DNA of 64,000 nt, taken from Rhododendron vialii. Lineage: Eukaryota > Streptophyta > Magnoliopsida > Ericales > Ericaceae. Below the pieces are notes generated by a model. The model worked only from the letters and a program-made list of their open reading frames with translations. It was not told where the DNA came from and did not search any database. Each line of letters opens with the position of its first letter. Positions within the stretch are counted from its first letter, which is position 1. This document shows, piece after piece, positions 1 to 64,000 of this stretch. A program made the position numbers and the translations under genes. Location: contig NC_080567.1 of the NCBI RefSeq assembly GCF_030253575.1, forward strand, positions 31,880,501 through 31,944,500, in the 5' to 3' direction.

Positions 1-134
1 ACTTCCATAAACTGATGGCACCTCTTATGCTAGTATATTTATATTTCGGGTTAATTTGTAGAGAAATTCTGCTCATTTCTTTTTTCATTTGAACATTCTA
101 AACATATATTTAGGCAGCAATTAGCATTAAACAT

Positions 135-171
<37 letters not shown>

Positions 172-530
172 GGGGTGGGAAGGTGGAGCAATCGATCTTA
201 ATTACTAATCAAATCCTTCATGCACAACTTGCATTTGTTTGATTTTATCTCTTGAAAGACTTTGATGACTCTTCCCGATGGAAACTTTAGTGGGGGCCCA
301 ACTATTCTCTCTGTTTTTGTCAAAGGGCCCAACGAAATGAAAGTTCTTAATTATATCTTCTTCTTCTTATTTTCCTAAGGTCCCGTTCTATCAAGGTTCT
401 TATTTTTTAAGTACTTATTTTTCATTTCATGAGATTGGTCATTCTTTCATAATATATCATCTTCAATAAGTACTTATTTTAGTTAGTGGAACACATCCAA
501 ACTTGAATTTGTGTGTGTTGTTTTCATTTT
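1..530. other. Intergenic stretch with repeat fragment
   Basis: No gene is visible. A short inverted-repeat fragment lies at about 378-491. Its left end (CCGTTCTATCAAGGTTCTTA) and its 'AAGTACTTATT' cores resemble the copy at 57016-57155, so it is probably a small non-autonomous transposon. A GA microsatellite is annotated separately. Confidence 0.5.
138..168. repeat. (GA)n microsatellite
   Basis: About fifteen uninterrupted GA units lie in intergenic DNA. Nothing links it to a neighbouring gene. Confidence 0.95.
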
Positions 531-780
531 ACTTCTCACATCTCAAAAAATTGGACACTTTCACTATTTTAGTACTATAAAAAAAAAAAAAAACCAATAT
601 CTGTTAATCCGTAATATTTTTGTATAACCAATATGGATCTTATTCAGTAGATGTCAATTAATTCTATTAAACAAGTTTTAAAAATTTCATAAAGCATTAT
701 CAATTGAAAGATATAGGCAATATAAAAATGAAATATATGCAATCCCAAAAGTGTCTAACATTATGAGACGGAGGAAATAT
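531..780. mobile_element. Stowaway-like MITE
   Basis: The two ends are imperfect inverted repeats. The left end reads TCTCAAAAAATTGGACACTT. The reverse complement of the right end begins CCTCCGTCTCATAATG and continues with GTTAGACACTT. 'CTCCGT' ends with a TA target are typical of Tc1/mariner-derived Stowaway MITEs. The interior is AT-rich and non-coding. A more diverged relative may lie at 50440-50610. Exact ends are uncertain by a few bases. Confidence 0.7.
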
Positions 781-2423
781 TAAATTTTGGAAATAATTAT
801 TCTCGTTTTGAGAAGATGTGGTCGACGTTCCACACTTATCAATTGATGTTATTGATAAACTACCAACAAAAATGATGGGCTTCGCGTATGAATTCCACAC
901 TTGCGGATTTGTGGAGGTAGTATTGCGCACAATTAGCAGGCGGTGTGATTGAATCCTAGGAATAGTTGATGTTCTTGTGATCTAATCCGGACATCTGAGT
1001 TATCAAAAGTAAGTAATGCGATTTGTCTCTATATAAAACAATTGGAAATCTAGGACGTATGCTTTTTTATAAAATTAAACCGGGTCTATACGTTTGAAAA
1101 GTAGCAAAGAGAACAAATTACACTAAAAGTCTTAAGTTGGAACCCCGCGTAGCAATGTCCTCATTATCGCTCAAGATCATATGATTCAAAAAGAAAATAT
1201 TTGTTTAAATCATACATAAAAATAGACTCCAATATCATCAAAGATAAACTTCTGAATGGGATAAATGCGTGGACAGCCACAACGACAAATAGGCTTCCCA
1301 AGTAGAAACACATATCCTCCAAAACTATTACAAGCCAAGCAACGTATCGCAAGATAATGGTACCCAACACTTTTTTTGCTCGGAGGTGTGTCTTCTAAAG
1401 TAGAATGGGACCAAACACCACAACAACTGCAAAGCTTGGATAGAGTTGAAAATATGTAAACCCATTGCGTTATAAGTAGTAATAACACATGAAAGCCAAT
1501 ACACAACAAAAAAACCTCACGGCCGAAAACAAGCTGGTGAGTGGTGGCCCACAAAAATCAAATTATGTTGCCAATAGTATCAATGTATCATAAAATATTG
1601 AACAAATAATTGAGACGATGGGAACATTGGGAAGGGCCACTTCTTTTGAAAACCAAATTGGAGACACGGAACGTGTGGGGGAGCTCCAAAGGTAACGTGG
1701 CGCAGCTCCCACCACCACTCTTGGCATTTTCGCTTTCTCCCACACCACCCATGCGCATTGGCGGAGACTAATTAAAGACGGAATCAAATTGAGTTGAATT
1801 GGCGATCAATACATAAAAGGATCTGGCTTCTCTGCCGTCCGTCCAATCGCGGATAAAGAAGTCTCTGCTGTTGAATCTTGGTCATTCATCTCGATAATCA
1901 ACAGTTCATATTAATTGGTACAATATCTTACCTAGCGGTGATAATATACTATCGACGAATTTAGACCATTAAAATATTTAGGGACGACTGTAACTTGCGA
2001 TCACTTAGGACCTACCATCTAAACGTTTGTAATGGCTTATGCATTAGTACTATTTTAAAAGTACTCTCAAGTGCATATAGCTCTTTGAGATGGCACAAAT
2101 AGCAATTGCATGTAGCTCAAGTATCTTTGGGAGGCATGATCACATACCCATTGATCTTATCATAAAGCTCGTTACAACAATATAGTAAGAGGTAGTACTA
2201 CGGAAAGAGAAAGTTTTAACTTGGATTGTTCCGTTGTGGTGTAGTGGTTGAGAATGTTTCTGATGATCAACTTTAACTGCAAAAGAAAGAAATGGTGAAC
2301 GTACGTAAAAGCATGGTGAACGATATTCTAAGCCTTTGGAGGCATTTGACGTGGCCAAACATACTCTTTAGCACCCGTAGCATACAGTGGTCGATGGGAT
2401 CTTAACTTCAATCCGGACAAGAA
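781..2423. other. Intergenic, no recognised gene
   Basis: Short ORFs on the minus strand here (for example 1210-1554) have no recognisable domain, no supporting splice structure and a composition typical of random AT-rich DNA. No RNA gene or complete transposon was recognised. Confidence 0.5.
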
Positions 2424-2602
2424 GATTCCGTTCGTTTAAGGGTTTTGAATTCTAATCATTTTCATATTTCTCTCCAATCATTATTCTAATTTTTCTCTCT
2501 ATTTCTCTCTAATCAGTATTCATATTTTAAATTATTACTCTATTTTTCTCTACACTCATTACCTACAAATTCAAATCTAAAATTTCAAAATGAACAAGGT
2601 CA
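2424..2602. mobile_element. MITE, family with copies at 5860 and 52521
   Basis: The left end reads GATTCCGTTCGTTTAAGG. The reverse complement of the right end reads GACCTTGTTCATTTTGAAATT. The body is made of TCTCTCTA / ATCATTATTC-type repeats. The 52521-52922 copy shows the same ends and body but is interrupted by another MITE; this copy is the uninterrupted reference. Confidence 0.7.
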
Positions 2603-5600
2603 AATATTTTGGATCCCTTTCAAATGGCTATGTGTCTATGTGGTGCGGAAAACGACACTCCACGACGAATATGTAAAGTAATCTAGATATGTACTCACAA
2701 ATCTCCCTCGGTCATTTGAGTGCAAAACAAATACTCCTACAAAACAAAAGGACAGAACAAATATACACCACTCGCATATCATGGTGACAGCAGTACAACG
2801 TATTATTATTTATGTATGTAAAATCTTTCCTGTTTCAGTTTTAAGGAAGAGATCTTCTTCTTTTCTTTTTTTGACAAAAACCATGTTTGAAATTTAGATA
2901 AAAGATAATTACTCCCAAAAAGATTTTCAGAGGCCAAACATGAACTTGAAGATTCTGTCTGCTCCAATTCGGTTAGGTTGTATCCCTCATCATGTATATA
3001 CGGAGGACCTTCTTTTTTTTTTAAAAAAAACCCAAAAAAAGTACTAAATAATACGGAGTACTATATACTGGAGAAACTGAACTGTTTTTTCCCACCATCT
3101 CTTTTAGTGTTTTTTTTTTTTTTCCCCTCTTTCTTCCAACACTCAACATGCATGATTGAGGAATGGCAGCCATACTCAACCACTTAAAGCTATCATCGGG
3201 GTCCCACATTCCTTATCTCTATCATAGTCAGGGTAGGAGCATTGTGTTATTGCAACATTTTCTAGGAAAATAATTTCTGCACTATTTTTTTTAAATAAAT
3301 ACATTTTAAAATTGTATCTTTTTTTCTTGAAAGGAAATTTTTTTTATTAATCATTAAAAATGTTACAGAAATTAATAGGAACAATTCTAAATTTGTGTTT
3401 TAATGTTTGTATTAAGTGTAATTTTAAGCGACGATTTCTTGAGTATAGTTTTAAAAAGTTGGAGTGCAAACATCAGTATCTTATATGCTCTATGCCCAAT
3501 CCTTAATTTCTCTTTCAATCAAGTTCCCCAAAAGACTAGGACCTAGATGTGTCAACAATAGACAGCTACAGGATTTTTTTCTCAAAAAAGATAACTGACA
3601 AGATTTTATCACAATCTATGGGTGGTGGGCTCTGAGTTCTCTGACATCTCTATTTCTCAATCTCATGAGCTCAAACAACCATGGGTTTATAAAATGTGAA
3701 AATGCACTAAATATATTTTTTCGAAAGAAATTCGAATGGGTAAATGGGTTTAGTTGAACCCTCTCAATCGGATATCGGAGTTACCCCGGGTGGATGCATC
3801 TAGTAGCTTTCTATGAGAAATAAAATCAATCCTCAAAAAAGTATTAAGCTTTTAAAAAAGAAGAAGAATAATTTATCAAGTAACTTTCAGTCTCTTCTAC
3901 TGGTTCTGCATGTGCTCTACTGCTGCTATGCACTTCTATATGCTAGTGCATTTTACAGCAGGGGTGCATGTGTGTTTGGGTGGCTCAATGAGTGTGTCTT
4001 CTGCAGGGGTGTGTGTGTGTGTGTTGGGATGAGTGTGAGTGGGTTCTGATGGTCAAGGTTTGTGTCCATTGTATGCGTATGTCGTTTGCTCTCTGTGTGT
4101 AATTACTATACAATCAAGTGTTATGAGCAATGTTTTAAATCATGGTATCGGAAAACGTAACAGATGATACGGCAGATATTGGTCTGTATCGGTCGATAAG
4201 CAAGTAAATACCAATATTGAAGGTCTGAAATCCCGCTACATAACAGCTTTTACTCAAAATCCTTGTTACAAGGCTAAAGAGGTTTCTGAAGTGATTCCCT
4301 AGCTTACTGTCAAGTGTCGATATGTCCGCTGCTGCTAGGCTCCATTACAGGCCTTTTTTTCTATGCATTTTTTTTTTTTTTGGTCAAACGGAAATTGCTT
4401 TTTTTCTATGCTAAGCTTAATGATAGAGGCTGCTTATGGGATTTCAAGTTTGCTGGTGCTTAAGGGATGATAATAGGCTCAATTTTGGATTCTCTGGGAT
4501 TTATTTAGCTCTTGTGGTAGGCTTGAGGTTTTGGGGTTTGGTCTTTTTGGTAGTTAATGTTCTGGTTTTGGGTTTTTTCCTTGTATTTGGTTGGTCTCTT
4601 GCCAACTAACCTTCAAAGTCGTGGGTTTGCGTATGATTATGAGGGGATTAATTATTAGGATGCCAACATAGTTCGGATGCTAGATTTTCACGTTGTAATG
4701 CCGTCGTGCCTTTGGTCCTTTTAAATTTTAATCGTTGTAATCTCATTCAATGATTAATAGATTCTTTATTTGCCCCAAAAAAAAAAAAACTCATGACCAA
4801 TCGTATCAAGCCTCAAAAAATCACCTATACAAACTCTATCCTATGTAAGAGCAGATATAAAAATAAAAAATAAAATCTCCTATGCACAGAGAGAGGACTC
4901 AGTGGAAAAGATATGAACAGCCTTTCAAAAAGATCAAATCCAAATCATACAGCTAATTCCAGCCTTCCAGCTCCAGGTGATACCTAGTGATATGAACAGC
5001 CTTTCAAAAGGTGCAATTTTCCGATAAAAATAAAATACTTTGTGCATAATATATTAATAAAATTTCTTCACACTAATTTAAAGAAAGAATTGATAAGATA
5101 ACTAATACTATGGTGCAAAGAAATTTAACAAATTAAGCGCGAAAATACTTTATTTTAATTTGAAAATTAATGGACTAACTTTGTAGGGCGAAGGAGGTAG
5201 ATTATTTTATTTGGAGTTCACTGCTTAGAGTTGTCTCCACAACCAAGTACAGAGGAAGATAGTTAATTTTCGCTGATCAAATCAAATGGGTGAACAATTT
5301 TATTTTGTATGGCTTCTCTTCTTAAAGTCTGTGTTTGAATTGCAAAGAGTAGTCTGTGCCATCTGAACCATGCAAAAATATTTTTAATGGTTACTAGATT
5401 TTGATAAAAGACTCTTTATGAAAATTACGAAGAGTCTTTTTAAAGTCTAAATCATTGATTATTGAGATGAACAGATGAAATAAGACTATAGAGACTTCTC
5501 TGCAGTCCAATTGCAAAGGAGTTGTATTCTTGTTCAAAAATCAAACGGGTGAACAATACTTACTTTGTTAAAATTAAAAAAAACATTAGGTGTGCACCAT

Positions 5601-5859
5601 ATGTACATTGCATTATTTGGAATCCATTTTGGGGTCTCACACATAATCTAAGTTGTTCAATTTCTTCATAACATTGTTTTACGGGTTCCTGAAAAAAATC
5701 AGCTCATTCAGATATTGATAATCATCGATCGATTTTCGTACTTTAATTTGTAGGAATAAAAATTGAATGCATTGACTAAGCTTTTACCACTATTAGAAGG
5801 AGCTAATTTTTTGCAAGGATCCGTAAACTAATATTCTTAACAAATTAAAGTTATTGATG
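2603..5859. other. Intergenic with repeat debris
   Basis: No coding gene is supported. The region contains homopolymer A and T runs, a short TG run near 4010-4025, and a 'tatcggtcgata'-type repeat fragment at about 4127-4215. A stretch at about 4500-4790 ends in A12 and looks like the 3' end of an old retroposon. None can be bounded by target-site duplications by eye. Confidence 0.4.
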
Positions 5860-6086
5860 ATATGTTTAAATGAGTTTTTGAGAATTTTTTTGGGGTTATG
5901 AATGGAGAGAGAAATAGACTAATGATTGAAAGTATGAATAATGAGTGGAGAGCGATAGAGAGAGAGCGAGAAATGAGAATAATGATCGGAAACATGGGTA
6001 ATGAGTGGAGAGTAATGATTGAAAGTATGAGTAATAAATATTTTTTGAGTTAAAATTTTTTTTCCAAAAACCAAACTGAACAAGGC
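5860..6086. mobile_element. MITE-like repeat, related to 2424-2602
   Basis: The body has tandem-like 'atgagtggagagtaatgatt' units. The right end, reverse complemented (GCCTTGTTCAGTTTGG), matches the terminus of the 2424 and 52521 copies in the opposite orientation. The left boundary is approximate. Confidence 0.55.
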
Positions 6087-6106
6087 ATGAACCCCTTTGA
6101 TTATTA

Positions 6107-6541
6107 GGCTCTGTTTGTTTGGGCGTAAAATGTTTTCCGGTAAAATGTTTTACCTATTTTTCAGTATTTGGTTGTGTCAAAAATTAGAAAAACATTGTAC
6201 ATGTAAAATATTTTCTATCAATTGGATGAAATGACTTACCCTTAAATCTTCCGTAAGTTATTTTCCGAAATGAACCTAGATCTTTCTACTGCAATTCTCA
6301 CTGTTCAGTTTCCTCGATCGTCAGTCCTGATCCATGTTCAATTTCAATATTCTCAGATCTCTCCACTGTTTAAGTCTCTCTCCCTCCCTCTACACTATTT
6401 TGTTGATTTATGTAAATATTTTCAAATGTCAACCAAATACCGGATCGAAAATAAAAGTTTGAAATTTATTTTCTGAAAAAATATTTTACATAAAAAAATA
6501 TTTTACATTGTAAAACATTTTACATCAAAACAAACGGAGCC
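6107..6541. mobile_element. Tourist-like (PIF/Harbinger) MITE
   Basis: The terminal inverted repeats are GGCTCTGTTTGTTTGGGCGT and, from the right end reverse complemented, GGCTCCGTTTGTTTTGATGT. Both run on into TAAAATGTTTT. The flanking target-site duplication TTA (6104-6106 and 6542-6544) fits the TWA target of PIF/Harbinger. A 68-codon ORF inside is not a gene. Confidence 0.85.
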
Positions 6542-6628
6542 TTAATGTGGAATCTCAAAATAGGTCACATGCAATGTGGTGTACATTTACCGTGTACCCA
6601 AAGTTGGGCTCTACTTTGTTTTGTGAAC

Positions 6629-6814
6629 GAAAATTTTGTCAATGCCCTAGTGGCCTAGCCAACGGGTGCCCCAATTATTCTTTTCAACCACAAAATGATT
6701 TTTTTTTCAATGTCCCATAGCATTGCCACGTAATACTCACTATGCTGTCCATGTGTGGTGGGAAAGAATAGTCGGGGCACCAGTTGGGTTGGCTAGGCCA
6801 CTGCATTATCACTC
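6629..6814. mobile_element. Foldback MITE with 9-bp TSD
   Basis: The arms share 'AGTGGCCTAGCCAAC' followed by 'GTGCCCC' and 'TATTCTTT' in inverted orientation. The exact 9-bp direct repeat TTTGTGAAC at 6620-6628 and 6815-6823 suggests a Mutator-type insertion. The terminal bases themselves are poorly conserved. Confidence 0.6.
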
Positions 6815-7726
6815 TTTGTGAACACGATTACAAATGATGGACCCGCAAAAAATCCAGCACCTGTCAATCACTCAATTGCCTCGGTCAGTAGACTCAGTAC
6901 ATAGAGACCAGTCATTAAGTTTTTGGGTCCATTGGTACCAAACTTTCTCATATTGAGAAGGGGCCTCTATTGAGAATCAAATGCAACCCAGAAAAGACAA
7001 ATAAAGAATCATTTTTTTTTTACAGAATTTAGTACGAAAAACATCCCAATTCTATCAGGTTATATCAAGACTGAAGACTGATGGCTTCCAAATATGGCAT
7101 TACACCAATGTTATTGCTTTGTTTGATTCCCATACATGATGGAGGAAAATGACCACAAAAAAAAAAAAAGAGTAAAAAAGAGAGAGAAAGGATTACAGTT
7201 TTGCAACTTCTCAAGTTAAATGGTTGAATGATCTAACATGGGATTATTTGGAATTCACCAGATAGCCACAGCAAATATTGAATTTTCTCTACTTATTAGT
7301 GGCTCAAGTCTATATTTCCTTGAAAAAATAAGGACTAAATAAAAAAAACTTTGTTACATGTACTCAGGTACTTCCACCAATCTAAATAAAAAGTTCCGCT
7401 CTATTTTGTTACTCTCTCTAATTGGGGCACTTGACCTAACGATTGTGTAACCGCATATCGTCCGTTGGCATGGTGAAATTATATGTTCTACTCCTGTAGA
7501 GATAAAGTTGATACCTGATTGACGTGTTGGGAAGGAGTTTGGGATAATAAATTCTTCTAGACGTGCTATGCATACAAAAACTATCAGTAGAAACTTTTCA
7601 CTATATCTCATCAAAAGAGGAATATTTGGGGACTGTAAAATATATCTAGAACATCAGTCATGGTATAAAAAGGAGAACAAGAAAGAAAAACAAAATTTCT
7701 AAAGGAGATTAAAGAATAGCAGATGA
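6815..7726. other. Intergenic, nothing recognised
   Basis: The stretch is AT-rich with a poly-A run near 7156. No gene model, RNA gene or bounded repeat could be supported. Confidence 0.4.
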
Positions 7727-7917
7727 ACTTTAAGTGTTGTCGCAGTGGTTAATCAATTTGCCTCGGCGGGGCTTACCACTCGCAGGGTCGATTTTTTTCG
7801 GCAGCGATTTGTCTTTTGGCCAAGTCACCTCACGCAAATGCGTTGGTAATGGCTGTGGAAGGGATCAGAGAGATTAGTTCGGTTCATCGGGACACTCTTC
7901 GTTACCTTAAAAGAAAA
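7727..7917 (+). mobile_element. tRNA-derived SINE
   Basis: A pol III A-box-like segment (GTCGCAGTGG, 7739-7748) and a degenerate B box (around GCAGGGTCGATT) are followed by a 3' domain with 'CGGGACACTCTTCGTTACC' and an A-rich tail. An exact 9-bp duplication AGCAGATGA flanks it (7718-7726 and 7918-7926). The 3' domain resembles the SINEs at 45296 and 55252. Confidence 0.8.
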
Positions 7918-8268
7918 AGCAGATGAGTCTGACGCTGCTTATGCATAGAGAAAGTTATCTTGACACCCAAAGCCGAAGAAAAGAAATGTGTGGCAAAGGC
8001 TCCAAAAAAATACCAGTGATAAGCCCATGACCTCACAGCCTGTTAGATGAGACCCGACAACTAGAGAAAATTCCCAGCAATTCCCATGTGGGATTTTTCT
8101 TCATCTTTTTAGGCCTCATCCCCAGTTCCATCTCTGTTTGCTCTGTGTTCTGTTGTTCTGCACATTCTTCTCTCTCTCCTCTTCCTCTGATCAAGCCTGA
8201 ACCAGAGGCACACAGAGTTCCTGTACCCCTGATTTTCTGGGTTTTTTTTGTTTTTCAGTTTTTTCACC

Positions 8269-8972
8269 ATGTGGGATTCAGAGAGCGAGTCCGGTGCAGG
8301 AAGAGAGTACAAAAATGGATTGGTTAGTTCCAGCAAACAAGGTGTCAAGACTGATGGGTTTGAGCAAAGAGGCCAATCTTGGTATGTTAATAATGCAGAA
8401 AATAGGTCCCTTCGGGAACATCGGATAAAATTGGAACGATAAAGAATAATGCAGAAAATAGTACTATCTTAGTATGAGGGTATTTACACTGTTTTAGCTT
8501 TATAATTACTAGGAACAACTCGGAGCACATGATGAGTTTCTGACTAATCTTGTTAGTTTTATAATTGTGTGTACACAGAAAGATGGGTTTTTTCTTTCTT
8601 TCTTTCTCTTTTTTTGTTGTTATTATTGATGAAGCTAGTAATTACCTTTGTTTTCATTATCTTGATCAAAGAATAAGCACTTCATACATGAATATGCACA
8701 TCTAACTTAAAGATGGATAGGATACTGTTTTCAGCTCTGAATCGCTGAGAACAATTTAGATCACGTGAGCTTCTGAATAATCTTGTGAATCTCAATTGTG
8801 AAATAGGCACGTTGCAACTGATATCCCGAGTGACTTCTTGATTCAAATCGGAGATTCTAGTTTCCACTTACACAAGGTACTTATTCTCTTGTCTCAGACA
8901 TTCGAAGTTTCCAGCTCTAAGCTTTTTTACTGAAGGTTTTCTTAGGAATATTGTCTTCTAAGTTCTAACGTG

Positions 8973-9040
<68 letters not shown>

Positions 9041-11400
9041 ATCCGCTGCTCTCTAGAAGCGGCAAGATGAACAGGCTCATCTACGAATCGCGCGAGGGAG
9101 ATTTAGACCAGGTAGTGTTAGATGATATTCCAGGGGGAGCAGAAGCCTTTGAGCTAGCAGCAAAATTCTGCTACGGAATCGCTGTCGATCTCACAGCAAC
9201 CAACATCTCAGGCCTAAGGTGTGCCGCGGAATACCTCGAGATGACAGAGGATTTAGAAGAAGGCAATCTCATATTCAAAACCGAAGCGTTTCTCAGCTAC
9301 GTGGTCTTGTCTTCATGGAGAGACTCCATCCTAGTGCTCAAAAACTGCGAAAAACTCTCACCTTGGTCCGAAAACCTCCAAATCGTGAGGAGATGCAGCG
9401 AGTCCATCGCGTGGAAAGCTTGTGCCAATCCAAAAGGCATACGATGGGCCTACACTGGAAAACCACCCAAAGTGTCGAGCCCAAAATGGAGCGAAATGAA
9501 GGACTCAAGCCCAAGTAGAAACCAACAAGTCCCCCCAGACTGGTGGTTTGAGGATGTTTCCATTCTAAGGATCGACCACTTTGTTCGCGTGATTACTGCG
9601 ATCAAAGTAAAGGGAATGAGATTTGAATTGGTTGGCGCGGCACTAATGCACTATGCTGGAAAATGGCTCCCGGGTTTGATCAAAGAAGGGAGCGGAAATG
9701 GCGATGAAGTGAGTAACAGTACTGGGAGCAGCAGTGGCAGTGGTGGGAGTAGTTGGAGAGGGGGGCTACATATGATTTTGGCAGGGAATAAAGATGACAT
9801 ACCAACGGTTCAGTCAAAAGATCAACGACTTATTATAGAGAGCCTGATAAGTATAATTCCACCGCAGAAGGATTCTGTATCGTGCAGTTTCCTTCTGCGG
9901 CTACTTAGAATGGCCAATATGTTGAAGGTGGCTCCGGCTTTGGTTACTGAATTGGAAAAACGAGTTGGAATGCAGTTTGAACAGGCAACATTGCCCGATC
10001 TTCTTATTCCTTCGTATAGTAAGACCGATACTTTGTACGATGTGGATTTAGTTCAGAGGCTTTTGGAGCATTTTCTTGTTCAGGAACAGACAGAAGGTTC
10101 GAGTCCTAGCCATCAGTCCTTCTCTGATAAACATATGTATGAAGGAAGTCAAAGGGGGAATGTTCCTAATGCCAAGATGAGAGTGGCCAGGCTTGTGGAT
10201 AGTTATCTTACGGAAGTGTCAAGAGATAGGAACCTTTCGCTGACAAAATTCCAGGTCTTAGCAGAGGCATTGCCAGAATCAGCTAGAACATGCGATGATG
10301 GACTATATCGAGCTATTGATTCCTATCTTAAGGTAAACGAAATCCAAGTTTTTGAGTTTTTAAACAAAGTTTTAGCTTCTGCTTCTCAATTATGGCCTGC
10401 ATTTGTGTTTACCAATGATATTTGTTGTACCTTTCAAAAACTTAGAGTGAGATGCTGATACAAGACAGGTAATCGATCTGCTATTAGTGGCAGTTTGCCA
10501 ATCTTGTATCGGCATGTCTGCAAGTGTGGAACCAAACACATATCCTCTGCTTGCCCAGATCACACGAGGCAACTTACCCAAAAAAAAAGAGGATCACATG
10601 AGTCAGTACATGACATTGAACTTGGTGTTTTTATGCATACCTGATTTCTTAGACTGAGTGTTCAAAAAAGGACAAGACTTGACATAAAATGAAAAGCCTA
10701 GAGATGTTGCCCACCACAATGAAGATGATATGCTAATGTGTGAGAGTTTTGGCTTTTTAAATAGCAAACTTCCATATTACTAATTGCTTGTATAGATATC
10801 CATTACAGTCTACCTTAATCAGAATACTTCGGCTTGAAATCTTACCATTGACAGGCCCATCCAACACTCTCAGAGCACGAAAGGAAGCGACTCTGCCGTG
10901 TCATGGATTGCCAGAAGCTCTCAATCGATGCCTGTATGCACGCTGCCCAAAATGAACGCCTTCCATTACGAGTGGTGGTCCAAGTTCTCTTCTCTGAACA
11001 GGTGAAAATAAGCAATGCAATAGCCACAAACTCCCTAAAAGAAGCCGGAGACTCCCACTTCCAGCCCATGGTATCAAACAGGAAGACGTTACTCGAGGGG
11101 ACTCCACAATCATTTCAAGAAGGATGGGCGACAGCTAAAAAGGACATCAACACGCTTAAATTTGAGCTCGAGAGCGTTAAGGCAAAGTACTTAGAGCTCC
11201 AAAACGATTTCGATACATTGCAGAGACAGTTCGATAAGACGGTGAAGCCAAAACATGCATCGGCCTGGACCAGCGGGTGGAAAAAACTTGGAAAACTCAC
11301 TAAGATGACGGGTCTGGAGACGAATGAGATGGGGTCGCAGATGCCGAATGCAGACCAGACTAGGAAGGCTACCAGAAGGTGGAGAAATTCCATTTCCTGA
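8269..11400 (+). CDS. NPH3: NPH3, BTB-NPH3 phototropism signalling protein
   Basis: Four exons are inferred: 8269-8381, 8807-8876, 9040-10332 and 10855-11400. All introns are GT-AG and phase-consistent, giving 673 codons. The protein starts [14 protein letters not shown]. Its N-terminal BTB domain contains '[15 protein letters not shown]' and '[19 protein letters not shown]'. The NPH3 domain runs from '[17 protein letters not shown]' to '[19 protein letters not shown]', then comes a coiled coil near the C-terminus ('[21 protein letters not shown]'). The last residues RRWRNSIS keep the serine three from the end, which in Arabidopsis NPH3 is the phosphorylated 14-3-3 site. In the family, NPH3 is a plasma-membrane partner of phototropin blue-light receptors and a CUL3 substrate adaptor. 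The Gly/Ser linker after '[10 protein letters not shown]' is shorter than I recall for Arabidopsis. The 5' intron-2 acceptor abuts a long CT microsatellite. Confidence 0.96.
8975..9036 (+). repeat. (CT)n tract forming an NPH3 splice acceptor
   Basis: About 31 TC units run directly into the CAAG acceptor at 9036-9039 of NPH3 intron 2, so the microsatellite is the polypyrimidine tract. The intron is only 163 bases, so over a third of it is repeat. Confidence 0.95.
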
Positions 11401-12559
11401 GAAGGGAGACAATGAAAGAGAAAAATGATTGATTCCCAGTTCCTACTCTCATCGGCTGCAATATTCGTTGTTCTTCTGTTTCGACTGTTTTGTTCTTCTG
11501 TTGGTTTGAGAAAATCTCGGACTTCTCCCCTTCTATAGTGTTGTTTTCAACAACTAGGTTTTACACTTTCAGTTTGTCACCAATCCTTTTGTTATTTTTT
11601 TGTCTTCCCTGAGTGGAGTAATTTTGGTGTTACTTGCCATTGTTCATTCATTGTTTTGGTGTGTTCATTTTGTGTATGGAAAAGCCTCTTTGTTTCCCCT
11701 TTTCTGTACTTTTGTTGGCATAAGAAACTATGGGACTTTCCCCTTGCAACAGTGGTGTTTCAACAAGTATTTCAGGCTTTCTGTTTGTGACCAATCTTTG
11801 TGGTGCTTGTTTTTGTTCATTGTCCAACTGTGTCTCGTTTGGGTAATTACCATACACATTAGTTTTTAAATCATATTACAATAAAATCACCATAATCTTA
11901 CGAACAATGCTAAAAATAGCCTCACTAGGTTGTTGCATGTTGTTGAGGTTGATAAAGTGCATAGAAGCATATGAAAGTAAATTGAAAAGTGTAGGTGTAT
12001 TGGAATATGTGTTTTGTGTTATTTTCGTAGCTTACTTAACGGTTCAGTGCTGTCGATAGAAAGACCCTAATTTTTATGTAGTTGATCAACTTTGAAAGCT
12101 ACTCCAAACGAGATGAAATTGTGATTACGATTGTCAAAACACACAAGACACAGACAACTAAACAAACTAAATTACCGAAGTGGATTGCAATGAGGACCCG
12201 CAGGTTGAACGAAACTGTCCACGAACAGGGAAGCCAAATGTATAAAGCAAGAACATGACCAAACTAGTCATTCGGAAAAAACTAGACCAAACCCGATCGA
12301 CTTTATGGATCATTTTTTCACAGCACTAGAAAACCAAGCCGAATTCAAACACATAACAGAACAAAAGCCAGAAAAATTGCTAGGGAATTATTTATTTCAT
12401 CGCAGATAAATTCAGCAACCATAAGTGCCCCACAAAAAGTTTGACAATATCCAATAAGTACTAGTCGATGCAACCCACAATACTGAAATTACGATACAAC
12501 CCACAATACTGAAATTACGCAGACGAATACTCAGATGATTGCCATCTCCAAATACGAAT
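11401..12559. other. NPH3 3' UTR and convergent spacer to FKBP12
   Basis: The NPH3 and FKBP12 genes converge here. Within the NPH3 3' flank a segment at about 11518-11590 is partly repeated at about 11730-11800 (ACTT.TCCCCTT, TTTCAACAA, GT.ACCAATC), a local duplication. AATAAA at 11880-11885 is a candidate poly(A) signal for NPH3. A small direct duplication (CAACCCACAATACTGAAATT) sits at about 12473-12518 in the FKBP12 3' flank. Confidence 0.5.
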
Positions 12560-15500
12560 CTATTTCAGACTCAGAACTTCAATCTCAAAAACCAGAACAG
12601 AGTTGGGCTTAATACCCCATGCTGAGAATCCACTGGTACCATAAGCATAGTCCGGAGAGCACTGCAAAGATCATCAAATCAGATTTAGGAAAAATGCTCT
12701 CATATATGCCATTTATGAAGTTAGTCTCAAATAGGAGAGAGAACTTACACCAACAGTTTCCTACCAGGCACAAGAAATATGGAGTGCTTCTACAGCAGTA
12801 CTCACTACCGTGGGAGGGATAGGGGGGGTATTCAAATAAGAGATTTTTTTTTCTTTTGATCAGCAGTAAGAGATCAATTCAAAGCAATTAGAAAAGTTGG
12901 GAAAAAAAAAATTTGTTGGAAAGAAAAGTTACATTATTCAATGAACTTTGCATAATAAACATTACTAAAGAACATGAAAGACTAAATGCGTTGGCACCAT
13001 TAGGAATGAAAGTCAAAGACTTCAAGGTTTTCCCAAACCATCGCAAAAGTTTAGTGGATGCTTGTTAGCTCCCATGCTGAATGAAAACAGATAAGAGTCA
13101 GAAATAACCCCGAAAATCACTACCCAAAAAAATCAGATCAAGTGATATAGGACAGATTTGGAATTGGGTTATGAATGCTCAAACACAAAGGGAATGGGCT
13201 GTTTTTTGGGCCTTTGAACAGTAGACGTGAATAGTGAAAGAGAAGAGATGAGAAGAACGGTTTTACGAACATAGATCTAGGCCTCACACCTAATTTACCA
13301 AAGGCATCACACCCAAGGCCTCTTTAGCATCACACTAAAGAACGGGATTGCATCACACCAAAGAACGGGATTGCATCACACAATCATAAAAGCATAAAGC
13401 TCTTGTAATTTTCAGTTATTCATATCTCAAACTCTTGAAGGACAACAATTTATAGGCTCCTAATGTGTTCAATGCCAAAGATTGTTCCTATGCCCTAGAT
13501 GGCCGGGTAGGATGAATGTGTTGTACGATGGGTGAATACAATGTGTGGTCAAAGCTATCTAAATGAAAAATCACAAGACTCATGCATCCACCAATGGAAT
13601 ACACATCAACCCAAAACTTTGAATCTTCTGAAACTACCAAATTATCCATTCCATTTATTATGGAATTCATCAGTAAGATATATTCAGGAGACTCAGGACC
13701 ACCTAAATTGTTTCCCATATTGCACTAGCGTGCTTATAAGCCCCTGAAAGGATGAGAGTTTACAGCTCACCAAAACTCAGTGAATAAACTGGAAACCAGA
13801 ATCTTTATCACAAATCTAAAATCTCCCATCTTATACAACTGCTTAATTTCCCTCAACTTCCAAGTTAGAACTGCGGGACTATTGGTTCACCTTTTTTGAG
13901 TGATTCCCAAAACAGAAAAAAAATGTAAACTAGGAAGAGAAGCACAACCATAAAGCCGAAAGGTCAGAGTATTACCGTTAACCGAGCAACTTCTCCCACC
14001 TGCATTCCCATCACACCTTCATCCCAACCTGAAAGTATGTACAAATTCACCAATGGAATTTAGAACCATAGACAATTTACACTCAATGTAAAATGAAACA
14101 ACAATTAATTGCCTCAATGAATAAGTACCAATAATGCTAGCAAAACTGCCTATATTAATATTCTGCAAAGCTACGCAATGACCCAGAAGAAAACAATCAA
14201 TCTGTACACAATAAATTAAGGTAATTTCCACCCAAATTAATGTTACATGTATATATTTCAGACCTCAATGTATATATTTCAGACCTCAATAGAGTTCCGA
14301 TCTATATTAACAGGGTCACAGATCATTATTGTAAAAGGAACAGGAACGGGAGCATGATGCAGCACATGCTTCAAAATGTGGTTTGATAAGACTAGACTAG
14401 TAGTCTAGTACAAAGAAGTTCTTCTGGAGCAATTCTTCATAATTACAAAGACCAAGTAGTTACCGATAGAGGGAAAACTTTCAAATCTCTTTGGTTACCA
14501 TATTTCCAGGCGCGTTCCAAAATGCAAAGTATTAGTAGTTTATTTGGTGACAGTAACTTTGGTTATGAAAATGGTATTTGAGGTTCTTTTTCCACAAATA
14601 TTACGGACACTATTTGATGGTGGGGCATTTATCCCAAAAGGGAATAATTCAACAAACCCAACAAAACTTACAGGAAGTTGATTAATGTTACCACATTAAT
14701 GATAACCCAATTTGTCAATGTAATCAACAAATCAAGAAGCCATGTCGATTCCTGTATTAAGAATGTAGTCCAAGAGTCTATAAGTTTGAAACTTATTTCA
14801 GTATTTTTTACTTTTCGTAACTTTTTTTTAAGCTTTTCGTAGTAATTTTTGGGTGTTAATCAGTCGTCTCGACAAGACTAATCGGAAAAGTATAAAAATA
14901 TGACCAATGTTGAAAAAATTCAAATAAGACGGTAGTGTAGACAATAAGACAATTGTTTGATATTTTTTGTCTTTAGTGAACTTTTTTTCTTTTTCCAGTC
15001 ATAATTTTGTACTTTTTAGACTCTTCTCGTCGAGACGGATGATTAATCCAAAAAATCACTCAAATCTAACAGAAATTCAGAAAAAATGAACAAAACACAC
15101 AAAACGAAGAAAATAATTAAGTTTACAAGAATGAGAGTATGAGTTATATATCCAATCATGCAAAAGGACTGAGTGATATGCTACTATGCTTTGTCAAATA
15201 ATCCTCCAATAGCATCCTTCGTTTCCGCTCTTAATCCTCGTTCTACACTCAGACTCTCGATCCTTGCTCATGTGAAATTTAATAGTCCGGAATGTTATCG
15301 AAACACGCTTTCTTGCTCCTGCTCACACTCACTCATGCACATTATGCAACTAAGGTCATATGGTCTCATATCGTCGGGACACGTGGAAGCCGTATCGTAC
15401 AAGCTAGAGTTTTAAAGGTAATTAATTAAAACAGCACACAAGTGAAGATACTTGAACATCAAAACTCTAGTTGAATATAGAACATCTATGCAAATTGACG

Positions 15501-15686
15501 CCGCATTACGGATAAAATGATAAACATTACCTTTAATGACGGTTCCTTGGCCAATTTTAAAGGTGAATGGTTTCTGCCCGGGGTCCTTCGTGCTAATATC
15601 GAAAACAAATGAAAGAAAGAGAATGAGAATAACCCAAATTAAGACAAAAGCGGTCCCTATAAAAACTCACCCTTAAAGAACTAGCT

Positions 15687-15723
<37 letters not shown>

Positions 15724-16128
15724 CCCTAAATATTGATACAGAGAAGCTGAAGTTCATAACATGTACCTCCAGAACTTCTGAGAAAGATCCCCATCTTTGC
15801 CTGCAGTCAATAGGACACAGAAGTCAAATCACAATCACACACTACACCATACAAAGTTAATTAGTGCTAATCCATAAAACTATCACCAAAAAATCGATAA
15901 ACCCGTCAATCTTTTCAAATGCGTTGACAAGAATTTTGTTACATCGTCTTTCTCCTATCTCTGATCGAGAGACTAGCACAGTCCTCTCCTAAAACTCCCA
16001 AATTTAAGTGGAACCGAATATACATACAAAACCCATATGCATATACACATACCCATTTGGAAAATCAGCTGCGGTATTGGCCATACACAAATTCAACTCC
16101 ATGGATGCTTATACAGATATGATATATC

Positions 16129-16218
<90 letters not shown>

Positions 16219-16313
16219 GTCTAACCAAAACCGGTGCAGTGGACGGTGACGTCCTGACCAGCGGCCGGTTTGGGGCCGGTTCCGGCTGCGAGGATTTCCT
16301 TTTGTACTCCCAT
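12560..16313 (-). CDS. FKBP12: FKBP12 peptidyl-prolyl cis-trans isomerase
   Basis: Five minus-strand exons are inferred: 16313-16226, 15800-15767, 15592-15531, 14028-13976 and 12661-12560. All use GT-AG and join in frame to 112 codons plus stop, the exact length of Arabidopsis FKBP12. The start is MGVQKEILAAGTGPKPAAG. Family landmarks in order are 'VTVHCTGFGKDGDLSQKFW', 'STKDPGQKPFTFKIGQG', 'VIKGWDEGVMGMQVGE', then 'YAYGTSGFSAWGIKPNS' and the end 'FEIEVLSLK'. These include the FK506/rapamycin-pocket residues (Tyr, Phe-Trp, Val-Ile and Trp positions of the family). The protein is a single-domain cytosolic prolyl isomerase; plant FKBP12 binds FIP37 and can bridge rapamycin to TOR. None of the exons is long enough to stand out as an ORF. 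Introns 2 and 1 carry a poly-G run and an AT/AG microsatellite. Confidence 0.95.
13304..13384. repeat. Short tandem repeat in FKBP12 intron 4
   Basis: Units of the type 'AAAGAACGGGATTGCATCAC' and related 'GCATCACAC' words repeat head to tail about three times. The surrounding intron (12662-13975) is about 1.3 kb and has no visible gene. Confidence 0.7.
14790..15110. mobile_element. Foldback MITE, 'GTCGAGACG' family
   Basis: The inverted arms contain 'TTGGGTGTTAATCAGTCGTCTCGAC' type sequence on the left and 'TCGTCGAGACGGATGATTAA' on the right. Other copies lie at 50857, 54140, about 54905 and 55830. It sits in FKBP12 intron 3. The ends are approximate. Confidence 0.6.
15687..15720 (+). repeat. 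34-base poly-G run in FKBP12 intron 2
   Basis: Thirty-four consecutive Gs on the plus strand (Cs in the FKBP12 transcript) sit in a 174-bp intron between exons 15767-15800 and 15531-15592. This is rare in plant DNA, and its true length may differ from the assembly. Confidence 0.9.
16129..16215. repeat. Compound (A)n(AT)n(AG)n microsatellite
   Basis: A run of As is followed by about 16 AT units and then about 21 AG units. It begins 8 bases inside FKBP12 intron 1, so in the transcript the 5' splice site is followed almost at once by CU and UA repeats. Confidence 0.95.
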
Positions 16314-16563
16314 CTTTTTCCCTCTTTGCTTCAGCTACTCCGTGTGTGTGTGTGTGTTTTCGGCGATTGTCTAGAGGGTTTATACAGAGAACCAGTTAGG
16401 GATTGAGAGCACGTGATAATCACGTGCATGGGAGGGGTTAATAACACTTTGCCCCTTTGGGTTTGGGAAAGTTTCGCTGAATAGTTTGTACCCCGTATTT
16501 TGGTTGCGCATTTTTCTTGTTGAAGCGTAAGGTTTCAAATTTCAAGAACCTTGTAAGAATTTA

Positions 16564-16888
16564 GGACGCTGCTATTCGCAGCCCTCTATTTACTCCCATA
16601 GCCCGTTAAAAATTTTCAATTATACTCGACAGTCAGTTACCGAAATTGAGATATATTTTCAGCGTCCAATTACCGAAATATAATATTTTTTTCAACAGAT
16701 ATTTACCAAAAATGCATGTTCGGCAGTTGTTTACCGAAAGTTGAACATATTTTTGACATGTAGTTACCGAAATATAATCTTGTTTTCAACAGCAATTTAC
16801 CGAAAATGTTATTTATGATTTTCAACAATCATTTACCGAAATTTAGTTGGCTACGGGAGTAAATAGAGGGCTGCGAATAACGGCGCCC
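16564..16888. mobile_element. 325-bp TIR element with internal TTACCGAAA repeats
   Basis: The inverted ends read GGACGCTGCTATTCGCAGCC and, reverse complemented from the right, GGGCGCCGTTATTCGCAGCC. Both continue CTCTATTTACTCCC(A/G)TAGCC, making arms of about 38 bp. An exact 8-bp TSD AGAATTTA flanks it (16556-16563, 16889-16896), compatible with hAT or Mutator. Inside are seven spaced copies of (A/T)TTACC(G/A)AAA, about 25-60 bp apart. It has no coding capacity. It lies just 5' of FKBP12. Confidence 0.88.
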
Positions 16889-16916
16889 AGAATTTAACTA
16901 CTCATAATTTATTCAA

Positions 16917-18490
16917 GGGTAAATTTCATTGACCTCCCCTGAGGTTTCTAACACATGTAGGGACCACCCTAAGGTTTCTGAAATGCCAATAACCTCCCTT
17001 ACTTTTGCTAACAATATTAATATTCCCCCTCAGCCACTTTTCCGTTAAACAACTTAATAGAAGCTGTTGATTCATGACATCAGTATCCTATACCACTAAA
17101 ATGTCTATTTTACCTCCTCACACCTTCCAACTTTACGCTCCACAATTCACCTTTTTTTTTTTTGATTCAACGGTAAGGGGCGTCTAGGTTAGTTTACGCG
17201 CAAATCAACTAATTCCTTTATTGGTTGGTCAAAAGTAGACCATCTATGCCGGGACTATAAGAAATCAATTAATTCCTTCATTGTCGAATGACGAAGGTGG
17301 TCTTTTTGGCCACTGCTGGAGTTTAGCCCGCATTTGTACGTTCGAAGGCGGTCTTTTTCGAGATGTTTGGGTGTTGACCCCACCTACTGACAAATGAGAA
17401 TTTGGACCGTAAAAAGGTATTTTAGCTGAGTTTCTTTTCCATTTTGGGTGTTTTTGTTTGTTTGCCTTTAACATTTGGTTGGATTTCCTTCTCCTGTTAA
17501 GTTTTCTGGAATAAATTGTTACTTTTACCGATAAAAAAAGAAGGTCAAACCTTAGTCAATTACGTAGGGATCAAACTCACCAACCAACCGGAATACCCTT
17601 GAGAGGCTAATTCACACTCGACTGTAACAAAAAAAAAATTTCACTCTCTCAATAAAGGTGAGCCAATAGGGTTTGCTGAGTTTGGAGGGTATGTGCGCGC
17701 TTTAGAGAGAGAGAGGCGCTAAACGATGGAGGAGAAAGGAGGATGCGGTGTTATAAATATACATTGGGAGATCCATTGAGTGGATTAAACTGAGTTTGCT
17801 CTTCTTCTATTTTTATTGAAAGTTTTGCTTAATTTCCTACACCCACGGGATAATGGCACCATGCTAATGCCCCACCTCCTATGGAACACAAAGCATATAA
17901 AAAAAATATTAAAACAACTGAGAGAATAAAATGATGGCTATGTTATTGACTGAGTTCATGAAAAAGCTAACTTCTTGTGTTTGGGATTTGTATAGTTATT
18001 TATGCTTTTTATTAGATGGGTATTTTGTTCTTTTAAATGCCTAAGTTAATGCCAAGGTTATTCCGGTTGGTTTGTAAGTTTGCTCCCTACACAATTGACC
18101 AAGATTCGACTTTTGAGGTTATGCCACAAAAATTAATTTTTTATAGTTCCGGCATAGATGATCTGCTTTTGACCAGACCAATGAAAGAATTAATTGATGT
18201 GCGCGTAACCTAGCTTGGACGCCCTTTACCGTTGAATCCAAAAAAAAAAGGGTGAATTGTCGAGCGTAAAGTTGGAAGATGTGAGGAGGTAAAATAGACA
18301 TTTTAGTGGTGTAGGATACTGATGATGTCATGAATCAACAGCTTCTGTTAAGTTGTTTAACGGAAAAAGTGGCTGAGGGGGAATATTAATATTGTCAGCA
18401 AAAGCAGGGGAGATTAGTGGCATTTCAAAAACCTCAGGAGAGGTCCCTGCATGTGTCAGAAACCTCAGGAGAGGTTAGTGAAATTTACCC
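16917..18490. mobile_element. Non-autonomous Mutator-like element (MULE), 1574 bp
   Basis: The long terminal inverted repeats (about 330 bp each) begin GGGTAAATTTCATTGACCTC and include 'CCTGAGGTTTCTGA'. They are flanked by a perfect 9-bp TSD TTTATTCAA (16908-16916 and 18491-18499). The interior (about 17255-18110) encodes no transposase. It holds a poly-A-ended fragment near 17530 and a GC-richer stretch near 17650-17750 that may be captured DNA. The element at 54485 has the same termini. Confidence 0.92.
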
Positions 18491-18499
18491 TTTATTCAA

Positions 18500-20440
18500 T
18501 TGGAATTCTAAACTCTCGTGCAAGCATTTCACGATACCCAGTTGAGCAGTAGAAAGAACTTTCTCCTTTGTATTTTTATCAAACAACTTGGGAGCATCAC
18601 ATGCGATTTCTACCATTTATTTGTTTGTGTGATGAATATGCCAAAGAAATGAATTTCCGTGTGACCGGAAAAAAAGAATATGCCAAAGAAATAGGTTTCA
18701 AAGAGAAGAAAAATGATAACTGAGTAAAAATGTTAAACAATGGTACATGAATGTACAGCAGTAACTCGCACCGTAACTCAATCAACAGTGGCAAGGTTGA
18801 AGGCAAGGCTATTGGAGCTCGAATTACAAAAAACAGCCAACCATTTTAGCGAAAAGCAGTGAATATCGAGGCTTCTGCACATGCAACACATTATGTTACA
18901 ACCACTCCCCTGCCACCCATGGCTAAGGGCCATCATTCGGCCCACAAGCCCAAAGTCCACACCTGGTTTGGCCTAGCCCAAACTCTACATGTGTTGGGTT
19001 TGGGCCTAAAAATTCTTGCTCGGGTCTGTTCTTAGCCCGTAGATAACCTGTATACTCATACAGTATGAGATAAAATCTCTCCTAAATTTGTTTTATTGAT
19101 GAGTAGGATGCATAAGATAACTGTCTCAAACTTCTCATTATTCCATTTTAGTCTGTTTAATTGCTCAAACAAAACAAAGTTATTCTAATAAGAAAGGAAA
19201 AAAATGAAATGAATTCTAATCAGACTACACAAAGTTATTAGTTACTTGTATTGGGACCAATTGCTTGTCGTGCAACGGTGCAAAGTGAAGTAGTAGTGGA
19301 CTTTATTTATGGAATCTAAAATTATGATCACAAAGGAAAATCTCATAGTGGACTTTCATTAATTGTATAATAGCATTTGCCTACTAGTGGACTCATTACC
19401 ATTTTTTTTTTCTCCTTACATTTCTGACCGTTGGTACTTTGGTAGTATAGAACTTAGGGATTTTTGGCTAAATAAGTTAACTGACTTAATTTTTTTATCT
19501 TTATTTATTTTTTTTCGCATTTATTAGTTTTCATCGATTTTCTATGAATTCTTTGTGGATTTTTAGGTTAGTTTAAGTTTATTAAGAATCATACGGAAAA
19601 AGAAATTAGTCAAGGACCGTGTGAGCTGCCCCAAACACCTTGAGATATCCCAAAAAAAAAATAGAGCTATAAGAAAAGATTGAAGGAATATAAGGTGATT
19701 GATTTTGTGATATTAAATTCTTGTACAAAACTACGAATCCTAATTTCTTTTTCATGTATGAATTCTTGATTAACTTAAACTAAACTTAAATAGTATTAAT
19801 TTAAAGAATGCATTGTTTTGAAATAAATTATTTTTTTCACAAAAAGAAATGTTTACCCAATTCTCTTACCCGTTCATTCTAAGGCTCGTTCAGTTATGAT
19901 TGTTATTTTTGTAATTTTTTATTTTTTATTTTATGAAAATAGATACATCAATTTTAATTTAAAAAATAATCCGTTACTCCGGATTTCACAACTCTTATCA
20001 CTTTATTTTCTCCTTCTATTCAATTCTGCTCCACAGATCTCTCATTTAAGAATCTCCTAAAAATTCAAACACCACCCAGAAAATACGGATCCCCATGAAT
20101 ACCAAAAAATCTAAAAAAATACACTGACACCACGGTCCCCACACGCAACGCCACCCAGATCAACTTCCCAATAAATGCATGCAAAACCCCATCTCTCCCT
20201 CCATCCATATTCCCAAAGGGCCCACACCACCCACCACTCTCTCTATCTCCTTTCTCTCCACATTTTCCACACCATCTTTCCTCTGCCCCTTTCCTCGTCT
20301 CCGTTTCTTCTCATCAGCTCAATGAAGGTCCGTTACACACCAAGATCATGATAAAAACCCATCTGAAACCCCCCTTCCATTGGTTGATCTGAGAGGGAAA
20401 AAAAAAAAAACCAGGAAAGTTGGACACACAAAGAGGACAA
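18500..20440. other. Intergenic, with one degenerate foldback MITE
   Basis: No gene is supported. A degenerate copy of the foldback MITE family (TTTCGCATTTATTAGTTTTC) lies at about 19470-19600. The last 450 bases are C/T-rich (CTCTCTCT, TCCATCC). They probably contain the promoter and leader of the 20701 gene. Confidence 0.4.
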
Positions 20441-20551
20441 ATGGAAGTTCAAAGGATAAAACAGCTGATGCTCCTCTGGTGCCGAATGAAAAGCACCCGC
20501 GTTGCCCTGACGGGTGGAAACCACACCGCTTCTAGGTTTTGCTCTCGCTAA
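20441..20551 (+). CDS. Probable conserved-peptide uORF (CPuORF46/47-like)
   Basis: A 36-codon ORF lies in the leader, 149 bases before the main ATG. The peptide starts MEVQRIKQLMLLWCRMKS and ends with TRVALTGGNHTASRFCSR. The basic/aromatic composition, its intact frame and its location fit a peptide-encoding uORF. Arabidopsis homologues of the downstream gene (At3g53400/At5g03190 group) are annotated with CPuORF46/47; that link is from memory of the family, and I could not align the peptides. Such uORFs usually repress translation of the main ORF. Confidence 0.7.
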   Translation: MEVQRIKQLMLLWCRMKSTRVALTGGNHTASRFCSR

Positions 20552-20700
20552 ACCCTCTTCTCTCTCTCCTCTGGCTTTATTACTATCTTTCCTGCAATCT
20601 TAGCGAGGTATTCCCTTCTGGGTTTTCCCCAAATCTCTCATTTCAGATCCAAGATTTGATTTTTGGTGATTTGGAATTCGGTTGTGATTGGTTTGATACG

Positions 20701-21945
20701 ATGGAATTGGCTTGCGGGTATCGACCCAAGAATGAAATCAAGGTGAAAAGAATGAATGGCGAGACAATGGGCTTGAATTTGGACAGTAGTTACAATACCC
20801 TTTTGGTAATTAAGCTTCCTAGTTCACAGGCTCTAAGGGTTGTGTCTCGATCCTTGTTTCTTGCAATGCTGATTATCGCATTGCCCTGCATTGGTTCGTT
20901 CCTTAGAGGAATACCCAGTTCTTTGAATGACGCAGAAGCGATTGGGTCTCATTCGATTGGTTCTGATTTTTTGCCTTTGCTTTTTCACGATTTGTCGGCC
21001 GAAGGGCTGGTCAAGAAAGGCGATAGAGTTCTCATTTTGAGCTCTGGTGGTGGAAATTTCATGGATTATTCAGAGTTCTTGAACGAGAATGGGATTGATT
21101 TGGCCATTGAATCCGATCTAGCCATGAAAGGATCAATACCAGATGAGACATTTGATTTTGTGCTTTCGTTTAGCGCAAACGATAATAAAGTTGTGGATAG
21201 AGTGCTCAAGATCGGGGGTCTTTTGGTTATGCAAGTAAGCAATGACCCTTCAAATCCGTTCCAGCAACATTCAAATTACAAAATCGTGTATCTTAGGCGA
21301 TTTGACTCCATCGTGGTTGCAATGAGGAAGGCGGGTTTGGCGGATGAATTTGTGAAGTTTCCAAGAAAGATTCGACAATGTGGTGACATGGTGGAAGCCA
21401 AGAAATTAGCATTGAAAAGTTTAGAAGATGTATTGCTCGAGCCACCTCCTCGACGAGCATTAGCGAGGCAAATCAAGTTCTTACCAGACTTGTTAGGAGA
21501 TTCGCTGCAAAGTTACCGACAACGGATTTTTATCACAGATGACAACGGTGGTGTTGTTCAATGGTTTTACAAGAACTATCCAACTAGAAACCAGTACTTT
21601 GAGGTGCACAATTTGGAGGTTGGGATTTACGACGAGGAAAAAGGGGATAAATTATTGTCGTTGAGCAGAAGTACAAGTACGAACAAGGTGATTGGGGTAT
21701 CGGATTGGTTGAGTAAGAATGTGAGGGAGGAGGACTTTGTTGTGATGAAGGCCGAAGCGCAAGTGGTGGAGGAGATGGTGAGGGAGAAGACAATATGTCT
21801 GGTGGATGAACTGTTCTTGGAGTGCAAATACCAGTGGCAAGGTGATGGGGAGGAAAATGAGGGGAAAAGAGCTTATTGGGAGTGTTTGGCACTGTATGGA
21901 AGGCTAAGGGATGAGGGAGTAGCTGTCCATCAATGGTGGGGTTGA
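20701..21945 (+). CDS. SAM methyltransferase-like membrane protein (DUF7870 type)
   Basis: This is a single-exon ORF of 414 codons from ATG 20701; upstream in-frame sequence lacks an ATG. The N-terminus (MELACGYRPKNEIKVKRM) is cytosolic-looking. One hydrophobic segment at about residues 52-72 (LFLAMLIIALPCIGSFL) suggests a type II membrane protein. It is followed by a Rossmann-like region with 'GDRVLILSSGGGNFMDYSEF' (glycine loop in the position of the SAM motif), 'DETFDFVLSFSAND' and 'LKIGGLLVMQVSND'. This matches the plant family annotated as methyltransferase-like / DUF7870 (At3g53400, At5g01710 group). Substrate and activity are unknown. The C-terminus ends VAVHQWWG. Translation is probably modulated by the uORF at 20441. 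Confidence 0.85.
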   Translation: MELACGYRPKNEIKVKRMNGETMGLNLDSSYNTLLVIKLPSSQALRVVSRSLFLAMLIIALPCIGSFLRGIPSSLNDAEAIGSHSIGSDFLPLLFHDLSAEGLVKKGDRVLILSSGGGNFMDYSEFLNENGIDLAIESDLAMKGSIPDETFDFVLSFSANDNKVVDRVLKIGGLLVMQVSNDPSNPFQQHSNYKIVYLRRFDSIVVAMRKAGLADEFVKFPRKIRQCGDMVEAKKLALKSLEDVLLEPPPRRALARQIKFLPDLLGDSLQSYRQRIFITDDNGGVVQWFYKNYPTRNQYFEVHNLEVGIYDEEKGDKLLSLSRSTSTNKVIGVSDWLSKNVREEDFVVMKAEAQVVEEMVREKTICLVDELFLECKYQWQGDGEENEGKRAYWECLALYGRLRDEGVAVHQWWG

Positions 21946-23129
21946 TTGTTGGAGAAGGCTTTTTCTAATTTAAAGCTTCTCAATGCTTGATTATTCCATT
22001 TTATGAAAGTACCAAGGTCCGGCGTTCATGAACACATTGAACTTCTATGTGGCTAAGAGCCCTCACAGCCCGTGCACAACTCGCGAACGACGAGAGTGCA
22101 GTATGTGTATGTTTTTGTTAATCGTAGTGTTTGTTTTGGGTGTATTTGTTGCTCTCTTAGTGTTTTAGGTTGTGGTTGGTTTCATGTTATTGTAGTTGTT
22201 TCCTTTGGTTCTTGGGTGGTTATGTATTCTATTGTGGAGTAAAATAAAGGTAAGGTAGGAGGAGGAAATCAAAGATTTCTTTTGTTCTCCTTTGTGCTTG
22301 TTAAAGGATTGGTATTTGATGCTTCTGCTGGGCTATCTATCTGTAGTATTTCTCTTGTCACCTTCTGCGGCTATTATTCATAGTACGATCGTGGGCTTTC
22401 TCTCTTACTTTGAGTTTTTAATATAGACGGAGGGCGATAATAGAAGCTTTTAAAAGCTTTTAAATTGGACCGGAGAACGGAGAACCAGCCAACATTGGTC
22501 CTAGCATACCTTTAGTTGCGCCTATGATAGCACCAATGTTGGCGGGTTCTCTAGTCTAATTTAAAAGTTGATTAAAAATAAATATTGGTCCTACCATAGT
22601 TTCAATTTCACAAAAGAAATCTTTTAAATTGCTCATCATTGTTGCCTTTCGCGATTGATCACGACTTACTACCTACAATATTGGAACTTCACAAAGAATG
22701 ATAAGGATAATAATGCAGATGAAAGGCAGTGGTACACTCAAAGCCCAAGTCAACCAGCCAATTGTGCATTACAAAAAAAATGAAGGAAAAGGAACATAAT
22801 TGATTCAAATCTGTGGTGGGATTGAGACGGGATTGAACGATTCATGACTCGTGATTGAAGAGGGAATGGTGACCTAAACGCAAACTAAGATGCAGATTCA
22901 AAAAAATAGGGGTTAAAAATTTAAGAAGATAAAGATGGTGAGAAACCTAAATCATCTTCTTGATTTCCCTAACCCGTCTTTTCCTTCGTACAAATTTGTG
23001 ATCTAAAACGCAAACTGAGAGTCATAACCAATAGTTACTCGTTATTGAAGAATTCTACGTCTTTTTGGCTGTTCATCTCATTAATCTTGGAATCGTAGTT
23101 TCAACCACCTCAGATTTTTCCTGGGTATT
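21946..23129. other. 3' flank, foldback MITE and retrotransposon insertion flank
   Basis: The 3' UTR of the 20701 gene probably ends near AATAAAGG at about 22242. A small inverted-repeat element lies at about 22450-22575, with arms carrying TTTTAAATT.GAC, 'GAGAAC' and 'GCCAACATTGGT'. From about 23030 the sequence is homologous to 40930-41030 and 38830-38900, so it is part of the duplicated cell-wall-gene unit now split by the retrotransposon. Confidence 0.55.
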
Positions 23130-23831
23130 TGTTTACACCATAATTTAGTATTTAGTATATTATAATCGATTGGGTCAGAATGTTACACGTGTCAACGCAT
23201 TTTAGACCGATTGATATAATGCAAATGCAATATGAAGCCTGTTAAGGAAAATGGACTGATCAAACGGTTGATATTCGACTGGACACGTGTCAGAATTTTG
23301 TATCACATGCGGATCGTGAAGTCAGACGGTTAATGCAAGCAGGCAGTTGAAATAATTACAACGTTGGAAACATGTGAGATCATGGAGAAGTAACCGCCTC
23401 ATGCAGATAGTGGAGCAAGAATAGGGAGCATGGAGCCAACTAATTCAAATCGAAGGAGGGAAGTCCGTATGATTTGAATTTCAAGTCGACAACAGCCTAT
23501 AAATACAAGAAAGGAAGATATTTAGAGCCCCCAATCAATCGCCCAAAGGCTTCTACTTTTATCTGTACTTTACATTTCTTGCTCTAGGAGTAGCTTGTAA
23601 TTTAACCGTCTGTTCGATTGTGTTCACATAGTCGATTTGACTTCTACACCGAGGGATAATAAAGTCCATTTTGTTGTTCTTCTTCCATTTCCATTCACTT
23701 CATTAAGTTTGCTTCCAGAGAAGTCCTGAAATACGGCAAGGAACCAAACTCCACCACCACAAACACCCACATTTCCAGCACACTTAGCAATCTCTAGTCG
23801 ATTAGTCGACTATCAGTAAAATAGACAAACA
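23130..23831 (+). repeat. 5' LTR
   Basis: 702 bp starting TG and ending CA. A TATA box (TATAAATA, 23498-23505) and an AATAAA at 23658-23663 mark the likely U3/R/U5 order. It seems identical to the 3' LTR, 12834 bases downstream. Confidence 0.97.
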
Positions 23832-23832
23832 A

Positions 23833-23852
23833 TTTTGGCGCTAGAAGGAGGG
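23833..23852 (+). other. Primer-binding site
   Basis: Immediately after the LTR, TTTTGGCGCTAGAAGGAGGG has the TGG start expected for pairing with a tRNA 3' CCA. I cannot assign the tRNA with confidence. Confidence 0.7.
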
Positions 23853-23874
23853 CATCATTACTAATTTGGAAGTA

Positions 23875-26800
23875 ATGGCACCAGCGACAAGGAAACAAGG
23901 CGACCGACCTGCAGAGCCTCAGAATGAAGGCCTAGAAAGCCAAACTGACGTGGCGCATCCTGAACAAAGGGTGCCAGAAAATAGCCAAGGAAATGGCTTG
24001 AGCGCACCAACAAATATACAGGGCCTTTCCAGGCAGTTGGCACAAGTTTTGTCTAATCCAGAAGACGAAGCGGCACAGGAATTGATTACCCTATTGAGAA
24101 GGGTAGTTACGCCCCCATCTGTCATAGATGTGGATGCACATGGTGTAGTACATGAGCAACTGCAAACTGGAGATCTGCCTAGACAGTCACCTCAACAGGT
24201 ATATACAAATCCAGCATTCGATTCAAATATGAATGTGCACAGTCGACCGTTTGTTGAAGCAACTGCTCTACGGTCCACAATCAAGCCAACTAGTTTTTAC
24301 CAGAGTGTCCCATCTATATATGAAGTTGGTAACAGTAGTGGAAATGGTCAGAATCATGGTTTAAATTCTAGTCAAAGTCCTCAGGCTGGTTTCACAGGAG
24401 TCCGTGTCATGAATAATGGTCAACACATATACAATGCCGCACAAACTCTGCCAAATCATGGCAGTTATACTTATCATACTATGCCAGTAGGACCGAATAA
24501 TGGAAATAGTGGTCAGTACGTTCACAATGTGCCAAACATTGGCAATGGGAACGGTCAGAATGGCCCTCTTGCACAACCTTATGTACCAAATGTCCTTAGA
24601 GCCCCAGATCCCATGAATATTAATAGGGCACAAATATTAGAAGTCATCCAAGATGTGTACGGACCAGGGCTACGCAGGGTGGAAAAACCCATGTTTAGAA
24701 AGCCTTACCCACATTGGGTTGACAATGTTCCTTTGCCAAGAGGGTATAAATTGCCTGAGCTTTCATTTTTTAGTGGTACAGAAAATCAGTCGACAATTGA
24801 ACATGTAGGACGGTTTTGTCTACAGTTAGGAGAACTTGGCTCTGATGATGTTTTTAAGTTAAAATTATTCCCACATTCATTAACTAAAACAGCATTCACA
24901 TGGTTCATAAGCCTGCCTGCAAATTCTATCCATACGTGGCAAGATATGGAAGAACAATTTCATGCTCAATATTTTAGACATGAACCAGAGGTCTCAATTG
25001 CCGACTTGGCTAAGTTAAAGCAGAAGCCAAATGAAACGGCAGAACAGTTTTTAACTAGATTTAAGAGATTAAGAAATCAATGTCATTGTAATGTGCCAGA
25101 GACCGAGATAGTTCGAATAGCTCAAGATGGTCTCGAGTTTAATTTTAAAAAGCAGTTTAATGGATCTAATTTCAAAGATCTGTTTGAGCTCTCCATGAGG
25201 GCATCTCAGTTTGAAGCTATTTTACAAGAAGAAGAGCTTTTGAGGAACACGTCTCTAGGAACATATTACCAAGATGTGGAAGGTGATATTGAGATTGATG
25301 TAGCGCAAGTCATTGGAAAGACCCCTATAATTTGTGACACTTTGGTTAAAACAGAAAAACCAATGAATATGCCTTCATCTCAACCCAATAGGCGTGGGGG
25401 GCAAGCAAATTATAGACAATATTCGTTTGATTTGGCACAAGCTGACCAAATATTTGATGAATTGTTGAAACAAAAATTTGTTACTTTGAGTCCTGGGCAT
25501 ATTATTCCTTCTGATAAGGATAGAAAAGGAAAAGAATATTGTAAATGGCACAATTCATTTAGGCATAATACTAACAACTGTGTTACATTCCGAAATTGTG
25601 TGCAGGACTTGATCCAGAAGGGACTGTTGCAGTATGCTAAAGGCGACAAGGATCCCATGGGAATTGAATCCAATCCTTTTCCCAAGATTGAAGTGAACAT
25701 GGTGACGGCCGGCCTAGCCAAAAGGCTAGGTTCCAATGTGACGAAACAAACGCAGGGGGAGGAGGATCACATGCAGACTGAAGAAGAGTCAGCAAAGTCT
25801 CATACCTCTAGATTCCCAAACGACTACCTCTGCATTAGGTGTGGGCATGAAGTCCAGTATGGGGAAGCAATTATAGCAGAAAAAGATCAGAGAAGTGCAT
25901 TCTCCAAGTCCGGACTGAGGTTCAACACAATGGGAGGAAATGACCTTCAAATTTATGTGGGAGCCAAACTGATTTATGAAGGTATAGATCCGGGGCTCTT
26001 TAACAGAATAGAGTCAGAGCATTGCTATGGGCCAGATGATGGACCATTTTTATTCAGGGGACATCCAGTCGTGCCTGCAAGGCCTGGGGTGCCTTCTTGC
26101 CAAGATCTTGAGGCGGCGGGGTACCAATTTCCTAATCAGAGGAGATACCCTAGTCAAAGGGGTGTTGGTTTCAGAAGAGATACTGGACCACGAGGTAGAG
26201 GACCTTATGGACGTGGATGGCACCAACCTAGGATGGTAATGCCACCCAATAATGATCACGAGGAATGGAGCACGCTTAGCCATCCAAAGTTCCCAGCAGA
26301 GGGTTGGTACACTAAGGTATCCAGTTCACAGAAAAGAAGGCTTCAAAGGAAGTTTGCAGCCAGGGCTTATGGTGACCCATGGGACCATGTGTTCGAACCA
26401 AGAGAGAAAGTGGAACCATCAAAGGTTCCAAACATGGTATGGACCCGGGATCAAGGAGAAACTAGTGGCCCAAAGCAGATAATTCAAAAGCATGGGGGGC
26501 AAGAGAGTAGTGCTACAGATCCTCCCCAGTCGACTGCCCAACTGAAGGGTAAAAAAGAATTGAAGCAGAGCTTAAAGAAGAAAATGGAGGAATTCCAGAA
26601 GCTCATGGAGGCAGATGATGATGATGATCTCTTTGACGAAGGGTCAGAACAGGAAGACCTGATCAAAGATGCGTCACCGTCTCCACAGAGATCTGCAACA
26701 TTTGGAGAAAGCCTGGCCGCAATCCAATTCGGGTCAGTACCTATAAACTACCAGTGTAATATGATTTTAGTTCTGCCTAAGCAGTTTAAGGCAAAACCAA

Positions 26801-27585
26801 ATCAGCCAATGAATTTGGCAGGCGATGTTGAGGATAATACCCAATCGATTGTAAAAATAATGGACAAAGAGAAGCATCCTCAGTCACAGCCCATTAATGT
26901 TGAGACGGATAAACATGGAAACAGTGTTGTAGTTCTTAGAACACCTGATGATGCCTCAATAAGGCATTTAAGACCACTGTATATTAAACTGCATATGAAT
27001 GGCCAACCTATCTCGAAAGTGTTGGTCGACAATGGGGCAGTAGTTAATATTTTACCTGCTCGAATGCTCAAAGTTTTGAACAAAACCAATGATGACCTGA
27101 TCCCAACAGAGGTTACAGTTGGCAATTTCGCTGGAGGGTGTTCTCCTGCTAAGGGGGTCATATCCTTACAACTACAGATTGGAAATAGGAAGATGAATGC
27201 AACGTTTTTCGTAATCGATTCTTCATCTAATTACAATGCCTTACTGGGCAGAGATTGGATCCATATAAATAGTTGTGTGCCGTCTTCTTTGCATCAGGCC
27301 TTGATCTTTCTAAAGCAAGAAGAAGCAGCGGGAATGGAGGTCTTTTGGGCAGACCGACATCCATTCAAAGCAGAGACTAACAACGTAGAAGCAGATCTCT
27401 ACAACGAACATTTGTGGCCAACAAGAATAGAAGACTCAGAAGTCAGATCTAATCAAGTTGGAGTAACTGAGAGCCAATTCCTCAAATACATCAAGGAAGG
27501 GTTCCAGGAGCTGAGCAAAGATTTTATCAGGCCTAACATTATTTCAAGGCCTGCCAAGATTGATCAACAAGTTTTTAATGTTTAG
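23875..27585 (+). CDS. Retrotransposon Gag-protease polyprotein
   Basis: 1236 codons from ATG 23875 (MAPATRKQGDRPAEP); the frame extends a few codons upstream without an ATG. A Gln/Asn-rich N-terminus is followed by the retrotransposon gag domain at about residues 290-410 ('LPELSFFSGTENQSTIEHV', 'WQDMEEQFHAQYF', 'ETAEQFLTRFKRLRNQC'). A basic, Gly/Arg-rich stretch comes at about 760-790, then an acidic patch (DDDDDLFDEGSEQED). The aspartic protease has 'VLVDNGAVVNILPARML' at about 1050 (D-N-G in place of D-S/T-G) and 'LLGRDWIH' at about 1123. Gag packages the RNA and forms particles; protease matures the polyproteins. The last codons overlap the start of pol in another frame. Confidence 0.96.
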   Translation: MAPATRKQGDRPAEPQNEGLESQTDVAHPEQRVPENSQGNGLSAPTNIQGLSRQLAQVLSNPEDEAAQELITLLRRVVTPPSVIDVDAHGVVHEQLQTGDLPRQSPQQVYTNPAFDSNMNVHSRPFVEATALRSTIKPTSFYQSVPSIYEVGNSSGNGQNHGLNSSQSPQAGFTGVRVMNNGQHIYNAAQTLPNHGSYTYHTMPVGPNNGNSGQYVHNVPNIGNGNGQNGPLAQPYVPNVLRAPDPMNINRAQILEVIQDVYGPGLRRVEKPMFRKPYPHWVDNVPLPRGYKLPELSFFSGTENQSTIEHVGRFCLQLGELGSDDVFKLKLFPHSLTKTAFTWFISLPANSIHTWQDMEEQFHAQYFRHEPEVSIADLAKLKQKPNETAEQFLTRFKRLRNQCHCNVPETEIVRIAQDGLEFNFKKQFNGSNFKDLFELSMRASQFEAILQEEELLRNTSLGTYYQDVEGDIEIDVAQVIGKTPIICDTLVKTEKPMNMPSSQPNRRGGQANYRQYSFDLAQADQIFDELLKQKFVTLSPGHIIPSDKDRKGKEYCKWHNSFRHNTNNCVTFRNCVQDLIQKGLLQYAKGDKDPMGIESNPFPKIEVNMVTAGLAKRLGSNVTKQTQGEEDHMQTEEESAKSHTSRFPNDYLCIRCGHEVQYGEAIIAEKDQRSAFSKSGLRFNTMGGNDLQIYVGAKLIYEGIDPGLFNRIESEHCYGPDDGPFLFRGHPVVPARPGVPSCQDLEAAGYQFPNQRRYPSQRGVGFRRDTGPRGRGPYGRGWHQPRMVMPPNNDHEEWSTLSHPKFPAEGWYTKVSSSQKRRLQRKFAARAYGDPWDHVFEPREKVEPSKVPNMVWTRDQGETSGPKQIIQKHGGQESSATDPPQSTAQLKGKKELKQSLKKKMEEFQKLMEADDDDDLFDEGSEQEDLIKDASPSPQRSATFGESLAAIQFGSVPINYQCNMILVLPKQFKAKPNQPMNLAGDVEDNTQSIVKIMDKEKHPQSQPINVETDKHGNSVVVLRTPDDASIRHLRPLYIKLHMNGQPISKVLVDNGAVVNILPARMLKVLNKTNDDLIPTEVTVGNFAGGCSPAKGVISLQLQIGNRKMNATFFVIDSSSNYNALLGRDWIHINSCVPSSLHQALIFLKQEEAAGMEVFWADRHPFKAETNNVEADLYNEHLWPTRIEDSEVRSNQVGVTESQFLKYIKEGFQELSKDFIRPNIISRPAKIDQQVFNV

Positions 27586-30500
27586 AAACCTATTGAACAC
27601 AGGGTGTGAAGATTTGGCTACTGTGAAAGCCACTTTTAAAAGGTTGTTTTCTTTTCTTGTTGACAGAAAATTGCAGGCAGATGAGCCTATTTCTTGTAAT
27701 TGGGCTGAGTGTGTTTTTGATGATAGCCCTCTAAGCATGAAAGAGTTAGGATTAGCAGACCTGAAACCAGCACCAGCTAAGCTAGATGATGACGGGGCCC
27801 AAGTAAAGGATCCCACAGAAGAAGTCAACTTGGGAACTCCAGAAGATCCTAAGATCACATATGTAAATGCTGCTTTGCCTATTGAAATAAAGGAAAAGTT
27901 TAAGTACTTGTTGCGTAAATTTAAAGATTGTTTTGCTTGGAGTTATGATGAAATGCCAGGTTTAGATAGGTCTTTAGTTGAACACAAAATACCTATAAAG
28001 GAGAACTACGTACCTTTTAAACAGGCACCAAGGAGAATGAAGGATGATGTCTTACCTCAAGTCAAAAAAGAAATGGAACGTTTATTTGACGCAAAGTTTA
28101 TTCGACCGGTCAAGTATGTTGAATGGGTCTCAAATGTTGTCCCAGTATTAAAGAAAAATGGGAAAGTTAGAGTATGCGTTGATTTTAGAGATCTTAATAC
28201 CGCATCACCAAAGGATCAATATCCAATGCCTGTTGCTGATTTGCTAGTCGATGCAACAGTAGGGTACCAAATGCTGTCCTTCATGGATGGTAATGCTGGT
28301 TATAATCAAATATATATAACTGAAGAAGATACGCATAAAACAGCGTTTAGATGTCCTGGATACATAGGGACGTTTGAATGGGTGGTCATGGCTTTCGGAT
28401 TGAAAAATGCAGGTGCAACTTATCAAAGAGTTATGAATTTAATTTTCCATGATTTTTTGCATAAATTCTTGGAAGTTTATATAGACGATGTAGTTGTAAA
28501 ATCAAATTCAGTTGACGAGCACCTACATCATCTTGAACAGACTCTGGAAAGGATGAGGCGTTACAATCTGAAAATGAATCCTTTGAAATGTGCATTTGGT
28601 GTCACCGCAGGAAACTTTTTAGGATTCTTGGTGCATCAAAAAGGGATTGAGATTGATAAAACTAAAGCTGATGCTATTTTGAAAGCACAGGCACCAACCA
28701 ATAAAGAAGAACTTCAGCAGTTCTTGGGAAAGATTAATTTCCTTCGAAGATTTATTGCCAATCTATCTGGAAAGACAATGGCATTCTCCCCATTATTAAA
28801 ATTGAAGTCAGAAAAAGATTTCAGATGGGAACAAGAGCATCAGAAAGCTTTTGATACTTTAAAGCAATCTTTGGTGACACCTCCTGTTCTGATGCCTCCA
28901 ATAAATGGAAAACCATTGAAGTTGTACATATCGGCAACGCACCATTCGATTGCAAGTCTGTTAGCTCAGGATAATGAACAAGGCCGAGAGCAATCAATTT
29001 ACTACCTAAGTAGAAGGTTAAATGATTGTGAAAGTAGGTATTCATGTGTGGAAAAGATTTGTTTGGCATTATATTTTTCAGCAATTAAATTAAGGCATTA
29101 CCTTTTGCCAGCTAGAGTAATGATCATTTCCCAAACAGATATAATAAAATATATCCTGTCTAGACCCATTTTGAGAGGGAGACAGGGGAAATGGATTTTA
29201 GCGCTAGTAGAGTATGACTTTGAATATGTGCCTCAAAAGGCAGTAAAAGGACAAGCTTTGGCAGATTTCTTAGCTGAGCATCCAAATCTACCTTTGGAAG
29301 AGGATACTTTTGAGGTACATCTTTTGGAGCTTAAACCTTGGCAACTGTCTTTTGATGGTTCAAAAACAGATAATGGAGTTGGGGCAGGTGTTGTTCTGAC
29401 ATCTCCAAAAGGAGAAATGTTTCAATTTTCTTTTCAACTCGATGAAAGTAGAATACTAACAAATAATCAAGCAGAGTATGAGGCCTTGATCATAGGCTTG
29501 GAAATAGCAAAAGATTTGAATATACGATATTTGAAAGTTTCTGGGGACTCACAATTGGTCATCCGACAAATTACAGGACATTATAAGTGCAATCACCCCT
29601 TATTGAGCCTGCAACTAGAAAAGGTTCAGTGTCTTGTCCAAAACTTTGATGAAATATGCTTTCAGCACATCTTGAGACTTCAAAATAGCGAGGCCAATCA
29701 AATGGCTCAGACAGCTTCAGGAGTTAAGATTCCTGAAGGAGACACGGAGAAAATAATTAGAATCCAAAAACGATATCTACCTTTTTCATTGGAAAGGGAA
29801 AAAGATCGATTGGATGTGTTTGTAATCGATATTTCAGACGATTGGATGATTCCAATAAAGAATTACCTTCTAAATCCTAATGAAAAGGTGGAAAGGACTG
29901 TCAAGTGCAGGTCCATCAATTATGTTTTATTAGAGCAGGATTTGTATAGAAAAACGTCTGATGGTCTATTATTGTTGTGCGTTGACAAGGACCAATCAAT
30001 GAGAATTATGGGAGAAGTCCATGAAGGGACTTGTGGTGCTCATCAAGCTGGTGATAAAATGAGGTGGTTAATTAAAAGACACGGATATTATTGGCCAAAT
30101 ATTCGAGCTGACTGTATTCAGTATGCTAAAGGTTGCCAGCAATGCCAAAAGCATGGACCAATCCAAAGGATACCAGCTCATCAGTTGCAGTCGATTGTTA
30201 AACCTTGGCCGTTCAGAGGTTGGGCAATCGATATGATAGGGGAAATTCACCCAGCATCTTCGTTACAGCACCAATTTGTTATAGTGGCGACTGATTATTT
30301 TACAAAATGGACGGAGGCAATACCTTTGAAAGGTGTTTCACAGAAACAAGTGATTGATTTTATTGAGGAATATCTTTTATGTAGATTTGGAATTCCTGAA
30401 ACCATCACTGTTGATCAGGCGTCTATATTCAATGGTAGAGAAGTTGTCCAGTATGCACAAAAATATGGAATACAGATTTTGAATTCAACTCCATATTATG

Positions 30501-31105
30501 CCCAAGCAAACGGGCAAGTCGAATCGACTAACAAAATTATAAAGAATACCTTGGCAAAGGTAATCAATGATAACCCAAGAGAGTGGCATGATCTGTTGCC
30601 CAGAGTTTTATGGGCATATAGAACATCACAAAGGGAGAGTACTAAGGTAACACCATTCGAGTTAGTTTACGGGCACGCAGCGGTATTGCCAGTCGAAATT
30701 AACGTTCAATCTTTAAGGGTGACACGTCATTACGACCCAGATTTACAGTACGAAGAAGCAATGTTTTTGGATATCGATGGGCTAGAAGGGAAAAGATTAC
30801 ACGCCCTGAATCAGATTCAAGCCCAAAAGAAAAGAGTTGAAAGGGCTTATAACAAAAGAGTAAAACAAAAGTCTTTTGCAGTTGGAGACTTAGTGTGGAA
30901 AACAATCCTCCCAATCGATTCAAGAAAGAAGAAAGGGAAATTTGGAAAATGGTCTCCAAACTGGGAAGGTCCTTTCCGTATTGCCCAGATTTTACGAGGG
31001 GGTGCATATCATTTGACATCAATCGAAGGGGTTCTACACGAAAGAACCATTAATGGTAAATATTTGAAACATTATTTTCCGTCTATGTGGGAGAGCATTA
31101 GTTAA
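27578..31105 (+). CDS. Retrotransposon Pol: RT, dual RNase H, integrase
   Basis: About 1175 codons from ATG 27578, in the +1 frame relative to gag-protease and overlapping its stop. Counted from the upstream frame opening at 27560, reverse transcriptase has 'VRVCVDFRDLN' at about 200 and the active site 'YIDDVVVKS' at about 306. A Ty3-type RNase H follows at about 450 but has lost its first catalytic Asp ('LYISATHHSIASLLA'). A second RNase H starts at about 595 ('LSFDGSKTDNGVGAGVV', 'NNQAEYEALIIGLE', 'VSGDSQLVI'). Integrase has the HHCC zinc finger at about 823-865 and the DDE residues in 'AIDMIGEI', 'TVDQASIFNG' and 'QANGQVESTNK'. No chromodomain is seen; the protein ends MWESIS. Expression relative to gag may need +1 frameshift, reinitiation or splicing. 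Confidence 0.96.
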   Translation: MFRNLLNTGCEDLATVKATFKRLFSFLVDRKLQADEPISCNWAECVFDDSPLSMKELGLADLKPAPAKLDDDGAQVKDPTEEVNLGTPEDPKITYVNAALPIEIKEKFKYLLRKFKDCFAWSYDEMPGLDRSLVEHKIPIKENYVPFKQAPRRMKDDVLPQVKKEMERLFDAKFIRPVKYVEWVSNVVPVLKKNGKVRVCVDFRDLNTASPKDQYPMPVADLLVDATVGYQMLSFMDGNAGYNQIYITEEDTHKTAFRCPGYIGTFEWVVMAFGLKNAGATYQRVMNLIFHDFLHKFLEVYIDDVVVKSNSVDEHLHHLEQTLERMRRYNLKMNPLKCAFGVTAGNFLGFLVHQKGIEIDKTKADAILKAQAPTNKEELQQFLGKINFLRRFIANLSGKTMAFSPLLKLKSEKDFRWEQEHQKAFDTLKQSLVTPPVLMPPINGKPLKLYISATHHSIASLLAQDNEQGREQSIYYLSRRLNDCESRYSCVEKICLALYFSAIKLRHYLLPARVMIISQTDIIKYILSRPILRGRQGKWILALVEYDFEYVPQKAVKGQALADFLAEHPNLPLEEDTFEVHLLELKPWQLSFDGSKTDNGVGAGVVLTSPKGEMFQFSFQLDESRILTNNQAEYEALIIGLEIAKDLNIRYLKVSGDSQLVIRQITGHYKCNHPLLSLQLEKVQCLVQNFDEICFQHILRLQNSEANQMAQTASGVKIPEGDTEKIIRIQKRYLPFSLEREKDRLDVFVIDISDDWMIPIKNYLLNPNEKVERTVKCRSINYVLLEQDLYRKTSDGLLLLCVDKDQSMRIMGEVHEGTCGAHQAGDKMRWLIKRHGYYWPNIRADCIQYAKGCQQCQKHGPIQRIPAHQLQSIVKPWPFRGWAIDMIGEIHPASSLQHQFVIVATDYFTKWTEAIPLKGVSQKQVIDFIEEYLLCRFGIPETITVDQASIFNGREVVQYAQKYGIQILNSTPYYAQANGQVESTNKIIKNTLAKVINDNPREWHDLLPRVLWAYRTSQRESTKVTPFELVYGHAAVLPVEINVQSLRVTRHYDPDLQYEEAMFLDIDGLEGKRLHALNQIQAQKKRVERAYNKRVKQKSFAVGDLVWKTILPIDSRKKKGKFGKWSPNWEGPFRIAQILRGGAYHLTSIEGVLHERTINGKYLKHYFPSMWESIS

Positions 31106-31329
31106 GACTAACTTTCTTTTCATTTCATAGTCAAGGGCTGCCCATGGGTAGGACAGCATTACAAAAGGCCAGTCAGACAAAAACAAAAGATCCCAAGAAG
31201 GATCTGACAAAAAGAAAACAAAAGGGAACTCAAAGCGGGAACCCAAAAGAAAAAACCCTACAAAGAAAAAGATCCCAAGTGAGATCTAAAAAAAAAAAAA
31301 CACACATCAGGACCCCCACAAAGAGAAGG

Positions 31330-31635
31330 CTATTTCTTAGGCCATTCTCTCCACTGGCCAGATGTGCCAGCCATGGAGGACCTGATGTCAGCAGGGTCGA
31401 CCGGAGAAGACTTGTAGTCGATGGTGTCCCAGTTGGCCACCACAAGTTTGAGAGCGGACTCCATCTTCTCCAGCCGAAGCGCCATGCCCTCCACTCGATC
31501 GTGGATGGCCTGGATCCTCCGCTTACACTCATTTTGATCTTCCATGAGGGCCCAGGAAAGCTCAGTGGCCAGTTGTTTTATGTGAGCAGGAGTGATTTGT
31601 GTGGAGAGGGGAGTAGAAGAAATATTGGAAGCCAT
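31330..31635 (-). CDS. Small antisense ORF in the retrotransposon (101 aa)
   Basis: ATG at 31635, 101 codons. It starts MASNISSTPLSTQITPAH, has a central amphipathic helix/coiled-coil segment ('CKRRIQAIHDRVEGMALRLE') and ends GQWREWPKK. No known domain is recognised. It lies opposite to pol, 225 bases after the pol stop. A good TATA box is 42 bases upstream of the ATG on the same strand, so it may be its own transcription unit. The overlapping plus-strand ORF at 31144-31701 is its shadow. Confidence 0.6.
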   Translation of the reverse strand: MASNISSTPLSTQITPAHIKQLATELSWALMEDQNECKRRIQAIHDRVEGMALRLEKMESALKLVVANWDTIDYKSSPVDPADIRSSMAGTSGQWREWPKK

Positions 31636-31676
31636 AATGTAGAAACACAGGTGTTTGAACTTCTACTCAGTGGTGA

Positions 31677-31684
31677 TATTTATA
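31677..31684 (-). promoter_or_regulatory. TATA box for the 101-aa antisense ORF
   Basis: Minus strand TATAAATA in the context GTCTATAAATATCACC, about 42 bases before the ATG at 31635. Confidence 0.55.
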
Positions 31685-32272
31685 GACCCAGGAAAATCTA
31701 AAGACGTGGGTCGTGGACAGTTATCCCGAGGTGAATTAAGAGACGTGACAGCTAATGGGGTTAGTGGGCTCTCAATGGCCGTTTCCCAAGTAAGGCGGCT
31801 GAATTTTTGCAGAACGGCATCATGTGTTGTACCTAAACCATCAGTAATTACTGTGCGGATTCCCAAAAAGTGGAAGGGAAGCGTCATCATGATTATGACG
31901 TAGTTCTGCCATAATTATAGGCGCCCACAGTCCGGATAAATAGGGATCAAGGGTTTTGATCCTGTGGCATCACGTGGTTAAAGTAAGGTGTTAGCCAATT
32001 ATGTGAAGTTTTTACTCAGCTTGGGCATGTATGTGAATCTGGTATATGTGAGTAAAATTTGCATAAAGGTTAAAGAAATGGTTCCAAACAAAGAATTTGG
32101 AGTTTTCTAACAGGGAATGTGAGAAAGGCCATGGAAGGTCTAATTTTCATTCTAATTGCCATTCTCATTTCTGGCATACCACCTGTTGATAAAAACAATC
32201 AACAAACAAAAGTACTTATAGTTTGTACTAACAGGATTAGTCAATTGGCTATAAAACTGAAGTCAACCAAAA

Positions 32273-35200
32273 TCATTCATGAAAGAAGGCAGACTTAAAA
32301 GCCTCCCACTTAACGACAAGTTCATCACATTTAATTCTGTTTCTCTGCAAATCTTCACGAGCAGCAGAGACATGAACTGAGACTCCTTTGCCTTCCTCTG
32401 CTAGGTGTTTGAAATCTTTATCGAGTTGGTTCGCTGTTACCAGAAGGTTTTTCTTTTCAGCCTGCAGTTGACCCAATCGATATACCAACTCCTTCTCTTC
32501 TTGATCAATTGCCAAAAGCCTCGACTTCAAAGTCGAAGCGTCAGCATGCATAGTCGATAACTTCACTGTTAAGTTGGAAAGGTTACCGATTAAATCCTGC
32601 TTCTGACTTATTTCTTGTTGGTAATATCGGAAGAGACTAATGTTGTCATTCAGAGATGATGCGTAGTTTTCCAAGATAATTTGCTCTCTAAGGGGGAAAA
32701 CATGCTTTTGAGATAAGGATTCAACGCAAGCACTGAACTCCGTAGACTTCACTGTCATCAATTCCTCAAAAGGAAGCTTTAGGAAGTCAAAGAAGACTTG
32801 AATTTCTTTCTGAGTCTCCGCACTGAGTTGAAGAAAGAAGAAAGAACTGTTGGATTCTGAAATCTCAGTAAGGGAACGAAAGATTTGGGAAGTCGATTTT
32901 ATCTCTTCCATTAATTGGTCTAAAGAATCACTTGAGGACTTGACATGAGCAGAATCCTCAACACCCACAGGATTTGTTGCAGTCTTGTTCACTGAACGAG
33001 GAGATGTAGTTAAGGCAAGAGCCCTCGAAATGTTTGCGGGGGTCACACTTGTTGGAAATAAGACTTGGTTCCCAGAGGGATTACCAGAAGGGCTAGAGGC
33101 AACATCCTCTGCGCCTTGCCCACCTTCTTGAGTAGGACCAATTTGGACAACAGGTTGGACAACAGGGGCAATCTGAGCTGGATCCTCTGCTGGTCCCTTC
33201 TTTTCCATTGTCTTTTCATTCATTGATGGGGAAACTTCTAGAGAAGGCACGTCCGCCATCTGAGGGGAAGCTGTTTCTTCCCTACCATCACTTTGTTGAT
33301 TCAGATCGATCTTCTGAATTATTGGAGCAACAGTGACGTCCTTCATTGGCACAGCTTTGACTGAGTCTGATGCAATTTGATTTGTTGTAGTATCAAGTTG
33401 TCGAATGGCTGGTACACCAAGTTCAACACCATCTGGCCTCAGAGCTGAACCCTCACCAACCTGCACAAGAGGACTGTCATCCTGCAGTAAAGGGTTTTCT
33501 TGATACAGCAATTGTTCCTGAAATCCTGGCAACCAATCAGCTTGATCCAAAGGATCTGATACTGCTGTGGACTCGTATTGATCGATTGCCAATTCAGTAT
33601 CGACTGTCTCTCCTACTGAGAAGGAGGATTTTTGAATTTGTGAAGATTGTGAGGAATTTCCTTCTTCCTCTTCAAAAGCATCTACAATTCTGGTCTCTTT
33701 ACCCTTCTGTAAAAGACAGCAAATGGGAAAATGAGAATAGAAAGACTCGTGAAAAGTACGAACGAAATCAATAAGGGTAACAAAGATAAGAGTGTACCTT
33801 CAAAGCCAACCCTTTGTCACTAGAACTTTGCTTTTTGGTGAGCTTTCTTGTTGGTTGCTTTGTGGGAGTAGATGTTTCACTGACCTGTTTCTTAGGTCTA
33901 CCAGTGGAAGGACTTCTGGAAACCTTTTGGCTCACACCTGATGTGATCTTGAGAGTTCGTGTCCGTGGCCTGGTTTCAGAGTCCTTAATCGATTCAGCTT
34001 TCCTTTTCCTGGTATTCCTACTGGGCACAGAGGATATGGGAACTGCTCCTGTATGAGGCACAATGGCCTTGGAGGGTTCATCAGGCAATCGAGCTGTTAT
34101 CTCTGCTAAAGAAACAATATGATAAAGATTAGTAAAGTATGACTAATTGAACTAAAAACCAATGAATAAGCTGTGCTTACCAGCCTTATCTTGAAGGAAT
34201 TTGTATTCAGGATCAAGCCTGTATAGGCAGTCTGAAAGTGAAGCACTGAAATAGAGGGCCCTCATAGTCGACCACCATTCATCAAAAGCAGGCAGGGTCG
34301 CTTTATTGATCTTGAAGTCAATAAACTGAAAGGCTTTGACACGTTGTTGAAAGTTGCTAACCATCAGAGATATCATCTGTGAGTCTTTGGCCTTAATGGT
34401 TGGCCTACTGGAGGCCATCTCAATGATGTTTGGGTGAACAAAAGGCATTGGAATGCCTTGTGCGAGGCCAAACTGCCTAGCATATTGACAAGGAGAGTAA
34501 TTCTCGAAACCACAATTCCCAAAAGGAGTGTTATTCAGGGCAAAGCCCACTGGGATAAGTCTTGGAAGAAGAATGCTGGCCCAAAATAACCGTTTGGACT
34601 GAGTCATTTTCTCTACAAGTTGGGGAGAAGCTGGTGGAATGTCCTCAAAGCATGGCTTCAGTCTTTCTGATGCAAATTCGAATTTATCGAATGGACAGAA
34701 CATAGGCCAATTCTTTTGGTTATTTTCATAAAAAAAGGTGAAATACCTTTGAAAGGAGGATTCCTCTATTTGAGTGTGGAAGCCTAACAAATATTCAGCA
34801 TAACTACGGCATGTTTGCAATGCCTCATCTGACCGAAGGGGGTTCTCCAGTTTAGGTTTTATTTGAGGGAAGTATGCATATAACCAAGCTTGAAAGATCC
34901 AGAAAGGACCACCACAAGAGTCCGCTATCTTTTTATCAACAAAGGTAAAAAGGCCTTTATACAGAGATCCTAAAACAAAAGGGGCAAGGGCCAACCTCTT
35001 TACTTGGGCCATACAAACGGCTAGGTTAAGGTATTCTTTGGTAACCCTAAGCCCAGGGACTGCCATAAGAAATCGACAAATCCAGAAAAGGTAAAATGCA
35101 ACCTTCTCATGAAAGCAAGGCGCTGAGGCTTTGGCTTTAAAGTGAGTCTTAAGCCATTTCGAATAGCTAACCCCAGACGATGGAACAACAAATGGGGGAT

Positions 35201-35798
35201 CATATGGATCAGGAGAAAGCAGAGCATTTACCTCACGGCCTAACGAAGGAAGGCCAGTTAAATGAGAGATGTCCAGGACTGTCGGAGATAGCAAGCCACA
35301 ATGAAGAATTAGGGTATTGGATGATTTGGACCAAAAACACGCTGCAGCAGCCAAGAGTTCAGAATTCATGTCCAAGGGATATTGTGAGAGCTCAATTGTC
35401 TCACGGATTCCCATTGTTTTCCAATCCTCGAAAAGGAACTTCATCATGCGCCTTACCCAATCTACCCATCCCATTTCAACGGTGTAAGGCCAAGAACGAA
35501 GGCAGGTGTTCTTACCCCAGCCTAACCATTCCAGCGACGGAAGCTGAAGGAGAAGTGGATCACGTTCCCCCACTGGGTAGACTTCTGGAAAGCCATCCGG
35601 GAGAACTGATGAAAAAATTGGACCCAATATGCAATGAGAACTAACATTATCGTCAGGAATCAGAACTTGAGTCTTCTGGTTTTGGCCAATCCCGTTTCGG
35701 TACGATTCAGGGAATCGGAAGGAATCCTCCGTCACTGACTCGGTGGCCGGATCTTCAACTGGGTCGCTGACGATCTGTAGTTTGGATTTCGGTGCCAT
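32273..35798 (-). CDS. Antisense plant-mobile-domain (PMD) protein, three exons
   Basis: Read on the minus strand: exon 1 35798-34181, exon 2 34105-33798, exon 3 33706-32273. The introns (75 and 91 bases) have GT-AG ends and leave one frame of 1119 codons. Exon 1 (starts MAPKSKLQIVSDPVEDP) carries a plant mobile domain (PF10536-like, residues about 110-520): 'SELLAAAACFWSKSSNTLIL', 'CGLLSPTVLDISHLTGLPSL'. Exon 2 is basic, with RKRK and GRPKK motifs (nuclear signal / AT-hook-like). Exon 3 is acidic then coiled-coil over about the last 150 residues, ending SAFFHE. PMD proteins are known both in transposons and as host nuclear factors (MAIN/MAIL family). Here the gene is cargo of the retrotransposon, on the strand opposite to gag-pol, with its own TATA box. 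Its role for the element is unknown; nuclear or anti-silencing action is only a guess. Confidence 0.88.
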
Positions 35799-35890
35799 TT
35801 GGGTTCGGAAGCTGTTCTAGGGTTCGAGAGCTGTTTCAACGTTCTGCGAGAAAAAGCACGATTCGTGCCCTAAATTTGAAGTACTCTGCC

Positions 35891-35898
35891 TTATATAG
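35891..35898 (-). promoter_or_regulatory. TATA box of the antisense PMD gene
   Basis: Minus-strand CTATATAA in the context CACCTATATAAGGCAG, 93 bases upstream of the ATG at 35798 and 66 bases inside the element from the 3' LTR. Spacing fits a plant core promoter with a leader of about 60 bases. Confidence 0.65.
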
Positions 35899-35949
35899 GT
35901 GGTGATTTGCTAAGCGAAATATTTACCAAAGTTAATATTTAACTCAGGT

Positions 35950-35963
35950 AAATAGGGGGGCAT
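35950..35963 (+). other. Polypurine tract
   Basis: The purine-rich stretch AAATAGGGGGGCAT abuts the 3' LTR, the expected primer position for plus-strand synthesis. Confidence 0.75.
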
Positions 35964-36665
35964 TGTTTACACCATAATTTAGTATTTAGTATATTATAAT
36001 CGATTGGGTCAGAATGTTACACGTGTCAACGCATTTTAGACCGATTGATATAATGCAAATGCAATATGAAGCCTGTTAAGGAAAATGGACTGATCAAACG
36101 GTTGATATTCGACTGGACACGTGTCAGAATTTTGTATCACATGCGGATCGTGAAGTCAGACGGTTAATGCAAGCAGGCAGTTGAAATAATTACAACGTTG
36201 GAAACATGTGAGATCATGGAGAAGTAACCGCCTCATGCAGATAGTGGAGCAAGAATAGGGAGCATGGAGCCAACTAATTCAAATCGAAGGAGGGAAGTCC
36301 GTATGATTTGAATTTCAAGTCGACAACAGCCTATAAATACAAGAAAGGAAGATATTTAGAGCCCCCAATCAATCGCCCAAAGGCTTCTACTTTTATCTGT
36401 ACTTTACATTTCTTGCTCTAGGAGTAGCTTGTAATTTAACCGTCTGTTCGATTGTGTTCACATAGTCGATTTGACTTCTACACCGAGGGATAATAAAGTC
36501 CATTTTGTTGTTCTTCTTCCATTTCCATTCACTTCATTAAGTTTGCTTCCAGAGAAGTCCTGAAATACGGCAAGGAACCAAACTCCACCACCACAAACAC
36601 CCACATTTCCAGCACACTTAGCAATCTCTAGTCGATTAGTCGACTATCAGTAAAATAGACAAACA
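35964..36665 (+). repeat. 3' LTR
   Basis: 702 bp, apparently identical to the 5' LTR. TATA equivalent at 36332-36339 and AATAAA at 36492-36497. It is followed by the TSD GTATT at 36666-36670. Confidence 0.97.
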
Positions 36666-37003
36666 GTATTAAAACAGTTTGACCAACACAATGTGAATGA
36701 ACACTTGGAAGCCTTGTTTTCTTTTTTGTCCTTGCTGATTTCCTGTGGAACCAAACAGTAATAGGCCTATTGCTCATAATCTCTATGTTGTGGAACATAT
36801 TTGGAAAGGAAAACAGGAAACACCTTCATTCATCTGATAAGACAAGGTGTTTTCTCTGTATTACACGAAACTAAACCAGACTTTTATCTGGAGAAAAGAA
36901 AACCTAAACCAAATGTAACATCATCTCGAATACGTGAGGTAAATGAATAAAAAAGAATCCGATAGAGATCTGAAGTATCTAATCACACCAATCTTCGAAA
37001 ACA

Positions 37004-37282
37004 TCAGAAGGTGGATATCTGCCAAAGGACTATAAGGCGCTCCATGGGCTTTTCCGTTGGCCACACAATCGTAGTTGGCGTGGCAACGACCATCTGCGGT
37101 GTTGCCAATTGAGTTTCCAGATGACGACCCACCGTTGCGTTTGGAGTCATGGGCATGGCCCGCAATGGAGGCACAACAGGCACAGAAAGGCGAGGAAGCT
37201 GGCGAGCCCCTTTCGCTTCATGGATGCTTGACAATGAGAAAGCGATGAACAAAGCAGCGATGAATGTTTTGCAGGAAGCCAT
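37004..37282 (-). CDS. Small secreted cell-wall-like protein, possibly frameshifted
   Basis: ATG at 37282, 92 codons. A clear signal peptide (MASCKTFIAALFIAFSLSSI, cut near HEAKGA) is followed by a Pro/Met-rich segment (LPRLSVPVVPPLRAMPM). After residue about 51 the annotated frame looks unnatural. The +1 frame instead reads NGGSSSGNSIGNTADGRCH and then CVANGKAHGAPYSPLADIH, a Gly/Asn/Ser-rich tail with two Cys. A one-base indel near 37135 would explain this. The TATA-like CTATTTAA at 37380-37387 is about 100 bases upstream. A broken paralogue lies at 41250-41825. Cell-wall role is inferred from type and neighbours only. Confidence 0.55.
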   Translation of the reverse strand: MASCKTFIAALFIAFSLSSIHEAKGARQLPRLSVPVVPPLRAMPMTPNATVGRHLETQLATPQMVVATPTTIVWPTEKPMERLIVLWQISTF

Positions 37283-39898
37283 CAGGGTATGGAAAATCGG
37301 CCTTAATTAGGTGAACGAGTTTTGGGAACAAAGAGGAAAACAACCCTCCACAAACATGAAAGGAAGTTGGGTTTCAGGCTTAAATAGAGGAAACTGTGGA
37401 GCCAATTTTAGCATACTTCGCAAATTTTACTTGGAAATGATAAGAAAAACAGGTCTTGGTCTTGTAGTCTGGTTGTTTCTTTCCCTTGTATAGTTGGCAT
37501 TGCAATTTAGATAGAATTGCCTGTTTTGCTTGGTTATGATGTGTGGCTATATTTTCTCCTGTATTGTTGGCATTGCAAAGAAGATCTTCACATCATGTTA
37601 AATTCAGTGGCAAAATTTCCTCCATCTGCTTTTCTCCCGATATCACCTTCTTTCATTTTGAGCTTTATTTAGAAAACCAGCTTAAAAACACGTGTCAAAC
37701 AGGGTCGTCCAATGTTTGGTACCGAGTAAAAAGTCAAAACAGGTCAATAACATTGGTTATAAAATTGCATGGAAAGAAGGCCAAATGACAGATAAAGTTG
37801 GCATTCCTGGGGAAAAAAAAATATTGCATCAGTTGTAACGGAAAACATAAGGTGGAAATTAGACATATGCTTATATTTATGGGTAGAACTCTTTAGAGCT
37901 AGTTGTCCTTCAAACTAATTCTGGAAGAAAATTGCTCTTATCATCTTACATAACTGTTTCGAACAGTTGGATATGCATGACTTATACGAATGGTTGAATC
38001 CTTCATTCTTGTTGGCGTTGTCTAAACTTCCGATGAGGACTCAGCTCAGCCAAACGTGGGTCAGGGTGGTTATGCAATCTTTTTTCTCCTGTAATTTCTT
38101 TTAGTATTCTAGTTTTCTGTGGGATGGACTCTAATATCAAGTTAACCATTACTTTATTGTCGCGTTATTGCAATGTGAAATATTGATTGTTACATCTATT
38201 GTCCTTTCGCACATAAGCCACCGGCAGATACTCGTTAGGATTGCAATTCATGTTTCTTCTCGGTACCTTTTCCTCATTACTTCATACTTTTTTACGGTCG
38301 GTTGCATGAGATAATAAGACAAATTGGAACAATCCTAAAGGGAAAATGTCTACTAGCACAGCAGCATTGGGTTTAAAACAGACACAATCCCCCAAAACAC
38401 TTGTTTGTATGATAGTCTGGCTATCTAATAAAACTAGCCATGTGACCATAGTTGGAGAATTGTTTCTGATAGACTTGTAAGTGACCTTCTTGGCTACAAT
38501 TCAACCAATATCTATCTACTCATTGTGGTGTGATCGGTTTTCCAAGTGTCCTCATACCATCGATGCGAGACTAGTATCTAATGAGGAGTTGGTGGTTAGT
38601 AATTTAATTTGGTATTTGAGTCCGGTTCCTACCTCAGAAATCATAATATTTGCACGTATTTGGCCTACTTACCAAAGAAAGTTTGAACTTGTAAATGAGT
38701 TGCTGGTCAAGAATTAAACGACCCAATCTGAGGGTTTATGGTGGTGTTCTTTCGAAAGAGATCTGCGTGATTTCCCCAACTCTTTACTCACCTTGGTTTG
38801 TCACTCCAGAAACCTATGAACAACACAACCTAGGATTGTTAGTAGTACTTCTTGGAATAGTTGCTTCAACCACTTCAATTTTTTCGTGGGTATAATAACA
38901 GTTTGACAAACATAACGTGAAGAAAATTCTTGAGGCTTCTTTTATGTTTTTGTCCATATCGATTTTCTTCCTCTGGATGGGCGTTGTTTGTCTAGTTGTT
39001 TTTTTCCCTTAATGGATTATCAGTTCGGCTTAGTATGATTGCAGCCGTATGTCCCATTTGATGTAAATTGTATACATGTATTCTTCTTGTATCGCTTGTA
39101 ATAAAAAAATGGGTTAAGCTACCTTATTGCTCCTAATCCTACATACCCCTCCAAACACTTAATTTTTACCCTTATTTCAAATAATGATTCGATACATTAA
39201 TTAATCTCGCAAGCCTTGTAGAGAACAACACTATATGTGTGGAAAATCATGTTGATCGAACATGGTAGCTAGATACGAAAAACAGATCGGATTTTCTTTT
39301 AATGAATGACAAATATGATTTTGAACTTAAACCATGTAATTAAAATGAATCCTTCCTGTACCTACTGATACCCGATTGAGTTCATTGTGTGAAATTCAAT
39401 TGCGATGGGGCCTTTAACTGGGCTTCCAAGATCGCGGCTATTGGAGTTATTGTGAGGAATTCTCACGGTGAAATCTTGGAGGTAAATTATGGAAGAATCA
39501 TAACCATGGAATTCTCTCTCAGGAATTTGATGTCAAATTGTGTTTGGATCTCAAACTTGTAAGAAGATATAGTGGAAGAAAGATGCATTCAAAGGCAAAG
39601 TAATTTTTGCTTCTCAATGGTTTTTCTTTCTTGGACGATGCAAAATATAGCAAAAATAGAACATACTAATAGTATAACAAAAGAAAAAGACAGAAAGCCA
39701 CATCAAATCGTCCGAAGAACCAAGCATTCAAAGGTAAAGTCATTTTTGTTTTTCATTTTCATTTTTCTTTCTTGAACGATGAAAAAAATAACGGAAAGAG
39801 AAAACACATAATGTAGCAAAAGAAAAGGACAGAAAGCAACATCAAATCCTCCGAAGAACCAAGCATGAAATGAAAGTTGAAAGGGTAGATGAAATATA
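37283..39898. other. Duplicated spacer between cell-wall genes
   Basis: No coding gene is supported. The segment 38395-38900 is paralogous to 40650-41030 and 43600-43740 (shared CCATGTGACCATAGTTGG, GACTTGTAAGT, TCATTGTGGTGTGATC). The segment 39240-39380 is paralogous to 42580-42660. Each is a remnant of the tandem unit that carries the PELPK-like genes. The middle part (about 37800-38390) looks unique. Confidence 0.6.
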
Positions 39899-40435
39899 TC
39901 AAGGCTTCAGAGTTGGGATCTTCAGCGGCTCTGGCAAACCAGGGAAGGCAGGCAATTCAGGTAACTTCGGAATTTCCACTTTAGGAATCTCAGGCTGCTC
40001 CGGAAAACTTGGGATGTGGGGCACTTCAACTTTAGGAATCTCCTGCGGCTCTGGAAAACTGGGGATGTTCGGCTCTGGAAAACTTGGGATGTGAGGCACT
40101 TCAATTTTAGGAACCTCATGCGGCTCTCCAAAACTTGGGACATAGGGCCCTTTAACTCTAGGAACCTCCCACGGCTCAGGAAAACTTGGGATGTGTGGCA
40201 CTGGAAAACTAGGGATTTGTGGCTCTGGAAAACTTGGGATGTGGGGCACTTCAACTTTAGGGACCTCCGGTAGCTCCGGAACCGTCGGAAAATGAGGAAG
40301 TGACGATGGAATATCAGGCAGAGTTATATCAAGAAGATGCCTAGCCTCAGCCACCATTGTGTTGCCACTCATGGATGCCAAAGTGATGAGCAAAAGAGTT
40401 AAGACAGAGGCTGGAGATTGGATATGAAAAGCCAT
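39899..40435 (-). CDS. PELPK1-like secreted proline-rich cell-wall protein
   Basis: ATG at 40435, 178 codons. A signal peptide of about 31 residues (MAFHIQSPASVLTLLLITLA...VAEA) is followed by RHLL and then repeats of Pro-Glu-(Leu/Ile/Val)-Pro-(Lys/Glu) type. These alternate with 'VEVPHIPSFPEP' units (about six HIPSFPEP-like blocks). This architecture matches Arabidopsis PELPK1, a hydroxyproline-poor cell-wall protein that affects growth rate. A TATA box (TATAAAAA) at 40491-40498 lies about 60 bases upstream. The unit duplicated: the copy at 43117 has fewer repeats. The overlapping frames are artefacts of the repeat. Confidence 0.85.
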   Translation of the reverse strand: MAFHIQSPASVLTLLLITLASMSGNTMVAEARHLLDITLPDIPSSLPHFPTVPELPEVPKVEVPHIPSFPEPQIPSFPVPHIPSFPEPWEVPRVKGPYVPSFGEPHEVPKIEVPHIPSFPEPNIPSFPEPQEIPKVEVPHIPSFPEQPEIPKVEIPKLPELPAFPGLPEPLKIPTLKP

Positions 40436-41249
40436 ATTGGGAGAAAAAAGGGTACAAATTTGGGCATGATTGGGTTATGATGTTTATGGGTTTTTATAGT
40501 TTAGGGAAGAGGGCCAAAAGGGTAATGGCCTGATAGCAGATTTAAAGGGTTGGGGTTGGTTTGAAGATTTTTGACTTGTTAGTTCAACTTCTCATCTATT
40601 ATTATGGAAATTACACTAGTCCACAATTTCTTTACTTATTAAATAACTCGACTATCAAATTAAGATAGCCATGTCACCATAGTTGGAGAATAGTTGCTTA
40701 TAGACTTGTAAGTAACCTTCTTGGCTAGAAATAAAACCCATATTTATCAACTCATTGTGGTGTGATCAAATTTTCAAGTGTCCTGATACCATCATGTTCA
40801 GACTAGTATCTAATGAGGAATTGGTGGTAAGTAATTTAACGTAGTATTTGAGTCCGGTTCCTACCTCAGTATTAGGGTATTTGCAAGTTTTTGGCCTACT
40901 TACGAGAGAAATTAAGTTTTACTATAGTACTAGTTCTTTTAGAAGAATTCGACATATTTTTTGTTGTGCATCTAGTTAATCTTGGAATAGTTGCTTCAAC
41001 AACCTAAGACTTTTCCTGGTTATAGCAACTGTTTGACAAACATAACGTGAAGAAATTTTGTATGCCTTCTTATGGCTCATTGTCATAGCCTCTCCTTTTA
41101 ACAACAATATTTGGAACTGAAAACAGGAACCACATTAATAAATCATTTGAGAAAACAATGTCTTCTCTTGAATCTAGTCCAACTATTACAAGAAACTGAA
41201 CCAAAAAACTCAACCAAATGTAACATCATCTCAAGACCCCGAAATCAAT
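40436..41249. other. Promoter and paralogous spacer of the 39899 gene
   Basis: 40440-40620 is the promoter region, closely similar to 43417-43600. 40650-41030 repeats the 38395-38900 block. 40950-41045 is the intact counterpart of the retrotransposon insertion site. Confidence 0.6.
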
Positions 41250-41825
41250 GCCCATTTTTTGGGGCCGGCCAATGCGGCATTTGAAGTCATGGACATGTCC
41301 TGCAATGGTAGCAGAACCGGCTTAACCAGGATTTGGTCACTAGAGTTGCACGTTCCAATGGGTATCTACTTGGGTTGTAAATTACATGCGCGGAAAATTG
41401 TTAAGAAAAACATTAATGAAGGGCAAAGTTATATAATTAGGCTTTGTCGTCAGCTTTATTTTTTGTGGAAAAAGGAATAAAAACTTTTTTCAACTCTCTT
41501 GTGGTATTCAAATTATAGCCTTTGATATAGTATTATTTTTCTGATCCAAACCGCTTTTATAAATTGCAATTCTTACATTATTTATATAAGATATAACATT
41601 GGTTTTTTGAGACCAAGATATAACATTGTTCGCATACCAATAAGTACTCAATCGAATTACGTTAGTGTATAAAAAACAATTGTGTTTGAAAGTAAGGGTG
41701 GCACCTATGCCCCCCTTGTCCGCCTCGTTGGGAGAGGAAGCCGGCGAGTCCCTCTTGTTTCATGAATGCTTGACAATGAGATACCGGTGAATGAATAAAC
41801 CGATGATCCACATTTTGCAGGAACC
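41250..41825 (-). pseudogene. Broken paralogue of the 37004 gene
   Basis: 41735-41825 matches the signal-peptide coding end of the 37004 gene (AATGCTTGACAATGAGA, CATTTTGCAGGAA.CCATCAG). 41262-41325 matches its Pro/Met segment (GTCATGGACATGTCCTGCAA versus GTCATGGGCATGGCCCGCAA). About 370 bases of unrelated AT-rich sequence lie between them. The start codon and frame are lost. Confidence 0.7.
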
Positions 41826-43116
41826 ATCAGACTATTGGAAATTAATAGGCCTACGGTAGGTGAACATGTTTTTGGAACAAAAATAGGAGAGAACCCACCA
41901 GATAGAAACCAAGTTGGGTTTCAGGCTTAAGTAGGGAAAACTGTGGAGTGTGGAGCCAAATTGCAGCATATTTGGCGATTTTAGTTGGAAAAATGGGCTT
42001 GGTCCTACTGCATTCTTTCCCAATCAATTGTGCGAGAAGTACTAGTGTGACTTGGCTATAAAGTTTGCCTTTTTTTTCCTCCTTTGTACATAGATCAATA
42101 ACAAAATTGACCAACACCAACCAATCCACAATCTGCAGCTGAACAAAATTGGCGATCAATGACTAAATTCGATAGCCAATGCCAATTGACTGTTTTAAGT
42201 TGGGATTCTGGGGGAATATCTTTGTTAGTTGTAACAGACACATAAGATGGAAAATGAATCACAATCACTTGCTTCTTTTATGGATAGAAAAATTTCCATT
42301 TATTTAGCTGTCCTTCGAACTATATGCAGAAAATTTCTTTTATTTTCTGAAAAAGGTTGAGCACTGTTCGATACACGTGATTTTAAAGGAAAGTCATTTG
42401 AAGCCTCTGCTTGCATAGTTCTTATCCGAACTCTCGATGCGGGACTCAGCACAGACCAACGTGAGTCATGTTGGTGAATCGTTTTTGCTCTCCTGTGTTT
42501 GTACTGTTAATTTTATCTACTATACTTCCTTGTGAGTATATATTATCATTTACTTTTGGGATGGCTGTTTGAAAACTAAGGAATGTCAAATATGATTTTG
42601 AACTCTAACCATGTATTTTAAGTGAATCTTTCATGTACCTATTGATGCCCGATCGAGTTCATTGTTTGCATACATGTCGATCTTTGCGAGGGCTATGAGA
42701 TGGAACAATTTGGATCATTACCGGGAACCCTTGAATAAGGGAAAAATTAAGAATTTGAGAGAGTATGGAGGATTAGAGTAAGAAGAGGAACTTAACCGGA
42801 CTGTTTTGAGTAGTTGAGTGGCCTCACTTTAGTATGCGATGAAACGCCACTGTAATTTAACAATCCAATAACACATGAAGAGTACTAGTTTGTCTTGTTG
42901 CTCATCAGTTAAGTGCCTCACATTCAATGTCAATCTGTGTTTCGATCTCAAACTTGTTGAATATTTATTGGAAGAAAGATACACACATTCAAAGGCAAAA
43001 GAAATAACGAAAAATAGAAAATGCAAAAAAGAAAAAAGACAGAAAGCCATATCAAAACATCAAGTCCTCCAGTGAACCAAGCATGAGATGAAAGCTGAGA
43101 GTGCTGATGAAGTATA
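41826..43116. other. Duplicated spacer of the cell-wall gene cluster
   Basis: 41850-42060 parallels 37290-37500 and 42580-42660 parallels 39310-39380. 42880-43110 parallels 39500-39890, including the 3' flank of the PELPK-like gene. No gene is supported. Confidence 0.55.
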
Positions 43117-43416
43117 TCAAGGCTTTAGAATTGGGATCTTTGGCAGCTCTGGCAATCCAGGGAAGGTAGGCAATTCAGGTAACTTTGGAATTTCCACTTT
43201 AGGAATGATCTCCGGCAGCTCTGGAATACTTGGGAACTGGGGCACTTCAAATTTAGGAATCTCCGGCAGCTCCGGAATCGTCGGAAAATCAGCAAGTGAT
43301 CGAAAATCAGCAAGAAGATGCCTAGCCTCAGCCACCATTGTGTTGCCACTCATGGATGCCAAGGTGATGAGCAACAGTGGCAAGACAAAGGGTGGGGATT
43401 TGTTATAAAAAGCCAT
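43117..43416 (-). CDS. Short PELPK1-like cell-wall protein
   Basis: ATG at 43416, 99 codons. The signal peptide is nearly the same as in the 39899 gene (shared TLASMSGNTMVAEARHLL). The mature part is short and contains PELPEIPK, PELPEIIPK and PKLPELPTFPGLPELPKIP. It lacks most HIPSFPEP blocks, so repeat contraction or expansion separates the two copies. The TATA box TATAAAAC at 43476-43483 is at the same spacing as in the sister gene. It is probably a secreted wall protein. Confidence 0.82.
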   Translation of the reverse strand: MAFYNKSPPFVLPLLLITLASMSGNTMVAEARHLLADFRSLADFPTIPELPEIPKFEVPQFPSIPELPEIIPKVEIPKLPELPTFPGLPELPKIPILKP

Positions 43417-45295
43417 ATTGGGGGGAAATTAAAAGGGGTACAAATTTGGGCATGATTGGGTTATGATGTTTGTGGGTTTTATAGTTGAGGGAAGAGGCCA
43501 AGAAGGGTAATGAGCCTGGCAGCAGATTTGAAGGGTTGGGGTTGGTTTGAAGATTTGTGCCTTGTTAGTTCAACTTCTCATCTACTACTATTAAGTGTTT
43601 GTATGATAATCTGGCTATCTAAGTAAACTAGCCATGTGACCATAGTTGGAGAATTGTTTCTAATAGACTTGTAAGTTACCTTCTTGGCTACAGTGCAACC
43701 AATATCCAGGTACTCATAGTGGTGTGATCGGTTTTCCAAGTGCGCTCATACCTTCTTGGTTAGACTAGCATTCACTGTGGGGTTGGTGGTTGATAATATA
43801 ATATGATATTTGACAACAGTGACGGGACATATTTTGATTAGAAAGGGCAAAATTACTCCTCTGTCTAACAATTTAACGATCAGCATGATTTAACTTCTCG
43901 CCTGGGCGTGCAAGGACCCTCTTGGAACTCTGCCCCGATATATAAGGATCCTAACCCTATATAAACCCCATAACATTGGGGCCAGATATGTGACCCTGAC
44001 TCTTGCCATCGTATTGCTCGAGTTCTTTCCATTATTCTCCATCACAAATTGACTAACTTAGGCATCATAGGGGTGCTGGTTAGCATCAAACCAATGTCCT
44101 TAGTTCTTGCTTATGGGTCATCACTCGAGCATGTCGAAACCGATTCATCACTACTCATTTGAATTTAATCCAATCTTTCTTCTCACAATTTTTCCTAATA
44201 GCTTCCATAGTTGTTATGCTTCGAATAGGATAACTCTGAAAAAGGAACATAAGAAGTAAAAAGGGAAAATGGCTAAAACATGCAACAGCAATTATTTAAG
44301 GTAAATCAACCATGCACATAAATTTCACCAAACCAAGGATTCAAGCAAACTCAAATGAGTACTATAATCCAACTTTATTGGGCAAATTCAATGCCAATTC
44401 TGTTTTTGAATCTCATATTGACAGAGAGACGGAAAAACAAGTCATTTTGTTTCTGTCATTTTCCTCTCTCGGAAGAAGGAAAAACGATTAGCAAGAGGAG
44501 AGACAATATGCACCACAAAACCATTCCACCAATGCCCACTGCTAGAAGATCGAAGACGAAAAATGAAAATCACACGGGCCTAAAAAAGAAACAGATTCAT
44601 GTTCATCAATCCTAAACTTGAATAATACTTCAATTTTCGATTGCTTGAAAGGTTTGTGAATCAAACAAAGCTTGAATGTTCGCAGAGGATCCGTTATTTT
44701 CATCTTGGTTGCAGTTGATGGTCAATTGTCTTGCAGCTCCGCAGTTTAAGCTGTAAACTCCTTCCTTTTGCCCTTAGTTGAAAGCTCCGCATCATTGAAG
44801 ATGAATCTCTGAAGTTCATTAGGCTTTGAGCTCATCCCAAAAGTAGTACGAGTAGCAAACAAACTCCATAGCAAGCACATATAGCAGTTCCTATGAGAAA
44901 TATAAATCTCTCTTGCAATAACTAACTAATGTATGCATGATAAACGAGGCCGATGAGGATGCCCAAGAGCATTTGGAAGTTTGTTATATCCAGAACTAAT
45001 GAAGTAACCAGATATGCAAGGGCACAAATATACCCCATTCACAAACAGATGCAGGGTTCACCGCCGGAGTACATGGTTTCCACTAAGATTTCTGAGTAAT
45101 ATGATCGAAGACGTAGTATCCTTTTCACTTTCACGCAGTTAACCGGAGACACAGAAGGTATATGCAGCAAGAGCAAAGGCGAAGGATGCATGAAAGTAAA
45201 TCTTTGCAGTTGATTTGGAATAGGCAAAGAACGCAAAATAACCAGAAAACTCATGACTACTCTACCCTTGTTCCTCTTACCTCAGAACATAGTGC
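43417..45295. other. Promoter block, then intergenic
   Basis: 43417-43740 holds the duplicated promoter and spacer block of the PELPK-like unit. From about 43830 the sequence is unique, AT-rich and without a recognisable gene. Confidence 0.45.
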
Positions 45296-45473
45296 GATTA
45301 GCTTCAATGGGTTGGTCGAATGAGAGCACGACAAGAAGGCCTTACCTTCCGAGCTCGCGAGTACGACTCCCACCGCTAGCAAAAAACCTCTTATATTAAC
45401 TTTATAACTCCACGATTAGTCAAAATGCAAGTAAGCTAGCCCGGATATTTGGTTACCAACAAAAAAACAAAGA
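45296..45473 (+). mobile_element. tRNA-derived SINE
   Basis: A pol III-like head (TTAGCTTCAATGGGTTGGTC, then the B-box-like GCGAGTACGACTCCCACC) is followed by a body containing 'TATTAACTTTATAACTCCAC'. The 3' domain is 'AGCCCGGATATTTGGTTACC' with an A-rich tail. The layout and words match a widespread plant SINE type. No clear target-site duplication was found. Confidence 0.7.
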
Positions 45474-45579
45474 ATAAACTGGTAGGAGTTTTCAGTTTTC
45501 TAGCGACCAAGTAAAAAAAGACCTACTCAACAAGAGTACGTCAACACAATCACTACCAAATGAAAGACAACGTCCGGTA

Positions 45580-45787
45580 ATTTTAGATCAATACAAAATT
45601 CAACGAAAACATAGGTCATACTTCAACAACAGTAATCAGATCATCTCAAACATCTTCAACTCTTACCATGGCATCACATTAATTTTAGATCAATACAAAA
45701 TTCAACGAAAACATAGGTCATACTTCAACAACAGTAATCAGATCATCTCAAACATCTTCAACTCTTACCAACCATGGCATCACATCA
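45580..45787. repeat. Direct tandem duplication, 102-bp period
   Basis: A segment starting TTTTAGATCAATACAAAATT and ending 'CATGGCATCACAT' occurs twice head to tail (about 45580-45681 and 45682-45787). The only difference noticed is a 4-base duplication (ACCA) in the second copy. It is a very recent duplication. Confidence 0.93.
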
Positions 45788-47819
45788 AGAAAGATGGTCC
45801 ACACCCCCTTCTTTGGGAACAAAAGAAATTCAATCTGAGTCATCAGTCAGCAAACCAACAAACTAGTCTAAAACTGTTCAAAAAAAAAAGATGATGAAGA
45901 AGAAGAAAAAACTATCTCAGACTAAGTTGTCGTAATAAGTGTTCGTGAGGGGTGAAGGCCATCCTCAATGCTTGCAAAGCATAGAAGCAATGTACAGAGT
46001 GGATTTTGGTTCATCTCTCCATCACCATGATCAGAGCATTCTTGCAACTCTGGCAATCCAATATCACAATGGGCACCTCAATCAGACTACCCAAATCACT
46101 CAAGTATTTAGAAGCTTAACTTGTTAACTCACGGGTTTAAGTTAGGAGAAATCACAAATAACATGCCTTGTGCGGCTTAACTCATATTCCAGCATCAAAA
46201 TTATCAGCATGCCATGTTACTTCTTGGTTCCTACTCATGTATAGATTTGGCTGTCACAGCACAAAATTGGAATTGGGGTTGATCACTAGCTTGGTTAGAG
46301 ACTGTCGCTTGGCTTACCAAATCAAAGGGCTGCTTGAATCTGAAGCCCTAAGCATTCAACCCTAACAAGCATGATCATCCCTCTGGCTTTCCCTGGACTA
46401 GCTCTCCCTGCATTTGCATTCCACACTCCTGTACATGCAAACCACTAATCATATCACGCTTCACACATTCCCAACCTATGGTTCAGGTCTAGTGGCAAAT
46501 CATTTATCCAGGAACAACTGCAACTAAGATGATTAAGTTCATTTTTTTGAACGCTAGATGATTAACATTTTTCAGAAACCTAGCAAAAGGGTTCTGTAGT
46601 TTCCAAGATATTTAACGCCCTGTCCCAGATCTTTTGGTTGATATTTTAACGCTCAAACATTTAAAACTATGAAACATAAGTAGAAATTCTCAGTTAACCT
46701 TTAAATTTAATAAACCAGTAGATTTCAGGTTAGTACCTGAAGGTCAAAAATACCGAGATCTATAGACGAATGAAGGACCAGACTTTGTTTCACACAAGGG
46801 TTCAGACCCAAATGGAAGCCCAAGAGTCAAGGTTTTCCAAAATTACGACTTCAATGCTTGGCCACACTTAGGATTTACCACGTGCTCTTCCAGGTACAGG
46901 ATCAAGAGGCTGTTAAAAAATGAGAAAAATGACTAATTTACTATGAAAGTAAGACATATACAGAAGAGCAAGAACTTTGTGACTTTATGACAAAAGGAAT
47001 TATATTTGTGGCCAACCAAAACTCCTAGAAATGAGTTACAATGGTCTTCAATTGCTTATGTTGAAATTCATAGACCATAGGGAGCTACACAAGAGTAGCA
47101 ATGCGAACAACATATTAAAACAGCAATATAGAATACAGCAAATCAGCATTCCAATACAACATTGGTAAACAGTGACAATAAATGACTGACTCACTTACCC
47201 ATTCAAGTCTCAAGTCCAAACATCATCTTGATCTCATTCTGGTGATGTGGTATACATGCATCTAACTTCATGGCTTCACTGTCTAAGACTCACTCAGAGT
47301 CACCTGGTATTTTGAAGTCAAATAGACCCCAGAGCAACACATGACAAGATGATAAATACTTGTATTTCATCCATGTGTGCATTAGACAAACAAAGAGAAG
47401 AAGACGTGATAAGATTTGCTGTCATTTAACCAGAATATCAAAATGGATTGTACACTGAAAAGGCCAAGGAATACCATCTACAGAACAATCCTTTTGCTAC
47501 ATCCACTCCACATGCTACATCCACCGCAGGTCTTAACGTAGTAAGGTTGCATAAACAAAAACAATGGGGTGGATATCGTAAGAGCTTGATCAACGACAGG
47601 ATTACTCACAGTAATCTTTCCAAAATAAGACCAATAAAAAGAGCCAAAAGATGGATAAAAGCTTATTGCTACAAAATATACACCAGACTTAACTAAGATT
47701 TAAAAAAAAAAAACACTAGATAAAATGGCCAGTTCCTCTGCAGTCTGCACTATTGCTTACTACATGCATACAAACCAGAACAACAACTACTGCTACAACA
47801 TAAGCAGTCTGCCCTCTCA
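45788..47819. other. 3' side of the DnaJ-like gene
   Basis: No independent gene is supported. The portion next to 47820 should contain the 3' UTR of the DnaJ-like gene. Short ORFs here (for example 46168-46365) lack recognisable domains. Confidence 0.4.
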
Positions 47820-49448
47820 CTAGGTAGCCTTAACCTTCTCAGCCCCCACAACATTAAGTATGGGCAAACTGCTCAAAAATTCATCAAGGCCCTCAAAAAA
47901 CCCAATCCCTTCAATGCCATCCTCCTCACCATTACCTGCCTTGTTCCTTTCGGTCATTCCCGGAGGAGGCTCTTCTACCTCATTACTGAACTCCACATTC
48001 AAATCCAACTTTCCTCGTTCTTTTGCAACCCTACCAGCTTGCTTCTTTGCACTACTTGCTGCCACTTTCTTAATAGTCTCGCCATTTGGCACCATTGGTG
48101 CCCCCATAGAAGCCTCCTCTTGCATCACCGGCCCACCTTCTAGATCCTCACCACTTACCACCCCTTCCTCAACTTTCTTCGCAAGAACGCGTTGTGATTT
48201 TCTACTACCACTTGGTCCCCTTCTACTCGTGGAACGCTTCCCCTTCCTTTTCTTCGATTTCTTCTTCAGTGCAATAGCTCTTCTGTTTCGCCAATCTTCA
48301 TCAGAATCCTCACTTGGTTCCTCAGAATCCAACCAAGCATCATCATCATCAATGTAAATCCAAGGCCCCTTCTGAACACTCGCTTTCCTCTTCGCCTTAT
48401 TATCCACACTAAATTGTGGGCAAGTAAACATGGGCGAAAACGGTGTCCAATTAGGAACTCCACCCTTGTCTTTCTCCAAACCCGACATGGAAACCCCCAA
48501 TGGGAAAAAACCCCAGCAACAAAAGTACGATTCTCCCCCCTCCACAACCGGCGAGGGTGGCACAATCTTCGCGCCGTGAAATGCCCTCTGGCAATTCTGG
48601 CACCGCAGCGAGCAGTCCTCGTAAACCCTAGGGTACTCATACATGTTATAACAATAGGGACATGCAGTCCAAAAAGTTGTACTACTATCCTCCTCATTAT
48701 TAACTAATCCACTTCCCTCAGTCACACTCCTCTCAACAACCTTTTTAGGGCTCGGCCTCGAATCGTGCTGCTGCTGCTGCTGCTGCTGCACCTGCTGTTG
48801 TTTCTTCTGCTGCTGCTGCTTCGGCTGTGGTTGCGGTGGTGCCTGGAATTGCTGTTGCTGCTGCGGTGGTTGCAGTGGAGGCTGTTGCGGTTGCAGCGGT
48901 GGTGCCTGCAATTGTTGTTGCTGCTGTAGTGGTTGTTGGCCGTAATGCTGAAACTGATGCTCGAAATGAGGCTCCTGGCCGCCGCGTTGGCCCAACGCGG
49001 CGGGGCCGTACTTGGCAAACATAATGAGCTCGTTATCGTACATAGACTTCTCAGTAGGGTTTAGCAAGACTGACCAGGCGTCGTACACGAGCTTGAACGC
49101 CTCGTCAGCGAACGGGAGGCGGTTGCGGTGAGGGTTCAGGAGGATCGCCAGCTGTCGGTAGTGGGTGGCGATGAGCCCTAAATCGGCGGTCTGGTGGGGG
49201 AGCTGGAGGATCGCGTACCAGTCGTATAGGTTGCCGATCCGCTTCTCGCCCGCGATTAGGGTCTCGGCCACGGCGAGGATTTGGTCGGAGACGTCGAGGG
49301 TCGGGTCGGACTCGCGGGCCCGGATCGCGAAGGTTCTGCTCCCGACTAGGTCTCTGCCCGCGAGGAGCTTCTCTGCTATGACCAGCCACCGCTCAGCCTC
49401 CGCCCTGCTGCCGCCGCCGCCGCCGCTGGGGCCGTGTGGGGGTTCCAT
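47820..49448 (-). CDS. J-like (DnaJ-related) nuclear protein with zinc ribbon
   Basis: Intronless, 542 codons, ATG at 49448. It starts MEPPHGPSGGGGGSRAEAER. A plant-specific helical region (about 15-72) is followed by a J-domain at 74-142 ('LYDWYAILQLPHQTADLG', 'AFKLVYDAWSVLLNPTEKSM'). The loop that normally reads HPD is NPHRN (105-109), so Hsp70 stimulation is doubtful. Residues about 165-228 are Gln/Pro-rich (CAG repeats). A zinc ribbon follows at about 263-286 (CPYC...CQNC), then basic, Lys-rich nuclear-signal stretches, and a 'LDLNV' motif that fits an EAR-type repression motif. This matches plant DnaJ-N-terminal proteins related to the DUF3444 family but without that domain. Function is unknown; a chromatin or transcription role is inferred. 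Confidence 0.88.
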   Translation of the reverse strand: MEPPHGPSGGGGGSRAEAERWLVIAEKLLAGRDLVGSRTFAIRARESDPTLDVSDQILAVAETLIAGEKRIGNLYDWYAILQLPHQTADLGLIATHYRQLAILLNPHRNRLPFADEAFKLVYDAWSVLLNPTEKSMYDNELIMFAKYGPAALGQRGGQEPHFEHQFQHYGQQPLQQQQQLQAPPLQPQQPPLQPPQQQQQFQAPPQPQPKQQQQKKQQQVQQQQQQQHDSRPSPKKVVERSVTEGSGLVNNEEDSSTTFWTACPYCYNMYEYPRVYEDCSLRCQNCQRAFHGAKIVPPSPVVEGGESYFCCWGFFPLGVSMSGLEKDKGGVPNWTPFSPMFTCPQFSVDNKAKRKASVQKGPWIYIDDDDAWLDSEEPSEDSDEDWRNRRAIALKKKSKKRKGKRSTSRRGPSGSRKSQRVLAKKVEEGVVSGEDLEGGPVMQEEASMGAPMVPNGETIKKVAASSAKKQAGRVAKERGKLDLNVEFSNEVEEPPPGMTERNKAGNGEEDGIEGIGFFEGLDEFLSSLPILNVVGAEKVKAT

Positions 49449-49481
49449 TTTCTCTCTCTAAAAGACGCACACACTCACTCA

Positions 49482-49517
<36 letters not shown>

Positions 49518-49783
49518 CCTCCTTGTGAAGAACGTGGTGGGGGTAGGGGAAAAGCCAGGATGGGTGAGAGTGCAGAGGTTATTTTAGTGGACCGAAAAGG
49601 GCTTGTGTTTGGTGGGGGAAAATAGAGGTAAACGTTGCCACGTGTTGAGGGTACGTGGGTATTGGAGTAATTTAATGAGACCTAAACATTTGTTTGTTTT
49701 TTTGTTTGATAACCTAAACACTTTGGTAGCGACGGAAAAAAAAAAACCTATAAACACTTAGATTGATGTGTTATTTAACAACT
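49449..49783. other. Promoter and leader of the DnaJ-like gene
   Basis: The leader contains a C/T microsatellite (about 49470-49516, TCTC units), which on the gene strand is a GA tract. Nothing else is recognised. Confidence 0.55.
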
Positions 49784-50396
49784 GTGCTGTTCACACATAC
49801 AAATAGGACACCGATTACACACAGATTTTGTGTAAGGCTCCGTTTCAGAAATTTTTTTAAAAAATAAACAGCTTATTTTATATTTTTAAACTTAAAAATA
49901 AAGTAAATAAAAAATATTTTTTTAATTTTTTTTCATCGTATAAAAGATCTTTTCGAGATCTTCCATACAAGATCCATATTGCATATTTTTAGATTTCAAT
50001 AAGCTCATAATTTTTGAGCTTGAAATTGTCTTCTTAAAAAATAAGGACTTATTTTTTGTTCCGGAACTGAGCCTAAGGCCTACTACGGATCCTACACAAA
50101 TAATTCGAGTCATTCATTAAATGTAAAATATTTTTTCAAAGGTATTTGCTAAAAATTAGCTCAATCAAATACGTATAAGTGTTCGATCCAATAAACAAAC
50201 TTTTCAGTTGAATTTCAGGATAATAAAAAGTTAGACGATTAGATCAAGTATCTATAGGTATTGGATTGAGTTGATTTTTTTCAAAACCCTTAAAAAATAT
50301 TTTACATTTGATGAACGACTTGAATCATTCGTGTATGATCCATAGTGGACCCCACACAAAATATGTGCGCAATCGGTGTTCACTTTATCGGTGTCA
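49784..50396. mobile_element. Foldback element split by a Tourist MITE
   Basis: The left arm (CACCGATTACACACAGATTT...TACTACGGATCCTACAC, then AAATGTAAAATATTTTTT) and the reverse complement of the right arm (CACCGATTGCGCACATATTT...CACTATGGATCATACAC, AAATGTAAAATATTTTTT) pair over more than 130 bp. The Tourist MITE 49836-50073 sits inside the left arm. Outer limits are approximate. Confidence 0.75.
49836..50073. mobile_element. Tourist-like MITE, 238 bp, nested
   Basis: The ends are GGCTCCGTTTCAGAAA and, reverse complemented, GGCTCAGTTCCGGAAC. TAA duplications flank it (49833-49835, 50074-50076). It is clearly homologous over its whole length to 52558-52796 (shared 'AAGATCCATATTG', 'GCTTGAAATTGTCTTCTTAA'). 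Confidence 0.88.
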
Positions 50397-50439
50397 ACAA
50401 ACTTATTGGCTATTAATGGGTTACTAACTTTCTATCCAC

Positions 50440-50610
50440 TCTCATTATTTTGGAGTTCTCAAAAAATTGTTTATATTTTTTAATTTATAACATTTTTTTT
50501 ATACATTATGATTCTTGTTCGATAGATTTTAATTAGTTCTATTAGATAAAAATTTAAATTTATTTTTAAAAAATCATAAATTTTGAGATATAGACAATTT
50601 TGTTAGCGAT
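50440..50610. mobile_element. Degenerate Stowaway-like fragment
   Basis: CTCAAAAAATTGTTTATATT at the left and the inverted 'ATTTTGAGATATAGACAATTTT' at the right recall the 531-780 element. No target duplication was verified. Confidence 0.4.
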
Positions 50611-50856
50611 ACATATATCTGAATACAAATACAAATTCAAGTATTAAATTTATTCGAACTCGTTTGACGAACTTGAATCCACAAGATGCATATGAAACTC
50701 ACATATATACTAGTAAATGATTTCAGATTCATTTATATCCGGATCTTTGTCGGGACGTAGTATTGCTCTTTGTATAAATGATGGGTAATGAGCTCTGGCT
50801 TTAGCAGCAAATGTAATGGCAATGAAATAGTAGACGTCGTATATTTCTCACATTAG

Positions 50857-51155
50857 GGCTTCGTTCTTTTAGACTTAATTTAAATTTGATAATTTTTTTC
50901 GCATTTGTTAGTTTTACGCTAAATTTTTGTGGGTTATTGATTCATTTCGACGAGAGGAATCAGAAAAGTAATTTTTTTTTACTTTTTATCCAAGTATTTT
51001 GAGAAATAACTATTTTTTAGCGCAAAAACATCTCTTGTCGAGACGAATCAATAGCCCAAAAAAGTTTGGCAGAGAACTAAAAGATGCAAAAAAAAAAAAA
51101 AATTCAAGTAAAAACAAAATTTTCATCGCTAAGTTAAGGCTAAAAGAACGCAGCC
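50857..51155. mobile_element. Foldback MITE, 'GTCGAGACG' family, best copy
   Basis: The ends GGCTTCGTTCTTTTAGACTT and, reverse complemented, GGCTGCGTTCTTTTAGCCTT are inverted repeats. The arms contain 'GGGTTATTGATTCATTTCGACG' versus 'GGGCTATTGATTCGTCTCGAC'. A 3-bp direct repeat TAG flanks it (50854-50856, 51156-51158). Further copies lie at 14790, 54140, about 54905 and 55830. Confidence 0.82.
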
Positions 51156-51592
51156 TAGGTAAGATGATTGTGGTATTGCTATTATCAGCCTACTGGACTG
51201 ACGATAAGTACATTTCTGTATACTTTTTATACTTTTAATACACATTCACTATTATCAGCCCATTAGGCTGATTTTAGAATTTTTCTTGTTCAAATCCCAC
51301 CAGCTCCGTACCCTTTCTCCTTCGAAAAGTGGTTGGTTGAGTCGGGAAAATTAAATTCGGCCCGCAGACGGTGGGCTAGTTCAGCCTTTGCAACTTGGTC
51401 CACACGGTTTAGGTTGGGGCCACACCCGGAGCTCGTGGTCGTGGCCAAGGTTTAGGATACCCTAGCTAGCCCATGTTCAAGGTCAAGGATGTCGGCGAGG
51501 CTCAAGGCCAACCCAAACCACTTTGGGACGTGGGCCAGTTCTGGGCCAAGGTGTAGGGTATGGGCTAGCCTCTAGTGGTCTGAATATCCTTT

Positions 51593-51722
51593 GGGAAAAT
51601 GACGGCCCAAAACGTGTTTTGATAATTAACCCGCTAAAAACATACTGAGAACATTTGTTTATACTGAAAATGTTCTTGGCGGGTATTAATTATCAAAACG
51701 CGTCCTCAACCATCATTTTCCC
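51593..51722. mobile_element. 130-bp foldback MITE with 8-bp TSD
   Basis: The arms GGGAAAATGACGG.CC.AAACG and 'TTTTGATAATTAA' pair with the inverted right side. An exact TSD TATCCTTT flanks it (51585-51592, 51723-51730), which suggests a hAT- or Mutator-type element. Confidence 0.82.
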
Positions 51723-51984
51723 TATCCTTTTTCTTTCATTTTGTTTTCCACCGTCGGAGTTCAAATCCACTATTATGGGAAAAATCAGATATCAATGAGT
51801 GTTTGTTCAGAATTTGTAGATCAAAACTATGTGATTCGCTCTACAAATGTTGATATGACACTTGTCGATATCTCATTTAGATGATTTTTTATAAGTGTCC
51901 TTAGAAATTTTTTTTTTTTTAAATGACCAATTTTAATTATCTTTGTGACCGAAATGAGCCTCATAAATAAATATATGCAAGATT

Positions 51985-52440
51985 TGTGTATAAAGATATG
52001 TGCCCATAGCATGGGGGGGCTGCTGGGCCCATTTTTGGGGCCCATTACGGTCTCGCTCCGATGATCAAAATCGTTCACTTTGTAGAGCTCGTCGAGTAGA
52101 AAACTTTCAAAAAAATTAGCTTAATTGGATATCATTAAGTGCCTGATCGAAACTTTTTTATCTTGAAAAGATAGATCCGAAACACTGGATCAAATCCACT
52201 GTAACCCATGGACCGTGAGTTATATGGGTTCCGATCAAGCACTTAATGATATTCAATTAAGCTATTTTTTTATAATTGTTCTACTCAACGAGCTCTACAA
52301 AGTGAACGATTCCGATTATCGGAACGAAACCGGAGTGGGCCCGAAAGTGGACCCAGCAGCACGCTACTGTCCCTAATGGGACAGCAGCCCCCCACGGCCC
52401 ATTGCATGATCGTTATGGAAAAGCACACACGTGCGTCTGA
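51985..52440. mobile_element. Foldback element with long arms
   Basis: The arms share 'GGGGGGCTGCTG', 'GTTCACTTTGTAGAGCTCGT', 'TTAGCTTAATTG' and 'ATCATTAAGTGC.TGATCG' in inverted order, over about 190 bases. The right arm has about 25 extra bases (CTACTGTCCCTAATGGGAC). No target duplication was fixed. Confidence 0.75.
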
Positions 52441-52520
52441 AAAAAATCAGAGCCATGGGTTCCACAAATAATCAAAGTCATTTAATGACATCATTGATGA
52501 TGCACAACAAATCTATGTGA

Positions 52521-52922
52521 TCCTGTTTGTTTAAGGATTTTGTATTTTGAATTCTAAGGCCCCGTTTCAGAACATATTTTTAAAAAATAAATACTTATTT
52601 CACATTTTTAAATTTAAAAATAATGTAAATGAAAAATAATTTTTCAATTTTTTTTGCACCGTATAAAATATCTCAATGAGATCTATCAAACAAGATCCAT
52701 ATTGATAGGAAAATTATTTGCGTAAGCGCATAATTTTTTAGCTTGAAATTGTCTTCTTAAAAAATAAGTACTTATTTTCCTTTCCGGAACGGAGCCTAAT
52801 TATTATTATATTTTTTTCTAATCATTATTTTTATTTTTCTTTCTTTATTTTCAATCATTACTCTATTTTTCTCTACACTCATTACCGACAAATTCAAATC
52901 CAAAATTTCAAAACGAACGGGA
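52521..52922. mobile_element. MITE (2424 family) interrupted by a Tourist MITE
   Basis: The ends TCCTGTTTGTTTAAGGATTTT and, reverse complemented, CCCGTTCGTTTTGAAATTTT match the 2424-2602 copy. The body word TTGAATTCTAA of that copy is cut here by the TAA-flanked insertion 52558-52796. Confidence 0.82.
52558..52796. mobile_element. Tourist-like MITE, 239 bp, nested
   Basis: The ends are GGCCCCGTTTCAGAAC and, reverse complemented, GGCTCCGTTCCGGAAA. TAA flanks it on both sides (52555-52557, 52797-52799). It is the same subfamily as 49836-50073. Its host element is preserved on both sides. Confidence 0.9.
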
Positions 52923-53059
52923 TCTGTTAGATTGTGTGAGACTTATTTTAGAGTCCTACAAATAATTCAAGCCATTTAATGACATCATTTCTATCATTGC
53001 CACTATAATCTACCTACTTAAGTTGCAACACTTTTATATTCACTTTTGAGAACTTATTA

Positions 53060-53335
53060 GAGCATCTCCAATCTAATACTCTATTTGAGAGTATCAAAAT
53101 ACTCTATTTTATTCATAAAGTGATTTTAGAGGAAATTACTATTCATATTTACTCCAACCACAAACCCTTTATTTATTCATAAAGTGATTTTAGAGGAGAT
53201 CCTCCATATTTTTTCTCATCCTCTAAATATGGAGGATCAAAATTCCATCCTCTCAAATAGAGGAGGCTTGAGAGGATGTGTTGGAGGAATTTCATACTCT
53301 CAAATTGAGGAATAGAGCATGGGTTGGAGATGCTC
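53060..53335. mobile_element. PIF/Harbinger-type MITE, 'GAGCATCTCCAA' ends
   Basis: The ends are GAGCATCTCCAATC and the inverted GAGCATCTCCAACCC, flanked by TTA (53057-53059, 53336-53338). An internal 26-bp word (TATTCATAAAGTGATTTTAG...) is tandemly repeated. This terminal motif is widespread in plant genomes. Confidence 0.87.
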
Positions 53336-54139
53336 TTAGGGCTCCCACACTAATAATCAAACCATTACTGATTTTCGAATAAAACTAATTTTTTACATGG
53401 GTTCTTCAAAATATAAGTTAAACAAAATTAATTGAACGATAGCGATTATTTTGCGTGAATCACAGGTGAGTTCCACGCAATCCGATGTACATTTGATGTA
53501 CACCCAATGGTGTGTCCATATTTTTTTTTTTTTGTTACATAATCTTCTTCTCTGTTTCCAATCCATCAAACTAGTAATAAGCACTCTCAAAAAGGTGTAG
53601 TTTATATCTTGTTGGATTAATCGAGATATGAGTAAGTTATTTGAAGACCCTTAGTTCTCAAATAAAATCAGAAAAAAACAGAACAAGCTGGGACCCCAAG
53701 TAACCTGTTCCACACACACACAAAAATGAAGTGGGAGAAAAAGATAGGATAAAAGTGACACAAAAGAAAGAAAGAGGGTAGGATAGGATAGGAAAGGAAA
53801 GGGCAAATTTTAGCATCTGGCGAGAAAATAAAGAGGTGGAGACATGACGGGTACGAGGGTACATCAAATGTCATAATCACTGAGTTAAATGCGGCACGGC
53901 CTTTGTGTACGGAAAGCAACTTTAACCTAAGCAAACATTGAATTAAGAATATACTCATCCCAGCCTAAGTCGATAAAATAAATTAGATTTAACGAGTGAC
54001 GTAAATAAAAAAATATTAAAATAAAAATACAGTAGTTGTTATAATGCCACCGACGGTTTTTTTTTTTTTGGGTTCCACGCCATTGCAACGCCTTTATTCT
54101 GGGTATTTCGGTTGTAAATAGCATTTCTCCGTATACCAA
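53336..54139. other. Intergenic, nothing recognised
   Basis: Only AT-rich DNA with poly-T runs and a short CA run (about 53712) is seen. No gene is supported. Confidence 0.4.
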
Positions 54140-54350
54140 CAGGTTAAAGCTTTTTTTTTTTTGTTAGATTTTTCTTGTTTTGTTATTTTTCAAATATACT
54201 TTGCATTTGATGTTTTTGTGCTTAACTTTTGTAGATTATTAGTTTGTCTCATCGAGATCAATCGAAAAAACATTCTTCTCTTCTAGACGAATTAATAATT
54301 CACAAAAGTTAGCCACAACACTATAAAACGCTAAAAATTTTGAATAAGGA
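54140..54350. mobile_element. Foldback MITE, 'GTCGAGACG' family
   Basis: The arms carry 'GTAGATTATTAGTTTGTCTC' and inverted 'AGACGAATTAATAATTCAC'. It is a diverged copy of the 50857 family and lies just outside the MULE at 54485. Confidence 0.6.
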
Positions 54351-54904
54351 CAAAACATGAAAAAATCTTATTCAAAAAAAAAAAGTCTCTTAAGATTGTT
54401 TGGAACTTAGGAAAAAGAAAAGAAAGGAAAAGAACAAATAACCTTTCATTATTTGATTTGAAGAGAAAAATGGAGAAAAATAAAGGGTAAATTTCATTGA
54501 CCTCCCTTGAGGTTTCTGACACAAACAGAAACCTCCCCTGAGGTTTCTGAAATCTCAGTAACCTCCCTTACTTTTGTTGACATTACCAAAAGTCCCCCTT
54601 CTGTTACCAGCCGTTACATATGCTAACAAAATTTGCTGATGATGTCATAATATGTGCCTTGAACTGCCAAAAATGCCCTTTGACCCCTAAATCTTCTAAA
54701 CTCATGTGTTCTTCCACCCATATTACAATCCAAATTCTAATTTTGCCGCAATGAAGCTGACTTATTTTGGATATTAGATAGAAAGCATATGAATCTATCA
54801 ATTATTCTATTTCAAATGCAAATATTTAATTGAAAATATTTATAATAATGACTATATTAATAAGCTCAAAAAAGAAAAATAACAAATTCTTTAGTTACTT
54901 TGTA

Positions 54905-55500
54905 AAATAAACTAAGGTGTGGTTTGCCATAATAATTCTTTTGGATTTTTTTGGTCTTTGTTCAAATATTTTTTTGCCGTAGTAGTTTTGCGTCAATTTT
55001 TGATGGATTTTTTATTCATTTCAACAAGAGAAACATAAAATGTAAAAAATTATGATCAAAACCTTTTAAAAGTTTTTTTTAACAGACTTTTAAAAGTTGA
55101 CTAAGGACATAAATAAAGAAAAATATTTTTTAGTAGTATTATGTTTTGTTATTCTAATTCTTTCAATTTTAGTTCCTATTTTTAAAATTTTTTATTTCTT
55201 TGCTTGATATAAACTAATAATCTAAAAAAATTAAACACAAAACTAAAATGTTTTAAACCCCAAGGAGTTAGCTGGTGGTCAAGATTTGAGACTTAGGAGT
55301 TTGCTCATTTCTAGAATCTCAAGTTTGAAATCTCTCAAGTGCAATCAACTATTTTCGGACCACCCATTTCTACCTTTAGTTGGGCTCCCTGCAATGGGCG
55401 GTAGGATTCGGCTCCCAGAATTATTCAAGGTGCACTTAAATTAGCCTGAACACCTTAGTTATTTAAAAAAATCTAAAATGTCTTCAATAAGAAATTCTAG
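54905..55500. mobile_element. Foldback MITE interrupted by a SINE
   Basis: The left arm has 'TTTTGCGTCAATTTTTGATG'. The right arm ends AACACAAAACTAAAATGT, which is broken by the SINE 55252-55472. It belongs to the 'GTCGAGACG' family and sits inside the MULE. The boundaries are approximate. Confidence 0.5.
55252..55472 (+). mobile_element. SINE with 9-bp TSD
   Basis: The head 'AGTTAGCTGGTGGTCAAGAT' and a body with 'CAAGTTTGAAATCTCTCAAG' are followed by the 3' domain 'TTAGCCTGAACACCTTAGTT' and an A-tail. An exact TSD CTAAAATGT flanks it (55243-55251, 55473-55481). The 3' domain resembles the SINEs at 7727 and 45296. Confidence 0.8.
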
Positions 55501-55829
55501 AATATGAACTTGTTGTATTGAGCAATTCTATCCATTTTTCTTGTTCAATATAGACAATGAGCCCTCAAAACCTCTAACCCAGCATAAATTGTAAATCTCC
55601 AGAAACCTCTTCTATCACCTTATCACCACCCAATGCCCCATCGTAAAAAGTGCCCAAAACCGCCACACCCAATTTTGCCACAGCGCAACAAATTTTTATC
55701 CTTATTTTACCAATTTCGCATGCTGCTCACTCCATTCGCCAGAAAAGAATAATTCACCCGATTTATATAAAAATGTGTGTATGTTTATTTCATTCAAGTA
55801 GTAATTGCGTATGCAGAATAAGAGCACAA

Positions 55830-56196
55830 TTGGATTAAAAAGTCGGGAGTAACTTTTTTTTTTCTCTATTCAAATAATTTTTTGCATTTATTAGTTTTGC
55901 GTCAATTTTTTTGTGACTTATTGATTCCTCTTAGCGAAAGGAATAAAAAAAGCATCAACTTTTAATCGCAACTCATAATTTTCTTTAAAAAGACAAAAAA
56001 AAATCAAAAAAACTGTCTTTTTTACTTACTTTTTTTCTTTCTTAGAAAAATTAAGACTTCCGATCAATTTTATTTTTACTTTTTTGATTCCTCTCGTCGA
56101 GATAAAGCAATAAGTCAAAAATTTGAAGTAAAACTAATAAATGCGATTTTTTTAATAGAGACAAAAAAAAAAGTCACTCTTAATTTTTTAATCCAA
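55830..56196. mobile_element. Foldback MITE, 'GTCGAGACG' family
   Basis: The ends TTGGATTAAAAAGTCGGGAG and, reverse complemented, TTGGATTAAAAAATTAAGAG are inverted repeats. The arms include 'TTTGTGACTTATTGATTCC' and the inverse 'CGAGATAAAGCAATAAGTC'. It is nested in the MULE 54485-56476. Confidence 0.7.
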
Positions 56197-56734
56197 ACCC
56201 ACCCAAGTGAGGTTTAATTATTTCTCTCCCATTATGTTCTTTGCTTATGCCAGCATCCAAATCGACAATTTCCGTTGGATTTCTTTGCAAAGGGGAAGAA
56301 TTATTCAGTAGAGGGCAAATGAATATACAAGTAGAGGGCATATATGTCATTTTGTCACAATAGTTTACGCCAGTAAAGGTTAAATTAACGGAAGGGGGAC
56401 TTTTGGTAATGTCAGCAAAAGTAAGGGAGGTTACTAATATTTCAGAAACCTCAGGGGAGGTCAGTGAAATTTACCCAAAAATAAACAAATTTATGTTTTG
56501 TAAACCCTAAACTTTTTCACTCATTTTTCTCCTTTTTTTTTCTTTTTTTCTTTTCTCTCATTCTTCTCCCATGTTCTTTTCGTTTCTATTCTCCCACTTT
56601 TCTCAAGTTCCAAGCAAAGGATTAAAGCATCTTCAATGATTTGCTATTTCTACCTTCAAAAGCAATTTCTGGATAAAAATTCCAAAAAATATATATGGGC
56701 TGTCAAAATATCGCTGAGGGATTGCTGACGGGTT

Positions 56735-57010
56735 AAGGATATATATTGGTGGAAACGTCAAAATTTAATTCGATTGTTGTATTAGGTCTTGAGGATTTTG
56801 AGATACTGTTCAGGATGTTACTTGTAGGTTGGCTCGTGGCCAACTTTTCTTTTCTTCTTGGGTGCTGAGCGGCAAATGATTGTCGTTGGCGTAAGTGCCT
56901 CCTAGTTGGGATTCTTCTTTGGAGTTGTGATGCCTTTTTGCTTTCCCCATTAGTCTTTGTACTATCTTAAGAATTAATAAAATATTTTTTTTAACTATTA
57001 AAAAAAGACT
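56735..57010 (+). mobile_element. Probable retroposon 3' end (LINE-like)
   Basis: A non-AT-biased segment ends 'CTTTGTACTATCTTAAGAAT', then TAATAAAAT and an A/T-rich tail. This looks like the truncated 3' end of a LINE or a processed transcript. No ORF or target duplication was identified. Confidence 0.35.
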
Positions 57011-57015
57011 TGATA

Positions 57016-57155
57016 TCCGTTCCGCTAAGGTTATTATTTTTTAAAAACGTATTTTTCAATTTATGATACAGATTATTCTTTCATAATAGATCACCTTTAA
57101 TTCAAATAATAAGTACTTATTTAAAAAATATTCCTAAGTTCTTATTTCTTGGACC
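57016..57155. repeat. Repeat fragment, same family as 378-491
   Basis: CCGTTCCGCTAAGGTTATTA and the inverted AATAAGTACTTATT cores match the fragment near the left end of the window. Confidence 0.5.
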
Positions 57156-59514
57156 ATCGAGTAAGCTTTTGTTCCCTACACCATCTTGTCTTGATCAACT
57201 CTATAAGAATATGAAAAAATATGAGATTTTCGACCCTAGATTTCCTTAGATATATATATACACACCTGATCATGAGTAGTTCAATAGAGTTAACCTAGGA
57301 TGATATGTATGTATAGCTTTTGAAATTCCACTGGAGAATAGTATACAAAAGTTAGCATATCATGTGAAAAAATGTGAAAAAGTAAGTGTACACGGCATGT
57401 GTATATAGTATTTATGTTTGTATCTTCTTCAAATATCTTCGATCAAGAATACCCTATCTACTATTCGTGGCGGTATACATTTTGAAACATACAAATCTCA
57501 AGCGCCATGTGACTAAGTAGAACATTGGAATCAAAGAATATAAAATCGCATTCTATAAATCAAACTTTCGAAGCTTCTTAATCGTAATCAAATTATATAT
57601 TACGAATGTGTTAAAAGTAAATTAATTATGCTCCAATTGACTTATTCTCGGAGTTAATGAATTCTGAAACTATATATTACTAGTTTCTTATATAAATATT
57701 TACTCAAGTAAATAATATTTCATTTTTCTTCTTAGAAAACAAATTATCATCTGCTCGCGTAACTGTGAAATTTAATTTACGCGTTCCTTTGTTTGGTTCC
57801 TATATTTGAGAAAGCCATTTTTTTCTTTGCATGTTTCTCAATAACTTTTTTTAACTCTCTCTCTCTACTCATCTACTCTCGTGACTTTTTTTAACTTGAC
57901 TGGTCTGATCCAAACCAATTCTCAACTATTTTGACCAAACCAATTTGGTGAGCCTTAAGCCCTTTTTTTTTTTAATCAGGGTGAGCCTTTTTTTCTGATG
58001 ATCATAGATGTCTGACGTAACTTATACGCATTTTAATTAATCATTCCCTGAATCAAATATGTGTCGGAACCAGGTGGTGAGCCTTGCTTACCTATTAAAA
58101 GAATCTCAATAAAAATCTTGGGGACCTCTCTCTCTCTCTCTTGGGGGGCTTCATTCATTCTCTCTCCCTCTACATTTCATTGGTGGCTTTATATCTCAGT
58201 GCGTTCGTGAATCGTCAAAAAAGCGCACCAACCAATATCCGAGAAGGGTAATTTCAAGAAAGTCATGACAAACCCTATATTTCCCCACTTTTTACAATTT
58301 GCAACCTCAGAATATCAATGAGCTTATATATTGGGTAAGTTTCTCCCACTCTCCCTTTCCCTTTCCCTTTCCCTTTTAAGCTTCTTCCCATTTCTTCCTC
58401 TCTGGTTTTCTTGCAGGTTCCTCCTTTTTGCTTTCTCTCTCTAGGGTTAGGTTTCATCATATTCTTCTCTTTCTTGGAATTTAATTAGAAAATATGCCAC
58501 TAATTTATAATATTGTCTTTTTCCTTAACCAATATTACCCATATCGTACTTTCAACTTTTTTTCCCTATTTATAGAAAAACATTACTTCTATCTCTAGAT
58601 CTGCATATCCATCCAGTCTAGTGGTAAATGGGTTTTGTTTGTTTCAAACTTCTATCCCAATTATTCAACGTCACTGTCTTTATCATATCATATTATATTA
58701 TATTATATTATATTATAATTGTTCATTCAAAAATATCCAATTTTGTCATATTCTCAGACTTCCCCCCTTTAGGTATTTCCTTTTATAGATAGAAGGGTTT
58801 GTTTATTTCCATTTATAGGATTTTCTTACAAATTTTATCTGGTTTTTTTTTTCTGGAAGGGATTTTTTCCCCATTTATAGACATACTCTCTCTCCACATC
58901 TCAGTCTAGTTCAGTGCTCAAATGGGTTTTTTTCCCCCTCAAATCTTTATCTTCATTAATCAATTTTTTTTTTTTGCTTTAAACCAATTTTCCGTACTTT
59001 TGGCTTTCCCTCTTTATTTATTTCCATTTATAGATCGAAAAACGGTTTGTTTATCTCCATTTATAGATAAAAGGGTAGGTTTATTTCCATTTATAGGTAA
59101 TTTTTCTGATTTTTTTTTTCTTGCTAGCTAAAAGGGTTTCTTTCAAAATATATGTGCGTTATCGTTTAATCCGCTAGTCGTTTGGGAGTCTCTGCTATTT
59201 CATTTCATTTCTAAATATTATTTATCTGAAAAATTGTCGGTGGATTTTGTCGGTTTGTTTATTTCCCTTCATAGATTAAAGGGTATGTTTTATTTCCATT
59301 TACAAGTAATTTTTCTGAATTTTTTTTCTTCTAGCTAAAAGGGTTTCTTTCAAAATATATTTGCGTTATCGTCTAACCTGCTAGTCGTTTGGCAGTCTCT
59401 GCTGATTTCATTTCATTTCATTTCTAAATCTTATTTATCTGAAGAATTGTCGGTGGATTTCGTCGGTTCGATTTTGTAGAGGGCAGATATAATATTACTC
59501 CAGAAAGTGGAAAA
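57156..59514. other. Upstream region of the SVP-like gene
   Basis: No coding gene is seen. The region contains a short (CT)n at about 58127-58141, a (CCCTTT)n tract at about 58350-58376, and a (TTATA)n tract at about 58683-58718. A set of 'TTTATTTCCATTTATAG' words runs from 58800 to 59300. It probably includes the promoter and 5' UTR; a leader intron cannot be excluded. Confidence 0.5.
59073..59480. repeat. Tandem duplication just 5' of the SVP-like start codon
   Basis: Two units with a period of about 208-213 bp share 'CTAAAAGGGTTTCTTTCAAA', 'GCTAGTCGTTTGG', 'CAGTCTCTGCT' and 'ATTGTCGGTGGATTT'. The second unit ends about 35 bases before the ATG at 59515. Confidence 0.85.
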
Positions 59515-59805
59515 ATGGTGAGGCAAAGGATAGAGATAAAGAAGATCGACAACGTGACGGCGAGACAGGTGACGTTCTCGAAGAGGAGAAGAGGGCTTTT
59601 CAAGAAGGCTAAAGAGCTCTCAACACTTTGTGATGCTGAGATTGCTCTTATTGTTTTCTCCTCCACTGGCAGGCTTTTTGATTACTCCAGCTCTAGGTAC
59701 GTAATTGCTAATTAATTTCTAACTAATTACCGATGATCTCTCTCCATTTCTTACTAGTACTAGTAATATTCTAGATCAATATATGCATATTTTTGCTGAT
59801 GACTG

Positions 59806-59866
<61 letters not shown>

Positions 59867-61126
59867 TTAGGGTTTGTCCGAAGGGAACTTGGGGAAGGGA
59901 AGAGAAATTTGAAACATTTGCTATATTTTCTTATGTTTGAGAAGAGAAAGAGAAGAGAAAATAGCAAAAAATAAAGTACTGATGACAGGAAATTTTTTCT
60001 TCACATTTTGGGCAATTTTTCTATCTTCAATGAATTTTCTTCTCTTCCTTTCGTTTCCCTAACGGCCCGTTTGGATGCTGCTATCGGCCCAGGGATTATT
60101 TTCCCCCCTTTACAAGATCGGGGGCCCACGCGTTGTCCCCGTTTGGGAGCCACAAAGTCGGGGGTTTTCCACAACACCGTTTCTTGCCTAAGACCTGAGA
60201 AAGGGGGCATCGGCGGTCTTATATTCGGCTAGGGTTTGAGGTGTCCATGAGTTATCCCCCTAATCCCCCTTCTAAAGTCCAAACAGAGTGTTAAGCATTC
60301 AGCAGACTACCCATATAGTAGTATATGATTTATACGTCTGTTGGACCTAAGTTGCATAATTTAAGTGCGGGTGCGCGAGCGTGAAAGTATCGTTGAAATA
60401 CATCCCAAATTAGTAAAATTCATAAAAGCGAGAATTGAGAGCTCCAACGCAATACAAGGATTGAGAGTGTTGGCCGGACTAATAACTGTGTTTTCCTTGA
60501 ATTTCAAAACTAATTACGACACCAACTCCAAAGTCTATCTTCCATTTTGCTTGTACCTTTAGACAGTATGTACTTTTATGAATTACAGTATGTTCATATT
60601 TTCATCCACTGAAAGATCTCCCTTAGTTCTGTATATAGGAATTTCTTGCGAGATTTATAAATATAGGCCATTAACTAGAAAGAGTGCATTACACCCAATA
60701 AAGTGGTGTGATTGAAACATCACGTGTGTATCGGCTGGTTAACATTTCGTAACGGTTTGTTTCCTATTCATGGCCATTACGGGCCTTACGGCCGATACTT
60801 AGTAATCTAAAAAGTTCTTTCTCAGAAATAATTTCTGTATATTCACGCCCGCAACAATCGATTCTTGGTATCTTCTCTCAATACTGTTAGATGCATCCGA
60901 TAAGGTTGCCTCCATGGGTTGGAGGGAATAGTTTTTTGAAAAGTACTCCTTAGTGTTTGGCCTACTGAGATGGCATGGTCATCCCTTAATTGGTGACACA
61001 AAAGGGAAATCACCATTCACTGATTTAGGTGATTGGTCCATTCGAGTGACAAATCGAGAAATTGTGATTCCATTTTCGTCAAAAATGAAAACCATATAGT
61101 ACTACCTAAGGTCATCGGAGAACTAC

Positions 61127-61176
<50 letters not shown>

Positions 61177-61411
61177 CCCAAACCAGTGAAACCATAATCA
61201 AAAGTATTGAGAGAACGACATTAAATGGTGAGAAAGTACAATACAATTACTATATAAAATTAACCATAAGCAAATCACTTAAAATAACCACAGCTGGAAA
61301 GTTTGGAATGGACAGAAAGTACAACAGACTACCATGGGCCATGTACTTGAAGGAAATTATTTATCTCTAGGGTCTGTGGATGCGTGTAGAATCTCTCTCC
61401 CTGTTTGTGTA

Positions 61412-61493
<82 letters not shown>

Positions 61494-64000
61494 TATTTTT
61501 GAAGTATACCTCTTGAGAAGTACTCCATATTGCTGTACTTGAGTTTCCAACGTGGTTGATTGCTAACGAGATCAGTTAGGATCGGAGTTTAAGGTGCTCT
61601 TGAGAAGTTATGCTTAACAGTCTTTCTTTCTTGTGGTTTTTGTACCTTTTTGCTTGCTTTCAACATTTCGCTGGATTTAAGTTTTTCTTTGCCTTGTACT
61701 TGCTTCATGTTTGTCACGTACGTAGCTTATATTTGGCATGAACCTCTATCTCGGTGTACCATTTGTCGAATTTTAATAAAATTTTGTTTCCGATCAAAAA
61801 TAAAAATGTGGTGTTATCACTTTTTTTTTTTTGTTTTGAAATGGGTGGTATTGTCCCTTGGAACCCCCAATTATGTGTGATGGATTAATAACCATGGGAT
61901 TACCCACTATGTTGGAGTTGGAAAATTATTGACAACATTTGGTGCGAAAAATGATGATTGGTTTGAGGCATAGCCACGTGATAGACAGAGAGCCTTGAGT
62001 AAAATTTAGCTAGTTATGAGAGTGGATTATTAATCTGTGGCAACTGTATATAATTTCAGGACTCATAAGCAAGAAGTAGTGAAAGAATCAGATTACCAGT
62101 CAACAATATTCAGCCCAACAGAACATGTGGTTTGATATAAATAATTTCTCACTATTAGTCTAGCAAAATTACTCGTCTTATAAAATGACAGATCTTATTG
62201 TTTTTTTTTTAAAACAGCAAAATAATTTCATTAATCATATTGTTACTCATCTGTCTGCTCAAATATGAACTTAATTAGTACCTCGACAGATGCTTTCAAA
62301 TCAAGAAAGTACTTTCAATATTCCATGGCGTAAAATCATCCGTAATTTTATGGGGATGGATCCCCTCCCAAATAGCCAAGGGATCAATTGGTCTAGAGCT
62401 ACGCAGCAATTTTGGGTTAATTTTCTGTAGAGAGGAGTTTGATGTCCAAAATTCGTATGTAAGCTATATGTCAAACCATAATTTAAGCTTTGATCTATCT
62501 TCCACAGTCTATATCTCTAACCTCTATAGATGGTTTGGTTTACACAATGAATCATATCTAAATTTTTATCATTTTCAGTCCTTATTTGATCACTATGTAA
62601 ATTAGCTTATTGAGTTAATTTGTTGTAAAACAAATGTAATCTTTCAATTTGACTAGAATAATTTGCTACTTCTACAACCATGAGAAGCCAAAATGAGGAT
62701 TCTTGACATCAATTTCGCACGTTATAGGAGAAGAAGGGCATCGAAAGATTTTGTTTTTGAATAACCAATCATCTTAAAAATTTTGAATTGTCAGGTCATA
62801 AGATGAATATGTAGCATACTTTCCCATCTGCGTATGCATGTGTGACTTCATTCAAGGACTTGCCCATCCCTCTTCGAGTGAATGCCATTCCTCAAACAAT
62901 CGAAGGACTTCCTTCTCTTGTCATTCCCGATTGGTGTTTCATGTCCAAAAGGCCTTACGAAGAAGATCGCCTTTCAAAAAAAGAAGATGATTTATTGCCT
63001 ATTTTCGAGAAAATAAGTCGCAAAAGGCTTGTTTGGAGATGTGAAACCCTACCTTTGGTCTCCCAGAGCTGCTTTCCTTGACTACCTAGCTTTGAACCCA
63101 CATTCCTTGAGATTAGTGAATAAGCACCTCCCATTTGAGAGCGTACGATATATTGATATGCAATCCCTTGAATCTACCATAAACTCATAACATTTATTTA
63201 GAACATTCATATACGTTTGTGTTGAATCTTATAGCATCGAGATAAAAACTCATAACACAAAATGTTACGATTCAATATCTGCAAATGTTATGAATTTCTA
63301 TACAACTATTCTGAAATTTTAATCCAATTTATGGGGTGCGAACCCTACATGATCCAAATGTGGGGTGATTTGCTTAAATTAAGAATTCTGATTGACTTTG
63401 CCCTTTTTGGTTTTCTTAAGTATGGGGCAGGTAATTGAAAGGCATAATAACCAAACAGAGAATCTTGTCCAACTAAACCAACCATCTTTGGAGCTGCAGG
63501 TAAGTTTTTATTGTGCCCTTTCTTAATTTGTGAGGTAACTACTAAGTTTTGCAACTGAAAAAAAATTCCATTTCATTGGCATATGAGGAAAATATTCCAT
63601 GCTATGTCACGAAAATTGTTTACAAAAAATTCCAAGTTATGTCACGAAAATTCTCCAAACACTGAACAACTTTCTTTCATTTGCGATAATTTTTTTTTAG
63701 GCTTTTTGCTACTTTTTTTTTTTTTTTGGAGAAATAGAAAAAGTAATTCAATTTTCTGAGATCCCAAATTTTACGATATAGTCTATTAATTTCACTTGAT
63801 TAAGAAGCGCAATATCTTACGAAGTCGTCTATTAATCCAGTCTTTTCCACTGAGATCTATCTAACATCATTTTTATTTATTAATTCTTGAACCACCTTGA
63901 TTTTTCGTTACCCTATTTTTTGTTTTTGTTTTCATCTTCTGCTTGTATTTGTGACTACACAACATACGTAAGTCAATCATCCTGAATAACATGATAATCC
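59515..64000 (+). CDS. SVP: SVP/JOINTLESS-type MADS-box transcription factor (5' part)
   Basis: Exon 1 is 59515-59696 (182 bases) and exon 2 is 63421-63499 (79 bases). They join in frame at AG|T with GT-AG ends; the rest lies beyond the window. Exon 1 encodes the complete MADS domain: [19 protein letters not shown], '[20 protein letters not shown]', '[18 protein letters not shown]'. Exon 2 reads [11 protein letters not shown]...[13 protein letters not shown], the I region typical of the StMADS11 clade (SVP, AGL24, JOINTLESS). Exon sizes are also those of SVP genes. The K-box is not in the window. Clade members are nuclear regulators of flowering time, inflorescence identity and bud dormancy. 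Intron 1 is 3.7 kb with three GA tracts and a MITE. SVP rather than AGL24 is favoured by the 'QPSLELQ' motif. Confidence 0.92.
59809..59861 (+). repeat. (AG)n tract in SVP-like intron 1
   Basis: About 26 AG units, 113 bases after exon 1. Confidence 0.95.
60063..60291. mobile_element. GC-rich MITE in SVP-like intron 1
   Basis: The ends CGGCCCGTTTGGATGCTGC and, reverse complemented, ACACTCTGTTTGGACTTTA are inverted repeats. They are flanked by TAA (60060-60062, 60292-60294), which fits PIF/Harbinger. Unlike its surroundings the body is G/C-rich (runs of CCCCC and GGGGG). Confidence 0.75.
61128..61173 (+). repeat. (GA)n tract in SVP-like intron 1
   Basis: About 22 GA units. Confidence 0.95.
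61407..61490 (+). repeat. (GT)n(GA)n tract in SVP-like intron 1
   Basis: About eight GT units followed by about 34 GA units, the longest GA run in the window. Confidence 0.95.
61491..63420. other. Remainder of SVP-like intron 1
   Basis: Non-coding AT-rich DNA with a poly-T run near 61820. A plus-strand ORF at 62842-63081 has a protein-like composition but no recognised family. Nothing else is seen before the exon 2 acceptor (TTTTCTTAAG, 63411-63420). Confidence 0.45.

Follow-up and report, generated by a model that had tools for sequence, protein, structure and literature searches.

A probable spliced antisense gene for a plant mobile domain protein in a Tat-clade retrotransposon of Rhododendron vialii

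Plant LTR retrotransposons have long been known to contain antisense open reading frames (ORFs). The locus analyzed here raises the question of whether such ORFs can be the exons of one gene, and what its product might do for the element. The window is a stretch of 64,000 nt from Rhododendron vialii (NC_080567.1, 31,880,501-31,944,500, forward strand), to which all coordinates refer (Table 1). Our reading, to which we assign a probability of about 0.6 as a compromise between a very probable gene and a less certain role, is that the element carries an accessory spliced antisense gene with a nuclear role in its own expression.

Table 1. Features of the retrotransposon and its antisense reading frames in the window
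Feature	Position	Strand	Description
5' LTR	23130..23831	+	702 bp, TG...CA; blastn of both ends
gag-protease ORF	23845..27585	+	stop-to-stop frame; Retrotrans_gag 7e-17
pol ORF	27515..31105	+	RT, RNase H, additional RNase H (RVT_3), integrase
Second antisense ORF	31330..31635	-	101 aa, heptad-repeat protein
Exon 3	32273..33706	-	acidic linker, C-terminal coiled coil, stop
Intron 2	33707..33797	-	91 nt, GT..AG, phase 0
Exon 2	33798..34102	-	basic segment with RKRK and RPKK, probably a nuclear localisation signal
Intron 1	34103..34180	-	78 nt, GT..AG, phase 1
Exon 1	34181..35798	-	N-terminus and plant mobile domain; PF10536, E 3.1e-36
TATATAA box	35891..35897	-	putative promoter of the antisense gene, located outside the LTR and some 95 nt upstream of the start codon
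3' LTR	35964..36665	+	702 bp

The element is an intact LTR retrotransposon at 23130-36665, with a 5-bp target site duplication (GTATT, read off the sequence together with the TG..CA LTR edges) and two LTRs that are 100% identical over 702 bp in a blastn comparison of the element ends. A PBS-like TGGCGCTAGAAGGAGGGC lies after the 5' LTR. The gag-protease ORF also has a gag-asp_proteas match that falls under the Pfam cut-off (1.7e-05), and the order of domains in pol is RVT_1 (residues 212-371), RT_RNaseH (466-567), RVT_3 (613-734), Integrase_H2C2 (824-881) and rve (899-995). An additional RNase H, which lies between RH and INT in angiosperm Ogre and Retand elements, is the mark of the Tat clade in the available excerpts of PMC6317226; pol encodes this domain, placing the element in the Tat clade of Ty3/gypsy. 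In the same excerpts, Ogre elements have gag-protease and pol ORFs that lie apart (mean 274 bp), the separating region being spliced from the sense RNA, and 57% of them have a plant mobile domain (PMD) in an extra ORF (Neumann 2019, PMC6317226). The separation is absent here, the two ORFs overlapping, and the PMD in an extra ORF is present. An antisense TRP28 ORF between pol and the 3' LTR was reported for 97% of Retand clusters (PMC11963269), and TRP28 for just 23% of Retand elements in the excerpts of PMC6317226. Antisense ORFs exist in our element, but they are of the PMD type, and PF04195 (TRP28) gave no match at E 0.1 in exons 1-3 or in the small antisense ORF. Mosaic recombination within pol, suggested by the contrast between tblastn identities of 68.7% and 91.8% in two portions of one copy's pol, was ruled out because base alignment gave 84-93% identity throughout, the gap resulting from a disrupted frame. 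No Rfam family matched in the window at gathering scores.

Three exons lie between integrase and the 3' LTR on the antisense strand, and their joined sequence is a single open frame from ATG to TGA. The initial annotation had proposed three ORFs joined in matching phase by two GT-AG introns of 75 and 91 nt, located at this place in a Tat element and encoding 1119 codons. The location was borne out by the pol domain order, the LTRs and the exon coordinates, and the joining, the phases and the 91-nt intron also stood, whereas intron 1 had to be revised. Its acceptors at 34106 and 34103 form a NAGNAG pair. Of 21 divergent copies (19 at 85-88% and two at 92%), 20 have a substitution and 1 has a gap at the G of acceptor 34106, which defines a 75-nt intron, while the AG at 34104-34103, which defines a 78-nt intron, is unaltered in 21/21. 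The 75-nt model (3360 nt, 1119 aa plus stop) was therefore rejected for the 78-nt model, which gives 1118 residues.

PF10536 matched exon 1 residues 130-509 with 125.7 bits (curated cut-off 34.9) over model positions 1-346 of 347, assigning the protein to the Plant mobile domain family. The basic segment has a net charge of +16 across residues 510-641, and behind the acidic linker, heptad periodicity was significant in 3 of 8 overlapping segments that jointly span residues 983-1094. Exon 3 has no Pfam domain above cut-off, a single-sequence structure model of the protein was useless (pLDDT 34.5), solved structures included no relative by sequence (best E 0.85), and six exon 1 peptide patterns had no matching DNA in viral_contigs. 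The TATATAA box is retained in 38 of 39 sister copies.

Conservation of the splice sites exceeds that of the introns around them. Both introns have GT and AG in 38/39 sister copies, the remaining copy being truncated. Across the 21 divergent copies, all eight splice dinucleotide columns are unchanged, compared with substitutions in 78 of the 161 other intron columns when gaps are not counted (117/161 with gaps, a figure that overstates intron change). The locus thus has the uninterrupted frame across joined exons and the conserved splice sites expected of a spliced antisense gene. Intron loss was found in none of the 38 copies alignable over the gene, and the spliced intron-1 junction had 0 occurrences in the genome in a search without a positive control. 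These results are what copying of the sense RNA alone would be expected to give, and they agree with the earlier suggestion that antisense introns survive replication.

The initial annotation had also proposed to compare dN/dS among family copies, and had named disrupted frames in all sister copies as an outcome speaking against the gene. Whole-gene dN/dS was 0.096-0.123 between the window and the 19 copies at 85-88%. Of 18 young copies, one of them that of the window, 14 are intact; intact genes among the divergent copies (0/21) are lacking, as expected of old insertions. Constraint was strongest in the PMD (0.053-0.078, 19 copies) and the coiled coil (0.05-0.08 in 21 copies; 0.051-0.074 in the 19), and weaker in the acidic linker (0.18-0.30 in 21 copies; 0.18-0.27 in the 19) and exon 2 (0.139-0.253 in the 19 copies; 0.39-0.46 in the two at 92%). 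For pol, the value was 0.056-0.069 with one sister copy compared. The antisense gene is thus about as constrained as pol and so probably functions as a component of the element, not as a passenger; the word "cargo" in the initial annotation fits its location inside the element and is too weak for its constraint.

The control frames of exons 1 and 3 gave 0.95-2.5 on the same strand (five copies), and the opposite-strand frame with coinciding third positions was also low (0.13-0.22), its open stretches being short. For exon 2 (about 100 codons, five copies) the controls were mixed: 0.145-0.455 in the right frame, 0.24-1.70 in same-strand wrong frames and 0.17-0.50 in one opposite frame, with copy L026 showing a lower value in a wrong frame than in the right one. 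A frame-blind analysis of the 19 copies showed that the third-position excess tracks the exon frames, shifts phase over the 91-nt intron and fades past the stop. In the same copies, nonsynonymous and stop changes made up a far smaller share of shared variants (361 synonymous, 213 nonsynonymous, 5 stop) than of singletons (259, 362 and 27; Fisher p 2.4e-13), which indicates selection in the replicating lineage.

Related genes occur elsewhere in the genome. Two more Rhododendron vialii families have intron-bearing antisense PMD genes, with PMDs 44% and 29% identical and pol 71% and 49% identical to those of the element. In one of these two families the antisense gene has five exons, and all eight of its splice dinucleotides persist in the two sister copies compared; for the L050-family gene, intron 2 and the later exons are without a convincing model. 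The PF10536 matches listed for the genome number 136, some of them long ORFs. The 101-aa antisense ORF, which is located beside the spliced gene and was absent from the initial annotation, showed dN/dS of 0.05-0.13 (21 copies) and has 78 matches in the genome. An overlapping sense ORF at 31102-31701 is not taken to be coding, since the periodicity over 31451-31600 matches the minus-strand ORF.

Taken together, the element very probably carries a functional spliced antisense gene, judging from its sequence and that of its copies. Transcription would start from its own TATA promoter, adjoining the inner side of the 3' LTR, and the host spliceosome would most likely remove the introns before translation into the 1118-residue protein. 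In the sense genomic RNA the introns would be present as reverse complements that cannot be spliced, and reverse transcription would therefore hand them on intact. The protein would most likely enter the nucleus by its basic segment, associate with itself through the coiled coil, and act as a chromatin-associated dimer that keeps the element's own copies expressed, in the arena of the host PMD silencing proteins MAIN and MAIL1. That the product is such a regulator or an anti-silencing factor is a tentative proposal, somewhat short of even odds, made by analogy with host PMD proteins, which act in transposon silencing; the published PMD functions in the available text are those of host PMD-C proteins (PMC5418596, PMC7156037).

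The same gene might instead serve another nuclear step, for instance by exporting unspliced genomic RNA in a Rev-like manner, by bringing the pre-integration complex into the nucleus or by steering the choice of integration site. The basic segment and coiled coil would equally fit an RNA- or DNA-binding adaptor, accessory life-cycle roles have been proposed for antisense ORFs (PMC7264820), and a Cer1 accessory protein is required for genomic RNA export according to the excerpts of PMC10309623. We consider this alternative less likely than not. The present data contain nothing specific against it; in host proteins the PMD is tied to transcription and silencing (PMC5418596, PMC7156037, available text). 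Recent capture of a host gene, carried as a passenger by a single element, would explain the introns and the TATA box, and the many PF10536 matches could be of host or transposon origin. It is nonetheless improbable given the presence of the gene in 38/38 alignable copies, the pol-like constraint and the homologous genes in two families with diverged pol; an ancient capture may be compatible with all of this. Still less probable is that the transcript acts as an RNA (a dsRNA/siRNA trigger or interference), with incidental ORFs. Such roles have been proposed for antisense transcripts (PMC7264820), but a role of the RNA alone is contradicted by the data: it would not lead us to expect dN/dS of 0.06-0.12 in the spliced frame, a phase shift over the intron or splice sites kept above the intron background. 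Although long open frames can arise next to coding regions or on their opposite strand, and GT/AG pairs are frequent, chance ORFs linked by chance splice sites are refuted by the Pfam match, the selection and the splice-site data, and this explanation has a negligible probability; the third-position pattern follows the exon structure.

A bolder proposal, which we regard as doubtful, is that Tat elements carry an ancient, indispensable multi-intron antisense gene whose product is an anti-silencing PMD factor directed against the host MAIN/MAIL1 pathway. One reason for it to retain its introns may be that RDR6-type silencing acts poorly on spliced mRNAs (PMC7488869, available text), a link proposed here. 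Under this proposal, the separate antisense ORFs of Tat surveys, one with a domain and one with a coiled coil, would often be exons of one gene. Surveys by ORF length may split such genes into pieces. Antisense orientation would be a way for a retroelement to keep introns, and the locus a natural case of introns persisting through orientation. A 2020 review calls for a search for antisense and spliced transcripts (PMC7264820). The present analysis predicts the structure to the base, including exon junctions, their phases, the promoter and the stop codon, so that a loosely defined ORF becomes a gene that can be tested.

In HTLV, the antisense gene HBZ is spliced. HTLV-type retroviruses also have their antisense gene close to the 3' LTR, and its introns survive by the same logic, only the sense RNA being reverse transcribed (PMC7264820, PMC11963269). 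The likeness is in layout only, the proteins being unrelated, and the HTLV antisense promoter is within the 3' LTR, whereas the TATA box here is outside it. Maize Grande gene23 has a similar layout, being antisense between pol and the 3' LTR with its own upstream promoter and a nuclear product; that product has no similarity to known proteins, in contrast to the PMD here (Gomez-Orte 2013, as summarized in PMC7264820). Retand-type elements with antisense TRP28 (PF04195) ORFs, some clusters also having an antisense Smc-domain ORF, belong to the same Tat clade and have antisense ORFs in a long pol-3'LTR region (Vicient 2025, PMC11963269). The LTR (702 bp), internal region (12,132 bp) and pol-3'LTR region (4,858 bp) of our element are inside the published ranges. 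Our ORFs differ from those in having a PMD, in lacking a TRP28 match and in making up, as exons, a single spliced gene. In the main text of PMC11963269 the terms "intron", "PMD" and "plant mobile" are absent, and "splic" occurs in its references only. PF10536 in extra ORFs is shared with PMD-containing Gypsy elements (PMC6317226; PMD-A1/A2 clades, Ikeda 2017, PMC5418596), whose extra ORFs are described, in the available excerpts, as at least 250 codons long; those excerpts mention neither exons and introns nor a test of selection or conserved splice sites. Antisense ORFs in Tat elements and PMDs in Gypsy elements are thus already known (PMC11963269, PMC6317226, PMC5418596), in line with the initial annotation; the conserved multi-intron antisense structure was not found in the literature searched. 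The host proteins MAIN and MAIL1 share the PMD with our protein (PMC5418596, PMC7156037), but in the available text they are genic PMD-C silencing factors that act with PP7L and have a standalone PMD (PMC7156037), whereas the antisense gene encodes a multi-module protein.

The antisense PMD gene lies in an intact LTR retrotransposon (Table), whose two LTRs, each 702 bp, are 100% identical; the computed alignment of 703 bp includes one flanking base that matches by chance. The element ends in TG..CA and is bordered by a target duplication, GTATT, as read from the sequence. Its neighbours are ordinary plant genes, and thus the insertion sits among genes. In addition, the region 38402-43831 is duplicated, with diverged copies, and carries a proline-rich repeat ORF (39899-40474, minus strand) that had zero matches in a Pfam search. 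A run of 34 consecutive G occurs at 15687-15720.

Table. Coding and presumed regulatory features of the element and its flanking genes (window positions)
Feature	Position	Strand	Remark
LTR retrotransposon	23130-36665		intact
gag-protease ORF	23845-27585	sense	
ORF for RT, RNase H, additional RNase H, integrase	27515-31105	sense	
Second antisense ORF	31635-31330	minus	101 residues, between pol and PMD gene
PMD gene, exon 1	35798-34181	minus	
PMD gene, exon 2	34102-33798	minus	
PMD gene, exon 3	33706-32273	minus	1118 codons open once exons are joined
TATATAA box	35897-35891		between 3' LTR and ATG
NPH3 family gene	8974-11400		ordinary plant gene flanking element
DUF7870 gene	20536-21945		ordinary plant gene flanking element
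DnaJ gene with zinc ribbon	47820-49457		ordinary plant gene flanking element

A 1599-base piece of exon 1 served as query for sister copies in the assembly, whose 13 contigs total 532.6 Mb. The search gave 93 candidates, of which 40, including the window, were scored and the other 39 taken for comparison: 17 young copies at about 99% identity or above, two at 92%, 19 at 85-88%, and L028, whose 99% identity is limited to its first 1023 bases. The two 92% and 19 85-88% copies (L026, L027, L029-L047) are the 21 divergent copies. The initial annotation had described three exons separated by introns of 75 and 91 bases. The open join and the 91-nt intron held, but the conserved form of intron 1 is 78 nt, because the AG three bases past the 75-nt acceptor was retained in 21/21 divergent copies, while the last base of that acceptor was substituted in 20 and gapped in one. 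The 75-nt form, kept in 0/21, was therefore dropped, and with it the proposed 1119 codons. If intron 1 were retained, an in-frame stop would be reached (ORF end at 34152).

The GT and AG of both introns were present in all 38 copies alignable over them, and none of the 38 had lost an intron. Consistent with this, the spliced intron-1 junction had no genome match, either for the 75-nt choice (up to 2 mismatches) or for the 78-nt choice (up to 3, a limit that would cover the exon edges of 20/21 divergent copies). These results agree with the earlier proposal that the introns survive copying. All 8 splice dinucleotide columns were unchanged among 21 copies, whereas 78 of the other 161 intron columns were substituted and 117 substituted or gapped; the chance of this is about 0.005 or 0.00003 if columns are equal, values that are only indicative for related copies. 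Over 19 copies, differences from the window reached about 15% in introns, 29% at fourfold sites, 20% in the noncoding stretch 31700-32250 and, least, 9% in the LTR. AT-richness and dropped gapped stretches may explain part of the low intron divergence; alternatively, introns 34103-34180 and 33707-33797 may be under constraint.

The predicted modules of the protein were borne out. The PF10536 profile matched residues 130-509 (E 3.1e-36), followed by a basic segment (510-641, net +16, with RKRK and RPKK) and then, from 642 to 910, by an acidic linker with a net charge of -26. Three of 8 overlapping windows, jointly covering residues 983-1094, showed heptad periodicity (shuffle p 0.001-0.0075; 0.07-0.80 in the remaining five). 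The TATATAA box is conserved in 38/39 sister copies.

The spliced frame was intact in 14/18 young copies (window counted) and 0/21 divergent copies, so frames are not broken in all sisters. L013 and L021 have one stop each, L024 a 2-base deletion, and L023 is rearranged; the divergent L043 has no premature stop and a length out of frame. We estimated dN/dS by the Nei-Gojobori method with our own script, a rough approach, after removing gapped or stop codons and excluding L023 and L028. Against the 19 copies at 85-88%, dN/dS was 0.096-0.123 for the whole gene, 0.053-0.078 for the PMD, 0.139-0.253 for the short exon 2, 0.18-0.27 for the linker and 0.051-0.074 for the coiled coil, in keeping with the gene as first proposed. 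For pol, values were 0.069 (codons 1-570) and 0.056 (codons 580-1196) in one copy of this group. As a control in five copies, the wrong same-strand frames of exons 1 and 3 gave 0.95-2.5; the opposite-strand frame with coincident third positions gave 0.13-0.22, as the geometry of shared third positions predicts. The controls were less clear-cut for exon 2, where in the five copies the right frame gave 0.145-0.455, wrong frames gave 0.24-1.70 and the coincident frame on the opposite strand gave 0.17-0.50. A model-free count of changes per 150 bases across the 19 copies showed a single phase from 35800 to 33851, mixing over the 91-nt intron, and a second phase to about 32201, beyond which it was gone; the signal was blurred in the linker (33550-33101).

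Variants found in one of the 19 copies comprised 259 synonymous, 362 nonsynonymous and 27 stop changes, against 361, 213 and 5 for those in two or more (Fisher p 2.4e-13 and 2.3e-4, variants treated as independent). Numbers were small among the young sequences (the window plus 16 copies, without L023), with 14/11/2 single and 10/6/0 shared. Since shared variants are poorer in nonsynonymous and stop changes, purifying selection operates while copies replicate and relaxes once they are inserted; the PMD gene thus serves the element. All comparisons concern related copies in one host genome.

The second antisense ORF showed heptad periodicity at residues 16-70 (p 0.0085), dN/dS of 0.05-0.13 against 21 copies, and 78 genome matches; it was full length in 16/17 young sister copies and 11/21 divergent copies. 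Positions 31411-31450 within it were nearly invariant in 12 copies, third positions included, and perhaps have a second role, possibly within the sense RNA. At the equivalent place, L050, a locus of another family, has an open frame on the antisense strand (L050:1-1257, minus strand) that runs for 419 codons or more and has no match in Pfam.

The L050 PMD gene, opposite in strand to pol (71% identity) in adjoining L051, is 44% identical over 506 residues in the PMD and 31% over 235 in the exon 3 region. Its first intron, modelled in one copy, is 79 nt (GT..AG, phase 1) and lies at the same position, after the motif LRLDPE. In L049 a PMD at 29% identity is likewise opposite to pol (49%); its model, with introns picked by eye, has four GT-AG introns of 71-91 nt (phases 1,0,0,0) and a 904-aa protein whose order, also by eye, is PMD, basic, acidic, heptad-like tail. 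Its sisters L052 and L053 (77% and 75%) keep the GT and AG of all four introns at 54-73% intron identity; both frames are disrupted, and dN/dS was 0.10 and 0.09 (two sisters, right frame only). Phase 1 is common to the first intron of all three families; for the second intron, the window and L049 agree in phase 0. Because both other families have them too, antisense intron-bearing PMD genes are old. PF10536 has at least 136 matches in this genome, counted with 117 of the 2001 first-look candidates scored; the L049 and L050 genes are two of them. Seven matches, some with stops, cluster at G000:C6:40926488-40976204, either as host genes or MULE-borne, and include the best PMD match among those listed (371 bits).

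Antisense transcription would start from the TATA box, the transcript would be spliced, and the protein would act in the nucleus. The host PMD proteins MAIN and MAIL1 take part in silencing and, with PP7L, also in gene expression (PMC5418596, PMC7156037), and anti-silencing has been speculated for PMDs captured by MULE transposons (PMC5418596). Our preferred reading, with a probability of about 0.35-0.4, is that an element-coded PMD with a nuclear signal and a self-association domain promotes expression of its own element. The main rival, a product working in export, import or integration, is in our view slightly less likely.

Extra Gypsy ORFs with PMD (PMC6317226, PMC5418596, PMC9289625) and Tat antisense ORFs (PMC7264820, PMC11963269) have already been described. 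In the main text of PMC11963269 the word 'intron' is missing and each antisense ORF is counted singly. Among the titles and abstract beginnings listed in our literature searches, none described an antisense gene with introns in a plant LTR retrotransposon; one of the papers listed, PMC12786077, contains both 'antisense' and 'intron'. Introns might also be mentioned in Gomez-Orte 2013 and Steinbauerova 2011. Our element carries its additional RNase H domain after RNase H and before integrase, a domain order that places it in the Tat clade (criterion of PMC6317226). Unlike Retand, where TRP28 (PF04195) is usual, the element yielded no TRP28 when searched. It also lacks the spaced gag/pol ORFs of Ogre, but shares with Ogre the PMD, reported most often there (PMC6317226).
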